Program-made: the position numbers and the translations under genes | Notes under the pieces: model-generated | Told to the model about the DNA's origin: nothing | What the model saw: only the letters and a program-made list of their open reading frames with translations | The model's database searches: none | NCBI RefSeq assembly: GCF_004138135.1 | Contig: NZ_RYFD01000036.1 | Location: 1 to 45,230 of the forward strand | Direction: 5' to 3' | Length of the DNA: 45,230 bases | Source: Candidatus Oscillochloris fontis | GTDB lineage: Bacteria; Chloroflexota; Chloroflexia; Chloroflexales; Chloroflexaceae | Shown: positions 1-45,230 of the stretch, piece after piece | How the letters are laid out: each line of letters opens with the position of its first letter | How positions within the stretch are numbered: the stretch's first letter is position 1

Positions 1-17
1 CCGCCCCCGAAGATCTT

Positions 18-86
18 TTTTTGTGGTGTTTTGGCGGCGAAGCCGCCAAAACACCACAAAAATTGGGGTTTGGGGCGCAGCCCCAA
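18..86. repeat. Composite palindromic repeat, copy A
   Basis: Two adjacent inverted repeats. The first has 21-bp perfect arms (18-38 and 42-62) around a GAA loop with the core GGCGGC-GAA-GCCGCC. The second (70-86) pairs TTGGGGC with GCCCCAA around GCA. Related composites lie at 13547-13623, 16920-16952 and 18435-18533. The GC core is constant while the outer arm sequence differs in each copy, yet stays fully paired. The hairpins may act as bidirectional terminators or as REP-like elements. Both readings are inference. Confidence 0.8.
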
Positions 87-124
87 GGACGTTGCACATG
101 CCCTAAATATGTTTCAAACTGGGT

Positions 125-153
125 TTGACAACCCGATACCAAGGCGATATACT
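125..153 (+). promoter_or_regulatory. Sigma70-type promoter of the PadR/ABC operon
   Basis: TTGACA at 125-130, a 17-nt spacer and TATACT at 148-153 form a near-consensus housekeeping promoter. The predicted transcription start is about 160, giving a leader of about 25 nt before the PadR start at 186. The -35 box overlaps a small inverted repeat, TCAAAC-TGG-GTTTGA (114-128). Confidence 0.8.
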
Positions 154-166
154 CAAAACTGAGTAT
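149..166. promoter_or_regulatory. Palindromic operator over the -10 box
   Basis: ATACTCA-AAAC-TGAGTAT is a perfect 7-bp inverted repeat with a 4-nt spacer. It overlaps the -10 hexamer and the predicted start site. Its position fits autorepression by the PadR protein encoded immediately downstream, a common arrangement for PadR-ABC operons. The assignment to this regulator is inference. Confidence 0.6.
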
Positions 167-185
167 TCAAACAAGGAACCCGACT

Positions 186-761
186 ATGTCTATGGATCGC
201 CAACTGCTCCTACTCGGTCTGCTGCGCGCCCAAGAGATGCATGGCTACCAACTCAATGAGTTTATTGATCAGCAGATGAATTTTTGTGTGGATTTGAAGC
301 GCTCAACCGCCTACTACCTGCTCGATAAACTCTGCCGTGATGGCTATGTCGAAGAAGAGGTCGAGCGCGAGGGTAACCGCCCCGAACGCAAGGTTTATCA
401 CATTACCCCCACTGGGGAAGCGCTCTTCCAGGATCTGCTGCGCCAGAATCTCTCCGTCTATGCCCCGCCCTTCTATCCCGAAGATATGGGGATTATCTTT
501 GAGCACCAGTTGCCCCCCGCCGAGAGCCTCGCTCTCCTGCATACCCGCCGCGAGGCGATTCTGCGCCATCGTGAACGGGTACATGCGCTCTATCAGCATC
601 TCCCTCCGTCCCATACGGCGGTGATCGATCACCATATCCTCCACCTTGAGGCCGAACTGACCTGGGTGGATCGCCTGATTGCGGATCGTACTGCCCGGCT
701 GCCTACTTCGGATGGGGTATCTGTTTCGCCTCACATCCCCTGCGCTGCCGCTTCAGAATGA
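186..761 (+). CDS. PadR-family transcriptional regulator
   Basis: A 191-residue protein with a PadR-type winged helix at about residues 1-90. The family pattern LLGLL...HGYQL near the N-terminus, a Y-x-LLDKLxxDGY wing-helix segment and a basic wing ending in a YxIT turn support this. The C-terminal half resembles the helical dimerisation arm of the longer PadR subfamily (Vir_C type). The start at 186 has AAGGAA seven bases upstream. It is followed within 13 bp by an ABC ATPase and a permease, the usual PadR-controlled export arrangement. It probably represses its own operon through the palindrome at 149-166. The ligand is unknown. Confidence 0.9.
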   Translation: MSMDRQLLLLGLLRAQEMHGYQLNEFIDQQMNFCVDLKRSTAYYLLDKLCRDGYVEEEVEREGNRPERKVYHITPTGEALFQDLLRQNLSVYAPPFYPEDMGIIFEHQLPPAESLALLHTRREAILRHRERVHALYQHLPPSHTAVIDHHILHLEAELTWVDRLIADRTARLPTSDGVSVSPHIPCAAASE

Positions 762-774
762 TACGAGGTCTTCT

Positions 775-1722
775 ATGACTGAGATGGCTATTGAGGCCCG
801 TGGTCTCGTCAAACGTTATGCCGAGGTGACAGCGGTTGATGGGATTGATCTTCAGGTGCCGGCGGGCATGATCTATGCCCTGCTTGGCCCCAATGGGGCC
901 GGCAAGACCACGACGATCAGTATGCTCACCACGCTTGTGCGCCCTACTGCCGGTGAGGGCCGTGTGGCCGGGTACGATCTGCTGCGTGAAGCTGCACAGG
1001 TACGCACGCGCATCGGTGTCACCTTCCAAGATATTGTGCTGGATAACGATCTCACCGGGCGTCAGGTGCTCGATATTCATGGCCAACTCTATCGCCAACC
1101 CACCGATCTGCGCCGCAAGCGGATCGCCGATCTGGTTGATCTGGTGCAGTTGGGTGATGCGATAGATCGCCTAGTCAAGACCTATTCGGGCGGTATGAAG
1201 CGCCGTCTCGAATTGGCCCGTGGCTTGATGACCGATCCGGCCATCCTCTTCCTTGACGAGCCAACCCAGGGCCTCGATCCCCAAAACCGTACCGGCATCT
1301 GGGGCTACCTGCGCGAACTTAACCACCAGCGCGGGCTGACCGTGCTACTCACCACCCACTATATGGAGGAGGCCGAGGCGCTTGCCAGTCAGGTTGGGAT
1401 TGTTGACCATGGCAAACTGGTTGCTCAGGGCCAACCCACCGATCTCGTGGCTGCGATGGGGGCCGATGTGATCCGGGTGCGTGGGCATGGCGATCCGGCT
1501 TCGTTTCTCAATCAGGTAGCGCGGTTGCCCTTTGTCGAGCGTGTCGAGACGGACCGCGCCAGTGGCCACCTCTCGCTCTATGTTGATCAAGGCAGCCGCC
1601 GCCTCGTCGAGATCATCGCCGCCAACACCAACGGCTACCAGATCGAAGACGTGACCATTGCCCGCCCCACACTCGCCGATGTCTTTCTGCACCATACCGG
1701 CCACGCCCTGCGTGACGAATAA
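775..1722 (+). CDS. ABC-2 exporter ATP-binding subunit (DrrA-like)
   Basis: A 315-residue cytoplasmic ATPase. The Walker A motif GPNGAGKT lies at about residues 38-45, the signature YSGGMKRR near residue 138 and Walker B ILFLDEPTQGLDP near 158-170. A C-terminal extension of about 80 residues is typical of the DrrA/NodI drug and polysaccharide exporters. The ATG at 775 is preferred over upstream in-frame starts because it has AGGT just before it and avoids a long overlap with the PadR gene. Its stop overlaps the AAGGAG ribosome site of the permease gene, so the two subunits are probably translationally coupled. The substrate cannot be read from sequence. Confidence 0.92.
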   Translation: MTEMAIEARGLVKRYAEVTAVDGIDLQVPAGMIYALLGPNGAGKTTTISMLTTLVRPTAGEGRVAGYDLLREAAQVRTRIGVTFQDIVLDNDLTGRQVLDIHGQLYRQPTDLRRKRIADLVDLVQLGDAIDRLVKTYSGGMKRRLELARGLMTDPAILFLDEPTQGLDPQNRTGIWGYLRELNHQRGLTVLLTTHYMEEAEALASQVGIVDHGKLVAQGQPTDLVAAMGADVIRVRGHGDPASFLNQVARLPFVERVETDRASGHLSLYVDQGSRRLVEIIAANTNGYQIEDVTIARPTLADVFLHHTGHALRDE

Positions 1723-1731
1723 GGAGTTCCT

Positions 1732-2487
1732 ATGCACGCCACCTATGTGATATGGTCGAAGCACATGACCAAATTCTGGCGCAGCACCGAGGAGTTACTC
1801 GGCTTAGCGCTACAGTCGGTTCTATGGGTGGTGCTCTTTGGGGTGGGTATGCGCGGCATGATCAGCAACGTGGAGGGCAGTGACTACATGTCCTACATCC
1901 TGCCCGGCATCATCGCCCTGAGCGCCCTCGGCGGTGCCGTAGGTGGTGGCATCGTGTTGCTCGACGAGCGCCTGCGCGGGATCACCAAGGAGTATCTGGT
2001 AGCCCCCATCCCGCGCCTGAGCATTCTGCTCGGCAATGCCAGCAGCACCGCCACCAAGGCCATGATCCAAGCCGCGATCATGTTGGTGGTTGGGGTCTTA
2101 ATGGGCGCACGCCTGAGCCTCAACCCCCTCGGCTGGATCGCGGCACTGCTACTCCTGGCCCTCTTTGCCATCGGCTTCAGTGGCCTCGCCCTGGCCGTCG
2201 CCGCCATCTCGCGCTCGATTATGGGCTACCACGGCATGATCTTTCTCTTCAACCTGCCGTTGCTGTTTGCCTCCAACGCACTCTACCCACTCTCGGTACT
2301 CCCCGGCTGGATGCGCGTGATCGTCATGCTCAACCCCACCACCTATCTAGTTGATGCGGTACGCGCCCTTGCCTTCGGCGTTCCCGCCACCCTCCCGTTG
2401 CTGCTCAGCTTAGCGGTGGTGCTGCTCTTTGCTGTACTCGGTACTTGGCTGGCGTTGAGCCTCTTCCAGCGTAGTGTGTTGAAGTAG
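1732..2487 (+). CDS. ABC-2 type transporter permease
   Basis: A 251-residue integral membrane protein with about six hydrophobic segments and the ABC-2/DrrB family layout, including a Y-I-L-P-G-I segment after the second helix and an LNPTTYLVDAVR signature near the C-terminus. It starts five bases after an AAGGAG site that overlaps the stop of the ATPase gene. It forms the membrane channel of the export system with the ATPase at 775-1722. The gene ends 7 bp before the convergent histidine kinase gene, and I see no clear intrinsic terminator between them. Confidence 0.92.
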   Translation: MHATYVIWSKHMTKFWRSTEELLGLALQSVLWVVLFGVGMRGMISNVEGSDYMSYILPGIIALSALGGAVGGGIVLLDERLRGITKEYLVAPIPRLSILLGNASSTATKAMIQAAIMLVVGVLMGARLSLNPLGWIAALLLLALFAIGFSGLALAVAAISRSIMGYHGMIFLFNLPLLFASNALYPLSVLPGWMRVIVMLNPTTYLVDAVRALAFGVPATLPLLLSLAVVLLFAVLGTWLALSLFQRSVLK

Positions 2488-2494
2488 GGCTGTT

Positions 2495-5005
2495 TTAGGT
2501 GTGTGAAGGTGCCGAAGGATACGGTATCTGGAGTGTGGCTCGACAACCCGCCCCTGGTGAGGTCTCGATCTTGAGTGTCCCATTGAGATCACGAGCCATA
2601 TCTTCACGCAGATAGAGACCAAGTGCATCGGCACGGATGTGTGTTGGATCATAAATAAATCCCTGGCCATCATCCGTAACCTGGACGAGGAGTTGATCGC
2701 CTGCTTGCCAAACCCGGATTGTGATCGTGCGGGCATTGGCGTATTTCAGCGCATTCACGAACAATTGCTTTATGATCATATAGATAGAATCGCGGGTGTA
2801 CTCGTCCAGGTTACTTTCATCTGCTTCAAAATCATAAATAAATCGAATTTTTGGATATTCATACTCCCAATCCATTACTGCTTGTTCAATCGTGGGTTTT
2901 AAATACTGACCAACCCCCGGCGGGCGCAGATTGTTGGAGATTTGGCGCAGGCTGCGTGCCAGATTACTTCCTTGTTCACGAATAGAGCCTAACGATGTCG
3001 GGGCATCGTTGAGTTGCATTGCCTCATCAAGATGCGTTAAGATACGTCCAAGGGCGGCCAATGCTTCATCGTGAATAAGTCCACTTATTCGGGTATTCGC
3101 TTTGAATGTGTTTTGTCGTTGAAGGTGTGTCACTTCACGATACTTCTCGATAAGATCGTGTTGCCGTTTACTCATAAGCCGTTCATGTTCGCGCTTACGT
3201 AGTACGGTCAGTGCCTGCAACACACGACTATACACATGCGGATCGTCAATTGATGATTTTCCAGTTGCATGTGGGTTGATCGCAATCAAAACTTCCTCAT
3301 GCTCACTATCACCGCCTAAAGGCAAGAGTACCAAGGTCGAGGGCAGTGTTGTGCGCCCAATCGTTACGCTCTCTGGGCGCAGGGCAATCAGTTGATTCAG
3401 TGCAGCATGCAGATCGAGATCGCGGAGCCACAATAGGGTATCACTAGATGTCCATTCAAGGGGTTCCCATTGCAGTTCTGATGTCGCTGTTGTCGCACGT
3501 GTTACCCATAGCCAATCTTCCACCCCCATGTGTCGCCCAACACGGGTTACCAGCACATTCCAGAGATCTTCCTGCTTCTCAGCGGCGAAGAGCGCATCTA
3601 TTGCTTGTTGTAATGCGTCGTGGCTACCTTGCCAACGGCGAAATACTTGCCAACCTGCTAACATCATCCCACCTCCAAGTGTACTCCCCGCAATGAGGAA
3701 TATGGTCAGTATATCGGCTTGATTTGCGCCCATCCCATACGCACCAGTTACGAGACGCACGCTGAGATTGGGAACTTGGATACCTACAACGCCAACCAGC
3801 GTCCCCCAGAGCAGTTGTTGCCCACGCCTCTGAGTCATACGATCTGCAAAGAGCAAGAGGTAGCTGAGGGGAATAGCTGCGAGCAGCACACTGTAACCAC
3901 CACCCACACCACCCATGATTTGCGGTATGAGGTCAAGCAAGAGATAAATGAGAATGATCGCAGCCTGAAATGATGCAATCACCTGAATACTCGGTGGGCA
4001 GCGTTGGTAGTGATCTTCAAGTGCCTCGGCAAGCCAGTGCAACCAACGCTGCACAGGATGTGGTGAGCGCACTGATAATCGCCTCACCCAACCCGGCAGA
4101 TGATGCGCGAGTGCGGTCAGAAAGATACCTGCCACAGCCAGCATGACCCCCACAACAATGATGGGTAGACGCACATAGCGCCATGTTGGGTCAACCGGAC
4201 GGAGCAATTGAACCGCATACTTCCAATCATCCGTTGGAAAGGGTGACTGCAAAGCATGCAGACATGTGGCCAGGGCCGAAATAGTTGCGTAACCCAAAAG
4301 TATCGGTGTAAGGCGCTGAATGCGCTCCGAAATTGGCGCAAGTGGGTAGGGGAGCGATGTGATTGCTATCGCGGCGGCGATCAAGGGAGTAAGGATATCT
4401 GCTCCCAGAACCGCCACTGGATATTTGAGGCTCCCTAGGCTTTGGGCAATCGCAACCGACTGCCATGCCAGAAACCAGAGCGGGATACCGCTCTGCTGTA
4501 AAAAGAGCCGCAGATTATGTGACTTCTGGTGCATGTAGGCACGGGTAAGGGTGAACAACAACATTGTCGGGGTGAACCAGAGTACGAGGGCTGCCAGACC
4601 GTAGCGAGCGAGAACGAGCTGTTCCCACGCATCGGGAGGTATGAGGGGCAGTCCAATACTGATCTGCTCTTCACCGCGCTGTACGAGTGCTTGCAGGGTG
4701 GTGTGGAGGGGGTGTTGGGGGAGTTCGTGCAGGTTAAGCCGCTGAACTTGCTCCCACAGCATGCCATCTACGGCCAGAATTCGATCATCTGGTTGGAGAT
4801 CAATACCAGCATGTTGCCCACTTGGTGCATGCAAAATCCGCCCAGTCAAGACATCAACCGTATCACTCACGGGCGCGATCCCCGCAATGCCACTTACTGG
4901 TCGTCGCCAAGCTTGCACGAGGCTTGCTACTGCCAGCACAAGACTGGCTCCACTTATGGCCCAGAGACCATACAGGATCGTGGGTAGACGACGCTGGGGC
5001 TTCAT
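2495..5005 (-). CDS. NarL-type sensor histidine kinase with N-terminal PDZ-like domain
   Basis: An 836-residue membrane kinase. It has an N-terminal membrane helix, a probable extracytoplasmic PDZ-like segment (a GIDLQPDDRILAVDG pattern at about residues 65-85), several further hydrophobic helices to about residue 450, a GAF-like region, a short coiled segment and the kinase core. The candidate phospho-acceptor is His645 in LIHDEALAAL, a variant of the HisKA_3 box. The ATPase domain shows an N box (LFVNALKYA), a DDGQGF G1 box and a GLYLRED segment. The gene overlaps the upstream response regulator by ATGA, so the pair is translationally coupled. The signal is unknown; the PDZ-like sensor suggests binding of an extracytoplasmic peptide or protein end. 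Confidence 0.85.
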   Translation of the reverse strand: MKPQRRLPTILYGLWAISGASLVLAVASLVQAWRRPVSGIAGIAPVSDTVDVLTGRILHAPSGQHAGIDLQPDDRILAVDGMLWEQVQRLNLHELPQHPLHTTLQALVQRGEEQISIGLPLIPPDAWEQLVLARYGLAALVLWFTPTMLLFTLTRAYMHQKSHNLRLFLQQSGIPLWFLAWQSVAIAQSLGSLKYPVAVLGADILTPLIAAAIAITSLPYPLAPISERIQRLTPILLGYATISALATCLHALQSPFPTDDWKYAVQLLRPVDPTWRYVRLPIIVVGVMLAVAGIFLTALAHHLPGWVRRLSVRSPHPVQRWLHWLAEALEDHYQRCPPSIQVIASFQAAIILIYLLLDLIPQIMGGVGGGYSVLLAAIPLSYLLLFADRMTQRRGQQLLWGTLVGVVGIQVPNLSVRLVTGAYGMGANQADILTIFLIAGSTLGGGMMLAGWQVFRRWQGSHDALQQAIDALFAAEKQEDLWNVLVTRVGRHMGVEDWLWVTRATTATSELQWEPLEWTSSDTLLWLRDLDLHAALNQLIALRPESVTIGRTTLPSTLVLLPLGGDSEHEEVLIAINPHATGKSSIDDPHVYSRVLQALTVLRKREHERLMSKRQHDLIEKYREVTHLQRQNTFKANTRISGLIHDEALAALGRILTHLDEAMQLNDAPTSLGSIREQGSNLARSLRQISNNLRPPGVGQYLKPTIEQAVMDWEYEYPKIRFIYDFEADESNLDEYTRDSIYMIIKQLFVNALKYANARTITIRVWQAGDQLLVQVTDDGQGFIYDPTHIRADALGLYLREDMARDLNGTLKIETSPGAGCRATLQIPYPSAPSHT

Positions 5006-5667
5006 CGGATCAACCCCTCGCGGATGGCAATCGCAACCGCACGGGTCATATTGCGCCGCGACGAATCTTCCTCTTCAGGGATGAGCTTATCGAGGATGCG
5101 CTTTTTATGAAATTCTACCGTAGGTGGCGCTACCGTTAATCTATCAGCAATCGCATTGGTTGTGTATCCATCAGCGGATAGGCGCAGTATCTCTAACTCG
5201 CGTCGAGTCATTCGATATTTCAATTCGATACTAGGACTATACACAATATCGCGCCTATCGCAGAGGATTGCGCGCACTGCGCTCACCAGTGCTTGCGCAG
5301 TATCAATCTTTAGGACAAATCCCCGAACACCAGGAGATTCTCCATCCGATACGTAATGTCGAAATTGATAATCCTCAGATGAATAGATAACAAAAGGAAT
5401 TGGTGCGTACTGGGCGATCAGGTGGAGTAAATCTCGTTGTGGAATAAAAGGAACCGTTTCAGACCCCATATTATGAAGATCTGTAATCACTGCATCAAAA
5501 GATACGGCTTCTTTCGCTAAGATACGCTGTAACTCAATACCATTAGTACAGAATATTACGTGCGCTCCAGCTCGTTCAAGATAGGGCACTGTATGATCAC
5601 GCTGGTTGAGATCATCATCTGCGAAGAGAAGACGCTTGCCTTGGAGTGGCTGGGATTGTGGTGGCAT
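5002..5667 (-). CDS. Response regulator, LuxR/NarL-type DNA binding
   Basis: A 221-residue protein with a receiver domain (acidic patch D17-D19, phospho-acceptor D63 in ITDLHN, conserved lysine K120) and a C-terminal LuxR-type helix-turn-helix at about residues 152-195. In that helix RRELEILRL and a TNAIADRL-type scaffold are recognisable, though PPTVEFHKK differs from the usual TVKxH pattern. The kinase gene follows with an ATGA overlap. The divergent secreted-protein gene at 5861 shares the 193-bp intergenic region and is a plausible target, which is inference only. Confidence 0.88.
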   Translation of the reverse strand: MPPQSQPLQGKRLLFADDDLNQRDHTVPYLERAGAHVIFCTNGIELQRILAKEAVSFDAVITDLHNMGSETVPFIPQRDLLHLIAQYAPIPFVIYSSEDYQFRHYVSDGESPGVRGFVLKIDTAQALVSAVRAILCDRRDIVYSPSIELKYRMTRRELEILRLSADGYTTNAIADRLTVAPPTVEFHKKRILDKLIPEEEDSSRRNMTRAVAIAIREGLIR

Positions 5668-5860
5668 TGCTTACCCCATTGGATGTATAGGCTCACAATT
5701 GCACCATGATACATGGGAATGCCCTATCTGGCTACTCTGGAAACCCGTAGGCTCTGGCGCTAAAAAGACTATGGATTCTAGGGATTGTAAGAGCCGATTA
5801 GATCTGGTGTTATAGAGCGTAGGAAATGGCTCCCGTATATCAGATCAAGGAGGTATCGGC

Positions 5861-6283
5861 ATGAACAGTTCGTTCTGGCAGCGACGTTGGTGGTCGTTCT
5901 TTGCTGTGATTATGGTTGTGTTGGTAAGCCTGCCTGCTCTTCCTCCACAAGTTGCAGATGCAAGTGCAACTGGTTGCCGTGTTGGCGGAGGTGGGAAGTT
6001 TTGTTTTAAGGTAGATGGAACAGGGAAGTACGTTCGTACAGTAACGTTTGAGCGGTTTCGTACTGGTAGGATCTGTGATCCGAATGTTACGGTACTGATA
6101 AAGGATAACAATGGGTATGTTATTCCGTCGAATATACCCCCGTATAGTCAAAAAGGTTGCTGGACTGCAGCCTATAGTGTCAAGATCAATATTGACCAGC
6201 GCTTCCCTGATAACGCAAGTCAGATCTGTGGTCAATGGCGTGAGAATGGGTACTTCTCTGAAGTGTGCCATCGGATGAAATAA
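5861..6283 (+). CDS. Small secreted six-cysteine protein, unknown function
   Basis: A 140-residue product with a signal peptide (basic start, hydrophobic core FFAVIMVVLVSLPAL, likely cleavage after VADA-SA near residue 36). The mature part has six cysteines, consistent with three disulfide bonds outside the cell, and a beta-rich composition. I do not recognise the family. A strong AAGGAGG site precedes the ATG and a perfect intrinsic terminator follows at 6297, so it is a single-gene transcript. It lies between a two-component system and another secreted protein, which suggests a surface or environmental function, but no role can be assigned. Confidence 0.7.
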   Translation: MNSSFWQRRWWSFFAVIMVVLVSLPALPPQVADASATGCRVGGGGKFCFKVDGTGKYVRTVTFERFRTGRICDPNVTVLIKDNNGYVIPSNIPPYSQKGCWTAAYSVKINIDQRFPDNASQICGQWRENGYFSEVCHRMK

Positions 6284-6296
6284 CAAGCAATGCTAC

Positions 6297-6335
6297 TACC
6301 ACGGTGAGGTTTTCCTCACCGTGGTAAGTTTTTAG
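6297..6335 (+). terminator. Rho-independent terminator
   Basis: Perfect 13-bp stem (6297-6309 with 6314-6326), TTTT loop, then AGTTTTT. It follows the stop of the small secreted protein gene by 14 bp. Confidence 0.9.
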
Positions 6336-6373
6336 GATTAAAATATTTTTCTATTGATAGCAAATATGATGTT

Positions 6374-6379
6374 TATAAT
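6374..6379 (+). promoter_or_regulatory. Probable -10 box of the large secreted protein gene
   Basis: A consensus TATAAT lies in an AT-rich stretch after the terminator. The predicted start is near 6386, just before the AAGGAG site at 6390-6395. No good -35 box is visible at 16-18 bp spacing. Confidence 0.5.
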
Positions 6380-6402
6380 AATGTATCTCAAGGAGCACCA
6401 CT

Positions 6403-9400
6403 ATGTTACGGCGAAGTCTTATCCTCATCGGTATGTTGATGCTCGTGCTAGGCTCTTTTGCTGCCCCCTTTGCCTATGCAGACTCTGCGGCTCCCGGAAA
6501 TGCTGAGATAGGTACAGGGGCTATCGAGTTTGCTGAACCTTCTGCTGCCAGCTTGGATTCAATACATAGCAACGATACGATCTTCGGGGTGATCGAGAAT
6601 GGCAAGACAACCATCGCCTTGCGGGTCTGTGGTCAGGGGCCACATATTCAGATGCGCTCTGAGCATATCGGAAGCTGGATAAGTGAGATATTCTACCGTA
6701 CTGACCTAAGTAACGGTTGTTCACCAAGTCCAACCAGTTGGTGGAAGATGGTTATTAATGCGAATGCGGGAACTGGTGAGCGCTTTCGTATCTATGCCTC
6801 GGCCTATGAGAACCGACTGTCAGATGCGGATTTTATGGAGCGCGCCCGGCGCTATATTTGTACCATCCCAAGCCCTGGACAGGTGAGTTGCGATGCCGAA
6901 GCCGTGACCGCACCCCGGATCGAAATTGATGATCCAGCCAACGGATCAACGATCCAAGGTGTTGTGACGGCGCGTGGCTGGGTTGTAGATAAGGCATCTA
7001 CTGATGGAACTGGTGTGACTGAGGTACAGATGCGGGTAAATGGTACGTTTCTTGGTACCGCTACCTATGGCGAGTCTCGACCAGATGTTGCAACACACCT
7101 TGGTGATACGCGCTTTACCGCATCTCAGTATCGCCGCAGTTTTGATACAAGCTCGATTCCTAATGGTTCGGTAACTCTTCAGATTTCATACCGTATCTAT
7201 CGAACACTCAATTATACGATCCAGGGTGTAGCTCGAACCACAACAATTGATCAGTGGCATAGTGCAGATCGGTTGGTTACGCTGAATAATCCCGGTTATC
7301 CACTAACGGTCTATAATGCTCCAAACTATAGCTCAACCTGGTGCTATGCTGATTCGCCTAAGTCTGCGAATATCTATACCACCTGTAACGATCAGATTTC
7401 ATCAATCCAACTACGCCCAGGTTGGTCGGTACGCCTCTATCGCGATGCCAATCAGGGTGGATCAAGTGTCTGTTTGGTGGGGAGTGATGCTGATCTGAGC
7501 AATAATACGTTTGAGGATGGCTCACCGCTTGATAATGCAATCTCTTCGTTTGAGCTCTTTAATCAGGCGAACTGCCCACCGGCTCGTCAGCCTACCTATG
7601 CCCTTGAGGTCTACTCAGGTGCGAATTTTACCAGTAATTGGTGTTATTCCAATGCACCTACTTCGGCTAATATCCACTCAACCTGTAATGATCGCATCTC
7701 TTCCATTCTTCTACGTAGTGGTTGGTCGGTGCGGCTCTATCGTGATGAGAACCAAACAGGCCCAAGTGTGTGTATGGTGGGGAGCGATGCTGATCTGAGC
7801 AATAATGTGTTTGAGGATGGCTCATTGCTCAATGATGCGATCTCGTCATTTACGCTCTATAATCAATCAAACTGCCCACCGATTGCCAAGGTTCCTACCT
7901 ATCCTTTCGAGGTCTATACGGATATTGGCTATGCGGGTGGGTATTGCTACGCAACCGGCTCCAAGACCGCGAACATCCATGCAAGTTGCGCTGGTCAGAT
8001 ATCATCACTCTTGCTCGCCCCTGGTTGGTCGGTGCGGCTCTATCAGGGTGTTGATCAGACTGGTCCAAGTGTTTGCATGAATAGTAGCGATTCGAATCTA
8101 ACCGATAATCATTTTGATGGTGGTGCTCCACTTAATGACGCCATCCGTTCGTTCAGCCTCTATGCGCAGTCCAATTGCCCCTCTACGCAGCCTGCCCCGC
8201 CTCCTGTAGCACAACGGGTCGTTATCAGTAGCGATCAGGGTTTTGATACCTGTGCTGCACCGAGTGAGGCGACGATGCGGGCATGGCTTAATAGTCCTTA
8301 TGATTTTATTGGTATCTATATTGGTGGTTCTGCCCGTGCATGTCGCCAGCCTAACCTCAATGCTACGTGGGTTTCCCGTGTGGGTCAGCAGGGCTGGGAC
8401 TTCGTGCCGATTTGGGTTGGCCCGCAGGCTCCCTGCTCAGGTTTTGGTAGTCGGTTTAGTAGTGATCCTGCTACAGCACGGGTTGAGGGGGCACGTGAGG
8501 CTGATGCTGCCGTAGCAGCGGCAAAGCGGCTTGGTCTTACCTCAGCCGATGGTACTGGTAGCATCATCTACTATGATATGGAGAACTTTAATACGTCGAA
8601 TAGTAGCTGCAAAGCTGCTGTCACCGCATTTATTGGTGGCTGGACCCAGCGCCTCCATGAGCTTGGCAACCAATCGGGTGCGTATGGCTCTGCGTGTGGC
8701 TCATCTGTTGCCCAGTGGGCGACTGCGAACCCAGCACCTGATGCGGTCTGGATTGCTTCTTGGTTCCAGGGCTACTACCGCCCGAATGTCTCGACCTTTA
8801 AGTTGTCATGTGTTAGCGACTCGCTCTGGTCGAATAATCAACGCATTCGCCAATACCTTGGTGGCCACAATGAGAAATGGGGAAATGTTACTATCAACAT
8901 TGACTCGAATAAAGCGACTGGCCCGGTTGTTGCTGTGAGTGGTAGTCAAACTGCTCTCCAGTCTTCTACGCAGCTTCAGTCTACACTTGATACTGCATAC
9001 GTTACGAGTAGCGGACGGACGGTTGCTGATATTGGTTTGGTGAATAACACAGAGGGTTGGGCGATCATCGATCAGCAGTTGTACTGGACGGCAACGCGAG
9101 GCGTTGATTGGAGAAATATTACGCCCCCAATCACTGGTCTGACAATTCATACGGCCACATTTATCACTCCAACCCATGGCTGGCTGACTGCTATAGTTCC
9201 TGTGACGAATGGTACGGCTGTGGTGTTGTTAGAGACGAATGATGCTGGTAAGTCCTGGTCGCAGCAGTTGTTACCGGCTGTGATGATGGATGCTACTCCT
9301 GTGCTGCCCGCGATGAGCCATGTCCATTTCTTCGATGCAATGAACGGTTGGATTGTCTATCAACTTCCTACTGGAACCAACTTTAGCATGGGAACTTTGC

Positions 9401-10023
9401 TGCGTACTCGTGATGGAGGGGACACCTGGACTCAGTTTCAACTGCCGATTGCTGCCCCAGTACGTTTTATCTCGGCTGATGTCGGTTGGATAGCAGGCGG
9501 TGTTGATGGTGGTAGCCTCTATGTGACTCGCGATGGTGGTGCGAGTTGGACACCCCAAGCGCCTATCATACAGTCCGAAATGACTGAGTATGCTTCTTAT
9601 CAACTCCCGACGTTCACCTCTGCGCAGGAGGGGTTCCTCCCGGTTATCCTTAGTCAGCCTGATCAAACACGGGTTGCTATCTATAAGACAACCGATGTTG
9701 GACAAACTTGGGTGCTGCACAATGAGCGTACTCTTTCGGGTATGGTTGAGCAAGGAACGAGTGTGCCGGTTGCGGTTCTCAGTGCTACTAATCAGATCGT
9801 TGCCGATCCTGCCGGGGTTGAATCATTGCCCGCTGGTGTTACGAAGTTTGCGTTTGTCTCGGCTCAATCTGGTTGGGCGATGGGAATGAGCCAAGTCTGT
9901 GTGGCGGGGAGCGGAAGCTGTACGTTGCAATCTGAGCTATATGCAACTGTTGATGGCGGCAAGACATGGTCACCGCTGGCCATGCCTGCGTTCAAAGTCT
10001 ATCTGCCGATACTCGTTCGGTAG
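6403..10023 (+). CDS. Large secreted protein: beta-gamma-crystallin repeats, DUF1906-like domain, BNR/YCF48-like propeller
   Basis: A 1206-residue exported protein with a signal peptide (cut near AYA-DS, residues 26-28). After a beta-rich Ig-like region come three tandem repeats of about 100 residues (about 298-595). Each has two Greek-key halves with Ca2+-binding-type N/D-N/D-x-x-S/T-S motifs: NDQISS, DNAISS, NDRISS and NDAISS in repeats 1-2, degenerate in repeat 3. A DUF1906/Rv2525c-like glycoside-hydrolase-like domain follows (about 605-845; GFDTCAAPS start, YYDMEN segment). The C-terminal third has repeated GW and T-x-D-G-G-x-S/T-W blades typical of BNR/YCF48-like propellers. The end, VYLPILVR, resembles tails I recall on other Chloroflexota exported proteins. 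AAGGAG lies 7 nt upstream of the ATG. It may bind or remodel surface glycans; the activity is untested. Confidence 0.8.
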   Translation: MLRRSLILIGMLMLVLGSFAAPFAYADSAAPGNAEIGTGAIEFAEPSAASLDSIHSNDTIFGVIENGKTTIALRVCGQGPHIQMRSEHIGSWISEIFYRTDLSNGCSPSPTSWWKMVINANAGTGERFRIYASAYENRLSDADFMERARRYICTIPSPGQVSCDAEAVTAPRIEIDDPANGSTIQGVVTARGWVVDKASTDGTGVTEVQMRVNGTFLGTATYGESRPDVATHLGDTRFTASQYRRSFDTSSIPNGSVTLQISYRIYRTLNYTIQGVARTTTIDQWHSADRLVTLNNPGYPLTVYNAPNYSSTWCYADSPKSANIYTTCNDQISSIQLRPGWSVRLYRDANQGGSSVCLVGSDADLSNNTFEDGSPLDNAISSFELFNQANCPPARQPTYALEVYSGANFTSNWCYSNAPTSANIHSTCNDRISSILLRSGWSVRLYRDENQTGPSVCMVGSDADLSNNVFEDGSLLNDAISSFTLYNQSNCPPIAKVPTYPFEVYTDIGYAGGYCYATGSKTANIHASCAGQISSLLLAPGWSVRLYQGVDQTGPSVCMNSSDSNLTDNHFDGGAPLNDAIRSFSLYAQSNCPSTQPAPPPVAQRVVISSDQGFDTCAAPSEATMRAWLNSPYDFIGIYIGGSARACRQPNLNATWVSRVGQQGWDFVPIWVGPQAPCSGFGSRFSSDPATARVEGAREADAAVAAAKRLGLTSADGTGSIIYYDMENFNTSNSSCKAAVTAFIGGWTQRLHELGNQSGAYGSACGSSVAQWATANPAPDAVWIASWFQGYYRPNVSTFKLSCVSDSLWSNNQRIRQYLGGHNEKWGNVTINIDSNKATGPVVAVSGSQTALQSSTQLQSTLDTAYVTSSGRTVADIGLVNNTEGWAIIDQQLYWTATRGVDWRNITPPITGLTIHTATFITPTHGWLTAIVPVTNGTAVVLLETNDAGKSWSQQLLPAVMMDATPVLPAMSHVHFFDAMNGWIVYQLPTGTNFSMGTLLRTRDGGDTWTQFQLPIAAPVRFISADVGWIAGGVDGGSLYVTRDGGASWTPQAPIIQSEMTEYASYQLPTFTSAQEGFLPVILSQPDQTRVAIYKTTDVGQTWVLHNERTLSGMVEQGTSVPVAVLSATNQIVADPAGVESLPAGVTKFAFVSAQSGWAMGMSQVCVAGSGSCTLQSELYATVDGGKTWSPLAMPAFKVYLPILVR

Positions 10024-10054
10024 TTCTCTAGGTACAGCCTATTTCCTATTTTGT

Positions 10055-10984
10055 TTATCTCTCCACCAACCCCGTCGGGTCTACATTCTGCTCCCCCCGC
10101 CACACTTGGTAATCCAGGTGTGGCCCGCTCGAAACCCCGCTACTCCCCACCATCCCGATCACCTCGCCGGGGCGTACCTGCTGCCCACTGATTACGGTCA
10201 CTATCGCGAGGTGCGAGTAGCCCGTCTGCCAGCCGCTTGCTCCATCGCGTACCCAGACATGATTCCCCGCTGGGTAGCTCTCAAGATCGACCTCCACCAC
10301 CCCCGCATGCGTGGCAACTACCGGGGTGTACCATGTCGCCCCTGGTTCTGCATAGCCGTCACCATCCCCGTCCACCGCCAGATCCACCGCCCCCAACACC
10401 TCCGTCGGGGCATGGCTGCCGACCCCATACTCTTGCGTGATCACCACCGTGCCGCTGCTCGGCTGGAGTGGGCAGCCACGTGGCCCTTCTGCACTCAACC
10501 AGAATGCGGGCGGCACTGGCTCTGGCGGGGTTGGGCGCAGCAGCAGGGCGGGGCTAGGTGTCTCTGGGGCCGCCTGTGGCCCTGCCACCGCAAACTGCGC
10601 CGCCTGTTGGCCGGAGCGCGGGCTGAGGCTGGCGAGGATCTGTGCGGCACGCACGGGTTGGATGGGCAGGCGGCGATGTATGTGGGGTAGCTCGCCCTGG
10701 AGCGCCGCACTGGCCAGCGTGGCCACGAGGGTCAGGGTGAACAGCGCCGGGGCGGCCTGGCTCATCGGCTGTGGCCAGTGGAGCACCTGGTTGGCTGGGA
10801 TGGGCGGGGCTAGTTCATTCGGCCTAATCCCCAAGATGAGCGCCAGTTGCTCGCACTCCTCCCATGCCAACGGACGCACGCCATACTCTGCCTCAGCTAA
10901 ACGCCGCGCAGGCAGATCGGCTAAACGGGCGAGATCGAAGAGGGAAATTGCGCGGTTCATGCGCAGGGTGCGCAGCGCAGACAT
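10055..10984 (-). CDS. HTH-transmembrane-LytM (M23-like) protein with degenerate zinc site
   Basis: A 309-residue protein with three parts: an N-terminal XRE-like helix-turn-helix (about residues 3-58), one membrane helix (about 77-95), then a Pro/Ala linker and a LytM/M23-like domain (about 178-305). The M23 zinc ligands are altered: HxGxD reads LGAVD (L197, D201) and HxH reads HLD (H289, D291), while the middle YSHL histidine (H258) remains. It is therefore probably not an active endopeptidase and resembles EnvC/NlpD-like or RodZ-like arrangements that link the cytoplasm to the wall. The ATG at 10984, with AGGAGG four bases upstream, is preferred over an upstream TTG at 10999. Confidence 0.75.
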   Translation of the reverse strand: MSALRTLRMNRAISLFDLARLADLPARRLAEAEYGVRPLAWEECEQLALILGIRPNELAPPIPANQVLHWPQPMSQAAPALFTLTLVATLASAALQGELPHIHRRLPIQPVRAAQILASLSPRSGQQAAQFAVAGPQAAPETPSPALLLRPTPPEPVPPAFWLSAEGPRGCPLQPSSGTVVITQEYGVGSHAPTEVLGAVDLAVDGDGDGYAEPGATWYTPVVATHAGVVEVDLESYPAGNHVWVRDGASGWQTGYSHLAIVTVISGQQVRPGEVIGMVGSSGVSSGPHLDYQVWRGEQNVDPTGLVER

Positions 10985-11018
10985 ACGGCCTCCTGGCAAG
11001 TGGGCGGTACCATACGCT

Positions 11019-11039
11019 CTAGGGTAGCACCTACCCTAG
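11019..11039. promoter_or_regulatory. Inverted repeat upstream of the HTH-LytM gene
   Basis: CTAGGGTAG-CAC-CTACCCTAG is a perfect 9-bp inverted repeat with a 3-nt centre, 35 bp before the ATG at 10984. It has no U-tract, so an operator is more likely than a terminator. The HTH protein itself is a candidate binder. Confidence 0.45.
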
Positions 11040-11091
11040 GCTCCAGGCCCATCCCCAGATGACAGAAGGCCAACAGGAAGATGACAAAACC

Positions 11092-11379
11092 TTAGTCGTC
11101 GCTGCGGTTAATCACTTCATCGGCCAGCGGATTGGCCTCAATCTCGGCCAGCTTGCGCATATATTCGCGCCGCTCCAACATCTTGAGGGTGATGTAGGCC
11201 AAGACCACCGCTACAAAGCTTCCCGGCCAGATCAGCCACTCGAAGTGGATCTGAATGCTGAAGAAGAAACTGGCGGTGAAGACAAAGAGGAAGACCAGCC
11301 CAGTGATCATATAGACCTCAAAGCTGGTGCTCGTGAGGTAGATCTGGTCGCGGGCACTGATGCGGCGTTCCTGAATCAT
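11092..11379 (-). CDS. Small two-helix membrane protein, unknown function
   Basis: A 95-residue protein with a polar N-terminus, two adjacent membrane helices (about residues 23-43 and 48-68) and a charged C-terminal tail rich in Glu/Arg. No family is recognised. The ATG at 11379 has GGAGG upstream and starts one base after the end of the alpha/beta hydrolase gene, so it is the last gene of the transcript that runs from bchU. The position suggests a membrane partner of the hydrolase or a small chlorosome or photosynthetic membrane protein, but this is context only. Confidence 0.65.
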   Translation of the reverse strand: MIQERRISARDQIYLTSTSFEVYMITGLVFLFVFTASFFFSIQIHFEWLIWPGSFVAVVLAYITLKMLERREYMRKLAEIEANPLADEVINRSDD

Positions 11380-11380
11380 A

Positions 11381-12277
11381 TTAAGCCTCCTTCTGTGAGA
11401 GGGACTGCCGCGCAAGCCATGGCAGTAGAATATCGCAAAACTCCTGCGGGGTCTCATCAAAAGGGCAATGGCCACTCTCTGGAATGAGTGCAACCTCTGC
11501 GTGTGGCAGTAGGTGTTTTTTGAAGGCGTGTGCCATCCGTACAGGGACGGAAGCATCACGCTCGCCCCAGATCAGCAGGCTCGGCACGTTGACCTTGTTC
11601 TTCTCGAATGTGATGTTCAATTCGTGGAAGGTGCGGCTCACCGCCAAGTAGGCTTCGCGTCCACCCTTACGGCGCAGCGGCGCACTGAACTGATCGATCA
11701 GTTCCGGCGTGATGCGCTCCTTGCGGTGGTAGGTCGAGAAGAGTCCCTGTTTTGCGCCGACAATATTCCCAAACAGATTGGCAAACAACTCGCCCACCCC
11801 CGGCGATTGCATCACATTGCGGAAGATATGATCCATGTCGGGGAGCGGAATCAATTTGGGGACATTCAGGCCGATACTATTCACCAACACGAGTCCGCGT
11901 ACCAACTGAGGGTAGTCGTGGGCGGTCTGTGCGGCGATCATCCCCCCCAGCGAATGTCCAACCAGAATAGCTGGGCCGTGGGCGGTCTCGGCGATCAGTT
12001 CGGCAATCTGATCGGGCCAGAGTTCGCGGCTCGGTTTCACATGTGGGATGGTTGATTGGCCGAAGAAGTAGAGATCCGGCGCAATGATCGTATGCTCCTT
12101 GGCGATCATACGCATCACGGCGCGCCAATGTTCGATCATCCCACCATAGCCGTGGATCAGGATCACGGGGATTCCGTGACGTGGCTCTGAGTGCCAGTAG
12201 CGCATCGGGCCATGCAGCCCTTCGAGCCAGTACTCAGAGATATGGTGGGTTTGGATTGTAGGAAGGGCTTCTACCAT
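11381..12277 (-). CDS. Alpha/beta hydrolase
   Basis: A 298-residue single-domain alpha/beta-hydrolase fold. The oxyanion region is HGYGG (residues 43-47), the nucleophile elbow GHSLGG, the acidic residue lies in LIWGERDASVP and the catalytic histidine in ESGHCPFDE. All catalytic parts appear intact, so it should be an active esterase, lipase or related enzyme. It has no signal peptide. It sits downstream of bchU, the bacteriochlorophyll synthase gene, csmM, csmN and an NDH-2-like gene. BchO-type hydrolases of magnesium insertion are a family precedent for hydrolases in bacteriochlorophyll clusters, but specific BchO identity is not claimed. Confidence 0.85.
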   Translation of the reverse strand: MVEALPTIQTHHISEYWLEGLHGPMRYWHSEPRHGIPVILIHGYGGMIEHWRAVMRMIAKEHTIIAPDLYFFGQSTIPHVKPSRELWPDQIAELIAETAHGPAILVGHSLGGMIAAQTAHDYPQLVRGLVLVNSIGLNVPKLIPLPDMDHIFRNVMQSPGVGELFANLFGNIVGAKQGLFSTYHRKERITPELIDQFSAPLRRKGGREAYLAVSRTFHELNITFEKNKVNVPSLLIWGERDASVPVRMAHAFKKHLLPHAEVALIPESGHCPFDETPQEFCDILLPWLARQSLSQKEA

Positions 12278-12316
12278 GGGATGACGAGCTTTTCCTCTAT
12301 AGGTGTCGCGGGTAGT

Positions 12317-13495
12317 TTAGGATGAACTGATCGAATTGCGATAAAACTGCTCGATCCCCTTCTTAAGCAACTGGATGGTATAACCAGTTATGGGCATCCC
12401 CAGCGGGTTGCCCACGCCATCATCGGGGCCAAGCGAGACCAGTTCGCCCAACTTGAGGGGTTGGTAGGCGCGGGGCGGCCGCCCCTGAACCTCATCGAAG
12501 AGCGCCTCGGCCAGATGCTCGCCCTGGCGCATTGCATAACTCGCGGTGGCGGGGATCGTCTCATCGCCCAGACCTGCCGGGATCGCAGCACAGTCACCGA
12601 GCGCAAAAATATCTTCACGATCCTCAACCCGCAGATAGCGATCCACCCGTGCCCGCCCCATCTTATCGGTGGGCAACCCCGCCTGCACAATCAGATCGGG
12701 GGCGCGCACACCCGCCGCCCAGATGATCGTCCCGGCGCGGAGCACGCGGTTGCCACTGACCCGCATCAGGTTGGGTTCCACCGCCTCGACATCAATATTC
12801 AGGTAGATACTCACTCGGCGGCGGTCAAGCACCCGTTCGGCCTCATCATTCGCCCAACGTCCAAACTGGTGCAGCAGGACATCGTGGCGGTCGAGGAGCG
12901 CAATTCGCACCTCACTGCGTGGGGCGCCCGTTTCGCGGCAGAGCCGATCAACCCAGACCGCAAACTCCCCCGCGAGTTGGCAGCCGGTATACCCGCCGCC
13001 GATAATTGCCGTGGTGAGGGCAACCCGCTGCTCTTTGGGGTCGCGCATCTCCGCAGCGGCCTTAAATTGAGCGATCACATGGTCGCGGATGGCGAGGGCA
13101 TTGGGATAGGTACGCAGCGACAAGGTATGTTCGGCGGCTCCTGGAACGTTATGGAAGTCGGTCACACTCCCTAGGGCGATCACAAGGCGCTCATAGCTGA
13201 TGCGTTGCCCATCGTTGAGCACTACTGCCTGCTCACCTGGGAGGATCGCGCTCACATGCGCACAGATAAACTCAATCTGCCGCCCGCGAATGAGTTGGTC
13301 AATCTCATAGATCGCAGCTCGGCTATCGCTGCCATCGGTGGCGGTATGATGAAGTTCCTGGATCAGTTGGTGATAGGGATTCTGATCAATCAAGGTGACG
13401 ACCGTATCCGTTATACGTTGGGCGCGTAGCGACTTCTCCAAATTCATTGCAGTACGCAACCCACCATACCCAGCCCCAAGGATGACAATCTTCAT
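12317..13495 (-). CDS. NDH-2-like FAD/NAD(P)-dependent oxidoreductase
   Basis: A 392-residue flavoprotein. The FAD-binding Rossmann motif ILGAGYGGL is at the very N-terminus, a second dinucleotide motif IIGGGYTGCQLAGE lies mid-protein, and the conserved WAAGVRAP and DIFALGDCAA segments of type II NADH dehydrogenases are present. It likely oxidises NAD(P)H and reduces a quinone at the membrane surface. The ATG at 13495 places the Rossmann motif correctly; longer readings run into the palindromic repeat. It lies directly downstream of the csmM/csmN genes, which suggests a link to quinone redox state, known to control energy transfer in chlorosomes of green bacteria. The link is inference. Confidence 0.82.
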   Translation of the reverse strand: MKIVILGAGYGGLRTAMNLEKSLRAQRITDTVVTLIDQNPYHQLIQELHHTATDGSDSRAAIYEIDQLIRGRQIEFICAHVSAILPGEQAVVLNDGQRISYERLVIALGSVTDFHNVPGAAEHTLSLRTYPNALAIRDHVIAQFKAAAEMRDPKEQRVALTTAIIGGGYTGCQLAGEFAVWVDRLCRETGAPRSEVRIALLDRHDVLLHQFGRWANDEAERVLDRRRVSIYLNIDVEAVEPNLMRVSGNRVLRAGTIIWAAGVRAPDLIVQAGLPTDKMGRARVDRYLRVEDREDIFALGDCAAIPAGLGDETIPATASYAMRQGEHLAEALFDEVQGRPPRAYQPLKLGELVSLGPDDGVGNPLGMPITGYTIQLLKKGIEQFYRNSISSS

Positions 13496-13546
13496 AGAAA
13501 CACCACCACACAGAGCGCGAAAGCCGTAGAGTCCACCTTCGGTGGG

Positions 13547-13623
13547 GGTTTGGGGGCGGCTTGCCGCCCCCAAACCTCTCTTTTGTTGGTGTTTGGCGGC
13601 GCAGCCGCCAAACACCAACAAAA
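13547..13623. repeat. Composite palindromic repeat, copy B
   Basis: First inverted repeat 13547-13576 (14-bp arms, GGTTTGGGGGCGGC, TT loop). The second, 13581-13623, has 20-bp perfect arms around GCA with the GGCGGC/GCCGCC core. A small CCACC-TTC-GGTGG hairpin precedes them (13533-13545). They lie between the csmN and NDH-2-like genes and may reduce read-through or stabilise the upstream csm mRNA. Confidence 0.8.
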
Positions 13624-13719
13624 ACTGCTGTCAGCATACCACATAATGCCACAAGATGACAAAGCGCCACACGCGCCGCGTGTAGCACCCTGCCACCTTG
13701 TTTCCAACATCAGCGCCGA

Positions 13720-14133
13720 TTACCCCTTGGGCTTCTCGACCCACTCATCAACACGGGCAGCGGTGCGCTCCACCTCGCTTGCAGCGCGGTCGGCGACGCG
13801 GCCCAAACTGGTGCCGAACTCATCGGCGGCGCGGGAGATCCGATCCGTGAAGGCGCGGGCGCGCTCACCAATCGCATCAACGCTGGGGATGTTTAGGGTC
13901 GGCTCAGCGCCGGAGAAGACCTCCTCGACCACGCGCTCGGAGACCACCGAGATCTCCTTAGGAATGGCGACGATGGCGCGGGCTGTCTCGACCATCGCAG
14001 TGCGCACGCGGCGGCGCGTAGCGGTGGGCAGCAGCCCAAGCGGGGCGGAGATGGCCGAGAGGCCCAGCCGAATGGTTCCGCCTACCAGGGCAGCCCCGGC
14101 ACCGATCAGCGGATTCTGTTCGGTATTGCTCAT
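13720..14133 (-). CDS. Chlorosome envelope protein, CsmN type
   Basis: A 137-residue protein of about 15 kDa. The N-terminal half is hydrophobic and glycine-rich (GAGAALVGGTIRLGL to about residue 35), followed by a basic helix and a long amphipathic, charged C-terminal helix. Its first 60 residues are clearly paralogous to the adjacent 105-residue protein: G-G-x-I-R-L-G-L-S-x-I-x-x-P-L-x-x-L-P-x-x-x-R is shared. Size, pairing and position next to bchU fit the larger of the two Chloroflexus envelope proteins CsmM (about 11 kDa) and CsmN (about 18 kDa). The ATG at 14133 is chosen; a GTG at 14151 has no ribosome site. Confidence 0.65.
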   Translation of the reverse strand: MSNTEQNPLIGAGAALVGGTIRLGLSAISAPLGLLPTATRRRVRTAMVETARAIVAIPKEISVVSERVVEEVFSGAEPTLNIPSVDAIGERARAFTDRISRAADEFGTSLGRVADRAASEVERTAARVDEWVEKPKG

Positions 14134-14159
14134 AGAGATACTCGCTTTCACTACAGTCT

Positions 14160-14477
14160 TTAGTTAGCGCTCAACTCATCCTTCGGTGCAGTCTTGGCGG
14201 CTGGCTCACTCTCGGCCTTGGCCTCCCACTCATCAATCACCGTGCTGGCAACCTTGGCCAGATCGCCCGGAATACCAACCACAGCGGTCAGTGCTTCCTT
14301 GGCAGCATTGCGCAGGTGCTGACGCGAATCAGCGGGGAGCACCGCGAGAGGTAGCGTGATAACCGAGAGACCCACGCGGGCGATCCCGCCCCCGACCCCG
14401 ATCACCGTCTCAACGAGGTTGTCGCTCCGCGCGGTGCGGACGCTACGTACTCGCACTTCACCCTGAGTTTCGGACAT
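14160..14477 (-). CDS. Chlorosome envelope protein, CsmM type
   Basis: A 105-residue, roughly 11-kDa protein with a short basic N-terminus, a hydrophobic Gly/Val-rich stretch (about residues 25-50) suited to the chlorosome lipid monolayer, and an Ala/Glu/Lys-rich tail. It is paralogous to the next gene, and the tail is shorter. A GGGAGG site lies 7 nt before the ATG. It follows the bacteriochlorophyll synthase gene by 76 bp in the same direction. Length and context match CsmM of Chloroflexus; the identity is by recollection and gene order, not by alignment. Confidence 0.65.
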   Translation of the reverse strand: MSETQGEVRVRSVRTARSDNLVETVIGVGGGIARVGLSVITLPLAVLPADSRQHLRNAAKEALTAVVGIPGDLAKVASTVIDEWEAKAESEPAAKTAPKDELSAN

Positions 14478-14553
14478 TGAAGACCTCCCTTACTTATCAC
14501 CGACTGAACGTCTCGGCGGCGAAACCCTCCCAACTACCCAGGGAGGCTCGCAA

Positions 14554-15474
14554 TCAGCCGAAATACCCACCCACAAGGAATGCCGAGACTATTTGGATCA
14601 GCGCTACAAATGGGTTGGTGGCAATGAGGTAGCGCATGAAGTTTTTGTGACTTGGATCACCGTAGAGCTTGATCTGGCTATAAATAGGTGCAATCACTGC
14701 AAAGGCGATGAAGGCTGCAACCCAATAGTTGCCCCATATCACGGCCAGAACCAGGAACAGGATTTCGCACAAATTGATGATTGTATAGGCCACCAACAGC
14801 GCGGGTTGCACCCCAATCGCCACGGCCAGCGACTGAAGCCCATGCTGCCGATCTCCCTCGACACTCTTGATGTCGTTGAGTACCAGCATCCCGGCGGTAA
14901 GGCCACCATTGATCATCGCGACGGTGATGCTCTCCCATGTGATCGGCGCAAAGATGATATGCCCGACCATCCAACTCACCGTCACATAGCCGATTCCAAC
15001 CGCCGGTGGCCCCAGCAGATAGTTCTTCTTGAACTTGATCGGCGGCATGCTGTAGAGCACGGAAAGGATGATCCCAAACACTGCCAGCACCGTGATCATC
15101 GCATCTTTGAAGATCAGCGAGACCAGGAAGGTGGCCAACCCCAGGAAGAGCCAGTTGGCGCGTGCGCCATTCAGGCTTACGAGGCCGGCTGGAATGGGGC
15201 GCGAGGGATCATTGATCGCATCAATCTCACGATCATAGTAGTCATTGATGCTCTGGCTAAAACCAGTGCCCAATGGCCCGGTCATCAGGGCACCCAGCAG
15301 AATCAGCCCCCAGTGGGTACCGTCCCACCAGTGGAACCCGTTGGCCGTCCCGGAGGCTAACGCACCACAGATGCAGATCATCGCTGGCGAGATCCAGGTA
15401 ATCGGATCTGCCAGTTCGATATGCGCCCGGACGCGCTTGGCCAACGGGATCTGTTGTTCAGAAGTCGTGATCAT
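14554..15474 (-). CDS. Bacteriochlorophyll synthase (UbiA family), probably BchK
   Basis: A membrane prenyltransferase of 306 residues with about eight to nine membrane helices. It joins a polyprenyl alcohol to a bacteriochlorophyllide. The first Asp-rich motif is NDYYDREIDAINDPSRPIP, the chlorophyll-synthase form, and the second is NDIKSVEGD. Neighbouring bchU and csm genes suggest that it esterifies bacteriochlorophyllide c for chlorosomes (BchK) rather than bacteriochlorophyllide a (BchG). The two cannot be separated by motif reading alone. The start is taken at ATG 15474; TTG 15483 is an alternative. It begins 12 bp after the bchU stop, so it is co-transcribed. Confidence 0.85.
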   Translation of the reverse strand: MITTSEQQIPLAKRVRAHIELADPITWISPAMICICGALASGTANGFHWWDGTHWGLILLGALMTGPLGTGFSQSINDYYDREIDAINDPSRPIPAGLVSLNGARANWLFLGLATFLVSLIFKDAMITVLAVFGIILSVLYSMPPIKFKKNYLLGPPAVGIGYVTVSWMVGHIIFAPITWESITVAMINGGLTAGMLVLNDIKSVEGDRQHGLQSLAVAIGVQPALLVAYTIINLCEILFLVLAVIWGNYWVAAFIAFAVIAPIYSQIKLYGDPSHKNFMRYLIATNPFVALIQIVSAFLVGGYFG

Positions 15475-15486
15475 ATCGCCCAATCA

Positions 15487-16575
15487 CTATGGCTTGACGG
15501 CCTGGTAGAGCACATGATCATAGGCCGCATTCATCGTCACGTCGGTGAAACCGATACCCTCCAACACCTTCGTGTAGAGTGCGTGATCCTTGAATTCGAG
15601 CACCGAGAAGCCCATGCCAATCGAGCAGATGTAGTGGGTCAGGTAGTCGTAGTTCGGCTTCTGCGGATCGCTGATCACCATGTCGAGGATGAAGACTCGC
15701 CCACCTGGCTCCAGGGCATCAAACGCCTTCTTGAGCATCATGGTGCTGAACTGCTCGTTCATCGGATAGAGGATGCGTGCAAACATGACCGCCTGGGTCT
15801 GCGGATATGGCTCTTTGTACATATCGAGCGCCAGCGGGGTAATCCGCTCGGCCAGCCCACGCGAGGCCACATTCTCCGAAACCAGATCGACCGCGCTCGG
15901 CAGGTTGATCAGGGTGACGTTCAACTCAGGGAACGCCTCGCACAGCGCCGAGGAGATGTCGCCAATACCACCACCAACATCGAGCAGCCGGGTGATCCCC
16001 TCCATCTTCGCATGCTCACGCAGCATACGGATCGGGAAGTGGACGTTGCTACGGTGGATCGTCTCGTAGAAGACGTTATCCTCGCGGGTGCGTGGTGGGT
16101 AGGGCACCAAGCTGGTGAAGTCCATCGTACCACGAACGACATCGGCGAGGTTGACATAGAAGGTCTGCACCAGGCTGCTGATGTAATCCACGAAGGGAAC
16201 CATCGTCAGGTTGCGGTGGTGCTCCGGGTCGGTGAAGAACTGCACGGCGAAGGGAGTGAGTGCCCAGCCACCCTCGACGAGGCGGGCGAGGCCGATCTCC
16301 TTCAGCGTGATCAGGAACTTCTCTAACCGCATGGGGACAGTGCCGGTGGCCTCAGCTAGGGCGTTGAGTTCATGCACCCCGTCGCCCATCGCCTCGAACA
16401 GCCCCAGGTCTGTTGCCGCCTTGACTGCAAAGAAGTCAATCGTGCCTTTGAAGACGATATCATAGGCCCGTTCGGAGCCAGCGAACAACTCGTCTTCGTT
16501 CGCGCTGCACCGACAGCCAGGAGTACAGGGGGTAGTCGTTACAGCGGGGAGATCTTGTACGGTCATGTTGCTCAT
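15487..16575 (-). CDS. bchU: Bacteriochlorophyllide C-20 methyltransferase
   Basis: A 362-residue SAM-dependent methyltransferase of the plant O-methyltransferase fold, adding the C-20 methyl group that distinguishes bacteriochlorophyll c from d. An N-terminal winged-helix dimerisation domain (about 35-120) is followed by the Rossmann domain with SAM motif LLDVGGGIGD (197-206) and a GGRVFILDMV segment. The N-terminus carries an unusual cysteine cluster, C17-x3-C21-x-C23. It is the first gene of a transcript that continues through the synthase, csmM and csmN genes, behind the promoter at 16712-16739. Its presence predicts that the organism makes bacteriochlorophyll c. Confidence 0.9.
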   Translation of the reverse strand: MSNMTVQDLPAVTTTPCTPGCRCSANEDELFAGSERAYDIVFKGTIDFFAVKAATDLGLFEAMGDGVHELNALAEATGTVPMRLEKFLITLKEIGLARLVEGGWALTPFAVQFFTDPEHHRNLTMVPFVDYISSLVQTFYVNLADVVRGTMDFTSLVPYPPRTREDNVFYETIHRSNVHFPIRMLREHAKMEGITRLLDVGGGIGDISSALCEAFPELNVTLINLPSAVDLVSENVASRGLAERITPLALDMYKEPYPQTQAVMFARILYPMNEQFSTMMLKKAFDALEPGGRVFILDMVISDPQKPNYDYLTHYICSIGMGFSVLEFKDHALYTKVLEGIGFTDVTMNAAYDHVLYQAVKP

Positions 16576-16711
16576 AATACGGTTACTTTCCTTACTGCAA
16601 TCCCAATGGTCATGTCTATAGAATCATGGCTGCCAGCAGTAACCTGCGCCTTCTTGGGCACACCGGGCCTCTTGCTTTGCTGGGCACATGCCCTCCACAC
16701 CATGCGTTTGT

Positions 16712-16739
16712 ATTATAGTACAAAAAAGGGATATTTCAA
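16712..16739 (-). promoter_or_regulatory. Promoter of the bchU operon
   Basis: On the minus strand TTGAAA (16739-16734), a 16-nt spacer and a perfect TATAAT (16717-16712). The predicted start is near 16705, leaving a leader of about 130 nt before the bchU ATG at 16575. No riboswitch was recognised in the leader. Confidence 0.72.
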
Positions 16740-16754
16740 ACAACAACCATCAAC

Positions 16755-16777
16755 GTAACTGTTCACACTTGGGGTAA
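16755..16777 (+). repeat. GTAACTGTTCAC repeat end
   Basis: GTAACTGTTCACACTTGGGGTAA. Near-identical copies occur at 37282 and 37398, with inverted copies at 36158-36179 and 37511-37553. It looks like the terminus of a small dispersed element and lies directly upstream of the bchU promoter. Confidence 0.75.
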
Positions 16778-16812
16778 GAAATCCCATCATCGCCGGGTTT
16801 CCCGATCATCCC

Positions 16813-16885
16813 GTAGGGGCGAAGCATCGCCCGCCAACCTCGTTCGAGTTCCCCTGCCCTATGGAGGGCGATGCTTCGCCCCTAC
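16813..16885. repeat. GTAGGGGCGAAGCATCGCCC inverted element
   Basis: Perfect 20-bp arms (16813-16832 and 16866-16885) with a 33-nt loop. The same arms occur at 39295-39366 inside a coding sequence, so this is a dispersed element. Confidence 0.85.
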
Positions 16886-16919
16886 AATGCCCCGTAGGAG
16901 CCATGTGGCGCATCCCAGA

Positions 16920-16952
16920 TTCTTTTTTGGCGGCGAAGCCGCCAAAAAAGAA
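16920..16952. repeat. Palindromic repeat with GGCGGC core, copy C
   Basis: 15-bp perfect arms (16920-16934 and 16938-16952) around GAA; the outer arm here is TTCTTTTTT. It lies 11 bp after the stop of the minus-strand hydrolase gene and could serve as its terminator. Confidence 0.8.
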
Positions 16953-16962
16953 CAAAAAGCTC

Positions 16963-17667
16963 TTACAACACCCGATCCCAGAGCGGTAAACCGGCTGGTT
17001 CACCATACCAGGGCTGCCCATGGAAGGGCGAGTGGGTTAATTCGGGTACGACCAAAAATTCCGCCCCACTCAGTGCGGCACATTCTAGGGTCGTAACGCC
17101 ATCGCCCCAGGCGTAGTCGGCTTGTGGGCCAGAGACGCGCCGGTAACTGCTGCTCGACATGCGTTCGACGATGTTTCCCTTGGGATTGCCCTGAATGGCG
17201 CTCCCAACTACCGAGGTGTAGTGAATTTCGGGGTAAAACGCCCCAGGGTAGGTATCGTTGATGAAGCTTACCGAAGTGCGCGTCCAATATTCGATACTGT
17301 GGTGGGGGGTTCCGAGCATAATCAGGCGCTGAACATAACGTCGCCCAGCGTAGATCTCGCCACAATAGGCTTCTTCGCCCAGGTACATGCGCGCCACACT
17401 GCCACCCACACTGTGCCCCAGGATCGTCACCTTCTCGGCTCCGCTGCGCTCTAGCGCCTGCTGCACTGTGTCGCGCAGGTGATTGATCACCGGGCGAAAG
17501 TCCCAATCGCGGGTGATCGCCCAGCGCAAACGACTGATCGGAGTAATCGAGACGTCGTAGTTGTAGGGGGCGGCCTCAAGGGCTTGGGCTAGGTTGACGA
17601 AGTCACTTGGGCCGGTCAAGTAGCCACCGATGATCACAAGTGGTTGTCGCATCTTGCCTCGTTCCAT
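16963..17667 (-). CDS. Lipase-like alpha/beta hydrolase, tandem copy 2
   Basis: A 234-residue cytoplasmic alpha/beta hydrolase. It begins with the strand VIIGGYLTGP and carries the nucleophile elbow GHSVGG, a GDGVTTLE acidic region and a C-terminal His in ELTHSPFHG. It is a paralogue of the preceding gene, sharing the GG-x-L-S/T-x-P start, RxxLGTPHH/LGTAHE, FYPGAFY and GDG patterns. Its ATG overlaps the TGA of that gene (ATGA), indicating coupled translation; ATG 17652, with GAGG upstream, is the alternative. The family resembles uncharacterised plastid and cyanobacterial lipases. The setting suggests lipid or pigment ester hydrolysis, but the substrate is unknown. Confidence 0.82.
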   Translation of the reverse strand: MERGKMRQPLVIIGGYLTGPSDFVNLAQALEAAPYNYDVSITPISRLRWAITRDWDFRPVINHLRDTVQQALERSGAEKVTILGHSVGGSVARMYLGEEAYCGEIYAGRRYVQRLIMLGTPHHSIEYWTRTSVSFINDTYPGAFYPEIHYTSVVGSAIQGNPKGNIVERMSSSSYRRVSGPQADYAWGDGVTTLECAALSGAEFLVVPELTHSPFHGQPWYGEPAGLPLWDRVL

Positions 17668-18347
17668 CAATCAAACCAGAGTGGTATCACATTTCGCGCA
17701 CCATACCAGTTGCTGGGCGCGTTGTAGGGTGCGTGCCGTGCTCCCTTCAATACCAGATTATCCGCACCGGCGAGGTAGCAACTGACGGTTGGGATGATCC
17801 CATCGCCGATCTGCTTCCCACTCCCAAAGGCGGTCTCGTAAGATTGGTAGGCCAGCATCTCTTCGAGGTTGCCGTACTTGCGCCCCTTGACGCTCTCGCC
17901 CGCAACCGAACGATATTGGATATGCTCGTAGAAGGCCCCAGGGTAGAACTCGTTGACCTGACCAGCAAACTCCTTGACCCAGATTTCATACGTTTCGTGG
18001 GCGGTGCCAAGGGTGGTGAGGCTGGCTACATAGCGCTGGCCATCATAGGTGACACCGGCGAAGGGCAGATGACCGAGATAGGCACGCGATACCCGCCCAC
18101 CGGCACTGTGGCCAATCAGATCGATGCGATCCGCGCCCGTTTCACGCAGGGCGAGTTGGACGGTATTAGCAACTAGATCAAGGACTGGGCTGAAGTGGGG
18201 ATCGCGTAGAGCAGCCCATTCGCGGCGGCTAATATCGGTGATGTAGACGATGCGGTTATAGGGGGGAGCAGCGAGGACACGGGCCATCGCAGTGTAGTCG
18301 GCGGGTGATGAGAGCCACCCACCTACGATCACAACCGGCCGGTTCAT
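17667..18347 (-). CDS. Lipase-like alpha/beta hydrolase, tandem copy 1
   Basis: A 226-residue alpha/beta hydrolase with VIVGGWLSSP at the N-terminus, nucleophile elbow GHSAGG, a LGTAHETYE segment, GDGIIPTVS and a C-terminal histidine in GARHAPY. The same unit is repeated in the next gene with an ATGA overlap, so this is a tandem duplication now expressed as one unit. No signal peptide is visible. The start at ATG 18347 lacks a strong ribosome site. The two copies keep the catalytic elements, so both are probably active. A role in galactolipid or wax-ester turnover of the chlorosome envelope is possible but only inferred from location. Confidence 0.82.
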   Translation of the reverse strand: MNRPVVIVGGWLSSPADYTAMARVLAAPPYNRIVYITDISRREWAALRDPHFSPVLDLVANTVQLALRETGADRIDLIGHSAGGRVSRAYLGHLPFAGVTYDGQRYVASLTTLGTAHETYEIWVKEFAGQVNEFYPGAFYEHIQYRSVAGESVKGRKYGNLEEMLAYQSYETAFGSGKQIGDGIIPTVSCYLAGADNLVLKGARHAPYNAPSNWYGARNVIPLWFD

Positions 18348-18434
18348 AGGTTTTCTCTTTGCAAACACTGATGATCTGGTAGGGATGAGACTTCATGGGC
18401 ATGAAGTTTAGGGCTGCTGCCCTAAAACCCACGG

Positions 18435-18533
18435 TTGGGGCTGCGCCCCAAACCCTTTTTTTCTCTGCTGTTGGCGGCGAAGCCGCCAACAGCAGAGAAA
18501 AAAGTGTTTTGCGGGGGAGGCGAAGCCTCCCCC
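18435..18533. repeat. Composite palindromic repeat, copy D
   Basis: Three consecutive inverted repeats: TTGGGGC-TGC-GCCCCAA (18435-18451), a 22-bp-arm palindrome with the GGCGGC-GAA-GCCGCC core (18457-18503; outer arm TTTTTTCTCTGCTGTT) and GGGGGAGGC-GAA-GCCTCCCCC (18513-18533). They lie between two minus-strand genes. Confidence 0.85.
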
Positions 18534-18556
18534 GATCCCCACCAATGGTTGATTGA

Positions 18557-19156
18557 CTACGCTTCGACTTTGATCGGGGTCTCTTCTTGATCGCCGTTGG
18601 CAACCATCACCTTGATCCGGCGGGGCTGGGTGCCAGGGGTACTCCCGCTGGGCAGCAGATCCGTCACCGTCTTGATCACACTCTGACCAAGCTTAACCAC
18701 GTCTTCGGTCTGGAAGAGGAACCAGCGGCTATACATATCGAAGACGCTGCGCGAGGTGCTGACAAGCTCTTTGCTGAACTCCTCAACTCCCTGAGGTGGT
18801 AACGCACCATGGACAAAGCCCTTCAGTGCGCCAGTGATCGAGAGCACATCGAATTGCCCCGAAACGGTTGGGCTACCGCCATTCCCCGTTGCCGGCTGGA
18901 AGGTTGGGGCACTGTAGCCGGACGATGCGGGTGGTGTGTACCCCGACATGTTCGAGGCTTGGAACGACGGGCTGCTCGGTGGTGTCCAGCCGCTGCTCGG
19001 AGCTGCTGCCGGAGTTGATTTGGCGACTGGGGCCGAACTGTAGCTTGCCGAACTGCTGCTGCCTGTGGCTGGAGCATCATCATACTCTAGGTTGAGGAAG
19101 CGACGCAGCCCTTCTGGCATCCAACTGTACGGCTTCTTCTGTTCATAGTTGCTCAT
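18557..19156 (-). CDS. Disordered Ser/Pro-rich protein with C-terminal helical region; candidate chlorosome-associated protein
   Basis: A 199-residue protein of no recognised family. A short N-terminal amphipathic segment (SWMPEGLRRFLNLEYDD) is followed by about 75 residues of low-complexity Ser/Pro/Ala/Gly. A phasin-like amphipathic helical region covers about 100-165, and the tail carries PRRIKVMV and ends in TPIKVEA. These two I-x-V motifs resemble those with which small heat-shock proteins bind alpha-crystallin domains. A GAGGTAG site precedes the ATG. It could coat an organelle-like surface, as phasins do. The location inside the chlorosome island is the main support. Confidence 0.6.
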   Translation of the reverse strand: MSNYEQKKPYSWMPEGLRRFLNLEYDDAPATGSSSSASYSSAPVAKSTPAAAPSSGWTPPSSPSFQASNMSGYTPPASSGYSAPTFQPATGNGGSPTVSGQFDVLSITGALKGFVHGALPPQGVEEFSKELVSTSRSVFDMYSRWFLFQTEDVVKLGQSVIKTVTDLLPSGSTPGTQPRRIKVMVANGDQEETPIKVEA

Positions 19157-19208
19157 AACTCTACCTCTTCATTGCGAACAGATGGCGCGATGCGCCGGTC
19201 GATCATCC

Positions 19209-20096
19209 TTATGAACCAAAAGCGAGCAACCGCCGCCGCTGGCGGGTGTGCGGTGCAAAACAGAAGTCGATGATCTGATCCAGATCGTCATTGGGATAGC
19301 GACGATCAAGGGTGGAGATCGACTCCAGCACATAGCTCAGTTGATCCGGCGAAATCTCGCGTGGACAACGCACAAACTGCTCGATCAGGTGGCGACGATA
19401 GCTCAGGCTGTAGCGCAAGCTGACCACGGCGAGATGGTTTAAGATTGCATCGCGCAGTTCAATGTCTTCTGTATAACGCTTCAGCCAGCGACCCAGACCG
19501 AGGTGTTCGCTGCGATCAAGGTAATAGTTTACCAGATCTGCTAGCCCAACGTCGCTGGTAATGTCGGCAATCTCTTCCCAGCGTTTATGAAACGATTGCC
19601 GCCCAAAGCTCGAAATATCACAGATCTGGGTGATGAGGTTACTCGCGGTGTAGTAGGGTTCACGCTCGAAGGTGCGCTGGAGCCCCGCTTCACGCTCGGC
19701 CAGCAGCGAGAGTGCTTCGCGCAACACCCCATCGCTATGGTCGTACCCCCCGTGGCGCATGTGCATCTCGTGGGCCAACTCGTGTAGGGCAATCCCCACG
19801 CTCCCATCTTCGTCCCAGCGCCCCAAAGTGACAACCGAGCCACTACTGGGCGAGAAGCTGCCGCTATCGCTCCAGGGACTCATCGCTGCCACATTATCCA
19901 TGGCCTCAAAGACAAGGCGCTGCTCAAGAACACCGGGGGTAAGGTTATTGCCCCACATCTGGGTTGCCAGACGGCGTACTTTACGTGCCATCTGACCCGG
20001 ACGGTAGGTATATTCACCGACCTGCAACGTTTGGTTGCCAGCTTGTTCCATGTCAATCAGCATGCGCTGGCCGCCGGAACGGAAGAGTAGTTGCAT
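19209..20096 (-). CDS. HEXXH-containing protein, possible zinc metallopeptidase
   Basis: A 295-residue cytoplasmic protein with the motif HELAHEMH (zinc-binding HEXXH at residues 105-109). Glutamates at 127 or 134 could be the third ligand, as in gluzincins. The rest is helical with many charged residues, and a proline/serine-containing loop precedes the motif. No named family is recognised. A GGGGGT site lies before the ATG at 20096, two bases after the preceding hydrolase gene, so the genes are co-transcribed. In Chloroflexus, CsmA is made with a C-terminal extension that is removed. This gene is the only visible protease candidate in the cluster, but the link is speculative. Confidence 0.6.
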   Translation of the reverse strand: MQLLFRSGGQRMLIDMEQAGNQTLQVGEYTYRPGQMARKVRRLATQMWGNNLTPGVLEQRLVFEAMDNVAAMSPWSDSGSFSPSSGSVVTLGRWDEDGSVGIALHELAHEMHMRHGGYDHSDGVLREALSLLAEREAGLQRTFEREPYYTASNLITQICDISSFGRQSFHKRWEEIADITSDVGLADLVNYYLDRSEHLGLGRWLKRYTEDIELRDAILNHLAVVSLRYSLSYRRHLIEQFVRCPREISPDQLSYVLESISTLDRRYPNDDLDQIIDFCFAPHTRQRRRLLAFGS

Positions 20097-20098
20097 GG

Positions 20099-21091
20099 TT
20101 ACCCCCTTACACCACGTAGAAATAGGCGCAGGATCTGTACGACCTGCTCAGGTAGCTCAAACAGAATCAGATGCCCACACTTTGGCACTTCGAGGTAGGT
20201 ACCGTGTTGGGCTAAGGCCATCAATTTTCGTCCATCGTTGGGTCGCATCACCGGATCGCCCGCTCCGGCCACCAGCAGCGTGGGCTGTTTCACCCGCCGC
20301 ATCTGTTCGGGGACGGCATCAAGCACTTCGCGCCGGGCAAGCTCGTGGGTCGAGATACGAATCGCGGCTGGTTCGCAGTAGCGTAGGCTAAGCGTACCGA
20401 GCTTAATATCCCCAATCGTGGGCGTATTTTGGGCCAGAACCAGCCGTGCATAGATGAAGGGTAACGGCCAGAACCCAGTCCGGGTGATCGGGCGCAGAAT
20501 CCGGTTGAAGATCGTATCGAGGGTCATCGGCAAGATAGATGACGCCACCCGATTATAGTTCATCAAACTAAAATTGAAGAAGGTGAGCGAGCGCACGCGA
20601 TCAGGAGCCGTGGCTCCATAGTGCAGTGCGATGAACGCCCCCAGTGAGAACGAGGCCACATGCTGGGGTGCCAGGTGCAGTGCATCGCCCAATGCCTGTA
20701 GATCCTCACTGAAACCCGCCACGGTATAGCCATGTGCCGGGTCATTGTCGGAGAAGCCGTGGCCCTTCAGATCATAGTTGATCACCCGATAGCCTGCCGC
20801 CGCCAACGGATCGATGATATGGTGCCACCAGAAGGCCGAACAGTCCCAGCCATGCACCAACACCAGCGGCTCCCCATCACGCGGGCCAACATCCTGGTAG
20901 TGGTGAACCACCCCATTCAGTTTAATGAACTTGGCGCGTTGTAGTAACTCGCGTTCATGCTCAAGACGGCGACGCTCGCCATGGCTGAGTTTCCCGGCCA
21001 ACTTCGCCTCAACTTCGGCGCGGTACTCCTCATACTTCTGTGTCGGCAGCGTTGAGTTTGTGGAGGGCGCGGTCATGATCTGGCCGTTCAT
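20099..21091 (-). CDS. Alpha/beta hydrolase with N-terminal coiled extension
   Basis: A 330-residue protein. The first 55 residues form a charged helix (EEYRAEVEAKLAG to ERELLQRAKF), followed by an alpha/beta hydrolase with HGWDCSAFWW oxyanion loop, nucleophile elbow SFSLGA (serine instead of the usual first glycine), acidic residue in VAGAGDPVM and histidine in KCGHLILFE. It resembles epoxide hydrolase/haloperoxidase-like members. AGGA lies about 10 nt upstream of ATG 21091. It heads the block after the IS605-like remnant and is followed at 2 bp by the HEXXH gene. The helical extension may mediate partner or membrane binding. Confidence 0.82.
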   Translation of the reverse strand: MNGQIMTAPSTNSTLPTQKYEEYRAEVEAKLAGKLSHGERRRLEHERELLQRAKFIKLNGVVHHYQDVGPRDGEPLVLVHGWDCSAFWWHHIIDPLAAAGYRVINYDLKGHGFSDNDPAHGYTVAGFSEDLQALGDALHLAPQHVASFSLGAFIALHYGATAPDRVRSLTFFNFSLMNYNRVASSILPMTLDTIFNRILRPITRTGFWPLPFIYARLVLAQNTPTIGDIKLGTLSLRYCEPAAIRISTHELARREVLDAVPEQMRRVKQPTLLVAGAGDPVMRPNDGRKLMALAQHGTYLEVPKCGHLILFELPEQVVQILRLFLRGVRG

Positions 21092-21499
21092 AGATATATC
21101 CTGCCTTTAGGCGCGGAAACCCACGAGCTTTAGCCGTGGGAGGAGTGCCCCGCTTGAGCGGCTTTAGCCCAGAGTTGTACAGACGTTCGATATGTAGTAG
21201 AAATGTTCTGTACGAGGCACCCTGTCGCGAAGGATTGCAGGGCAAACGGTTGGTACATACACAACTGAACCTTGGCGGTTCCATCGGGGAAACCTCCGAT
21301 GGGTAAAAGGTTGAAGGTGGACGTTCCTTCGACGTGCAACCGCTGCCGGGTTCGCCCGGCAGGGCCTCGGTAAGCAGGCCATACTACTCGGATGCCAGTC
21401 GCTCATCGGCTGGTAGCGCCAGAGTAAAGCCCAAGTCCTTTAGGCTTGGGTAGCTTACTGCCAATCTCCGTCAAGAGCAACGCATAGATCGCTGTGTCG
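21092..21499. other. 408-bp gene-free interval
   Basis: Between the P-loop-less ArsA gene and the hydrolase gene on the same strand. Most of it is the transposase-less IS200/IS605-like remnant (21112-21452). It interrupts an otherwise compact minus-strand gene series. No convincing promoter was identified for the gene at 21091. Confidence 0.75.
21112..21452 (-). mobile_element. IS200/IS605-like remnant without transposase
   Basis: A 340-bp segment bounded by two hairpins of the form seen at IS200/IS605 or IS1341-type ends. One is CCCACG...CGTGGG with an apical CTTTAG (21120-21140); the other is CCCAAG-TCCTTTAGG-CTTGGG (21430-21450). On the minus strand the end reads CTCCTCCCACGGCTAAAGC, typical of right ends. 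The interior holds further hairpins (for example GCCGGG-TTCG-CCCGGC near 21345) and no open frame resembling TnpA or TnpB. It may be a PATE-like non-autonomous element, possibly retaining omega-RNA-like sequence from a TnpB element. Confidence 0.55.
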
Positions 21500-22600
21500 T
21501 TACTCAACCCACAGGCGCAGCGACTCACCCTCAACACGGGCACGCAGGCGGCCACCTTCACTCAGACCAGGCAGTAACACATGGCGGCGGAGTTGACCGA
21601 TGCGGATGACCACCTCTTCGTTGGCGATGGCGATATCGAGTGCTTTCGCATCCAGGAAGGGGATACCGAGCCGCAATTCCCGTTCGCCAACAGCGGGGAA
21701 GGGGGTTGGTGTCCCGATATCCCCATCGCGGTAGAGCGCAGCACCGCGCAGTGCCCAGGTATCGCGGTCGGCGGGAGAGGTGGGAAGCGGCCCAAAGTGC
21801 AATGCTGGCCGATAGGGGCCAGCCTCTGGGCTGAAGGTGTGGCGCAGATCGGCCCCGACCTCACTGAGATCAGCGGGGACGATCACCTTATCCGTCGCGG
21901 TGCCATACAGCCCCAAGGCGACCAGATCATTGCGGATGGGGGGCAAGTGCAACTCTTCGGGAGTGGCGACGAGGCGTATCCGCGCCCCCGTATTTGCGTT
22001 GAGGCGTGCGCGATGCTCCTCAAACTCCGCCCGCAGATCCTGGAGTGGTGCGGTGGTACTTGGCGGGATGAGCGCTGTGGGAATGATTGCCGTCTCTTGC
22101 GACGTGCGCGAACGACCGGGGCCACGGTCGAGGCCAAAGACGAGCCGCAACAACCAGCGCATGGTATCGGAGAGTGCCAGGGCACGCACCAGAGTGTCAG
22201 GAGCCGGGCCATCAACAACGAGCAGATCGAATTGTTTGCTCTGAAGCGTGCGGGCGGCGACGAGGAGGGCGCTAACGGCATCAATTCCTGGGAAACAGGG
22301 GATCTCATCGCTGCCAATATCGCGCAGGCGTGAGGCCAAACCACTGCGCAGCGAAGGGCGAATCTGTTCCCAGCGATTCCCGATCTCATCAAGCGGGCCG
22401 ATTTCGACCGCCGAGAGATTCGGTTCAAGCTCCAAGGGATGCGTGGTCAGATTCTGCGCCAGGAGGGCACCGATCAGATGATTTGGCCCAGTCGAGGCAA
22501 TCAGCACACGCTGACCGCGCCGTGCCGCGTGGACTGCGGTGGCAAGGGCAGCGGCGCTCTGCTGAACCATCGTATGGCCGGAAAAGATCAGTATTTGCAT
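21500..22600 (-). CDS. ArsA/Get3-like protein lacking the P-loop
   Basis: A 366-residue homologue of the two neighbouring ArsA ATPases. The N-terminal strand MQILIFSG is kept, but the expected GKGGxGKT is replaced by HTMVQQSA, and the switch II DxAPTGxTLRLL reads DGPAPDTLVRAL. ATP binding in the usual mode is therefore unlikely. The C-terminal 60 residues still match the alpha-crystallin-like (ArsA HSP20-like) domain (LGIPFLDAKALDIAI... with IRIGQLRRHVLLPGL). It is probably a pseudo-ATPase subunit that pairs with the active neighbours. No ribosome site is obvious before ATG 22600. It is intact over its whole length, which argues against a decaying pseudogene. Confidence 0.8.
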   Translation of the reverse strand: MQILIFSGHTMVQQSAAALATAVHAARRGQRVLIASTGPNHLIGALLAQNLTTHPLELEPNLSAVEIGPLDEIGNRWEQIRPSLRSGLASRLRDIGSDEIPCFPGIDAVSALLVAARTLQSKQFDLLVVDGPAPDTLVRALALSDTMRWLLRLVFGLDRGPGRSRTSQETAIIPTALIPPSTTAPLQDLRAEFEEHRARLNANTGARIRLVATPEELHLPPIRNDLVALGLYGTATDKVIVPADLSEVGADLRHTFSPEAGPYRPALHFGPLPTSPADRDTWALRGAALYRDGDIGTPTPFPAVGERELRLGIPFLDAKALDIAIANEEVVIRIGQLRRHVLLPGLSEGGRLRARVEGESLRLWVE

Positions 22601-22666
22601 AGTGTTGCGTTACAAGTGTTGAATATTGAGTGCCCAACACTCAACACGCAACACAGAGCGTTGGTG

Positions 22667-23911
22667 TTAGGCGGCTTCGACACGCATATTGTCGGCAGAC
22701 TTGGGCGTTCGTTCGGATTGATCATTGCTTGGACTTTCAAAGAATTCCAAGCGCAGCACGCCATCTTCGTAGCGATTCTTCCCCAGGACACAATCGTAGA
22801 GGATGCGTGGCAGGGAAATGGTTCGGTGCAACCGCCCGATGGTCAGTGTCAAATCCGGGCCATTGCGCACAATCTCAATCGCCTCGTTATCATCAATAAA
22901 CGGCAATCGCAGGCAGAGATCAAAGAGCCCCGGTTCACCCTCATCATTCCACTGGTCGAGCCAGATCGGACGATCTTCAAAGAGGAGTGCCCCCGGATCG
23001 GCATCGCCAAAGGTGGCACGACCAATTCGTTCGAGCGCCTCCACCCCAATCGGTTCACCCTCCTGCAAGACCGTGCGGAAGATGGGGGTGGGCGTAAAAC
23101 TGGTATCAATCTGTTCGAGGTAGCCCTGCTGGAGTGCCACCCAGTAATCAAAATAGGGGCCGAGATCCGAGCGCCGTGGCAGGATCTTATTGACCATAAC
23201 AGCATCGAGCATCAGGCCATAGAGATTGATGAAGGTATAGGCGCGGCGCGTTTCGAGGAGCGGCAGTTTCTCAGGATTGAGCACCAAGCGCAGGCTGACA
23301 TCGCTACTCAGCAAGAAGTTTGCGAGGCGCTCCATCTTATCGAGCAAGGTTCCCACCTCATCGAAGAACCGATCCTCGGGCAGATCGCGGCGGAAGGGGC
23401 GGGCCACATTGGCAATCCCGCGATAGACGCGGAAGAACTTCTTGCCCACATCCCCACCGATGATCAGTTCGGGGTACGCCAAAAGGCGCAGGGTATTGCC
23501 GGTAGGGGCGGTATCAAGAATAATCGCATCCCAGCGCCCACTCTGAGCCTCGGCCATCACTCGTTGCAGCGCGAGGATCTCATCAAGGCCGGGTTGATTC
23601 GCCAGTTCAGCCGCTGTGGAACGCTCAACCCCCCGATTGGAGTAGGTCGAGGTCACAAACTGCTGGAAGCCACTCAGATTCTGACGCCACTCATAGAGCG
23701 TATCAATCTCAAGCCCATACAGATGCGGGCTAATCAGCGTTGGGCGGTCGCGGCTAATCTCGACACCGAGGGCATCTGCCAGCGAGTGAGCGGGATCGCT
23801 TGAGAGCACGAGTGTACGCCGCCCCATCCGCGACAACAGCGTTGCCGTTGCGGCTGAGATGGTCGTCTTACCCGTACCACCTTTACCAGAATAGATAATG
23901 ACTCGCGTCAT
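22667..23911 (-). CDS. ArsA/Get3-like ATPase with C-terminal alpha-crystallin-like domain (ArsA-2)
   Basis: A 414-residue ATPase of the SIMIBI class. The deviant Walker A GKGGTGKT is at residues 9-16, a switch I-like SSDPAHSLAD follows at about 37-46 and switch II is DTAPTGNTLRLL. A C-terminal alpha-crystallin-like domain is seen from about residue 340 (LRLPFIDDNEAIEI... TIGRLHRTISLP). This layout matches Get3d-type proteins known from photosynthetic organisms rather than arsenite pumps, and no arsB or arsR gene is nearby. A GGAAGG site is placed as in ArsA-1. It probably handles a hydrophobic cargo such as a chlorosome envelope protein or pigment. Confidence 0.85.
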   Translation of the reverse strand: MTRVIIYSGKGGTGKTTISAATATLLSRMGRRTLVLSSDPAHSLADALGVEISRDRPTLISPHLYGLEIDTLYEWRQNLSGFQQFVTSTYSNRGVERSTAAELANQPGLDEILALQRVMAEAQSGRWDAIILDTAPTGNTLRLLAYPELIIGGDVGKKFFRVYRGIANVARPFRRDLPEDRFFDEVGTLLDKMERLANFLLSSDVSLRLVLNPEKLPLLETRRAYTFINLYGLMLDAVMVNKILPRRSDLGPYFDYWVALQQGYLEQIDTSFTPTPIFRTVLQEGEPIGVEALERIGRATFGDADPGALLFEDRPIWLDQWNDEGEPGLFDLCLRLPFIDDNEAIEIVRNGPDLTLTIGRLHRTISLPRILYDCVLGKNRYEDGVLRLEFFESPSNDQSERTPKSADNMRVEAA

Positions 23912-23946
23912 GGTGCCTTCCGAGAAGTTACGCCCTTCCCGTGCAA

Positions 23947-23974
23947 CCCCGCCCCACGCAAGCGCGGGGCGGGG
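23947..23974. repeat. GC-rich hairpin between co-directional genes
   Basis: CCCCGCCCC (23947-23955) pairs with GGGGCGGGG (23966-23974) across a 10-nt loop that can extend the stem. It lies between the stop of the larger PH-like gene... read on the minus strand it precedes ArsA-2's ATG... that is, it is in the 93-bp spacer between these two genes. It lacks a U-tract and may stabilise or attenuate the transcript. Confidence 0.6.
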
Positions 23975-24004
23975 CAGAAGCGGGAGTGGAGATAGGGGGC
24001 CACA

Positions 24005-25519
24005 CTACGCATCATTGCTGACCGCGACCGGAGCCTGAGGTTGCTCTTCTGCTACAGGTGTAGGCGGCTCATCATTGCGTTTAATCGTCATGCGGCGTAC
24101 AGGAACCCGTGCTGCCGCCGGTGTTGTTTCCACCGGCTCTGCGGCGAAGGGTGGGGCTTCGGTTGCCGTTGCGCCATTGGTTCGCTTCACCGCGACTTGT
24201 TGGCGTACCGCGATGCGGGCTGATGCGGGCATCGAGCGTACAACCGGTGGCGGGCTATCGGGCATGGCCTCATCTACCTCTGCCTGTTCGACCCGCCGGA
24301 CATTAATGCTCCGGCGCACGGGCGCTTCACTCGGCACACTATCGGTTGCCGGTGATGGTTCTGCGTTCAGGATTTGGCTGGGCGGGCTGCGCCGGGGAGC
24401 GACGGCTGCCGTCTTGACCTGAAGGCGACGCGAGGCCGATGCTGGCCCGGCTGTACCTTCGCTATTCGGCAGTGGCTCAGTGAGACGTACTGCCGCACGC
24501 AGCATCGGAGCTACTGGAGCGAGAGGCCCTTTATCCACCTCTTGCTGCACTGCTGCCTGATAGATCCCCATCATCGCCGTGCGGCGCACCTGGGGATTCT
24601 GCAAGCCACTGACCAGATCGGTCGCGCCACTCATCATCTCACCAGCGCGGCGCATGCCCGTCATCAGGCGGCGCGGAGCCTCAAGGAAGAGTTGGATAGA
24701 TCGGCTCATCTCATAGACGCTTGGTTGCTCCATCATGGATGGCAGCGGCGACATAGGCGAACCCGTATCCATTGGTGGCTGATAGGTTGGCGTTCCAGAG
24801 CCAGCCGGTTGGCTACTGCGGCGGCTCTCGTAGGCATTGATCAGATTGCTACTATTGGGTACCAACGGCTCTTCTGGCTCACCAAAGGCACGCTGCCACC
24901 AATTCTTGCGTCGCTTCTCAACCTGACGCGGTGGTGGGGGCGGCGGGGGCGGCGGCTCTGGCGCAAAGAAAGTCGCATGCTCGCGATCAGGTGCGGGGAA
25001 CTGGTCTGTAAATCCACGGATGAGCGTCTCGCCGGAGACCCCGGACACCACCTGATCGCCGACCCAGGCGACCATATTGGCCAACGGGGTCACATCCTCA
25101 GCGGGCATATAGTCGAGGGTATTGGTAATCACACGCTCATCTTCGGCCTGCCCATTTGCCGCGATCCCCTTGACGACAATCCGCCGACTGCGGGGAGCGA
25201 TGGGAGCCAAGCGGAAAGCCAGGATGACGCGGCCATGCCAAGGGTCCCACGTCTCAGCGCGGGCCACATCAACATCCTTCCAGACGAAGGAGTCAACGGT
25301 ATCATTAAAGAGTCCCCGCGCCCATGTCACAAGGCGCTTATCAGTCAGCGCCACAAAATCGGAGAGTGCGACGCCGCCGATACGTCGGCGATTCTCGTCC
25401 AGCAGGACACCGTCAAAGATGGCCAGCAGCGTCTCATCCTCTTCGAGGATACCGCGATGGCGCAACTCATCGGCGCTCGCTGGAGTCACATGGCTGCCGA
25501 GGTACGGTCGGATAATCAT
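24005..25519 (-). CDS. PH-like N-terminal domain protein with long disordered tail (paralogue 1)
   Basis: A 504-residue protein. Residues 1-175 form a domain with a bacterial PH-like pattern (DETLLAIFDGVLLD ... LSDFVALTDKRLVTWARG), homologous to the N-terminus of the next upstream gene. A nine-proline run (near residue 190) is followed by a basic, aromatic patch (KRRKNWWQR), a helical middle and a disordered tail. The tail repeats short basic motifs: RRLQVK, RSINVRR, RIAVRQQVAVKR, RVPVRRMTIKR and a final APVAVSNDA. GGAGGT lies before the ATG. I cannot assign one of the named Csm proteins. It is likely a scaffold or assembly factor at the chlorosome or baseplate, by context. Confidence 0.65.
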   Translation of the reverse strand: MIIRPYLGSHVTPASADELRHRGILEEDETLLAIFDGVLLDENRRRIGGVALSDFVALTDKRLVTWARGLFNDTVDSFVWKDVDVARAETWDPWHGRVILAFRLAPIAPRSRRIVVKGIAANGQAEDERVITNTLDYMPAEDVTPLANMVAWVGDQVVSGVSGETLIRGFTDQFPAPDREHATFFAPEPPPPPPPPPRQVEKRRKNWWQRAFGEPEEPLVPNSSNLINAYESRRSSQPAGSGTPTYQPPMDTGSPMSPLPSMMEQPSVYEMSRSIQLFLEAPRRLMTGMRRAGEMMSGATDLVSGLQNPQVRRTAMMGIYQAAVQQEVDKGPLAPVAPMLRAAVRLTEPLPNSEGTAGPASASRRLQVKTAAVAPRRSPPSQILNAEPSPATDSVPSEAPVRRSINVRRVEQAEVDEAMPDSPPPVVRSMPASARIAVRQQVAVKRTNGATATEAPPFAAEPVETTPAAARVPVRRMTIKRNDEPPTPVAEEQPQAPVAVSNDA

Positions 25520-25586
25520 CGTCTACCTCCATAGGACTGCGGGCAGGGGCGGATCGGCGGCGGCTAGCCGGATCTCCAAGCCCATA

Positions 25587-26765
25587 CTAGGATCGGGCTT
25601 CATCAACATCGGCATCGCCGGAACCGCTGATCGAGACCGGGGGGCGCGGCCCGGTTGTGCGAGGACTAGCACCATTATTGGCAGGCCCGCGACGGCGCAG
25701 CGGGATCTCACGCCGATCCGAATTGGTTGGAGCGGGTTCTGGTGCTGCGGCTTGCGGTGCGGGGGCAGACGTCTGGCTCCCAGGTCGTTCGCGGTTACGA
25801 AACGGTATCTCGTGGTACTGCATCGCTGAACCCTGTGCGGCAGGCTCTGGGGTTGGTGCAGAACTTGGAGCGGCGGCCTGATAGGGTGTCGGTGCTGGTG
25901 CGGGGGCTGGTTCGGGCGCAGAGCGACCAGTTTGGCGATTGATAAACGCCATCGCCATCTGCTGGGCACTCGGATTGGTTGCGACAGTCTGCATCAACTC
26001 ATTGACGGCCCGAATCGTCTCAGTCAAGTCACGCAGACTGGTCGTATTCAGCGCATTGAGGTCAAAGGGCAGATCGGCATCACGAATCGAGCGACGCAGC
26101 GTATCCCAGGCTGAACGTGCCAAACGACTCGCCGCATAGATCCGTTCTGGGGGCAGACTGACCAATTCTTGGTTAAAGCCAGCCACCGGCGTGAGTTGTT
26201 GCTGCCCAGACGCACCAGGCCAACGATAGGGCGACTCACCGGGGCGGAGGCCATCTACATGGCCATAGATCTGTTCACTCAGAACAGCCAGAATATCGGG
26301 GCCAGCCTCACGCGCACTAATACCAGCGTTCAACAGATCGCGGGCAGTCTCGGACGCATTGCGCAGCAGCGCCATGCCAGGCTGAAGATTGGCAACTGGG
26401 AGCAGAGCGAGCGTAAAACGCTGTTCGCCTTCATCTTCCTCAGCATCATCAAGTGCGACAAAATTGAAGATGATTTGGGCGTGGAGCGGATCAAGCCCTT
26501 GGCCCTGAATCGAGGCCAATTCGGCAAGAGGGAAGGCGTAGCAAATATGACCGCCGTAGTCACGCGCCCAGAGCAGAATGCGCAGCGTCGTGATCAGGCA
26601 GTAGTCATGAAGCGTGGGTCCGCTCAGGCGTTTGCCGTTAGCATCCAGCAAAACACCATCGAGTGCGACGAGCACCTGCTCATCACGCTCTAGCAGCCCC
26701 AGCGTCTCAAGCTCTCCGAGGTGGGCGGGGACGACCGTATGGCTATAGTAGAGCAGGTTGATCAT
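25587..26765 (-). CDS. PH-like N-terminal domain protein with disordered tail (paralogue 2)
   Basis: A 392-residue protein whose first 170 residues parallel the neighbouring 504-residue protein: EDE/RDE-x-L-L/V-A-x-x-DGVLLD, LxD-F/Y and L-x-x-WARD. A helical middle follows (about 195-275), then a Pro/Ala-rich disordered tail with YHEIPFRNR, RREIPLRRR and PPVSISGSG. The ATG at 26765 is chosen because it aligns with the start of the paralogue; an earlier ATG at 26807 lies in a low-complexity intergenic repeat. It lies directly downstream of csmA. The duplicated architecture and conserved position suggest a hetero-oligomeric pair. Function is unknown. Confidence 0.65.
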   Translation of the reverse strand: MINLLYYSHTVVPAHLGELETLGLLERDEQVLVALDGVLLDANGKRLSGPTLHDYCLITTLRILLWARDYGGHICYAFPLAELASIQGQGLDPLHAQIIFNFVALDDAEEDEGEQRFTLALLPVANLQPGMALLRNASETARDLLNAGISAREAGPDILAVLSEQIYGHVDGLRPGESPYRWPGASGQQQLTPVAGFNQELVSLPPERIYAASRLARSAWDTLRRSIRDADLPFDLNALNTTSLRDLTETIRAVNELMQTVATNPSAQQMAMAFINRQTGRSAPEPAPAPAPTPYQAAAPSSAPTPEPAAQGSAMQYHEIPFRNRERPGSQTSAPAPQAAAPEPAPTNSDRREIPLRRRGPANNGASPRTTGPRPPVSISGSGDADVDEARS

Positions 26766-26811
26766 CAGGGTGGTATACCAGGATACAGGATACAGGAGAT
26801 AGGGCATAGGA

Positions 26812-26836
26812 GACAGCGAGGAACTCCTCGGCTGTC
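26812..26836 (-). other. Hairpin between csmA and the PH-like gene
   Basis: GACAGC-GAGG / CCTC-G-GCTGTC forms a 10-bp stem with one bulge and an AACT loop just 3' of csmA on the minus strand. No U-run follows. It may stabilise a short csmA mRNA or reduce read-through, which would fit the high demand for CsmA. Confidence 0.5.
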
Positions 26837-26869
26837 CCCTGTTCCTAACTCCTGTACCCTACAGCCCGA

Positions 26870-27112
26870 CTAGCGATTGAAGCGCGAGCGAATGCGCTTC
26901 GGGCGGAAGCTGCTCACGGCCGGGGTGCTGAACGAACCCTCGCCGCTGCCGCTGCGGGAGATGCCGGGGTATGCGTTGCGATTGATGGTCTCAACGGCTG
27001 CCGACGTTGCCTGCAGCGCATTGGAAACCCACTGCCAGTGCCCCTGGAACATGATGTCGCCAATTTGAGCGACTTGACCAGCGGACTCAGAGAACCAGCC
27101 TCGAGTGGCCAT
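26870..27112 (-). CDS. csmA: Chlorosome baseplate protein CsmA (pre-protein)
   Basis: An 80-residue protein. Residues 2-51 (ATRGWFSES... to NAYPGI) match mature CsmA, including His25 in MFQGHWQW, the proposed bacteriochlorophyll a ligand. The remaining 29 residues form a Ser/Gly-rich then basic tail ending RPKRIRSRFNR, which in Chloroflexus is removed on maturation. CsmA forms the paracrystalline baseplate that passes excitation energy from bacteriochlorophyll c aggregates to the membrane. A perfect AAGGAGG lies 7 nt before the ATG. A consensus TATAAT at 27149-27154 suggests its own promoter within the cluster, and hairpins flank the gene. Confidence 0.96.
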   Translation of the reverse strand: MATRGWFSESAGQVAQIGDIMFQGHWQWVSNALQATSAAVETINRNAYPGISRSGSGEGSFSTPAVSSFRPKRIRSRFNR

Positions 27113-27148
27113 ACAAATTCCTCCTTAAAGGTAGACCGGACGCTCCTC

Positions 27149-27173
27149 ATTATAGGCCACGGGGCGGAGCCCC
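27149..27173 (-). promoter_or_regulatory. Possible internal csmA promoter and upstream hairpin
   Basis: On the minus strand a perfect TATAAT (27154-27149) lies about 37 bp before the csmA start. Just upstream is GGGGC-GGA-GCCCC (27161-27173), which could end or attenuate the preceding ArsA-1 transcript. No -35 hexamer is visible at the normal distance, so the promoter call is tentative. Confidence 0.45.
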
Positions 27174-27185
27174 GGTAGACCCCTG

Positions 27186-28385
27186 TTATCGGGTGATGCC
27201 CTGGGGGGCGTAGAAGGGTACGATCAGCCAAGAATCTTCCATCTCGGCCTGGCCTGCCTCCAACCCGGTTAGGCTGAGCGGCAAGGTCATAATCCGGCGG
27301 AAGTCCCCAATCTGCACCACGAGCTCATCGCCGTTCTGGAACAGATCGAGTTGGCTGACATCAGCGAACGGCAGCTTAATCCGTACTCGGTAGCTGCCAT
27401 CGGGCGCTTTGTTGATGTCCATCGGCGATTCTTTGTAGACAATCGCCGCCGGGTTCACGTCCCCGTAGACATCACGGCCCATTATTCGCAACTTCTCGAT
27501 ACCGACTACCTCTTCGGGGTAGTACGGTACATGGCGGATCGGCAACGGATTAAACGAGTGGTGAACTTCCTGGAGGTAGCGCTGCTGCACATCCTTCCAG
27601 TGGTTCAGATAACCGCTGTCTTTGTCGACCGGCAGGATCTTGTTCACCACCACCGTATCGACCGTCATCCCATACATCGAGAGATAGGTCAGAGCGCGCT
27701 GGCTCTCTTTGATGACCATCTTCTCAGGGTTCATCACGAGCCGGACAGAGGTCTCTAGCGGGTTGGTCAGGATTTCAGTGACACCAACCATCTGGGCGAA
27801 CATGTCGTCCACTGCCTCATAGACCTCGGTGGGGGCGATCATTTTGTTGAGCGACGGGTTGAGTTTACTCATTGGCCGTAGCAACGGCTTGATGACAAAC
27901 TTCTCCGCTCCGCGCAGCATACCCATTGCCCACTTGAAGGTCTCAGGTGACGAGAGCAACCGGAGGGTTTCGCCCGTTGGCGCACAGTCAACGACGAGCA
28001 GATCGTAGTCGCCTTCGTCGCGATGTTTCTTAATGCGGATGAGCGGGAATGCTTCTTCCATCCCTGGAAGGATGCTCATCTCATCAGCCAGCATCCCCTC
28101 AACCCCTTGCTCGATCATCAACTGGGCAAAGTGCTCACGCACAACACCCCAGTTTGATTCAATATCATGGTGAATACTGACCTCAAGCGCATCTAAGTGC
28201 GAGGTGATCTTCACCGGTTCTGGCCCCAGTGAGCCGTCAATATCGAGCGAGTCGGCCAAACTATGCGCCGGGTCGGTACTCATAATCAGAGTTCGGAGAC
28301 CCATGTCTGCGGCCCGCAGCGCGGTTGATGCAGCGACACTTGTCTTGCCTACGCCGCCCTTGCCGGTAAAGATAAGAGTACGCAT
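27186..28385 (-). CDS. ArsA/Get3-like ATPase with C-terminal alpha-crystallin-like domain (ArsA-1)
   Basis: A 399-residue ATPase with GKGGVGKT at residues 8-15, STDPAHSLAD switch I, DCAPTGETLRLL switch II and the membrane-cargo helical region between. The last 70 residues show the alpha-crystallin-like fold pattern (LPFADVSQLDLF ... VQIGDFRRIMTLPLSL). It is the first gene of the minus-strand chlorosome series, behind the promoter at 28570-28598, and directly precedes csmA. GGAAAGG lies 5 nt before the ATG. There are no arsenical resistance partners nearby. By family and context it is Get3d-like and may chaperone CsmA or another hydrophobic client; arsenite transport is unlikely. Confidence 0.87.
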   Translation of the reverse strand: MRTLIFTGKGGVGKTSVAASTALRAADMGLRTLIMSTDPAHSLADSLDIDGSLGPEPVKITSHLDALEVSIHHDIESNWGVVREHFAQLMIEQGVEGMLADEMSILPGMEEAFPLIRIKKHRDEGDYDLLVVDCAPTGETLRLLSSPETFKWAMGMLRGAEKFVIKPLLRPMSKLNPSLNKMIAPTEVYEAVDDMFAQMVGVTEILTNPLETSVRLVMNPEKMVIKESQRALTYLSMYGMTVDTVVVNKILPVDKDSGYLNHWKDVQQRYLQEVHHSFNPLPIRHVPYYPEEVVGIEKLRIMGRDVYGDVNPAAIVYKESPMDINKAPDGSYRVRIKLPFADVSQLDLFQNGDELVVQIGDFRRIMTLPLSLTGLEAGQAEMEDSWLIVPFYAPQGITR

Positions 28386-29016
28386 GTGTGCCTTTCCAGG
28401 ATCGGGATGTACAAATGATCAAATGGGGCTAACGGGTAGCCCGAGCCAGCCATGCGACGGCACCACGGTCGCTAGAGTGTGCGTTGCGATGATTGCTCGG
28501 CTTTTTTTGCTTAAATGCCAAAAGCGACTTGTCTCGAAATTATTGTCGTGCCTTCCTGACTGTGCTGCAATAGTACCACGATTGCGTAGCAGTGTCAACC
28601 AAAATAGCTCTTGTCAATGGGCTATGGCTATGCTGCGCGGTGTGGCTCTGACGCGGCGAATCTGCCTGTCCAGTCAGTCTAACGCACTGCATAAACAGGT
28701 GGATGATGTCATTATTTCCCGCTTTCTGGGCCAGTGTGTCGCCTGGCTGATGTCAACCTTTTGTACCCTCGGTTTGGGTCGTCGTTGTATGATTTGTAAC
28801 CTTGCTGGCCCGATAGGTAGTTATTTTACAACTCTATGGAACTCTCTGCGGCTCATGAACGTCATACTCTTATGGGCTATGCAGAGCGAGGTGGTGCATC
28901 GAAATGCCGTGCTTGGTTCGCTGATGGCTCACATTTTGGGCGTTTGTAGTCGGTCGTTCGATGTGCTTTGTATTGCTATGGTTGAGATTGGACTACTTTT
29001 TGGCGGGAGGCTGCTC
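28386..29016. other. 631-bp divergent intergenic region
   Basis: No credible gene. It holds the minus-strand promoter of the ArsA-1/csmA series (28570-28598), a second TTGACA on the same strand (28618-28613), and a leader of about 180 nt. The plus-strand frame upstream of 29017 is open but has no coding character or ribosome site and lies over the 5' end of ArsA-1. I recognise no structured RNA here. Confidence 0.65.
28570..28598 (-). promoter_or_regulatory. Consensus promoter of the ArsA-1/csmA gene series
   Basis: On the minus strand, perfect TTGACA (28598-28593), a 17-nt spacer and TACTAT (28575-28570). The start is expected near 28563, giving a leader of about 178 nt before ArsA-1. A second TTGACA lies 20 bp upstream, so two overlapping promoters or an activator-type repeat are possible. 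Confidence 0.75.
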
Positions 29017-30321
29017 ATGCGTCCACGATCCGTGCTCTTCTCGGCTGGATTGTTCATTTTGGCGCTGCTGATCGGCCTGATATTGTTTATACGTCAACCC
29101 ACCGCAGAGCAACCTGGCCCAGCGGATCTGATCCGGGTGACTCAGGTTGATACGAGCGCTTACCCAGCGGTAGCGCTCTATGTCACGGTGCGTGATGCAA
29201 GCGGGGAGATGCGGCGTGACCTGGGTGGGTATGACTTCCACATAATAGAGGATGGGGTTGCCGTCGAACTAAGCGATTTTGTTGGTGCGGGGGGGAGTGC
29301 GATACATACCGTGCTGGTGGTTGATCGTTCTGGCAGTATGGATGAAGGCCAGAAGATGGTGGGGGCGCGGCAGGCGGCGCAGGCGTTTGTGGGGATGCTG
29401 CGCTCTGATGACCAAGTGGCGCTGATCGGGTTTAATGATCAGGTGGCGGTATTAGAACCCTTCACTGCGGATCAGATCGTACTTGATGCGGCCATTCGGC
29501 GTCTGCGTGCCGAGGGGGGCACCGCCCTCTACGATAGTATCGTGGCGGGGGTGGATCTGCTGCGCGACCAGCCGGGGCGACGAGCGCTGGTGGTGTTGAC
29601 GGATGGCCAGGATTGTCGTGATCTGGCGAGTTGTCCCAATGATGTTGGGAGTTCGATTTCCCTGAATGCTGCGATTGCGTATGCCAATGCGGCCAATCAA
29701 CCCGTGACCGTCATTGGTCTGGGGGAGCGCGGCAGCCCAGGTGATGATGGGATTGATGAGGCGGTGTTGGAGCGGATTGCGGCTGAGACGCGGGGCAGCT
29801 ATGCGTACAGCCCCGATGCGGTTGCACTGGCCGATCTCTACCGGCAGATTGCGGGTGGTTTGCAGAGTGAATACCGGCTCACGTATCGCAGCCCGCGCCC
29901 CTTCTACGATGGTACCCGGCGTGATATTCGGGTCGAGGTGGCGGGTGCGCAGGCGGTGGCGGCCTATACGGAGCGCCATCTGATTGCTGTGACGGCGCAT
30001 CCGTTGGTGGGGTTGGCGCTCTTGTTGCCCTTGTTGAGCTTGTTAGTCCTGCCGACGTGGTGGCGCGGGCGGGCAACGTCGCGCCCACCAACGATCTTGC
30101 CCATAGAGGAGGCGCAGATGCCCGCCGCTCACTGTGTGCAGTGTGCTGCGCCGTTGCGGGCCGGGGCGCGCTTCTGTGGGCGCTGTGGAACCAGCCAGCC
30201 GCAGCCGGAGCCAGGACGGCGCACCTTCTGCGATATGTGTGGTCGCCCGCTGGCACCTGGAGCCAACGTCTGTGCGGTGTGTGGTGAACCAGCCCATGCA
30301 CGGGAGCAGAGCGATGAGTAA
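29017..30321 (+). CDS. VWA-domain membrane protein with C-terminal double zinc ribbon
   Basis: A 434-residue protein. It has an N-terminal membrane helix (about residues 6-26), a short beta domain, a von Willebrand A domain with MIDAS DRSGS (near residue 105) and LVVLTDGQD, then a second membrane helix (about 328-348). Two CxxC zinc-ribbon units follow (CVQC...CGRCG and CDMCG...CAVCG). Topology places the VWA domain outside and the ribbons inside. ATG 29017 is chosen for its GGAGG site and the membrane helix at the start; longer upstream reading is not supported. It overlaps the next gene by 8 bp (ATGAGTAA). Such pairs may assemble or monitor envelope complexes. Confidence 0.82.
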   Translation: MRPRSVLFSAGLFILALLIGLILFIRQPTAEQPGPADLIRVTQVDTSAYPAVALYVTVRDASGEMRRDLGGYDFHIIEDGVAVELSDFVGAGGSAIHTVLVVDRSGSMDEGQKMVGARQAAQAFVGMLRSDDQVALIGFNDQVAVLEPFTADQIVLDAAIRRLRAEGGTALYDSIVAGVDLLRDQPGRRALVVLTDGQDCRDLASCPNDVGSSISLNAAIAYANAANQPVTVIGLGERGSPGDDGIDEAVLERIAAETRGSYAYSPDAVALADLYRQIAGGLQSEYRLTYRSPRPFYDGTRRDIRVEVAGAQAVAAYTERHLIAVTAHPLVGLALLLPLLSLLVLPTWWRGRATSRPPTILPIEEAQMPAAHCVQCAAPLRAGARFCGRCGTSQPQPEPGRRTFCDMCGRPLAPGANVCAVCGEPAHAREQSDE

Positions 30322-31180
30322 GCAACTCCAGATCTACTACTCGGCGGTCTTTGGCGGGTTAGGCGGTTTAGCCAGTTGGTGGCTGGTGGGGAGCGTCGTT
30401 ACGCAGACCTGGAGCATCTGGGCGGCGGCGGCCTTTGTGGGGGCGGGGTTGGGTGTGGGGATTGGCGCGTTTGTGGCGGCGGCTGATGGTGCCATGATCA
30501 AACGTAAACCCCAACGGGCCTTACGCGACGGTCTCTTGGGCGGTATCGCCGGATTGTTGACCGGGGCATTGGGGATGGTGTTGGCCCAGTGGCTCTTTTT
30601 GGTGCTGCTGGGCGGGTGGATCGGGCGGGCGCTGAGTTGGATGTTGCTGGGTCTGTTAATTGGTCTGAGCGATCTACTGGTTCACCACCGGCTCCAGCGG
30701 GCGGCCTATGCTGGTTTAGGTGGATTACTGGGCGGCTTGTTGGGCGGCCTTCTGTATGAAGGGTTGACGCAACTCTTTTTGGCGCAGGCCGGAATCGTAC
30801 AGATGGTACTGAGCGGTATTGGTCTGGTGCTGATTGGCGCAGCGATTGGTGCCCTCATCCCCATGGCGCGCCAGGTCTTTGCGCACGGCGAACTGCGGGT
30901 GATTGCGGGCGAGCAACAGGGTTTGGTGCGTGAGGTGACCGACACGGCCACGATTGGGCGTTATGATGGCAACGACCTCTATTTGCCTGATGCGGGTGTG
31001 GCGTGGCGGCATGCGGTGGTGCGGCGGGCGGACGGCGGTTTTGTGTTGGCGGTGCTGCCCAATGTGGATGGTCGGACTCAGGTTGCTGGAGTGAGCCTCG
31101 ATCCGGGGGCGGTGTGCTCACTCCAGCATGGGGATCGTATTCATATTGGTGGTGCCGAGCTGGAGTTTGTGGCCAGGTAG
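30314..31180 (+). CDS. Multi-helix membrane protein with C-terminal FHA domain
   Basis: A 288-residue protein with about five to six glycine-rich membrane helices in the first 190 residues, then an FHA phosphothreonine-binding domain. In it, TIGRYDGNDLYLPDAGVAWRHA corresponds to the usual GR...NDI...VSRxHA pattern, with W-R-H in place of S-R-x-H. The ATG overlaps the stop of the VWA gene, so the two are translationally coupled and probably form one complex. No Ser/Thr kinase is in the window. The glycine-zipper helices suggest tight packing in the membrane. Confidence 0.78.
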   Translation: MSKQLQIYYSAVFGGLGGLASWWLVGSVVTQTWSIWAAAAFVGAGLGVGIGAFVAAADGAMIKRKPQRALRDGLLGGIAGLLTGALGMVLAQWLFLVLLGGWIGRALSWMLLGLLIGLSDLLVHHRLQRAAYAGLGGLLGGLLGGLLYEGLTQLFLAQAGIVQMVLSGIGLVLIGAAIGALIPMARQVFAHGELRVIAGEQQGLVREVTDTATIGRYDGNDLYLPDAGVAWRHAVVRRADGGFVLAVLPNVDGRTQVAGVSLDPGAVCSLQHGDRIHIGGAELEFVAR

Positions 31181-31231
31181 GACTGATACCGCCCCTTTTC
31201 ATAAGTAAATACTAGTCATTCGCTCAAAATC

Positions 31232-31240
31232 TGGTATACT
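31232..31240 (+). promoter_or_regulatory. Extended -10 promoter of the IscA-like gene
   Basis: TG-G-TATACT, an extended -10 element without a clear -35. The leader to the start at 31417 is about 170 nt and includes a GCGTAC-TTTCGG-GTACG(T) hairpin near 31372-31388, so post-transcriptional control is possible. Confidence 0.55.
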
Positions 31241-31416
31241 TCTCTAAGGAATCTCCCGAAGTCGTGATCATTGGTTTGGGGTGGCGGTGAAGCTCTTTCA
31301 GCGATGGGATCGTGAAGGGTGACTGACCATTCCGATGATGACATGTTGGGGCGAAGTAGGAATTTCTAGTGCGTACTTTCGGGTACGTGGAAAGCAGCAG
31401 GTACCGAGGTATGACG

Positions 31417-31854
31417 ATGACCGAGCAGAATCTGGATGCGCAGACTGTGGCTCAGCCGATGATTCAGTTGACTGAAGCTGCCCTCGATAAGTTGGTGGCT
31501 ATGCAGCGCGAGCGCCAGGTGGAGGGTTCTTCGCTGCGCGTGTTTGTGCATGGTGGGGGTTGCTCAGGCTTTGAGTATGGCATGATCTTTGATAGCGAGC
31601 CGCGTCAAGAGAATGATCATGAGTTTGTGGCCGGAGCGCTGCGTGTCCGGGTAGATTTGCAGAGCGCCCTCTATTTGACGGGTGCCTCGATTGATTTTGT
31701 GGTCGTTGAGGATCGCAGCGGCTTCAAGATTGATAACCCCAATGCGGTCACCAGTTGTGGTTGTGGTCACTCCTTCCGTACCGCCGATGATAATGGTGAT
31801 GAGGAGTGTTGTGGCGATGATGCGTCGAGCGGCTGCGGTAGTTGCTGCGCCTAG
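31417..31854 (+). CDS. HesB/IscA/ErpA-like iron-sulfur carrier with Cys-rich tail
   Basis: A 145-residue A-type carrier. Its core of about 110 residues contains the three cysteines expected to bind an Fe-S cluster: one in GGGCSGFEY and two in the SCGCGHSF segment. It delivers Fe-S clusters to apoproteins in the cytoplasm. It then adds an unusual acidic tail with ECCGDDASSGCGSCCA, six cysteines in about 20 residues. The ATG at 31417 is chosen because the GAGGT site is seven bases upstream; ATG 31411 would be too close. A perfect terminator follows, so it is monocistronic. Confidence 0.88.
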   Translation: MTEQNLDAQTVAQPMIQLTEAALDKLVAMQRERQVEGSSLRVFVHGGGCSGFEYGMIFDSEPRQENDHEFVAGALRVRVDLQSALYLTGASIDFVVVEDRSGFKIDNPNAVTSCGCGHSFRTADDNGDEECCGDDASSGCGSCCA

Positions 31855-31869
31855 CTTCTGATACGGTGA

Positions 31870-31902
31870 CTGGAGAGAGTTTGGCTCTCTCCAGTTTTTT
31901 TT
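31870..31902 (+). terminator. Rho-independent terminator
   Basis: CTGGAGAGAG (31870-31879) pairs perfectly with CTCTCTCCAG (31885-31894), followed by eight T. It ends the IscA-like gene. Confidence 0.92.
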
Positions 31903-31962
31903 GTTTAGGTATTTAAAAGTTTAGATGTTTTTAATTAATATATCTTTACGGTAGGATGACTA

Positions 31963-31971
31963 TGCTATACT
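31963..31971 (+). promoter_or_regulatory. Extended -10 promoter of the HD-GYP gene
   Basis: TG-C-TATACT in an AT-rich stretch. Start expected near 31978, about 80 nt before GTG 32059. Confidence 0.55.
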
Positions 31972-32058
31972 TCGGGGCTAGATGAGCATTGCGAAGAGAT
32001 TTTATCTCGATGGCGCACCACAAGGTACTCGGATGTGTGCGAGGGAAAGGCCACTATT

Positions 32059-33057
32059 GTGTCAGCAAAGATCCTTGTGGTCGATGATGATCCGGCTATC
32101 CGTGATATTCTTGTGCGTATTCTTCAACGCGAGAACTATACACCGATCACGGCAACCAATGGACTTGAGGCGCTTGATAAGGTCTTGCATGAGTCACCAG
32201 ATCTGATTCTTCTTGACGTAACGATGCCGATTCTGGATGGCTTTGAAGTCTGTAAGCGGCTGAAGGATAATGAACGCACCGCATTGATCCCGGTTACGAT
32301 GTTGACCGGACTTGATGATCGTGAGCATCGGCGGCGTGGGGTTGAGGTAGGCGCGGATGACTTTCTCACCAAGCCGATTGAGCAGAGCCTGTTACGCGCA
32401 CGTTTACGTTCGCAGTTGCGTATCAAGCGGCTGACAGATCAGTTGGATCGAACCGAGAGCGTGATCTTTATGTTGGCATTGGCGGTTGAGGCGAAGGATG
32501 CCTATACCGAGGGCCATTTGCGGCGCTTGTCGAGCTATAGTGAGCAGTTAGCCCAAGCGGCCAATCTGGATCATCATCAGGTGAAGGCGGCCCGTTTGGG
32601 CGGGTTGCTGCATGATATTGGCAAGATCTCGATTGATGATGCGATTTTGGGCAAACCGAGCCAACTTACCGAAGAGGAATACAACCATATTAAGCGCCAC
32701 CCGGAGGAGGGAGCGCGGATTGTGGCCCCGATGCGTTTTGCGAGCGAGGTTGGGCCGATCATTCGGCACCACCACGAGCGCTGGGATGGATCGGGCTACC
32801 CTGATGGGTTGCGTGGGGAAGATATTCCGATGGGGGCGCGCATCGTGGCTATTGTTGATGCGTATGATGCGATGATGACGGATCGCCCGTATCGTAAGTC
32901 GTTGGGGCTGGAAGAGACGTTGTGTCGCTTGCGCGCCGGACGGGGGCATGAGTGGGACCCCGATCTGCTTGATCTCTTCATTCGGCTGATTGAAGAGGGG
33001 CGCTTGATCGAGCCAGATATCACGGATAGTCGCTCGCAGCAGGAGAGGCATCTCTAG
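32059..33057 (+). CDS. Response regulator with HD-GYP phosphodiesterase domain
   Basis: A 332-residue protein with an N-terminal receiver (acidic DDD at 9-11, phospho-acceptor D53, conserved K105), a linking helix and an HD-GYP domain: HDIGK at 185-189, HHHERWDGSGYPDG at 237-250, DAYDAM at 267-272. All metal ligands and the GYP signature are present, so it probably hydrolyses cyclic di-GMP when phosphorylated. GTG 32059 has GAGGGAAAGG eight bases upstream; GTG 32035 is the longer alternative. No cognate kinase is adjacent. The next gene starts immediately after the stop. Confidence 0.88.
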   Translation: MSAKILVVDDDPAIRDILVRILQRENYTPITATNGLEALDKVLHESPDLILLDVTMPILDGFEVCKRLKDNERTALIPVTMLTGLDDREHRRRGVEVGADDFLTKPIEQSLLRARLRSQLRIKRLTDQLDRTESVIFMLALAVEAKDAYTEGHLRRLSSYSEQLAQAANLDHHQVKAARLGGLLHDIGKISIDDAILGKPSQLTEEEYNHIKRHPEEGARIVAPMRFASEVGPIIRHHHERWDGSGYPDGLRGEDIPMGARIVAIVDAYDAMMTDRPYRKSLGLEETLCRLRAGRGHEWDPDLLDLFIRLIEEGRLIEPDITDSRSQQERHL

Positions 33058-33924
33058 ATGTATCTTGAGGCGCTGCCTTTTCTGGGGTGTCCGCTGCACC
33101 CTGCGGCGGGGTTGGTGCTGGTGGAGATCCGCACGACTGCGCCGGATGGGGCGATTCTGCGTGGGCGGATGCGCTGCTCGCAGTGTGGTCGGCGCTACTC
33201 GATCAATGACGGGGTGCTCGATCTGCTGGGGCCACTGGCTCTGCCGGGCAGTCCGGCGCAGTTTACGAATGCGCTCGCGCTCACTGCATGGGGCTACGAG
33301 CGATTTTGGCGTCCACGCGCCTTACCGCTGCTCACGGGCCAGCCGTTGGGGTATACCTACGAACTGCCCCTGATTGCGGGGTTGGCTGCGCCCCAGCGGG
33401 GTGGGCTGTTTGTGGATGTGGCCTGTTCCAATGGGCTGTATGCGCGCACGCTTGAACGGCTACGCGCCGGAGCCACCGGGGTGACGGTGGGGATCGATCA
33501 TTCGTGGCCGATGTTGCGCCAAGCGCGGGCGTTTGCGCTGGCTGAAGGGCTGCGCATCAGTTATGTACGGGCCAAGGCCCAAGCCTTGCCGTTCCCGACG
33601 GGGAGTGTGGTGGGCTTGACGATGGGTGGCGCACTGAATGAGATTGGGGATGTTGAACGTGCGCTGGCGGAGTGGCGGCGCACGCTGGCCCCCGATGGGC
33701 GTGGGGTGATGATGAATCTGGTACAGGCGGAGAGCCGGGCGGGGCGCATGCTTCAGCGCCTCTTAACGCGGGGCGGGGTGGCCTTCTGGCGCCTTGATGA
33801 CCTCAACCGACGCTATGCAGCGGCGGGTCTGCGCTTGCGTGCTCAGTGGCAGTATGGGGTGGTGGTGTTTAGTCTCCTGGTTGCGCATCAAGCAGATAGG
33901 CCGGTGCCCACCAGTAGTTGCTGA
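33058..33924 (+). CDS. SAM-dependent methyltransferase with N-terminal zinc-ribbon
   Basis: A 288-residue class I methyltransferase. The first 60 residues carry a Trm112-like zinc segment (CSQCGRRYSINDGVLDLL). The Rossmann core has motif I FVDVACSNGLYART, where the usual acidic-GxGxG is relaxed, then VGIDHSWPML and ALPFPTGSV. This arrangement is common among UbiE-like enzymes acting on quinones or lipids, but the substrate is unknown. The ATG is joined directly to the stop of the HD-GYP gene (TAGATG), so they are co-translated. The last 56 bp overlap the end of the opposing methyltransferase gene. Confidence 0.8.
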   Translation: MYLEALPFLGCPLHPAAGLVLVEIRTTAPDGAILRGRMRCSQCGRRYSINDGVLDLLGPLALPGSPAQFTNALALTAWGYERFWRPRALPLLTGQPLGYTYELPLIAGLAAPQRGGLFVDVACSNGLYARTLERLRAGATGVTVGIDHSWPMLRQARAFALAEGLRISYVRAKAQALPFPTGSVVGLTMGGALNEIGDVERALAEWRRTLAPDGRGVMMNLVQAESRAGRMLQRLLTRGGVAFWRLDDLNRRYAAAGLRLRAQWQYGVVVFSLLVAHQADRPVPTSSC

Positions 33925-34747
33925 TCATCTGCTGGCTGATCTGGCTGAATCCAGCCTGACGCAGATCGTCGGCCCACGCGCTGATGGGTTGCTCATAGTT
34001 GGTGCGGGCGTTATTGCGATCAAAGCAGCCGAAGAAGACTGGCATCAAAAAGCCCTGTGCAACGAGTCCCGCATCGTCTTGGTATTCGGCTAACCCCACT
34101 TCGTAGCGGGTGCTGAAATAGTCAATTCGAGCAGGATCAGCGAGATCGGCCCATGGTGGGACATCAAACTCAGCGATGAGCAGGCGTTGGGTATGCTGGC
34201 GCAACCAGGCAAGGATTTCAGGGCGGGTCTGTGGCGGAAGCGACTGGAGGCTGAAGGTGGCTTGGGTCACATCCCATGCGCCATTGTGGCTACGGAACGC
34301 CTCGATGCTGCCAGCGAAGGCCGAGTAGGTGACCCCGCGCGCATCGAGAGCTGCGCAGGTCTGGGCCAGCATCGCGGCTGATGGTTCAACCAGACAGATC
34401 TGGCTCACCTGGGGGCTAAGGGCGGGCAGCAGCGCCATGCCATCACCTACACCAATATCAAGAAGGTTGATCTGGGCATAACTGGTGTAGATCTGGCGCA
34501 GGGCGGCACTGGTTTGGGCGTAGAGTTGGAGGTTGCCACCGCCACGGATAAAGGCTGCGAAGGCATCGCTAGTTACATACACTGCAGCTTGGCCATGGTT
34601 GACAACGCGAGCTAGGTAGCGTGCGGCGGCGGCGTAGAGTAGGCTGTGGGGATCGTCTGTGGTCGCTCGTGCGGCGGCATGGGCGGCGGCTGGGTAGTTT
34701 TGGGCGCTAAAGGCGTGGATGGCGTGGGTAAAGTGGGGGTTGATCAT
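33869..34747 (-). CDS. SAM-dependent methyltransferase
   Basis: A 292-residue class I methyltransferase. The N-terminal 80 residues are helical. Motif I is LLDIGVGDGMALLP, and ICLVEPSAAML follows as motif II, with ATFSLQSLPP in the catalytic region. The substrate is unknown. A consensus TATAAT lies only 6 nt upstream of the ATG, with no room for a ribosome site, so the mRNA is probably leaderless. It converges on the preceding gene and overlaps it by 56 bp. Confidence 0.82.
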   Translation of the reverse strand: MINPHFTHAIHAFSAQNYPAAAHAAARATTDDPHSLLYAAAARYLARVVNHGQAAVYVTSDAFAAFIRGGGNLQLYAQTSAALRQIYTSYAQINLLDIGVGDGMALLPALSPQVSQICLVEPSAAMLAQTCAALDARGVTYSAFAGSIEAFRSHNGAWDVTQATFSLQSLPPQTRPEILAWLRQHTQRLLIAEFDVPPWADLADPARIDYFSTRYEVGLAEYQDDAGLVAQGFLMPVFFGCFDRNNARTNYEQPISAWADDLRQAGFSQISQQMISNYWWAPAYLLDAQPGD

Positions 34748-34753
34748 ACGCTT

Positions 34754-34759
34754 ATTATA
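34754..34759 (-). promoter_or_regulatory. -10 box adjacent to a start codon (leaderless candidate)
   Basis: Perfect TATAAT on the minus strand, 6 nt before ATG 34747. Transcription would begin at or next to the A of the ATG. No -35 is evident. Confidence 0.55.
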
Positions 34760-34786
34760 GTGCAATCTTCAAACCTCGCTGCTTTG

Positions 34787-34795
34787 TGCTACAAT
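34787..34795 (+). promoter_or_regulatory. Extended -10 promoter of coaBC
   Basis: TG-C-TACAAT, start expected near 34802, followed by AGAAGGGGGG and the ATG at 34829. Confidence 0.6.
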
Positions 34796-34828
34796 GGCTG
34801 CGCAGCTTGTATGCAGAAGGGGGGCGCG

Positions 34829-36043
34829 ATGGATGTGCTCAACGGCAAGCGGATCGTGCTAGGGGTCTGTGGCAGTATCGCCGCCTACAAAGCGGCGCAG
34901 TTGGCGCGTGACCTGACCCTGGCGGGGGCGCTGGTTGATGTGATCATGACCGAGACGGCGACCCGTTTTGTGGGGGCGGCGACGTTCCAGGCGCTTACGG
35001 GGCGTCCGGTGTTGGTGAATATGTGGGCCTTGCCAGAGGATGGTGCGGTGGGCCATGTGACGCTAGGCGCACAGGCGGATCTGGTGGTGGTGGCCCCGGC
35101 AACTGCGAACCGGATCGCGCATATTGCGGCGGGCCTGAGCGATGATCTGTTGACCACGACGATCTTGGCCACCCGTGCGCCGGTGCTGATTGCTCCGGCG
35201 ATGAATCCGCAGATGTATGCTGCCCCGGCGACAGTGGCGAACGTAGCCACGCTGCGCGCCCGTGGCTATTTTGTTCTCGAACCGGCTGAGGGGCGGATGG
35301 CCGAGCAAGTGGTGGGCAAGGGGCGTTTGCCTGAACCGCCGGTGCTGGAAGCCGAGATCCGCGCTGTGTTGGGGCGGCAGCACGGGCCACTGGCGGGCTG
35401 TCACGTGGTGATTAGTGCAGGTGGAACCCAGGAACCGATTGACCCGGTGCGCTATATTGGCAACCGCTCCTCTGGGCAGATGGGCTATGCGCTGGCCGCC
35501 CGCGCCCGCGATCTGGGTGCGCGGGTGACGTTGGTGAGCGGGCCAACCGCGCTGACTCCGCCGGGGGCGGTGGAGGTGGTGTGGGTTGAGACGGCACTTC
35601 AGATGCAGGCGGCGCTGCGTGAGGCGCTGGCTGAGGCTGATCTGTTGATTATGAATGCGGCGGTGGCCGATTTCCGCCCCGCTCAGGCTGCTGAAGAGAA
35701 GGTCAAGAAGCAGGGTGATGCTGGTCTGACGCTGCATCTCATCCCTAACCCGGATATTGTGGCGGGCTTGGCTGAGCGCCGTGACTTCTTTAAGGTGGGG
35801 TTTGCGGCAGAGACGAATGATCTTCTCGCTAATGCGCAGAGCAAGTTGGAACGCAAGGGGCTGGATCTGATCGTGGCTAACGATGCGGTGGCGAGTATTG
35901 GCCAGCCGGAAATTGCCTTGACGGTGTTGGATCGCGCCGGGAGGCTGGATCTGCCGCGTCAGCCTAAGGCGACGGCGGCGGCGGCGTTGCTTGATGTGAT
36001 TGTGGAGCGGTTTGCGCAGTGGCGGGCTGCCCGTGATATTTAA
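34829..36043 (+). CDS. coaBC: Bifunctional phosphopantothenoylcysteine decarboxylase/synthetase
   Basis: A 404-residue bifunctional enzyme of coenzyme A synthesis. The N-terminal flavin-dependent CoaC half shows GSIAAYKAAQL, GHVTLG with the catalytic-region histidine, ADLVVVAPATANR and the APAMNPQMY clamp. The C-terminal CoaB half shows SAGGTQEPIDPVRYIGNRSSGQMG and EEKVKK. The two reactions turn 4'-phosphopantothenate and cysteine (with a nucleotide triphosphate) into 4'-phosphopantetheine. The ATG at 34829 has an AGAAGGGGGG site; the frame is open further upstream without signals. It has its own extended -10 promoter. Confidence 0.95.
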   Translation: MDVLNGKRIVLGVCGSIAAYKAAQLARDLTLAGALVDVIMTETATRFVGAATFQALTGRPVLVNMWALPEDGAVGHVTLGAQADLVVVAPATANRIAHIAAGLSDDLLTTTILATRAPVLIAPAMNPQMYAAPATVANVATLRARGYFVLEPAEGRMAEQVVGKGRLPEPPVLEAEIRAVLGRQHGPLAGCHVVISAGGTQEPIDPVRYIGNRSSGQMGYALAARARDLGARVTLVSGPTALTPPGAVEVVWVETALQMQAALREALAEADLLIMNAAVADFRPAQAAEEKVKKQGDAGLTLHLIPNPDIVAGLAERRDFFKVGFAAETNDLLANAQSKLERKGLDLIVANDAVASIGQPEIALTVLDRAGRLDLPRQPKATAAAALLDVIVERFAQWRAARDI

Positions 36044-36063
36044 GCATTTAGCATCTTGGTTTT

Positions 36064-36139
36064 GACGCAAAGACGCCAAGGCGCAAAGCCTTCAATAGCG
36101 GTTCCAATCAAAGTCTTTGCGTCTTTGCGCCTTGGCGTC
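36064..36139. repeat. GACGCCAAGGCGCAAAG inverted repeat
   Basis: 17-bp arms (36072-36088 and 36123-36139), preceded and followed by further GACGCAAAG units. Related sequences occur at 37314-37490. It lies 3' of coaBC. Confidence 0.75.
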
Positions 36140-36157
36140 AATGAAGAGGCTTCTGTT

Positions 36158-36179
36158 TACCCTAAGTGTGAACAGTTAC
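36158..36179 (-). repeat. GTAACTGTTCAC repeat end, inverted copy
   Basis: On the minus strand it reads GTAACTGTTCACACTTAGGG, matching the copy at 16755-16777. It sits just upstream of the HEAT/SH3 gene; TACAAT at its edge (36176-36181) could provide a -10 box for that gene. Confidence 0.7.
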
Positions 36180-36197
36180 AATAACTAAGACGATACT

Positions 36198-37268
36198 ATG
36201 ACGACAGAGCGCAACGAGACTCCTCCGGAGGAGCGGGCAGCAAGTGGGACGACTCAGGTTGGCCCGGTGGGGGGAGGGCTAGAACGGCTGACGCGGCGCT
36301 TGCCTACGACAGGCGCACGTCGTCCGCGCCCCTACCGTCATGGGCGGGCGCTGCCGCCGCGTGAGCAGATGATCAACCTCGTCGCCGCATTGGGTGATCC
36401 GAGCCATCCTTCCCACTCCACGGCAGTGGATGAATTGGTTGAAATCGGAGCGCCGGTGGTGCCTTTGCTCTGTGAGCAGATTCATGCGCAGGGTTCCTGG
36501 CTCTCGGTCTATCGGGCGGCTGATGCTGCGGGGCGCATCGGTGATGGGCGGGCGGCGGGGCCGTTGCTGAGTGCGCTCAAGCATCCGAATAGTAATGTGC
36601 GTTGGAGCGCGGTGCGGGCCTTGATGACGGTGGGTGATGTGCGGGCGATCTTTGAGTTGCGCCGCATTGCCCAGCATGATCAGGGGCGGACGAGTTGGGG
36701 TGAGCCGGTGGCAGGCGCGGCGCAGAGTGCGCTCGATCAACTGAGCCAGCGCAGTGTGTGGGGGCAGAGTGTTGAACTGATCAAGACGGCGGTGACCTCG
36801 GTGCTTATGATTCTCGCCCTGACGCTGGCGTTTAGTGTGGTGAGTACGGTGCGTGCCGAGTGGGATCGCTTTGGGGTGTATGTGCCGGGGCAGACGCAGG
36901 TGCCGACGGTGGTGTTGCCGACCGCTGAACCGGCGGCGTTGCTGCCTGCGCCGACAAGTGCGCCGACTCCAACCCTGGCCCCAACGCTGACGGTGGTGGT
37001 GAGTGGGACGGTGTTGCAGATCTCGTTTGTGCGCCCGCAACCCAACACGAGTAATAACCCGATTGGGCAGTTGAACCAGGGTGATGCGATCATCTTTCTG
37101 GCACGTACCGCCAATAATCAGTGGTATCTGGTGCGTCTGGGGGATCGCGTGAATGCGGCCTCGCGGATTGATAATCCCGATGGGAGCGGTACTGGCTGGA
37201 TCAATGCGGCACTGGTGAGTGCTCCCAGTGGTAATCTGCCGGTGCAGGAGCCGACGACCGCCCCATAA
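36198..37268 (+). CDS. HEAT-repeat membrane protein with SH3-like C-terminus
   Basis: A 356-residue protein. A disordered, charged N-terminus (1-60) is followed by HEAT/PBS-lyase-type helical repeats (about 60-185) such as YRAADAAGRIGDGRAAGPLL and VRWSAVRALMTVGD. One membrane helix (about 197-215) and a Pro/Thr-rich stalk follow, then a C-terminal SH3b-like domain with the RPQPNTSNNPIGQL and QWYLVRLG patterns. It would place the HEAT repeats inside and the SH3-like domain outside, a scaffold arrangement. It lies just before the glycosylation genes but is separated by repeats, so co-function is uncertain. Confidence 0.78.
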   Translation: MTTERNETPPEERAASGTTQVGPVGGGLERLTRRLPTTGARRPRPYRHGRALPPREQMINLVAALGDPSHPSHSTAVDELVEIGAPVVPLLCEQIHAQGSWLSVYRAADAAGRIGDGRAAGPLLSALKHPNSNVRWSAVRALMTVGDVRAIFELRRIAQHDQGRTSWGEPVAGAAQSALDQLSQRSVWGQSVELIKTAVTSVLMILALTLAFSVVSTVRAEWDRFGVYVPGQTQVPTVVLPTAEPAALLPAPTSAPTPTLAPTLTVVVSGTVLQISFVRPQPNTSNNPIGQLNQGDAIIFLARTANNQWYLVRLGDRVNAASRIDNPDGSGTGWINAALVSAPSGNLPVQEPTTAP

Positions 37269-37281
37269 TGCGTGTTGCTTC

Positions 37282-37505
37282 GTAACTGTTCACCCTTGGG
37301 GTAAAAGAAACCCCGTGTTGACGCAAAGGCGCGAAGACGCAAAGGGTTGTTGCAGGCTTTGCGCCTCTGCGTCTTGGCGTCAAAACCTGGAGGCTAGGTA
37401 ACTGTTCACCCTTGGGGTAAAAGAAACCTCGTTTTGACGCAAAGGCGCGAAGACGCAAAGGGTTGTTGCAGGCTTTGCGTCTTGGCGTCAAAACCTGGAG
37501 GCTAG
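37282..37505 (+). repeat. Tandem duplication of a GTAACTGTTCAC/GACGCAAAG unit
   Basis: Two direct copies: 37282-37397 (116 bp) and 37398-37505 (108 bp, with an 8-bp deletion). Each starts GTAACTGTTCACCCTTGGGG, contains an inverted GACGCAAAG/CTTGGCGTC structure and ends CCTGGAGGCTAG. The unit combines both repeat families seen separately at 36064-36179. Confidence 0.85.
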
Positions 37506-37510
37506 GAGAA

Positions 37511-37553
37511 GTGTGAACAGTTACGATGTTAGGCGAAGTGTGAATAGTTACGC
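37511..37553 (-). repeat. Inverted GTAACTGTTCAC ends overlapping a gene start
   Basis: GTGTGAACAGTTAC (37511-37524) and GTGTGAATAGTTAC (37540-37553) are inverted copies of the repeat end, closing the element opened at 37282. Both contain a GTG that is in frame with the following glycosyltransferase gene. Confidence 0.75.
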
Positions 37554-39885
37554 CGCTGCTTGGGTTCGGGCCTTGCTCGCTGCATGCGCGGCGGTGCTGC
37601 TAATCACCCTGCTCTCCCAGTTCCCCGCCCAGCATGATGTGGATGTGGGTGGCTATGATGCGGCCTATGTTCAGGGCTTCTTTGAGCCGGAGCGGCCCGG
37701 TTCAGCTTACCTTGCCGATGCGGATGGGGCGGTGCGCTGGTCGCGCCCGGAGGTGGCGGTGCTGCGCTTTCCGCTGGCGGGAACGCCGGGTACGCTGCGC
37801 GTGCGGTTGCGCGGTTGGAGTAGCGCTGGCGGCTTGCCCGTGGTCACGCTGTGGCTGAATGGTTCCCAGGTGTTGGCGCAGTTCCAGACGAGTGGCGCGT
37901 GGGAGGAGCATGTGGTTGCGCTTGATGCGCGCATGCTCAAGGCGAACGACTTTTTTGTGCAGATTGATGCGACGCCTAGTACAACGCTGACCGATGGGCG
38001 TCAGGTGGGGGTGCTGGTAGATTCGGCCACCTACACGCTGCGTGGCCCCTTCGTCTGGCCTGCGGCGTCGCAGTTGGTGTATGCGGGTCTGATCGGGGCG
38101 TTGCTGGCCGGGTTGTTGGCATCGTGGCGCCAGGTTTTGGCCGCGCTCTTCCTGTATGGCCTGCTCTGGCTGATCTTCTACCACGGCCCGCCGCCGCTCT
38201 ACCCCTACCCGCTGCGTGGCTTGCCCCCGGCGATCTGCCTCGCTTTGGCCGGGTTGCTCCTGCTGCGGATCGGCCCCGATCTGGTGGTGCGTTGGCCGCG
38301 CTTGCTCACCTGGGTGGCACCGGGGGTGGTGGTGCTGGGTTGGACGGCGGCGATCTTGCTGGCGGCTGAGGCGCATGTGACGCTGGCGCGTCCGGGGGTG
38401 GAGAACGATTTCCGCGTCTTTGCGACCCGCGAGAGTCTGGCGCAGGTTTTGCAGGCCGATGGATTCTACAATCTGGGCTACCCGTTCTTGCTCTGGCTGG
38501 TGCGGCCCTTCACCGACCAGAACGCCTTCTTGGCCGGGCGGGTGGTGGCGGCGCTGAGTGGGGCGGTCGTGTTGGCGGCAGGCTACGGGCTGGCGCGGGC
38601 GATCTTGCCGCCCGGTGCGGCGCTGGTGGCGCTGATCACCATGGCGCTGAGTGGCTTTGTGGCGCAGTATGGGTTGTATGTGGGCAGCGATATGCCCTTT
38701 GCTGCGGCGCTGAATCTGGCGGTGGCGCTCTTGGTGTGGGGCAGCCAGGAACGCCGCCACTGGGGCTGGGTGTTGCTGGCGGGGATGTGTGGCGGGCTGG
38801 CCTTCCTGATGCGCCATTTGGGCCTCGTGGTGCTGATCTGGGGGCTGGGGACGCTCTGGTTGCTGCGCGGGCGGGCGGCGGGAAGGGCGCTGCTGCTCTT
38901 TGGGCTGGGGTTTGGGTTGGTGGCCGCGCCGCAGGTGCTCATCAACACCATGCAGACGGGTAGCCCGCTCTATAACCAGCAGGCCAAGAATGTCTGGTTG
39001 GCGGTGTATGCCGATACGGATTGGGGGCGCTGGGATGAGGTGCCGAATACGATTGGCTTAACCGAGGTGATCCTGGCCGACCCGGTGCGGTTTCTGACCA
39101 ACTGGGGCCGTAATGTGGTGGGGTTCCTGGGCAGTGGCGCTGAGGATACGAGTGAGTTTGGGCGGGCGGATCAGTTGCGCTTGTTGGGGTGGCCGGCGAA
39201 TTGGTTGGCGTTGGGTGGGTTGGTGGCGGGGATTTTGGGGGTTTTTGGCCGTAGGGGCGCATCGCGATGCGCCCCTACAGATGCCGATGGGGAGGTAGGG
39301 GCGAAGCATCGCCGCCAGCCAAGCCACCTTGCTCCGGTCACATGGCGGGCGATGCTTCGCCCCTACATGTTTGCCCTCTGCGGGCTGATCCTGCTCTATG
39401 TGGCGCTGGTGGGGATGGCCTTCATCCTGCCGCGTTTCTTTTTGCCCTTGGTGCCGATCTATGCGCTGGGGGCGGCGGCGGCGCTGCACTGGCTGACGGG
39501 CGGCGGGCGGCGCTTGCTCGGTGTGGGTCTGGTGCTGAGTGTGGTACTATGGGGCGGTTGGTCATCCGGGGTGAGCTATGCGCTGGGCCTCCAGCCTGCC
39601 GATGAGGTGGCGGCGATCCAGATGGTGCTGCGCGAACTTCCAGCCGATGCGCGGTTGGCGGCGCGGGTTCCGGCACGGATTCCGCTGGCCAAATACTCCG
39701 CCATCGCCCATCGCGTGGTTGCGTGGCCCAATGCGGGTGATACGGCGGATCTCGATCTGCTGCGGCAGCAAGGGGCTGAATTTCTGCTCTGGGATGCGAC
39801 ACTTGGCCTGCCGCCGCTCGATGATCCCCAGGCATCTCAGGTGAGTAGTAGCGGACGATATCGCATATACCGGCTTGGGCCGTAG
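37513..39885 (+). CDS. Membrane glycosyltransferase (GT39/ArnT-like), first copy, with in-frame repeat insertion
   Basis: A large polytopic protein (790 residues from GTG 37513; 781 from GTG 37540) with about 12 membrane helices. An early extracytoplasmic beta-rich loop (about 40-175) precedes the helices. The acidic GVENDFRVFATRESL loop and YNLGYPFLLW segment resemble the dolichyl/polyprenyl-phosphate sugar transferases of family GT39/GT83. Both candidate starts lie inside a repeat element. Residues encoded by 39251-39366 (GRRGASRCAPT ... TWRAMLRPYM) derive from inverted repeats inserted between two helices; the frame stays open. It forms a cluster with three following genes and probably glycosylates surface polymers from a polyprenyl-phosphate sugar. 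Confidence 0.78.
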   Translation: MNSYDVRRSVNSYAAAWVRALLAACAAVLLITLLSQFPAQHDVDVGGYDAAYVQGFFEPERPGSAYLADADGAVRWSRPEVAVLRFPLAGTPGTLRVRLRGWSSAGGLPVVTLWLNGSQVLAQFQTSGAWEEHVVALDARMLKANDFFVQIDATPSTTLTDGRQVGVLVDSATYTLRGPFVWPAASQLVYAGLIGALLAGLLASWRQVLAALFLYGLLWLIFYHGPPPLYPYPLRGLPPAICLALAGLLLLRIGPDLVVRWPRLLTWVAPGVVVLGWTAAILLAAEAHVTLARPGVENDFRVFATRESLAQVLQADGFYNLGYPFLLWLVRPFTDQNAFLAGRVVAALSGAVVLAAGYGLARAILPPGAALVALITMALSGFVAQYGLYVGSDMPFAAALNLAVALLVWGSQERRHWGWVLLAGMCGGLAFLMRHLGLVVLIWGLGTLWLLRGRAAGRALLLFGLGFGLVAAPQVLINTMQTGSPLYNQQAKNVWLAVYADTDWGRWDEVPNTIGLTEVILADPVRFLTNWGRNVVGFLGSGAEDTSEFGRADQLRLLGWPANWLALGGLVAGILGVFGRRGASRCAPTDADGEVGAKHRRQPSHLAPVTWRAMLRPYMFALCGLILLYVALVGMAFILPRFFLPLVPIYALGAAAALHWLTGGGRRLLGVGLVLSVVLWGGWSSGVSYALGLQPADEVAAIQMVLRELPADARLAARVPARIPLAKYSAIAHRVVAWPNAGDTADLDLLRQQGAEFLLWDATLGLPPLDDPQASQVSSSGRYRIYRLGP
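39251..39366. repeat. Inverted repeats inside a coding sequence
   Basis: A perfect 28-bp palindrome (39251-39278, GTAGGGGCGCAT-CGCG-ATGCGCCCCTAC) followed by 19-bp arms at 39295-39313 and 39348-39366 identical to those of the intergenic element at 16813-16885. The host frame is uninterrupted. Confidence 0.88.
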
Positions 39886-39900
39886 GGTATCCAGAAATCT

Positions 39901-41376
39901 ATGCGGACATCCTCGACAGATCGTATGCGCCAGGAATCGCGGCGCTGGCGCTACCGGCGTCTTTCGCTCTCCATCGGTATGCCCGAATGGCGGTTCGCTG
40001 CGTCGGATCTGCTGCTGCTTGTGCTGCTGATGCTGGGCGGCGGCGCGCTGCGTTGGTTGCTCCGGGCACCGCTTACGCTGGAGGAGGCGCTGGCGCTGAC
40101 CCAGACCGGCGGCAACGTGGGGCAAACCTGGCTCTTCAGTGTGCCCGGTTATGCGCGCTTCGTCACCTTCTTACTGGGCTTCGATCTCTTCTGGCTCCAG
40201 GTGGTGCAGATGGGGTTGAGCGTATTGCTCATTCCGCTGGGCTATGATCTGGCGCGGCGGATCTTTGATGGCCGCATCGGGGTGATCTTCGCTACGCTGC
40301 TGACGATCTGGTTGCCCCTGGTTGATCTGCCGGGGCGTCTGTTGAGTGCGAATCTGATCCTCTGCTTGCTCGTGTTGCACCTCTGGTTGCTGGTGCATTG
40401 GCGCGACAGCTACCGCGCTGCCGAGCCGAGTGCGGCATGGCTGGTTGGGGCGGGGGTGGCGCTGGCGCTTGCCACGCTGGTCTATGCGCCGCTGCTGTGG
40501 GCGTTGGCTTGGACGTTGCTCTTTGTGCTGATCGAGGTCTGGCGGCGGCTGGCGGATGATGATGAGGTGGTACGTGGCGAGTGGGTGCCAACCAAAGATG
40601 TGCGCTTCGATGCGGGTGGTCGTCAGCCCGACCGCTTTAGCGGGCGGGTGCGCGGCTGGAGTTGGCGGCTCTCTGGGCGGCGCTGGCTCTTTGCGGTGGT
40701 GCAGCAGGGGTTGATTCTGCTCATCCCGTGGGTGTTGACATTGACGCCGTGGACGATCACGACCTACCGGGCGACCCAGCAGTTCATGCTGATTGATACC
40801 CAGAGCCTCGTGGATCTTGTGGTGGCGCTGCGGGGTGCCGCTGGGGATTCCACTGCGCCCATGCCCACCGAGCAACCCCAAGCGGCGCTGCTGGCTGAGA
40901 TGGGGCGTTTGGTGCGCGAGCAGCCGCTGGCCATCCTGGCGGGGCTGTGGGCCGAACGCGACAGCCTGTGGGGGGCGGGGTTGCTGCGGCTCCCCCTGGA
41001 GGGAGTTGCGGGCTGGTTGGGGATGCTGAGCAACCTGATCTGGATGCTGGTGGCCCCAATGAGTCTGGTGGTCTTTGGGACGCCGCTGCGCGAAGGTGGC
41101 GTGCGGGTGCTGGCATGGGCGTGGCTCATTTCGGCCAGCTTGATGGTGCTCCTCGGCCAAGGAGTAGCGCAGAATCTGGTCCTGATCTGGTTCCTGCTGC
41201 TGCTCTACGGCGCAGTCGGTCTTTATGGGTTGGGAGCTTGGGTAAGCACGCTCCGTGACGGCATTGCGGGGAGTCTGGAAGATGCACGCTACTTCCTGAG
41301 TACCCCTGGGGTGATCGTCGGTTTCATCCTGATGCTGGCCCTCTGTTGGCAGATCGGGCGTATGTGGATTGGGTAG
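39901..41376 (+). CDS. Polytopic membrane protein, GT39-like, second copy
   Basis: A 491-residue protein with about 10-11 membrane helices. The first periplasmic loop (TLEEALALTQTGGNVGQTW) and the helix pattern resemble the preceding protein without its N-terminal beta domain, so it is probably a related polyprenyl-linked glycosyltransferase. A cytoplasmic loop of about 70 polar residues (about 215-265) is distinctive. The start is weakly supported: a poor ribosome site precedes ATG 39901, and ATG 39925 is possible. It begins 15 bp after the preceding gene and ends 3 bp before the GT2 gene, so they form an operon. Confidence 0.68.
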   Translation: MRTSSTDRMRQESRRWRYRRLSLSIGMPEWRFAASDLLLLVLLMLGGGALRWLLRAPLTLEEALALTQTGGNVGQTWLFSVPGYARFVTFLLGFDLFWLQVVQMGLSVLLIPLGYDLARRIFDGRIGVIFATLLTIWLPLVDLPGRLLSANLILCLLVLHLWLLVHWRDSYRAAEPSAAWLVGAGVALALATLVYAPLLWALAWTLLFVLIEVWRRLADDDEVVRGEWVPTKDVRFDAGGRQPDRFSGRVRGWSWRLSGRRWLFAVVQQGLILLIPWVLTLTPWTITTYRATQQFMLIDTQSLVDLVVALRGAAGDSTAPMPTEQPQAALLAEMGRLVREQPLAILAGLWAERDSLWGAGLLRLPLEGVAGWLGMLSNLIWMLVAPMSLVVFGTPLREGGVRVLAWAWLISASLMVLLGQGVAQNLVLIWFLLLLYGAVGLYGLGAWVSTLRDGIAGSLEDARYFLSTPGVIVGFILMLALCWQIGRMWIG

Positions 41377-41379
41377 GCT

Positions 41380-42318
41380 ATGCAGCAAGATGTGATCGGT
41401 GCGCCGGATGTGGCCGCGCCGTTAGAGATGTGTCACCCCTACCCGTTCCGGGTAACGGTGGTGATGCCGGCCTATAACGAGGCCCACGGGATTGCGAAGG
41501 TGATTGGGCGGGTGCGCGAAGCCCTGCCGGAGGCCGAGATCCTGGTGGTGGATGATTGTAGCCGCGATGATACGGCGGCGCAGGCGGCATTGGCCGGGGC
41601 GAGGGTCGAGCGCCACCCGATGAATCGCGGTAATGGCGCGGCGGTGAAGACGGGGATTCGGCGCGCACGCGGTGATGTGGTGTTGCTGATGGACGCTGAC
41701 GGCCAGATGGACCCGCGCTACATCCCGGATATTCTGGGTAAACTGGCCGAGGGCTACGATATGGTCGTGGGGGCGCGTTCGCGCACCACCCAGGGCGACA
41801 ATATTGCGCGGCGCTGGGGCAACCGGGCGCTCGATGCTCTGGGGGGCTACCTGGTCGAGTCGCCGGTACTCGATCTGACCAGTGGCTATCGGGCGATGCG
41901 GCGCGGGGTGATCATGGAATTCATTCACCTGTTGCCCAACCGCTACTCCTACCCGACCACCAGCACCTTGGCGCTGCTCAAAGGCGGCTATAGCGTCACC
42001 TATGTACCGATTGAGGGCCAGCGGCGGCAAGGCGGGCAGAGCGGGCAGAAGCTCCTCAAGAACGGCGTGCGCTTCGGGCTAATCATCCTGCGCATCGTCT
42101 CGCTCTTCGCGCCGCTGCGGGTCTACTTCCCGGTCTCCATCGTGATGGTGTTGTTGGCGCTGGTCTCATTCATGATCAGCTTCTTCATCACCGACCCATT
42201 GCGGTTCCACATTCCCAACTCAGCGGTAGGTCTGTTTGTGGGCAGCATCATCGTCTTTATGTTCGGGTTGAACGCCGAACAGATCGCCGCGCTACGTTTC
42301 CAGCGGCGCGAGGAGTAA
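41380..42318 (+). CDS. GT2 glycosyltransferase, polyprenyl-phosphate sugar synthase type
   Basis: A 312-residue GT-A enzyme similar to dolichol-phosphate mannose synthase. It shows VVMPAYNEAHGI, EILVVDDCSRDDT, LMDADGQMDP (metal-binding DxD-type DAD), a GYRAMRR loop and two C-terminal membrane helices. It would transfer a sugar from a nucleotide donor to polyprenyl phosphate on the inner face, supplying the GT39-like enzymes encoded upstream. The GT39-GT39-GT2-flippase-like order supports this pathway. The exact sugar is unknown. Confidence 0.88.
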   Translation: MQQDVIGAPDVAAPLEMCHPYPFRVTVVMPAYNEAHGIAKVIGRVREALPEAEILVVDDCSRDDTAAQAALAGARVERHPMNRGNGAAVKTGIRRARGDVVLLMDADGQMDPRYIPDILGKLAEGYDMVVGARSRTTQGDNIARRWGNRALDALGGYLVESPVLDLTSGYRAMRRGVIMEFIHLLPNRYSYPTTSTLALLKGGYSVTYVPIEGQRRQGGQSGQKLLKNGVRFGLIILRIVSLFAPLRVYFPVSIVMVLLALVSFMISFFITDPLRFHIPNSAVGLFVGSIIVFMFGLNAEQIAALRFQRREE

Positions 42319-42324
42319 ACGTGT

Positions 42325-43272
42325 ATGCGGCGCTACCTGCCCTGGCTACTCAAACTGCTCGGCCCACTCCTGCTGATCGTCTTCTTGGCCAATGCAAACC
42401 TGGGGGCGTTGATTGAGACGTTACAGAGCGCGGTGCTGTGGCCGATCATCCTCTCGTTAGTGCTCATGCCGCCGTTTGTGATCATTAAATCGTGGCGTTG
42501 GGTGCGGCTGCTGCGCGAGATGGATCTGCACCTGGATATGCGGACGGCGGTGGCGCTCTATACGGTGGGCCTCTTCTATGGCGCGACGACGCCGGGGCAA
42601 GCGGGCGATCTGCTCAAGGCGGTCTACCTGCGCGAGCGCGGCCAGCCGATGGCTCCGGCGATGTTGAGCGTGGTTTTGGATCGGCTTTTCGATCTGATTA
42701 TCATGGCGGTACTGGGAACACTGGGCATCTTTGCACTGGGCCAACTGCTACCCAGCCGCGAACTTCAAACGGTGCTAGTGGTGCTGATGGGCGTGGGGTT
42801 GGTGGTATTGACCGTGGTACTCACGGCGCGAGGCCCGCGTGAGTGGGTATTGACGGGGCTATTACCACGGGTCGCGCCGCGTTTGAAGGAGCGCCTGGAT
42901 ACCTGGAACGAGCAACTATCGAGTCTCACGCTGCGCCCGGCACTGATCGGTGTGATCAGTGGTGCAACCCTCATCTCGGCGAGTTTCACCTTTGGGCGGA
43001 TCTGGTTGCTCTTTTGGGCGCTGGGCCTGACGGCGGTGCCGCTGTATGTGGTGGTGGGGTCTGCGGCACTCACCTCGGTGTTGCAGGTGTTGCCGATCTC
43101 GATTGCTGGAGTTGGTATACGCGATGCGGTGCTGATTGCGATTGTGATGCCGTATGGGTATAGCGCCGATCAGGCGTTGATTCTCTCGGCGCTCTTCTTG
43201 TTGATCAATCTGGAGCATATTCTGGTGGGGTTTATTGTCTCCTTCTGGTACCCGTTGGGGAAGGAAGGGTAG
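42325..43272 (+). CDS. LPG synthase transmembrane-domain-like protein (UPF0104/AglD C-terminal type)
   Basis: A 315-residue membrane protein with about eight helices. The family signatures are KSWRWVRLLREM, GLFYGATTPGQAGDLLKAVYLRERG, a VLDRLFDL helix and PISIAGVGIRDAVL. Members occur as stand-alone proteins beside GT2 enzymes and are thought to help lipid-linked sugar transfer or translocation. A GAGGAG site overlaps the stop of the GT2 gene. It is the last gene of the glycosylation operon; the repeat at 43295-43412 follows. Confidence 0.85.
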   Translation: MRRYLPWLLKLLGPLLLIVFLANANLGALIETLQSAVLWPIILSLVLMPPFVIIKSWRWVRLLREMDLHLDMRTAVALYTVGLFYGATTPGQAGDLLKAVYLRERGQPMAPAMLSVVLDRLFDLIIMAVLGTLGIFALGQLLPSRELQTVLVVLMGVGLVVLTVVLTARGPREWVLTGLLPRVAPRLKERLDTWNEQLSSLTLRPALIGVISGATLISASFTFGRIWLLFWALGLTAVPLYVVVGSAALTSVLQVLPISIAGVGIRDAVLIAIVMPYGYSADQALILSALFLLINLEHILVGFIVSFWYPLGKEG

Positions 43273-43294
43273 TCCACAGATTACCCCGGAGATC

Positions 43295-43412
43295 AACCGC
43301 AGAGGACGCAGAGAGCGCAGAGGAAGACAATATACCATCGCTCTGCGTTCTTTTGCGGCAATATGGCCTGATGTGTGCTCATCCTCTGCGTCCCTCTGCG
43401 TCCTCTGCGGTT
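43295..43412. repeat. ACCGCAGAGGACGCAGAG inverted repeat
   Basis: Left arm 43295-43324 (AACCGCAGAGGACGCAGAGA...), right arm 43382-43412 (…TCCTCTGCGGTT), each made of CGCAGAGGA units. It lies between convergent genes and may act as a terminator for either side. It is distinct from the GACGCAAAG family but has a similar style. Confidence 0.75.
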
Positions 43413-43431
43413 AACTTGTTCTACCGCTTTC

Positions 43432-44238
43432 CTACCATCCTGAAACTCTCACCAAACTCCACCGACTGCCGTTCCATTGGTACTTAACAATCCAATCCTC
43501 GCCATGTGAACAGAGATCTGGTGCTTGAAGTTGACCTGGTTGTGCTTGTGGAACTGCATTGTAGCTAGAAGTGACATAGTAGACGAGCGATGGTTTTCCA
43601 GAATCCATCCCACCATAGATACCCTCAATAGTGATATCTTTTATACGGTGGACAGGACACCAACCATTCCATTCGCGGTCATTCTTATGTCCATCACGAA
43701 CATCCTGCTCAACACGAGCGACAGTCGGTTTATCTCGTACATTTACCACGATAAGTTCATTATCTATGGATATATCCCTATCGAGTACCCATCCCTGTTC
43801 ATATTTTCGATATAAGAACTCCAAATCCATACTGACCGTCATCACATCATTGCGTAGCTCTGCTTGTGCTGATATGATATCGATACCTGCTTCGAGATTG
43901 GTTTTTCGGTTCACAATCTTGAACTTGCTAATCTGGTTGGGTTGAATATCCCATTCAAGCACACCTATCAGACTACCAGATGCATTAGCCACATTGGCAA
44001 TATTCCAGTATATCTCCAACTTCGCCATATCTGTTCGCATCTGGCGTTCAGAAACACCACCACCACTAAATCCACCCAAACTATTGAAAACGAACAGACC
44101 GAGTAGCAGTACCACTATGGCTGTACCACCTACGAGCAAATACAAGGCATGGGTTGCCCCCTTGTCAGCCCCGGTGATTTGTTGGTTGAGCGTTTGATAG
44201 CCGCGCAATGTCTTGATCAAGCGTGTTGAGGCGGGCAT
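43432..44238 (-). CDS. Single-helix membrane protein, unknown function
   Basis: A 268-residue protein from ATG 44238, with a short cytoplasmic start, one membrane helix (about residues 34-54), a Gly-rich hinge and a beta-rich extracytoplasmic domain of about 200 residues that ends in a Trp-rich segment. I do not recognise the family. The start is uncertain: ATG 44238 overlaps the coiled-coil gene by 74 bp without a strong ribosome site, GTG 44289 is longer, and a TTG near 44147 with AAGGGGG upstream is shorter. It is read together with the coiled-coil gene. AT content is higher than in the glycosylation genes, which may hint at different ancestry. Confidence 0.6.
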   Translation of the reverse strand: MPASTRLIKTLRGYQTLNQQITGADKGATHALYLLVGGTAIVVLLLGLFVFNSLGGFSGGGVSERQMRTDMAKLEIYWNIANVANASGSLIGVLEWDIQPNQISKFKIVNRKTNLEAGIDIISAQAELRNDVMTVSMDLEFLYRKYEQGWVLDRDISIDNELIVVNVRDKPTVARVEQDVRDGHKNDREWNGWCPVHRIKDITIEGIYGGMDSGKPSLVYYVTSSYNAVPQAQPGQLQAPDLCSHGEDWIVKYQWNGSRWSLVRVSGW

Positions 44239-44947
44239 AGTGATCCGCAAGGTGGGGACTCTCTGGACGTACCCGATCAACCTGTTCACCAAGGTTCTGT
44301 TGCAAAGCGGGGAACTGTCGCTCTAGGCTGGCAAGTTGCCCCCGCTTATCTTTGAGTTCTTGGCGGAGTTGACTGAGCTTCGCGTTTGCTTGGCTCAGCG
44401 CCTGTTGTTGTTCGGCCTTGATTGCCGTAATCTCTTGGTCACAGCGACTGATTTCGGCTCGGATCTCCTCTATGTCGGTATCCAGTGGGGTAGTGGTTGC
44501 TGTTGTATCTGTAGCTGGATTCTCGTCTATAACCAGTTGCTTCGTGGTGCGGGAGCTTTGATTCTGTGACGATGGCTCTGGTTTGGGGAGTTTGACCGTT
44601 GCGGCGAGCTTACGTTGCTCTACGCTATGGAGGCGCGAGGTGAAGTCGTTTTCAAGCTGCTGCTTCTCCATCTCAGCCTGCTGGATAGTGCTCTCTAGTG
44701 CGCTGATTTCCGTCTGCACTGCGCTACGTTGCTGTGCTAGTTTAACCAATTGGGCAAACACTTCAGCATAGTCAGGGTGTTCAACCCGCTGTTCCCATGC
44801 GGTGGCACCGAGGGCGGCGACAGCCTTTTTCCGCTCCTTCTCAGAGGACGAACGATCAAGACCCAGTTTGAGTACACGGGTACGCCATTTGCCAATCTCG
44901 ACGCCTGCCCGGAGTTTGTCTTTTAGATTGTTGATTCGCTGTTGCAT
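44165..44947 (-). CDS. Coiled-coil protein, unknown function
   Basis: A 260-residue protein predicted to be largely coiled-coil. Two long heptad-like helical regions (about 1-120 and 155-235) flank a polar linker rich in Ser, Thr and Asn (about 120-155). Its length and antiparallel-helix look recall PspA/IM30-type proteins, but the family motifs are not clear, so no assignment is made. It has no signal peptide. The 3' end overlaps the 5' end of the membrane protein gene, which suggests that they work together, with this protein on the cytoplasmic face. Confidence 0.65.
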   Translation of the reverse strand: MQQRINNLKDKLRAGVEIGKWRTRVLKLGLDRSSSEKERKKAVAALGATAWEQRVEHPDYAEVFAQLVKLAQQRSAVQTEISALESTIQQAEMEKQQLENDFTSRLHSVEQRKLAATVKLPKPEPSSQNQSSRTTKQLVIDENPATDTTATTTPLDTDIEEIRAEISRCDQEITAIKAEQQQALSQANAKLSQLRQELKDKRGQLASLERQFPALQQNLGEQVDRVRPESPHLADHYARLNTLDQDIARLSNAQPTNHRG

Positions 44948-44976
44948 CAGAATTCCTCTGCTTGCCTACTGGTTTT

Positions 44977-45168
44977 TTAGTCTTCTGGGCCAACACGTTT
45001 TAGTTCAGATTCCCGCCCCTCAATGTTCCAGAGCATGCGGTCACCAGAAATGGTTGTATGCACGATCATTTGTGTTTCTCCATCAAGATTTATTCGCAGC
45101 GTTGTGTCGTCAGTAAATTCATATGTACCAGAACGCGAGACGTATGTTATATGACTCACCTTACGCAC
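44977..45168 (-). CDS. Small beta-rich protein, unknown function
   Basis: A 63-residue protein read from GTG 45168. It has alternating polar and hydrophobic residues suggesting a small beta-sheet domain (TYEFTDDTTLRINLDGE ... MLWNIEGRESELKRVG). No family is recognised. The frame is open upstream to the window edge, so a longer protein cannot be excluded; a divergent promoter at 45186 makes the GTG start more plausible. It precedes the coiled-coil gene by 29 bp on the same strand. Confidence 0.45.
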   Translation of the reverse strand: MRKVSHITYVSRSGTYEFTDDTTLRINLDGETQMIVHTTISGDRMLWNIEGRESELKRVGPED

Positions 45169-45185
45169 CCAGAAAATCAGGGATA

Positions 45186-45194
45186 TGCTACAAT
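45186..45194 (+). promoter_or_regulatory. Extended -10 promoter next to a start codon
   Basis: TG-C-TACAAT, identical to the coaBC element. The ATG at 45202 lies 7 nt downstream, so the transcript would be leaderless or nearly so. Confidence 0.45.
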
Positions 45195-45201
45195 CTGAAC
45201 T

Positions 45202-45230
45202 ATGAAAAACGATGAACTGTTCGACCTCTA
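45202..45230 (+). CDS. Truncated gene start at window edge
   Basis: ATG followed by nine sense codons (MKNDELFDL...) to the end of the window. The extended -10 box directly upstream is the main support. No function can be given. Confidence 0.35.

Follow-up and report, generated by a model that had tools for sequence, protein, structure and literature searches.

The Get3d proteins AtGet3d and NosGet3d were found to bind a tail-anchored client and to hydrolyse ATP, and their nearest relatives were reported to be cyanobacterial, green sulfur and green non-sulfur bacterial proteins, the green bacterial ones retaining good switch and A-loop regions (PMC10248533, in excerpt). In Chloroflexus aurantiacus, csmA was assigned to Caur_0126, along with bchK (Caur_0138), csmM (0139), csmN (0140) and csmP (0142), and the csm/bch cluster was drawn with its uncharacterised genes in white (Fig. 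4C of Tang et al. 2011, PMC3150298, in excerpt). For the formation of chlorosomes two hypotheses, budding and aggregation, have been put forward (PMC9316378, in excerpt), and the chlorosome proteins besides CsmA were described as poorly conserved (PMC10972752, in excerpt). An ArsA insertion was reported to be unique to the suborder Chloroflexineae, which has chlorosomes (PMC6180586, in excerpt).

The window, a stretch of 45,230 nucleotides of Candidatus Oscillochloris fontis, was found by a check of the open reading frames to contain all the minus-strand genes that an earlier note on this DNA had named between 16963 and 28385, in the places given, together with a further conserved gene, p199, that its list had missed (Table 1). 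The CsmA identity was borne out by the Pfam family match. The series had been called uninterrupted, which holds for the strand and may not hold for transcription: strong hairpins were found in three gaps, and the gaps after arsA3 and lipB measured 408 bp and 387 bp, respectively. The match of abh to the BchO model TIGR03056 reached 105.6 bits against a cut-off of 172.55 and does not identify it as BchO.

Table 1. Features of the conserved gene block in the window
Feature	Coordinates	Strand	Remarks
ArsA1	27186-28385	-	399 aa; PF02374 2.6e-92, PF17886 1.1e-21; Get3d-type, C-terminal alpha-crystallin domain
CsmA baseplate protein precursor	26870-27112	-	80 aa, 8.76 kDa; PF02043 E 2e-27; 2k37 E 0.00039
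CsmA C-terminal stretch, residues 54-80, putative propeptide	26873-26953	-	carries SGSGE and FRxKxIxSRF
PH1	25587-26807	-	N-terminal PH-fold domain (predicted), middle helices, disordered tail
PH2, PH1 paralogue	24005-25519	-	PH1 profile matches PH2, E 1e-13 to 2e-17
ArsA2, ArsA/Get3 ATPase (likely) with alpha-crystallin domain	22667-23911	-	PF02374 2.7e-69, PF17886 5e-15
ArsA3, degenerate ArsA paralogue	21500-22600	-	PF02374 1.3e-25, PF17886 9.5e-8
abh, alpha/beta hydrolase	20099-21091	-	top NCBIfam match BchO, below cut-off
HEXXH protein, gluzincin model	19209-20096	-	HELAH 105-109 at 19770-19784; E127 at 19716-19718
p199, Pro/Ala-rich, fast-evolving	18557-19156	-	conserved ALPPQG core, RRIKV motif; no Pfam family
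lipA, lipase-like alpha/beta hydrolase A	17667-18368	-	GHSAGG
lipB, lipase-like alpha/beta hydrolase B	16963-17670	-	present in 17/32 fetched loci
bchU-like methyltransferase	15487-16575	-	PF00891; position agrees with PMC3150298
bchK-like UbiA prenyltransferase (BChl c synthase)	14554-15483	-	PF01040 6e-33
csmM	14160-14477	-	position (PMC3150298), conserved order, csmN paralogue
csmN	13720-14151	-	position (PMC3150298), conserved order
NDH-2-like flavoprotein (ndh), end of conserved block	12317-13621	-	PF07992, conserved order
Strong inverted repeat, p199-lipA gap	18441-18519		RNA fold z -9.1
Hairpin after lipB (lipB-bchU gap), same family as p199-lipA repeat	16927-16958		z -5.1
Hairpin between csmN and ndh, same family as p199-lipA repeat	13593-13624		z -6.3

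A total of 32 csmA loci were fetched, of which 29 were long enough for the series to be judged and 27 reached csmN. The arsA1 gene was found to adjoin csmA in all 32 loci, and the order arsA1-csmA-ph1-ph2-arsA2-abh-hexxh-p199 was kept in 29 of the 29 sufficiently long ones, with arsA3 present in 28 of them and missing at the G038 locus. The csmM-csmN pair was present in 27/27 loci reaching that far, along with bchK in 26/27 and full-length bchU in 23/27. The comparison of relatives proposed in the earlier note returned a conserved gene order at the csmA loci examined, and the conservation is far beyond chance.

The genome-wide scans for single island genes covered PH1 and the HEXXH protein within the Chloroflexota; the other major chlorosome group is the green sulfur bacteria. 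The PH1 profile was found in 33 of the 33 csmA-bearing genomes of the order and in G026, whereas the HEXXH protein was found in 32 of the 33 and in both G026 and G021. A type II reaction centre but no csmA was found in 31 genomes of the order, and 29 of these, one presumed to be Roseiflexus sp. RS-1, contained neither protein; the two exceptions were incomplete assemblies containing island pieces, G026 (fragmented; L167/L168) and G021 (L169-L171). In a draw of 400 genomes of the phylum, PH1 and the HEXXH protein were found in an identical set of 22, every one of which contained csmA. The presence of the same genes in chlorosome-less relatives, which had been named as the observation that would count against a chlorosome role, was thus not encountered for PH1 and the HEXXH protein in those 29 of 31 genomes. 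The ArsA_HSP20 copy number was 5-9 in csmA-bearing genomes and up to 5 in the csmA-less f4, and alone did not separate the two groups.

The block probably encodes chlorosome-building machinery, because its order is conserved at the loci examined and PH1 and the HEXXH protein were found in no csmA-less relative apart from the two incomplete assemblies with island pieces. That it is a dedicated chlorosome module is held with high confidence. The dedicated pathway of the earlier note, which would build the chlorosome envelope or baseplate, stands as a chlorosome locus, in view of the order and of PH1 and the HEXXH protein tracking csmA; a single all-or-none pathway fits less well with the missing arsA3 at G038, the patchy lipB and the csmA-less G020, which retained arsA3 beside csmM/csmN-like ORFs and ndh.

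A four-gene core, arsA1-csmA-ph1-ph2, was also found in G085 ('Ca. Chlorohelix', which has a type I reaction centre and belongs to a different order) and in G086, and is newly worked out here. The HEXXH protein was found in both genomes, and in 'Ca. Chlorohelix' it was encoded, like ArsA2, elsewhere and not adjoining csmA. The 'Ca. Chlorohelix' core was found with none of the island hydrolase families and with no bchU alongside, and no bchK-like gene was seen within the stretch of G085 read around it; an alpha/beta-hydrolase-like ORF of a different kind was noticed by eye two genes upstream on the opposite strand. In G086, a bchK-like gene adjoined arsA1 in divergent orientation. This last arrangement, the frequency of bchK and full-length bchU in the loci reaching csmN, the lipase-like and BchO-like hydrolases as conserved block members, and the density consistent with phospholipid in the chamber of AtGet3d (PMC10248533, in excerpt) would all suit ArsA proteins that carry pigments or lipids in place of structural proteins and, together with the hydrolases, provide the chlorosome with BChl c, quinone, wax ester or galactolipid, bchU and bchK forming the enzymatic end of this route. 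Such a supply role is nevertheless unlikely, as the 'Ca. Chlorohelix' core is devoid of the island hydrolases and bchU, the G085 stretch of a bchK-like gene, and arsA1 adjoins csmA, not the bch genes, at every fetched locus. Still less likely is an order kept only through co-regulation with phototrophy, the proteins having separate, partly housekeeping roles. The csmA, csmM, csmN, csmO, csmP and csmY transcripts were reported to follow a shared nocturnal pattern in C. aggregans (PMC8004040, in excerpt), which accords with it, as do the hairpins at the three gaps, but PH1 and the HEXXH protein are absent from 29 csmA-less phototrophs of the order and the core survives with a different reaction centre and in otherwise different surroundings.

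In the ArsA proteins, the ArsA_ATPase and ArsA_HSP20 (alpha-crystallin) domains were found above the cut-offs in all three. The P-loop and switch I were intact in ArsA1 (33/33 orthologues) and ArsA2 (31/31) and lost in ArsA3 (kept in 0/29), so the block likely encodes two ATPases and one degenerate paralogue, and the three ArsA/Get3-like proteins claimed earlier were upheld by their domains, not as three ATPases. The proposed tie of Get3d-type ArsA proteins with an alpha-crystallin domain to phototrophs agrees with PMC10248533 (in excerpt). In a tree of Chloroflexota sequences only, with five csmA-less genomes sampled, ArsA1 (99/99) and ArsA2 (100/99) each formed a clade joining Chloroflexales and Chlorohelix, and neither clade contained a member from those five genomes. 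The TIGR00345 model was above its cut-off for ArsA1 and ArsA2; the ParA and MinD models scored weakly on them, Get3/ArsA being best by a wide margin. Among the proteins of the block, only the bchK-like enzyme was found to exceed a 19-residue hydropathy of 2, so no Get1/2-like membrane receptor was evident.

PH1 was predicted to contain strands at residues 30-122 followed by a helix at 123-145, giving the seven-stranded barrel and C-terminal capping helix of a PH domain. The model was matched by Foldseek at E 1e-4 and reached Z up to 11.6, with residues 8-139 matching bacterial PH domains (e.g. 3hsa, 3dcx) at Z 9.6-9.8, which supports a predicted PH fold. The PH-like label of the earlier note was weak in sequence (bPH_3 at E 0.03, below cut-off, in PH2; no Pfam match in PH1) and gained its footing from the predicted fold of PH1. 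The PH1 tails contained motifs of the YHEIPLRRR / RREIPLRRR type and those of PH2 orthologues motifs such as RRIQVR and RRSISVRR. The motif [RKE]-I-x-[VLI], which was chosen after the sequences were seen, occurred 1.68 times per PH1 tail against 0.06 in shuffles (n=28), 1.48 against 0.14 per PH2 tail (n=31) and 0.89 against 0.12 per p199 (n=28), and p<=0.05 was reached by single tails in 93% of PH1, 55% of PH2 and 11% of p199. Peptides of the I-x-I/V type dock in the groove of alpha-crystallin domains. The motifs hint at a docking of the tails on the ArsA alpha-crystallin domains, which is doubtful; the groove may not be free, because the Get3d alpha-crystallin domains were described as being without the features for dimers and oligomers (PMC10248533, in excerpt).

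Folds and tails of this kind would suit adaptors. A module that places chlorosomes along the membrane or partitions them at division and does not build them, with ArsA1 and ArsA2 as P-loop proteins of the MinD/ParA/Get3 class and PH1 and PH2 as surface adaptors, would also draw on the weak ParA and MinD scores and on the placing of cargo by the deviant Walker A ATPases of that class. It is improbable, since Get3/ArsA are by far the best families and come with an alpha-crystallin domain that ParA/MinD proteins are not known to contain, and since positioning would have no need for a gluzincin distributed like csmA.

The putative propeptide motif [FV]RxKx[IV]xSRF was found in 33/33 CsmA sequences. 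In the chlorosomes of O. trichoides and Cfx. aurantiacus, CsmA was reported to run as a band of 5.7 kDa (PMC3175400, in excerpt), against 8.76 kDa encoded here, and C-terminal proteolysis was reported for the CsmA of Chlorobaculum and most homologues (PMC4992139, in excerpt); from the difference in mass we infer the removal of residues 54-80, with a putative exact cleavage site. In the HEXXH protein, H105, E106, H109 and E127 were invariant in 32 sequences, Chlorohelix included. It models as a thermolysin-like gluzincin and putative peptidase, gluzincins (M4, M30, M1, M2) scoring between Z 9.5 and roughly 6 across 152-199 residues; the top match was modest (Z 9.5 over 177 residues), designed helical repeats also reaching Z 6.1. 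No Foldseek match was found at E<=0.001 and no Pfam or NCBIfam family above cut-off, and the protein shows no sign of export because it contains no strongly hydrophobic segment. Maturation of CsmA by this protein is a reasonable conjecture with somewhat less than an even chance. The maximum 19-residue hydropathy was 0.16 in CsmA, 1.69 in CsmM and 1.49 in CsmN; CsmA is not a classic Get3 client because it contains no long hydrophobic segment, and by sequence CsmM and CsmN fit better. The handling of CsmA by ArsA1 is evenly balanced.

The best overall explanation, favoured with modest confidence, is a locus for chlorosome biogenesis in Chloroflexota with ArsA1-CsmA-PH1-PH2 as its oldest core, to which ArsA2 and the HEXXH protein add other parts specific to chlorosomes. 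It draws on gene content, order, co-occurrence, motif status, predicted folds and motif enrichment, and the client, docking and cleavage steps we infer. ArsA1 and ArsA2, as Get3d-type ATPases, would hold small amphipathic proteins in an ATP-dependent manner, taking up CsmA in the cytosol, and in Chloroflexales probably CsmM and CsmN too, and would pass them to the lipid-monolayer organelle as it grows, by analogy with Get3 and tail-anchored proteins; ArsA3 would be a non-catalytic partner. The predicted PH-fold domain of PH1 and its putative counterpart in PH2 would attach to a lipid or protein surface and their basic I-x-V/L tail peptides may dock on the ArsA alpha-crystallin domains, so that both would act as receptor or scaffold. 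The HEXXH protein would cut off the conserved C-terminal extension of CsmA, after which the baseplate could crystallise. An unrecognised organelle-assembly machine, in which chlorosome-specific Get3-type ATPases, adaptors with docking tails and a propeptidase deliver and mature the proteins of a lipid-monolayer organelle, is only a tentative possibility; if true, this machine would predate the choice between reaction centres in Chloroflexota, and might represent the first known bacterial targeting pathway serving a monolayer. A conserved gene set beyond CsmA, spanning reaction-centre types, is now named. The HEXXH protein is a candidate CsmA-processing enzyme, for which no named enzyme was found in the excerpted literature, and members of the Get3d family are now tied to one organelle.

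Compared with the described systems, the cluster of PMC3150298, whose uncharacterised members receive no discussion in the excerpt, is extended by the exclusivity, folds and depth of these members and by the Chlorohelix core. The ArsA insertion serves in the excerpt of PMC6180586 as a taxonomic marker, with no link drawn there to chlorosome assembly. Bacterial PH domains (e.g. 3hsa, 3dcx) have the fold predicted for PH1 residues 8-139, whereas PH1 also contains an extended disordered tail in which basic I-x-V/L motifs recur. The thermolysin-like gluzincins (M4, M30, M1, M2) and the HEXXH protein have in common the HEXXH motif and downstream Glu on a similar predicted fold, but the latter was found only in csmA-bearing genomes or assemblies with island pieces. 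With Get3/TRC40 of the GET pathway, the TIGR00345 match is common and an ATP-driven delivery of hydrophobic proteins is the proposed shared logic; here the target would be a lipid-monolayer organelle, and the PH proteins would stand in for a Get1/2-like membrane receptor. With AtGet3d and NosGet3d, the island ArsA proteins share the ArsA/Get3 fold and C-terminal alpha-crystallin domain; unlike Get3d, they form several paralogues locked to a chlorosome locus, of which one (ArsA3) is degenerate and two (ArsA1, ArsA2) belong to clades that are chlorosome-specific within the sample.

The block (arsA1-csmA-ph1-ph2-arsA2-arsA3-abh-hexxh-p199-lipA-lipB-bchU-bchK-csmM-csmN-ndh) was found to contain, on the minus strand of the window, all of the ORFs named in the earlier note. 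By Pfam, it contained three ArsA ATPases, each with an ArsA alpha-crystallin domain, the chlorosome baseplate protein CsmA and three alpha/beta hydrolases (abh, lipA, lipB). HEXXH, PH1, PH2 and p199 matched no Pfam family over the cut-off, the last being a further block member of 199 aa absent from the earlier list. A bchU-like methyltransferase and a UbiA-type synthase were found 3′ of the island, followed by csmM/csmN, in the same order as in Cfx. aurantiacus. In the cluster drawing of PMC3150298, csmA (Caur_0126), bchK (0138), csmM (0139) and csmN (0140) of that species are placed together with uncharacterised genes in white. That csm and bch genes cluster was thus known before; the subject here is the white genes.

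Of the 82 genomes searched in the order, 33 had a CsmA match (PF02043), among them the genome of the window. Gene order was compared at 32 csmA loci other than the window's; three contigs end early, leaving 29 loci judged through p199. The arsA1 gene was found immediately before csmA at all 32 loci, followed by the complete series ph1, ph2, arsA2, abh, hexxh and p199 at 29 of 29, and it was absence of linkage to csm genes that the earlier note had counted against its reading. The arsA3 gene was present at 28 of 29 loci (missing in G038) and lipB at 17 of 32. Among the 27 loci reaching csmN, csmM-csmN was found in all, bchK in 26 and full-length bchU in 23; of the other four, two contained only a bchU relic and two contained none. 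An apparent csmA/ph1 swap in the listed order of locus L065 arose because a stop-to-stop frame starts early, and the coordinates give the usual order. The block proteins were 27 to 96% identical to those of the window across loci; gene order has therefore outlasted much sequence change. A contig scan that might have reached green sulfur bacteria or Chloracidobacterium returned 28 loci, all from Chloroflexota, the named ones including Chloroflexus, Oscillochloris, Chloroploca and Viridilinea.

The loci without intact bchU were L059, L064, L065 and L068, with G036, G003, G029 and G017 among their genomes. The relic comprised 34 residues in G036 and 60 residues in G003, which also lacked bchK, and no bchU match was found at the locus in G029 and G017. 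Without BchU, the expected pigment is BChl d. A second arsA1-like gene was found 3′ of ndh in G018 (end of locus L070). Divergent beside arsA1 in the window lies a von Willebrand A/zinc-ribbon protein, with similar matches there in 12 of 32 loci.

Genome-wide profile scans were made with PH1 and HEXXH, to which the following counts apply; a genome without a CsmA match is termed chlorosome-less. PH1 was found in 34 of the 82 genomes of the order, namely all 33 with csmA plus G026, and HEXXH also in 34, namely 32 of the 33 plus G026 and G021. The csmA-bearing genome without a HEXXH match (G032) has a csmA contig that ends inside ph1. The assemblies of G026 and G021 are 84% and 71% complete and both contain island pieces (L167-L171), and they were therefore taken as chlorosome bearers with the csmA contig missing. 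Genes for a type II reaction centre scored above the family cut-off in 63 of the 82 genomes, 31 of them csmA-less: G021, G026 and 29 others (6 in f1, the window's own family, 1 in f3 and 22 in f4). The earlier note had named occurrence in chlorosome-less relatives as contrary evidence; in profile searches, neither PH1 nor HEXXH was found in these 29 csmA-less phototrophs. In a 400-genome draw from the phylum, with scoring limited to a few top candidates from each genome, PH1 was found in 22 genomes and HEXXH in the identical 22, every one with CsmA.

The csmA-less genome G020, from a phototroph of the window's family (Chloroflexaceae), was found to contain arsA3 followed by csmM-like and csmN-like ORFs (likeness judged by eye) with ndh adjoining, and profile searches of this 91% complete genome found no PH1, HEXXH or csmA. 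The group resembles a remnant left behind when the chlorosome was lost; its arrangement suggests that ArsA3 goes with CsmM/CsmN.

The PH1 model contained a PH fold at residues 12-160 (pLDDT block means 68-93 there, 60 overall). This predicted structure matched PDB entries up to Z 11.6, with bacterial PH domains at Z 9.6-9.8, and PH2 was found to be a PH1 paralogue by PH1 profile search. The tails of both were disordered or of low confidence. Little in them was conserved beyond short basic motifs, among them YHEIPLRRR, RREIPLRRR and RRSISVRR, with RRIKV in p199. The motif [RKE]-I-x-[VLI] occurred 1.68 times per PH1 tail against 0.06 in shuffles of the same tails (n=28), 1.48 against 0.14 in PH2 (n=31) and 0.89 against 0.12 in p199 (n=28), with single-tail p<=0.05 in 93%, 55% and 11%, respectively; as the motif was picked after the sequences had been inspected, this enrichment is to be read as descriptive more than as the outcome of a blind test. 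Similar peptides were found in the tails of 'Ca. Chlorohelix'. In small heat-shock proteins, I-x-I/V peptides dock on alpha-crystallin domains; the tail motifs appear to resemble such peptides, and all three ArsA contain such a domain. In hhalign comparisons, CsmM and CsmN were found to be paralogues of each other (98.5%), p199 was rejected as a distant CsmM/CsmN relative (probability under 1%), and the central regions of the two PH proteins matched neither each other nor the csm proteins.

The HEXXH model was confident (pLDDT 90.9). Foldseek gave no hit at E<=0.001; re-alignment of its candidates placed thermolysin-like peptidases at the top (Z 9.5, rmsd 3.6, 177 residues), followed by M30, M1 and ACE-type peptidases. 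The residues H105, E106, H109 and E127 were invariant in 32 sequences, Chlorohelix included. The re-alignment and motif conservation point to a thermolysin-like gluzincin. The encoded CsmA has 80 residues (8.76 kDa), and residues 2-53 amount to 5680 Da. A CsmA band of 5.7 kDa is given for O. trichoides and Cfx. aurantiacus chlorosomes in PMC3175400, and C-terminal proteolysis for Chlorobaculum and most homologues in PMC4992139. The putatively removed part contained [FV]RxKx[IV]xSRF in 33 of 33 sequences. HEXXH, as a putative metallopeptidase that tracks csmA and lies in the same block in Chloroflexales, would be the obvious candidate for this cut. CsmA also contained [SA]GSG[EDQ] (33/33), and SGSG[ED] was found in 25 of 29 PH1 tails. 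A common cleavage site there is a mere lead, since matches of this type were also found in abh (8/30) and ArsA2 (1/31) and, by eye, Chlorohelix proteins are without it.

The P-loop and switch I were kept in ArsA1 (33/33) and ArsA2 (31/31) and in none of 29 ArsA3, which is therefore likely a non-catalytic partner. The ArsA tree contained 59 sequences, from at most 12 chosen loci of the 29-33 per island family together with the non-island ArsA of nine genomes; overlapping truncated duplicates and the second arsA1-like gene of L070 were left out, and the fused ArsA of G005 (627 aa) entered the alignment as two halves. Long branches were flagged at two joins, that of G064_L173 (G064 being presumably Roseiflexus RS-1) with the remaining sequences and that of the ArsA2 group with the G005 halves. 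Four rows also had odd composition; the two joins were therefore not used, and only the support of the ArsA1 and ArsA2 clades was relied on. These clades contained no member from the five csmA-less genomes sampled, the other ArsA of which sit in a general clade also holding csmA-bearing genomes. Copy number alone was rejected as a chlorosome marker, the ranges of the complete per-genome counts overlapping those of csmA-less f4 genomes; the island paralogues were told apart by the tree. A fourth clade (100/97) was found in three of four csmA-bearing and none of five csmA-less genomes sampled. Its neighbourhoods contained no csm gene or island family, only weak vWA-type matches, and it was therefore left out of the system.

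Long hairpins were found 3′ of p199, lipB and csmN, so the block may not be a single transcript. Three of the four GC-rich palindromes lie in block gaps; they form strong RNA hairpins and are perhaps REP-like elements or bidirectional terminators. A promoter scan gave 11 promoter-like sites against 7.2 expected, from which no evidence was drawn.

Coordinates of features in the window and at other loci
Feature	Location	Remarks
GC-rich palindrome	window 28-53	near-identical family, TTGGCGGCGAAGCCGCCAA core
GC-rich palindrome	window 13593-13624	same family
GC-rich palindrome	window 16927-16958	same family
GC-rich palindrome	window 18441-18519	same family
1206-aa protein	window 6403-10023 (+)	Rv2525c-like glycoside-hydrolase-type domain, Inhibitor_I36 match, YCF48/BNR-type repeats
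von Willebrand A/zinc-ribbon protein	window 28204-30321 (+)	
Fourth ArsA clade, members	G000 C37; G007 near 604 kb; G085 near 2,535 kb	G007 presumably Cfx. aurantiacus
Fourth ArsA clade, locus	L162 7020-8201	
Fourth ArsA clade, locus	L163 6566-7738	
Fourth ArsA clade, locus	L219 6708-8087	
arsA3, csmM/N-like ORFs, ndh	G020, L215, contig C263, 9873-13355	
Third PH-like protein	G085, L220 6351-8294	not linked to csmA; tail ends in repeated PKRIKL units
ArsA2 in tandem with general-clade ArsA	L216 8155-10577 (G085); L194/L196 (G086)	

The locus is a dedicated, old chlorosome locus. This main point of the earlier reading stands on the conserved order and on the specificity of PH1 and HEXXH, the detail of the proposed assembly pathway being unproven. 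There is a good case that Get3d-type chaperones act in organelle assembly; CsmA, contrary to this, is not strongly hydrophobic. Literature searches found no main text linking ArsA/Get3 proteins with chlorosome assembly, and nothing related under the locus tags Caur_0125, 0127-0129 and 0132. For one green sulfur bacterium, five Get3d copies are given in PMC10248533.

Across the class, CsmA was found in 35 of 158 genomes, the two beyond the order being G085, a match to 'Ca. Chlorohelix allophototropha', and G086, both of another order. Each contained arsA1-csmA-ph1-ph2 in this exact order, with a bchK-like gene divergent and adjoining arsA1 in G086 and no other island family seen around the core. 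HEXXH was found away from it (E 2e-50 in G085, 1e-55 in G086). In the tree, their ArsA1 fell into the ArsA1 clade of the island (support 99/99), and further copies into its ArsA2 clade (100/99). 'Ca. Chlorohelix allophototropha' is described in PMC10972752 as having a type I reaction centre, with just two further chlorosome homologues reported and chlorosome proteins apart from CsmA poorly conserved; a conserved set spanning Chloroflexales and Chlorohelix alters this picture.
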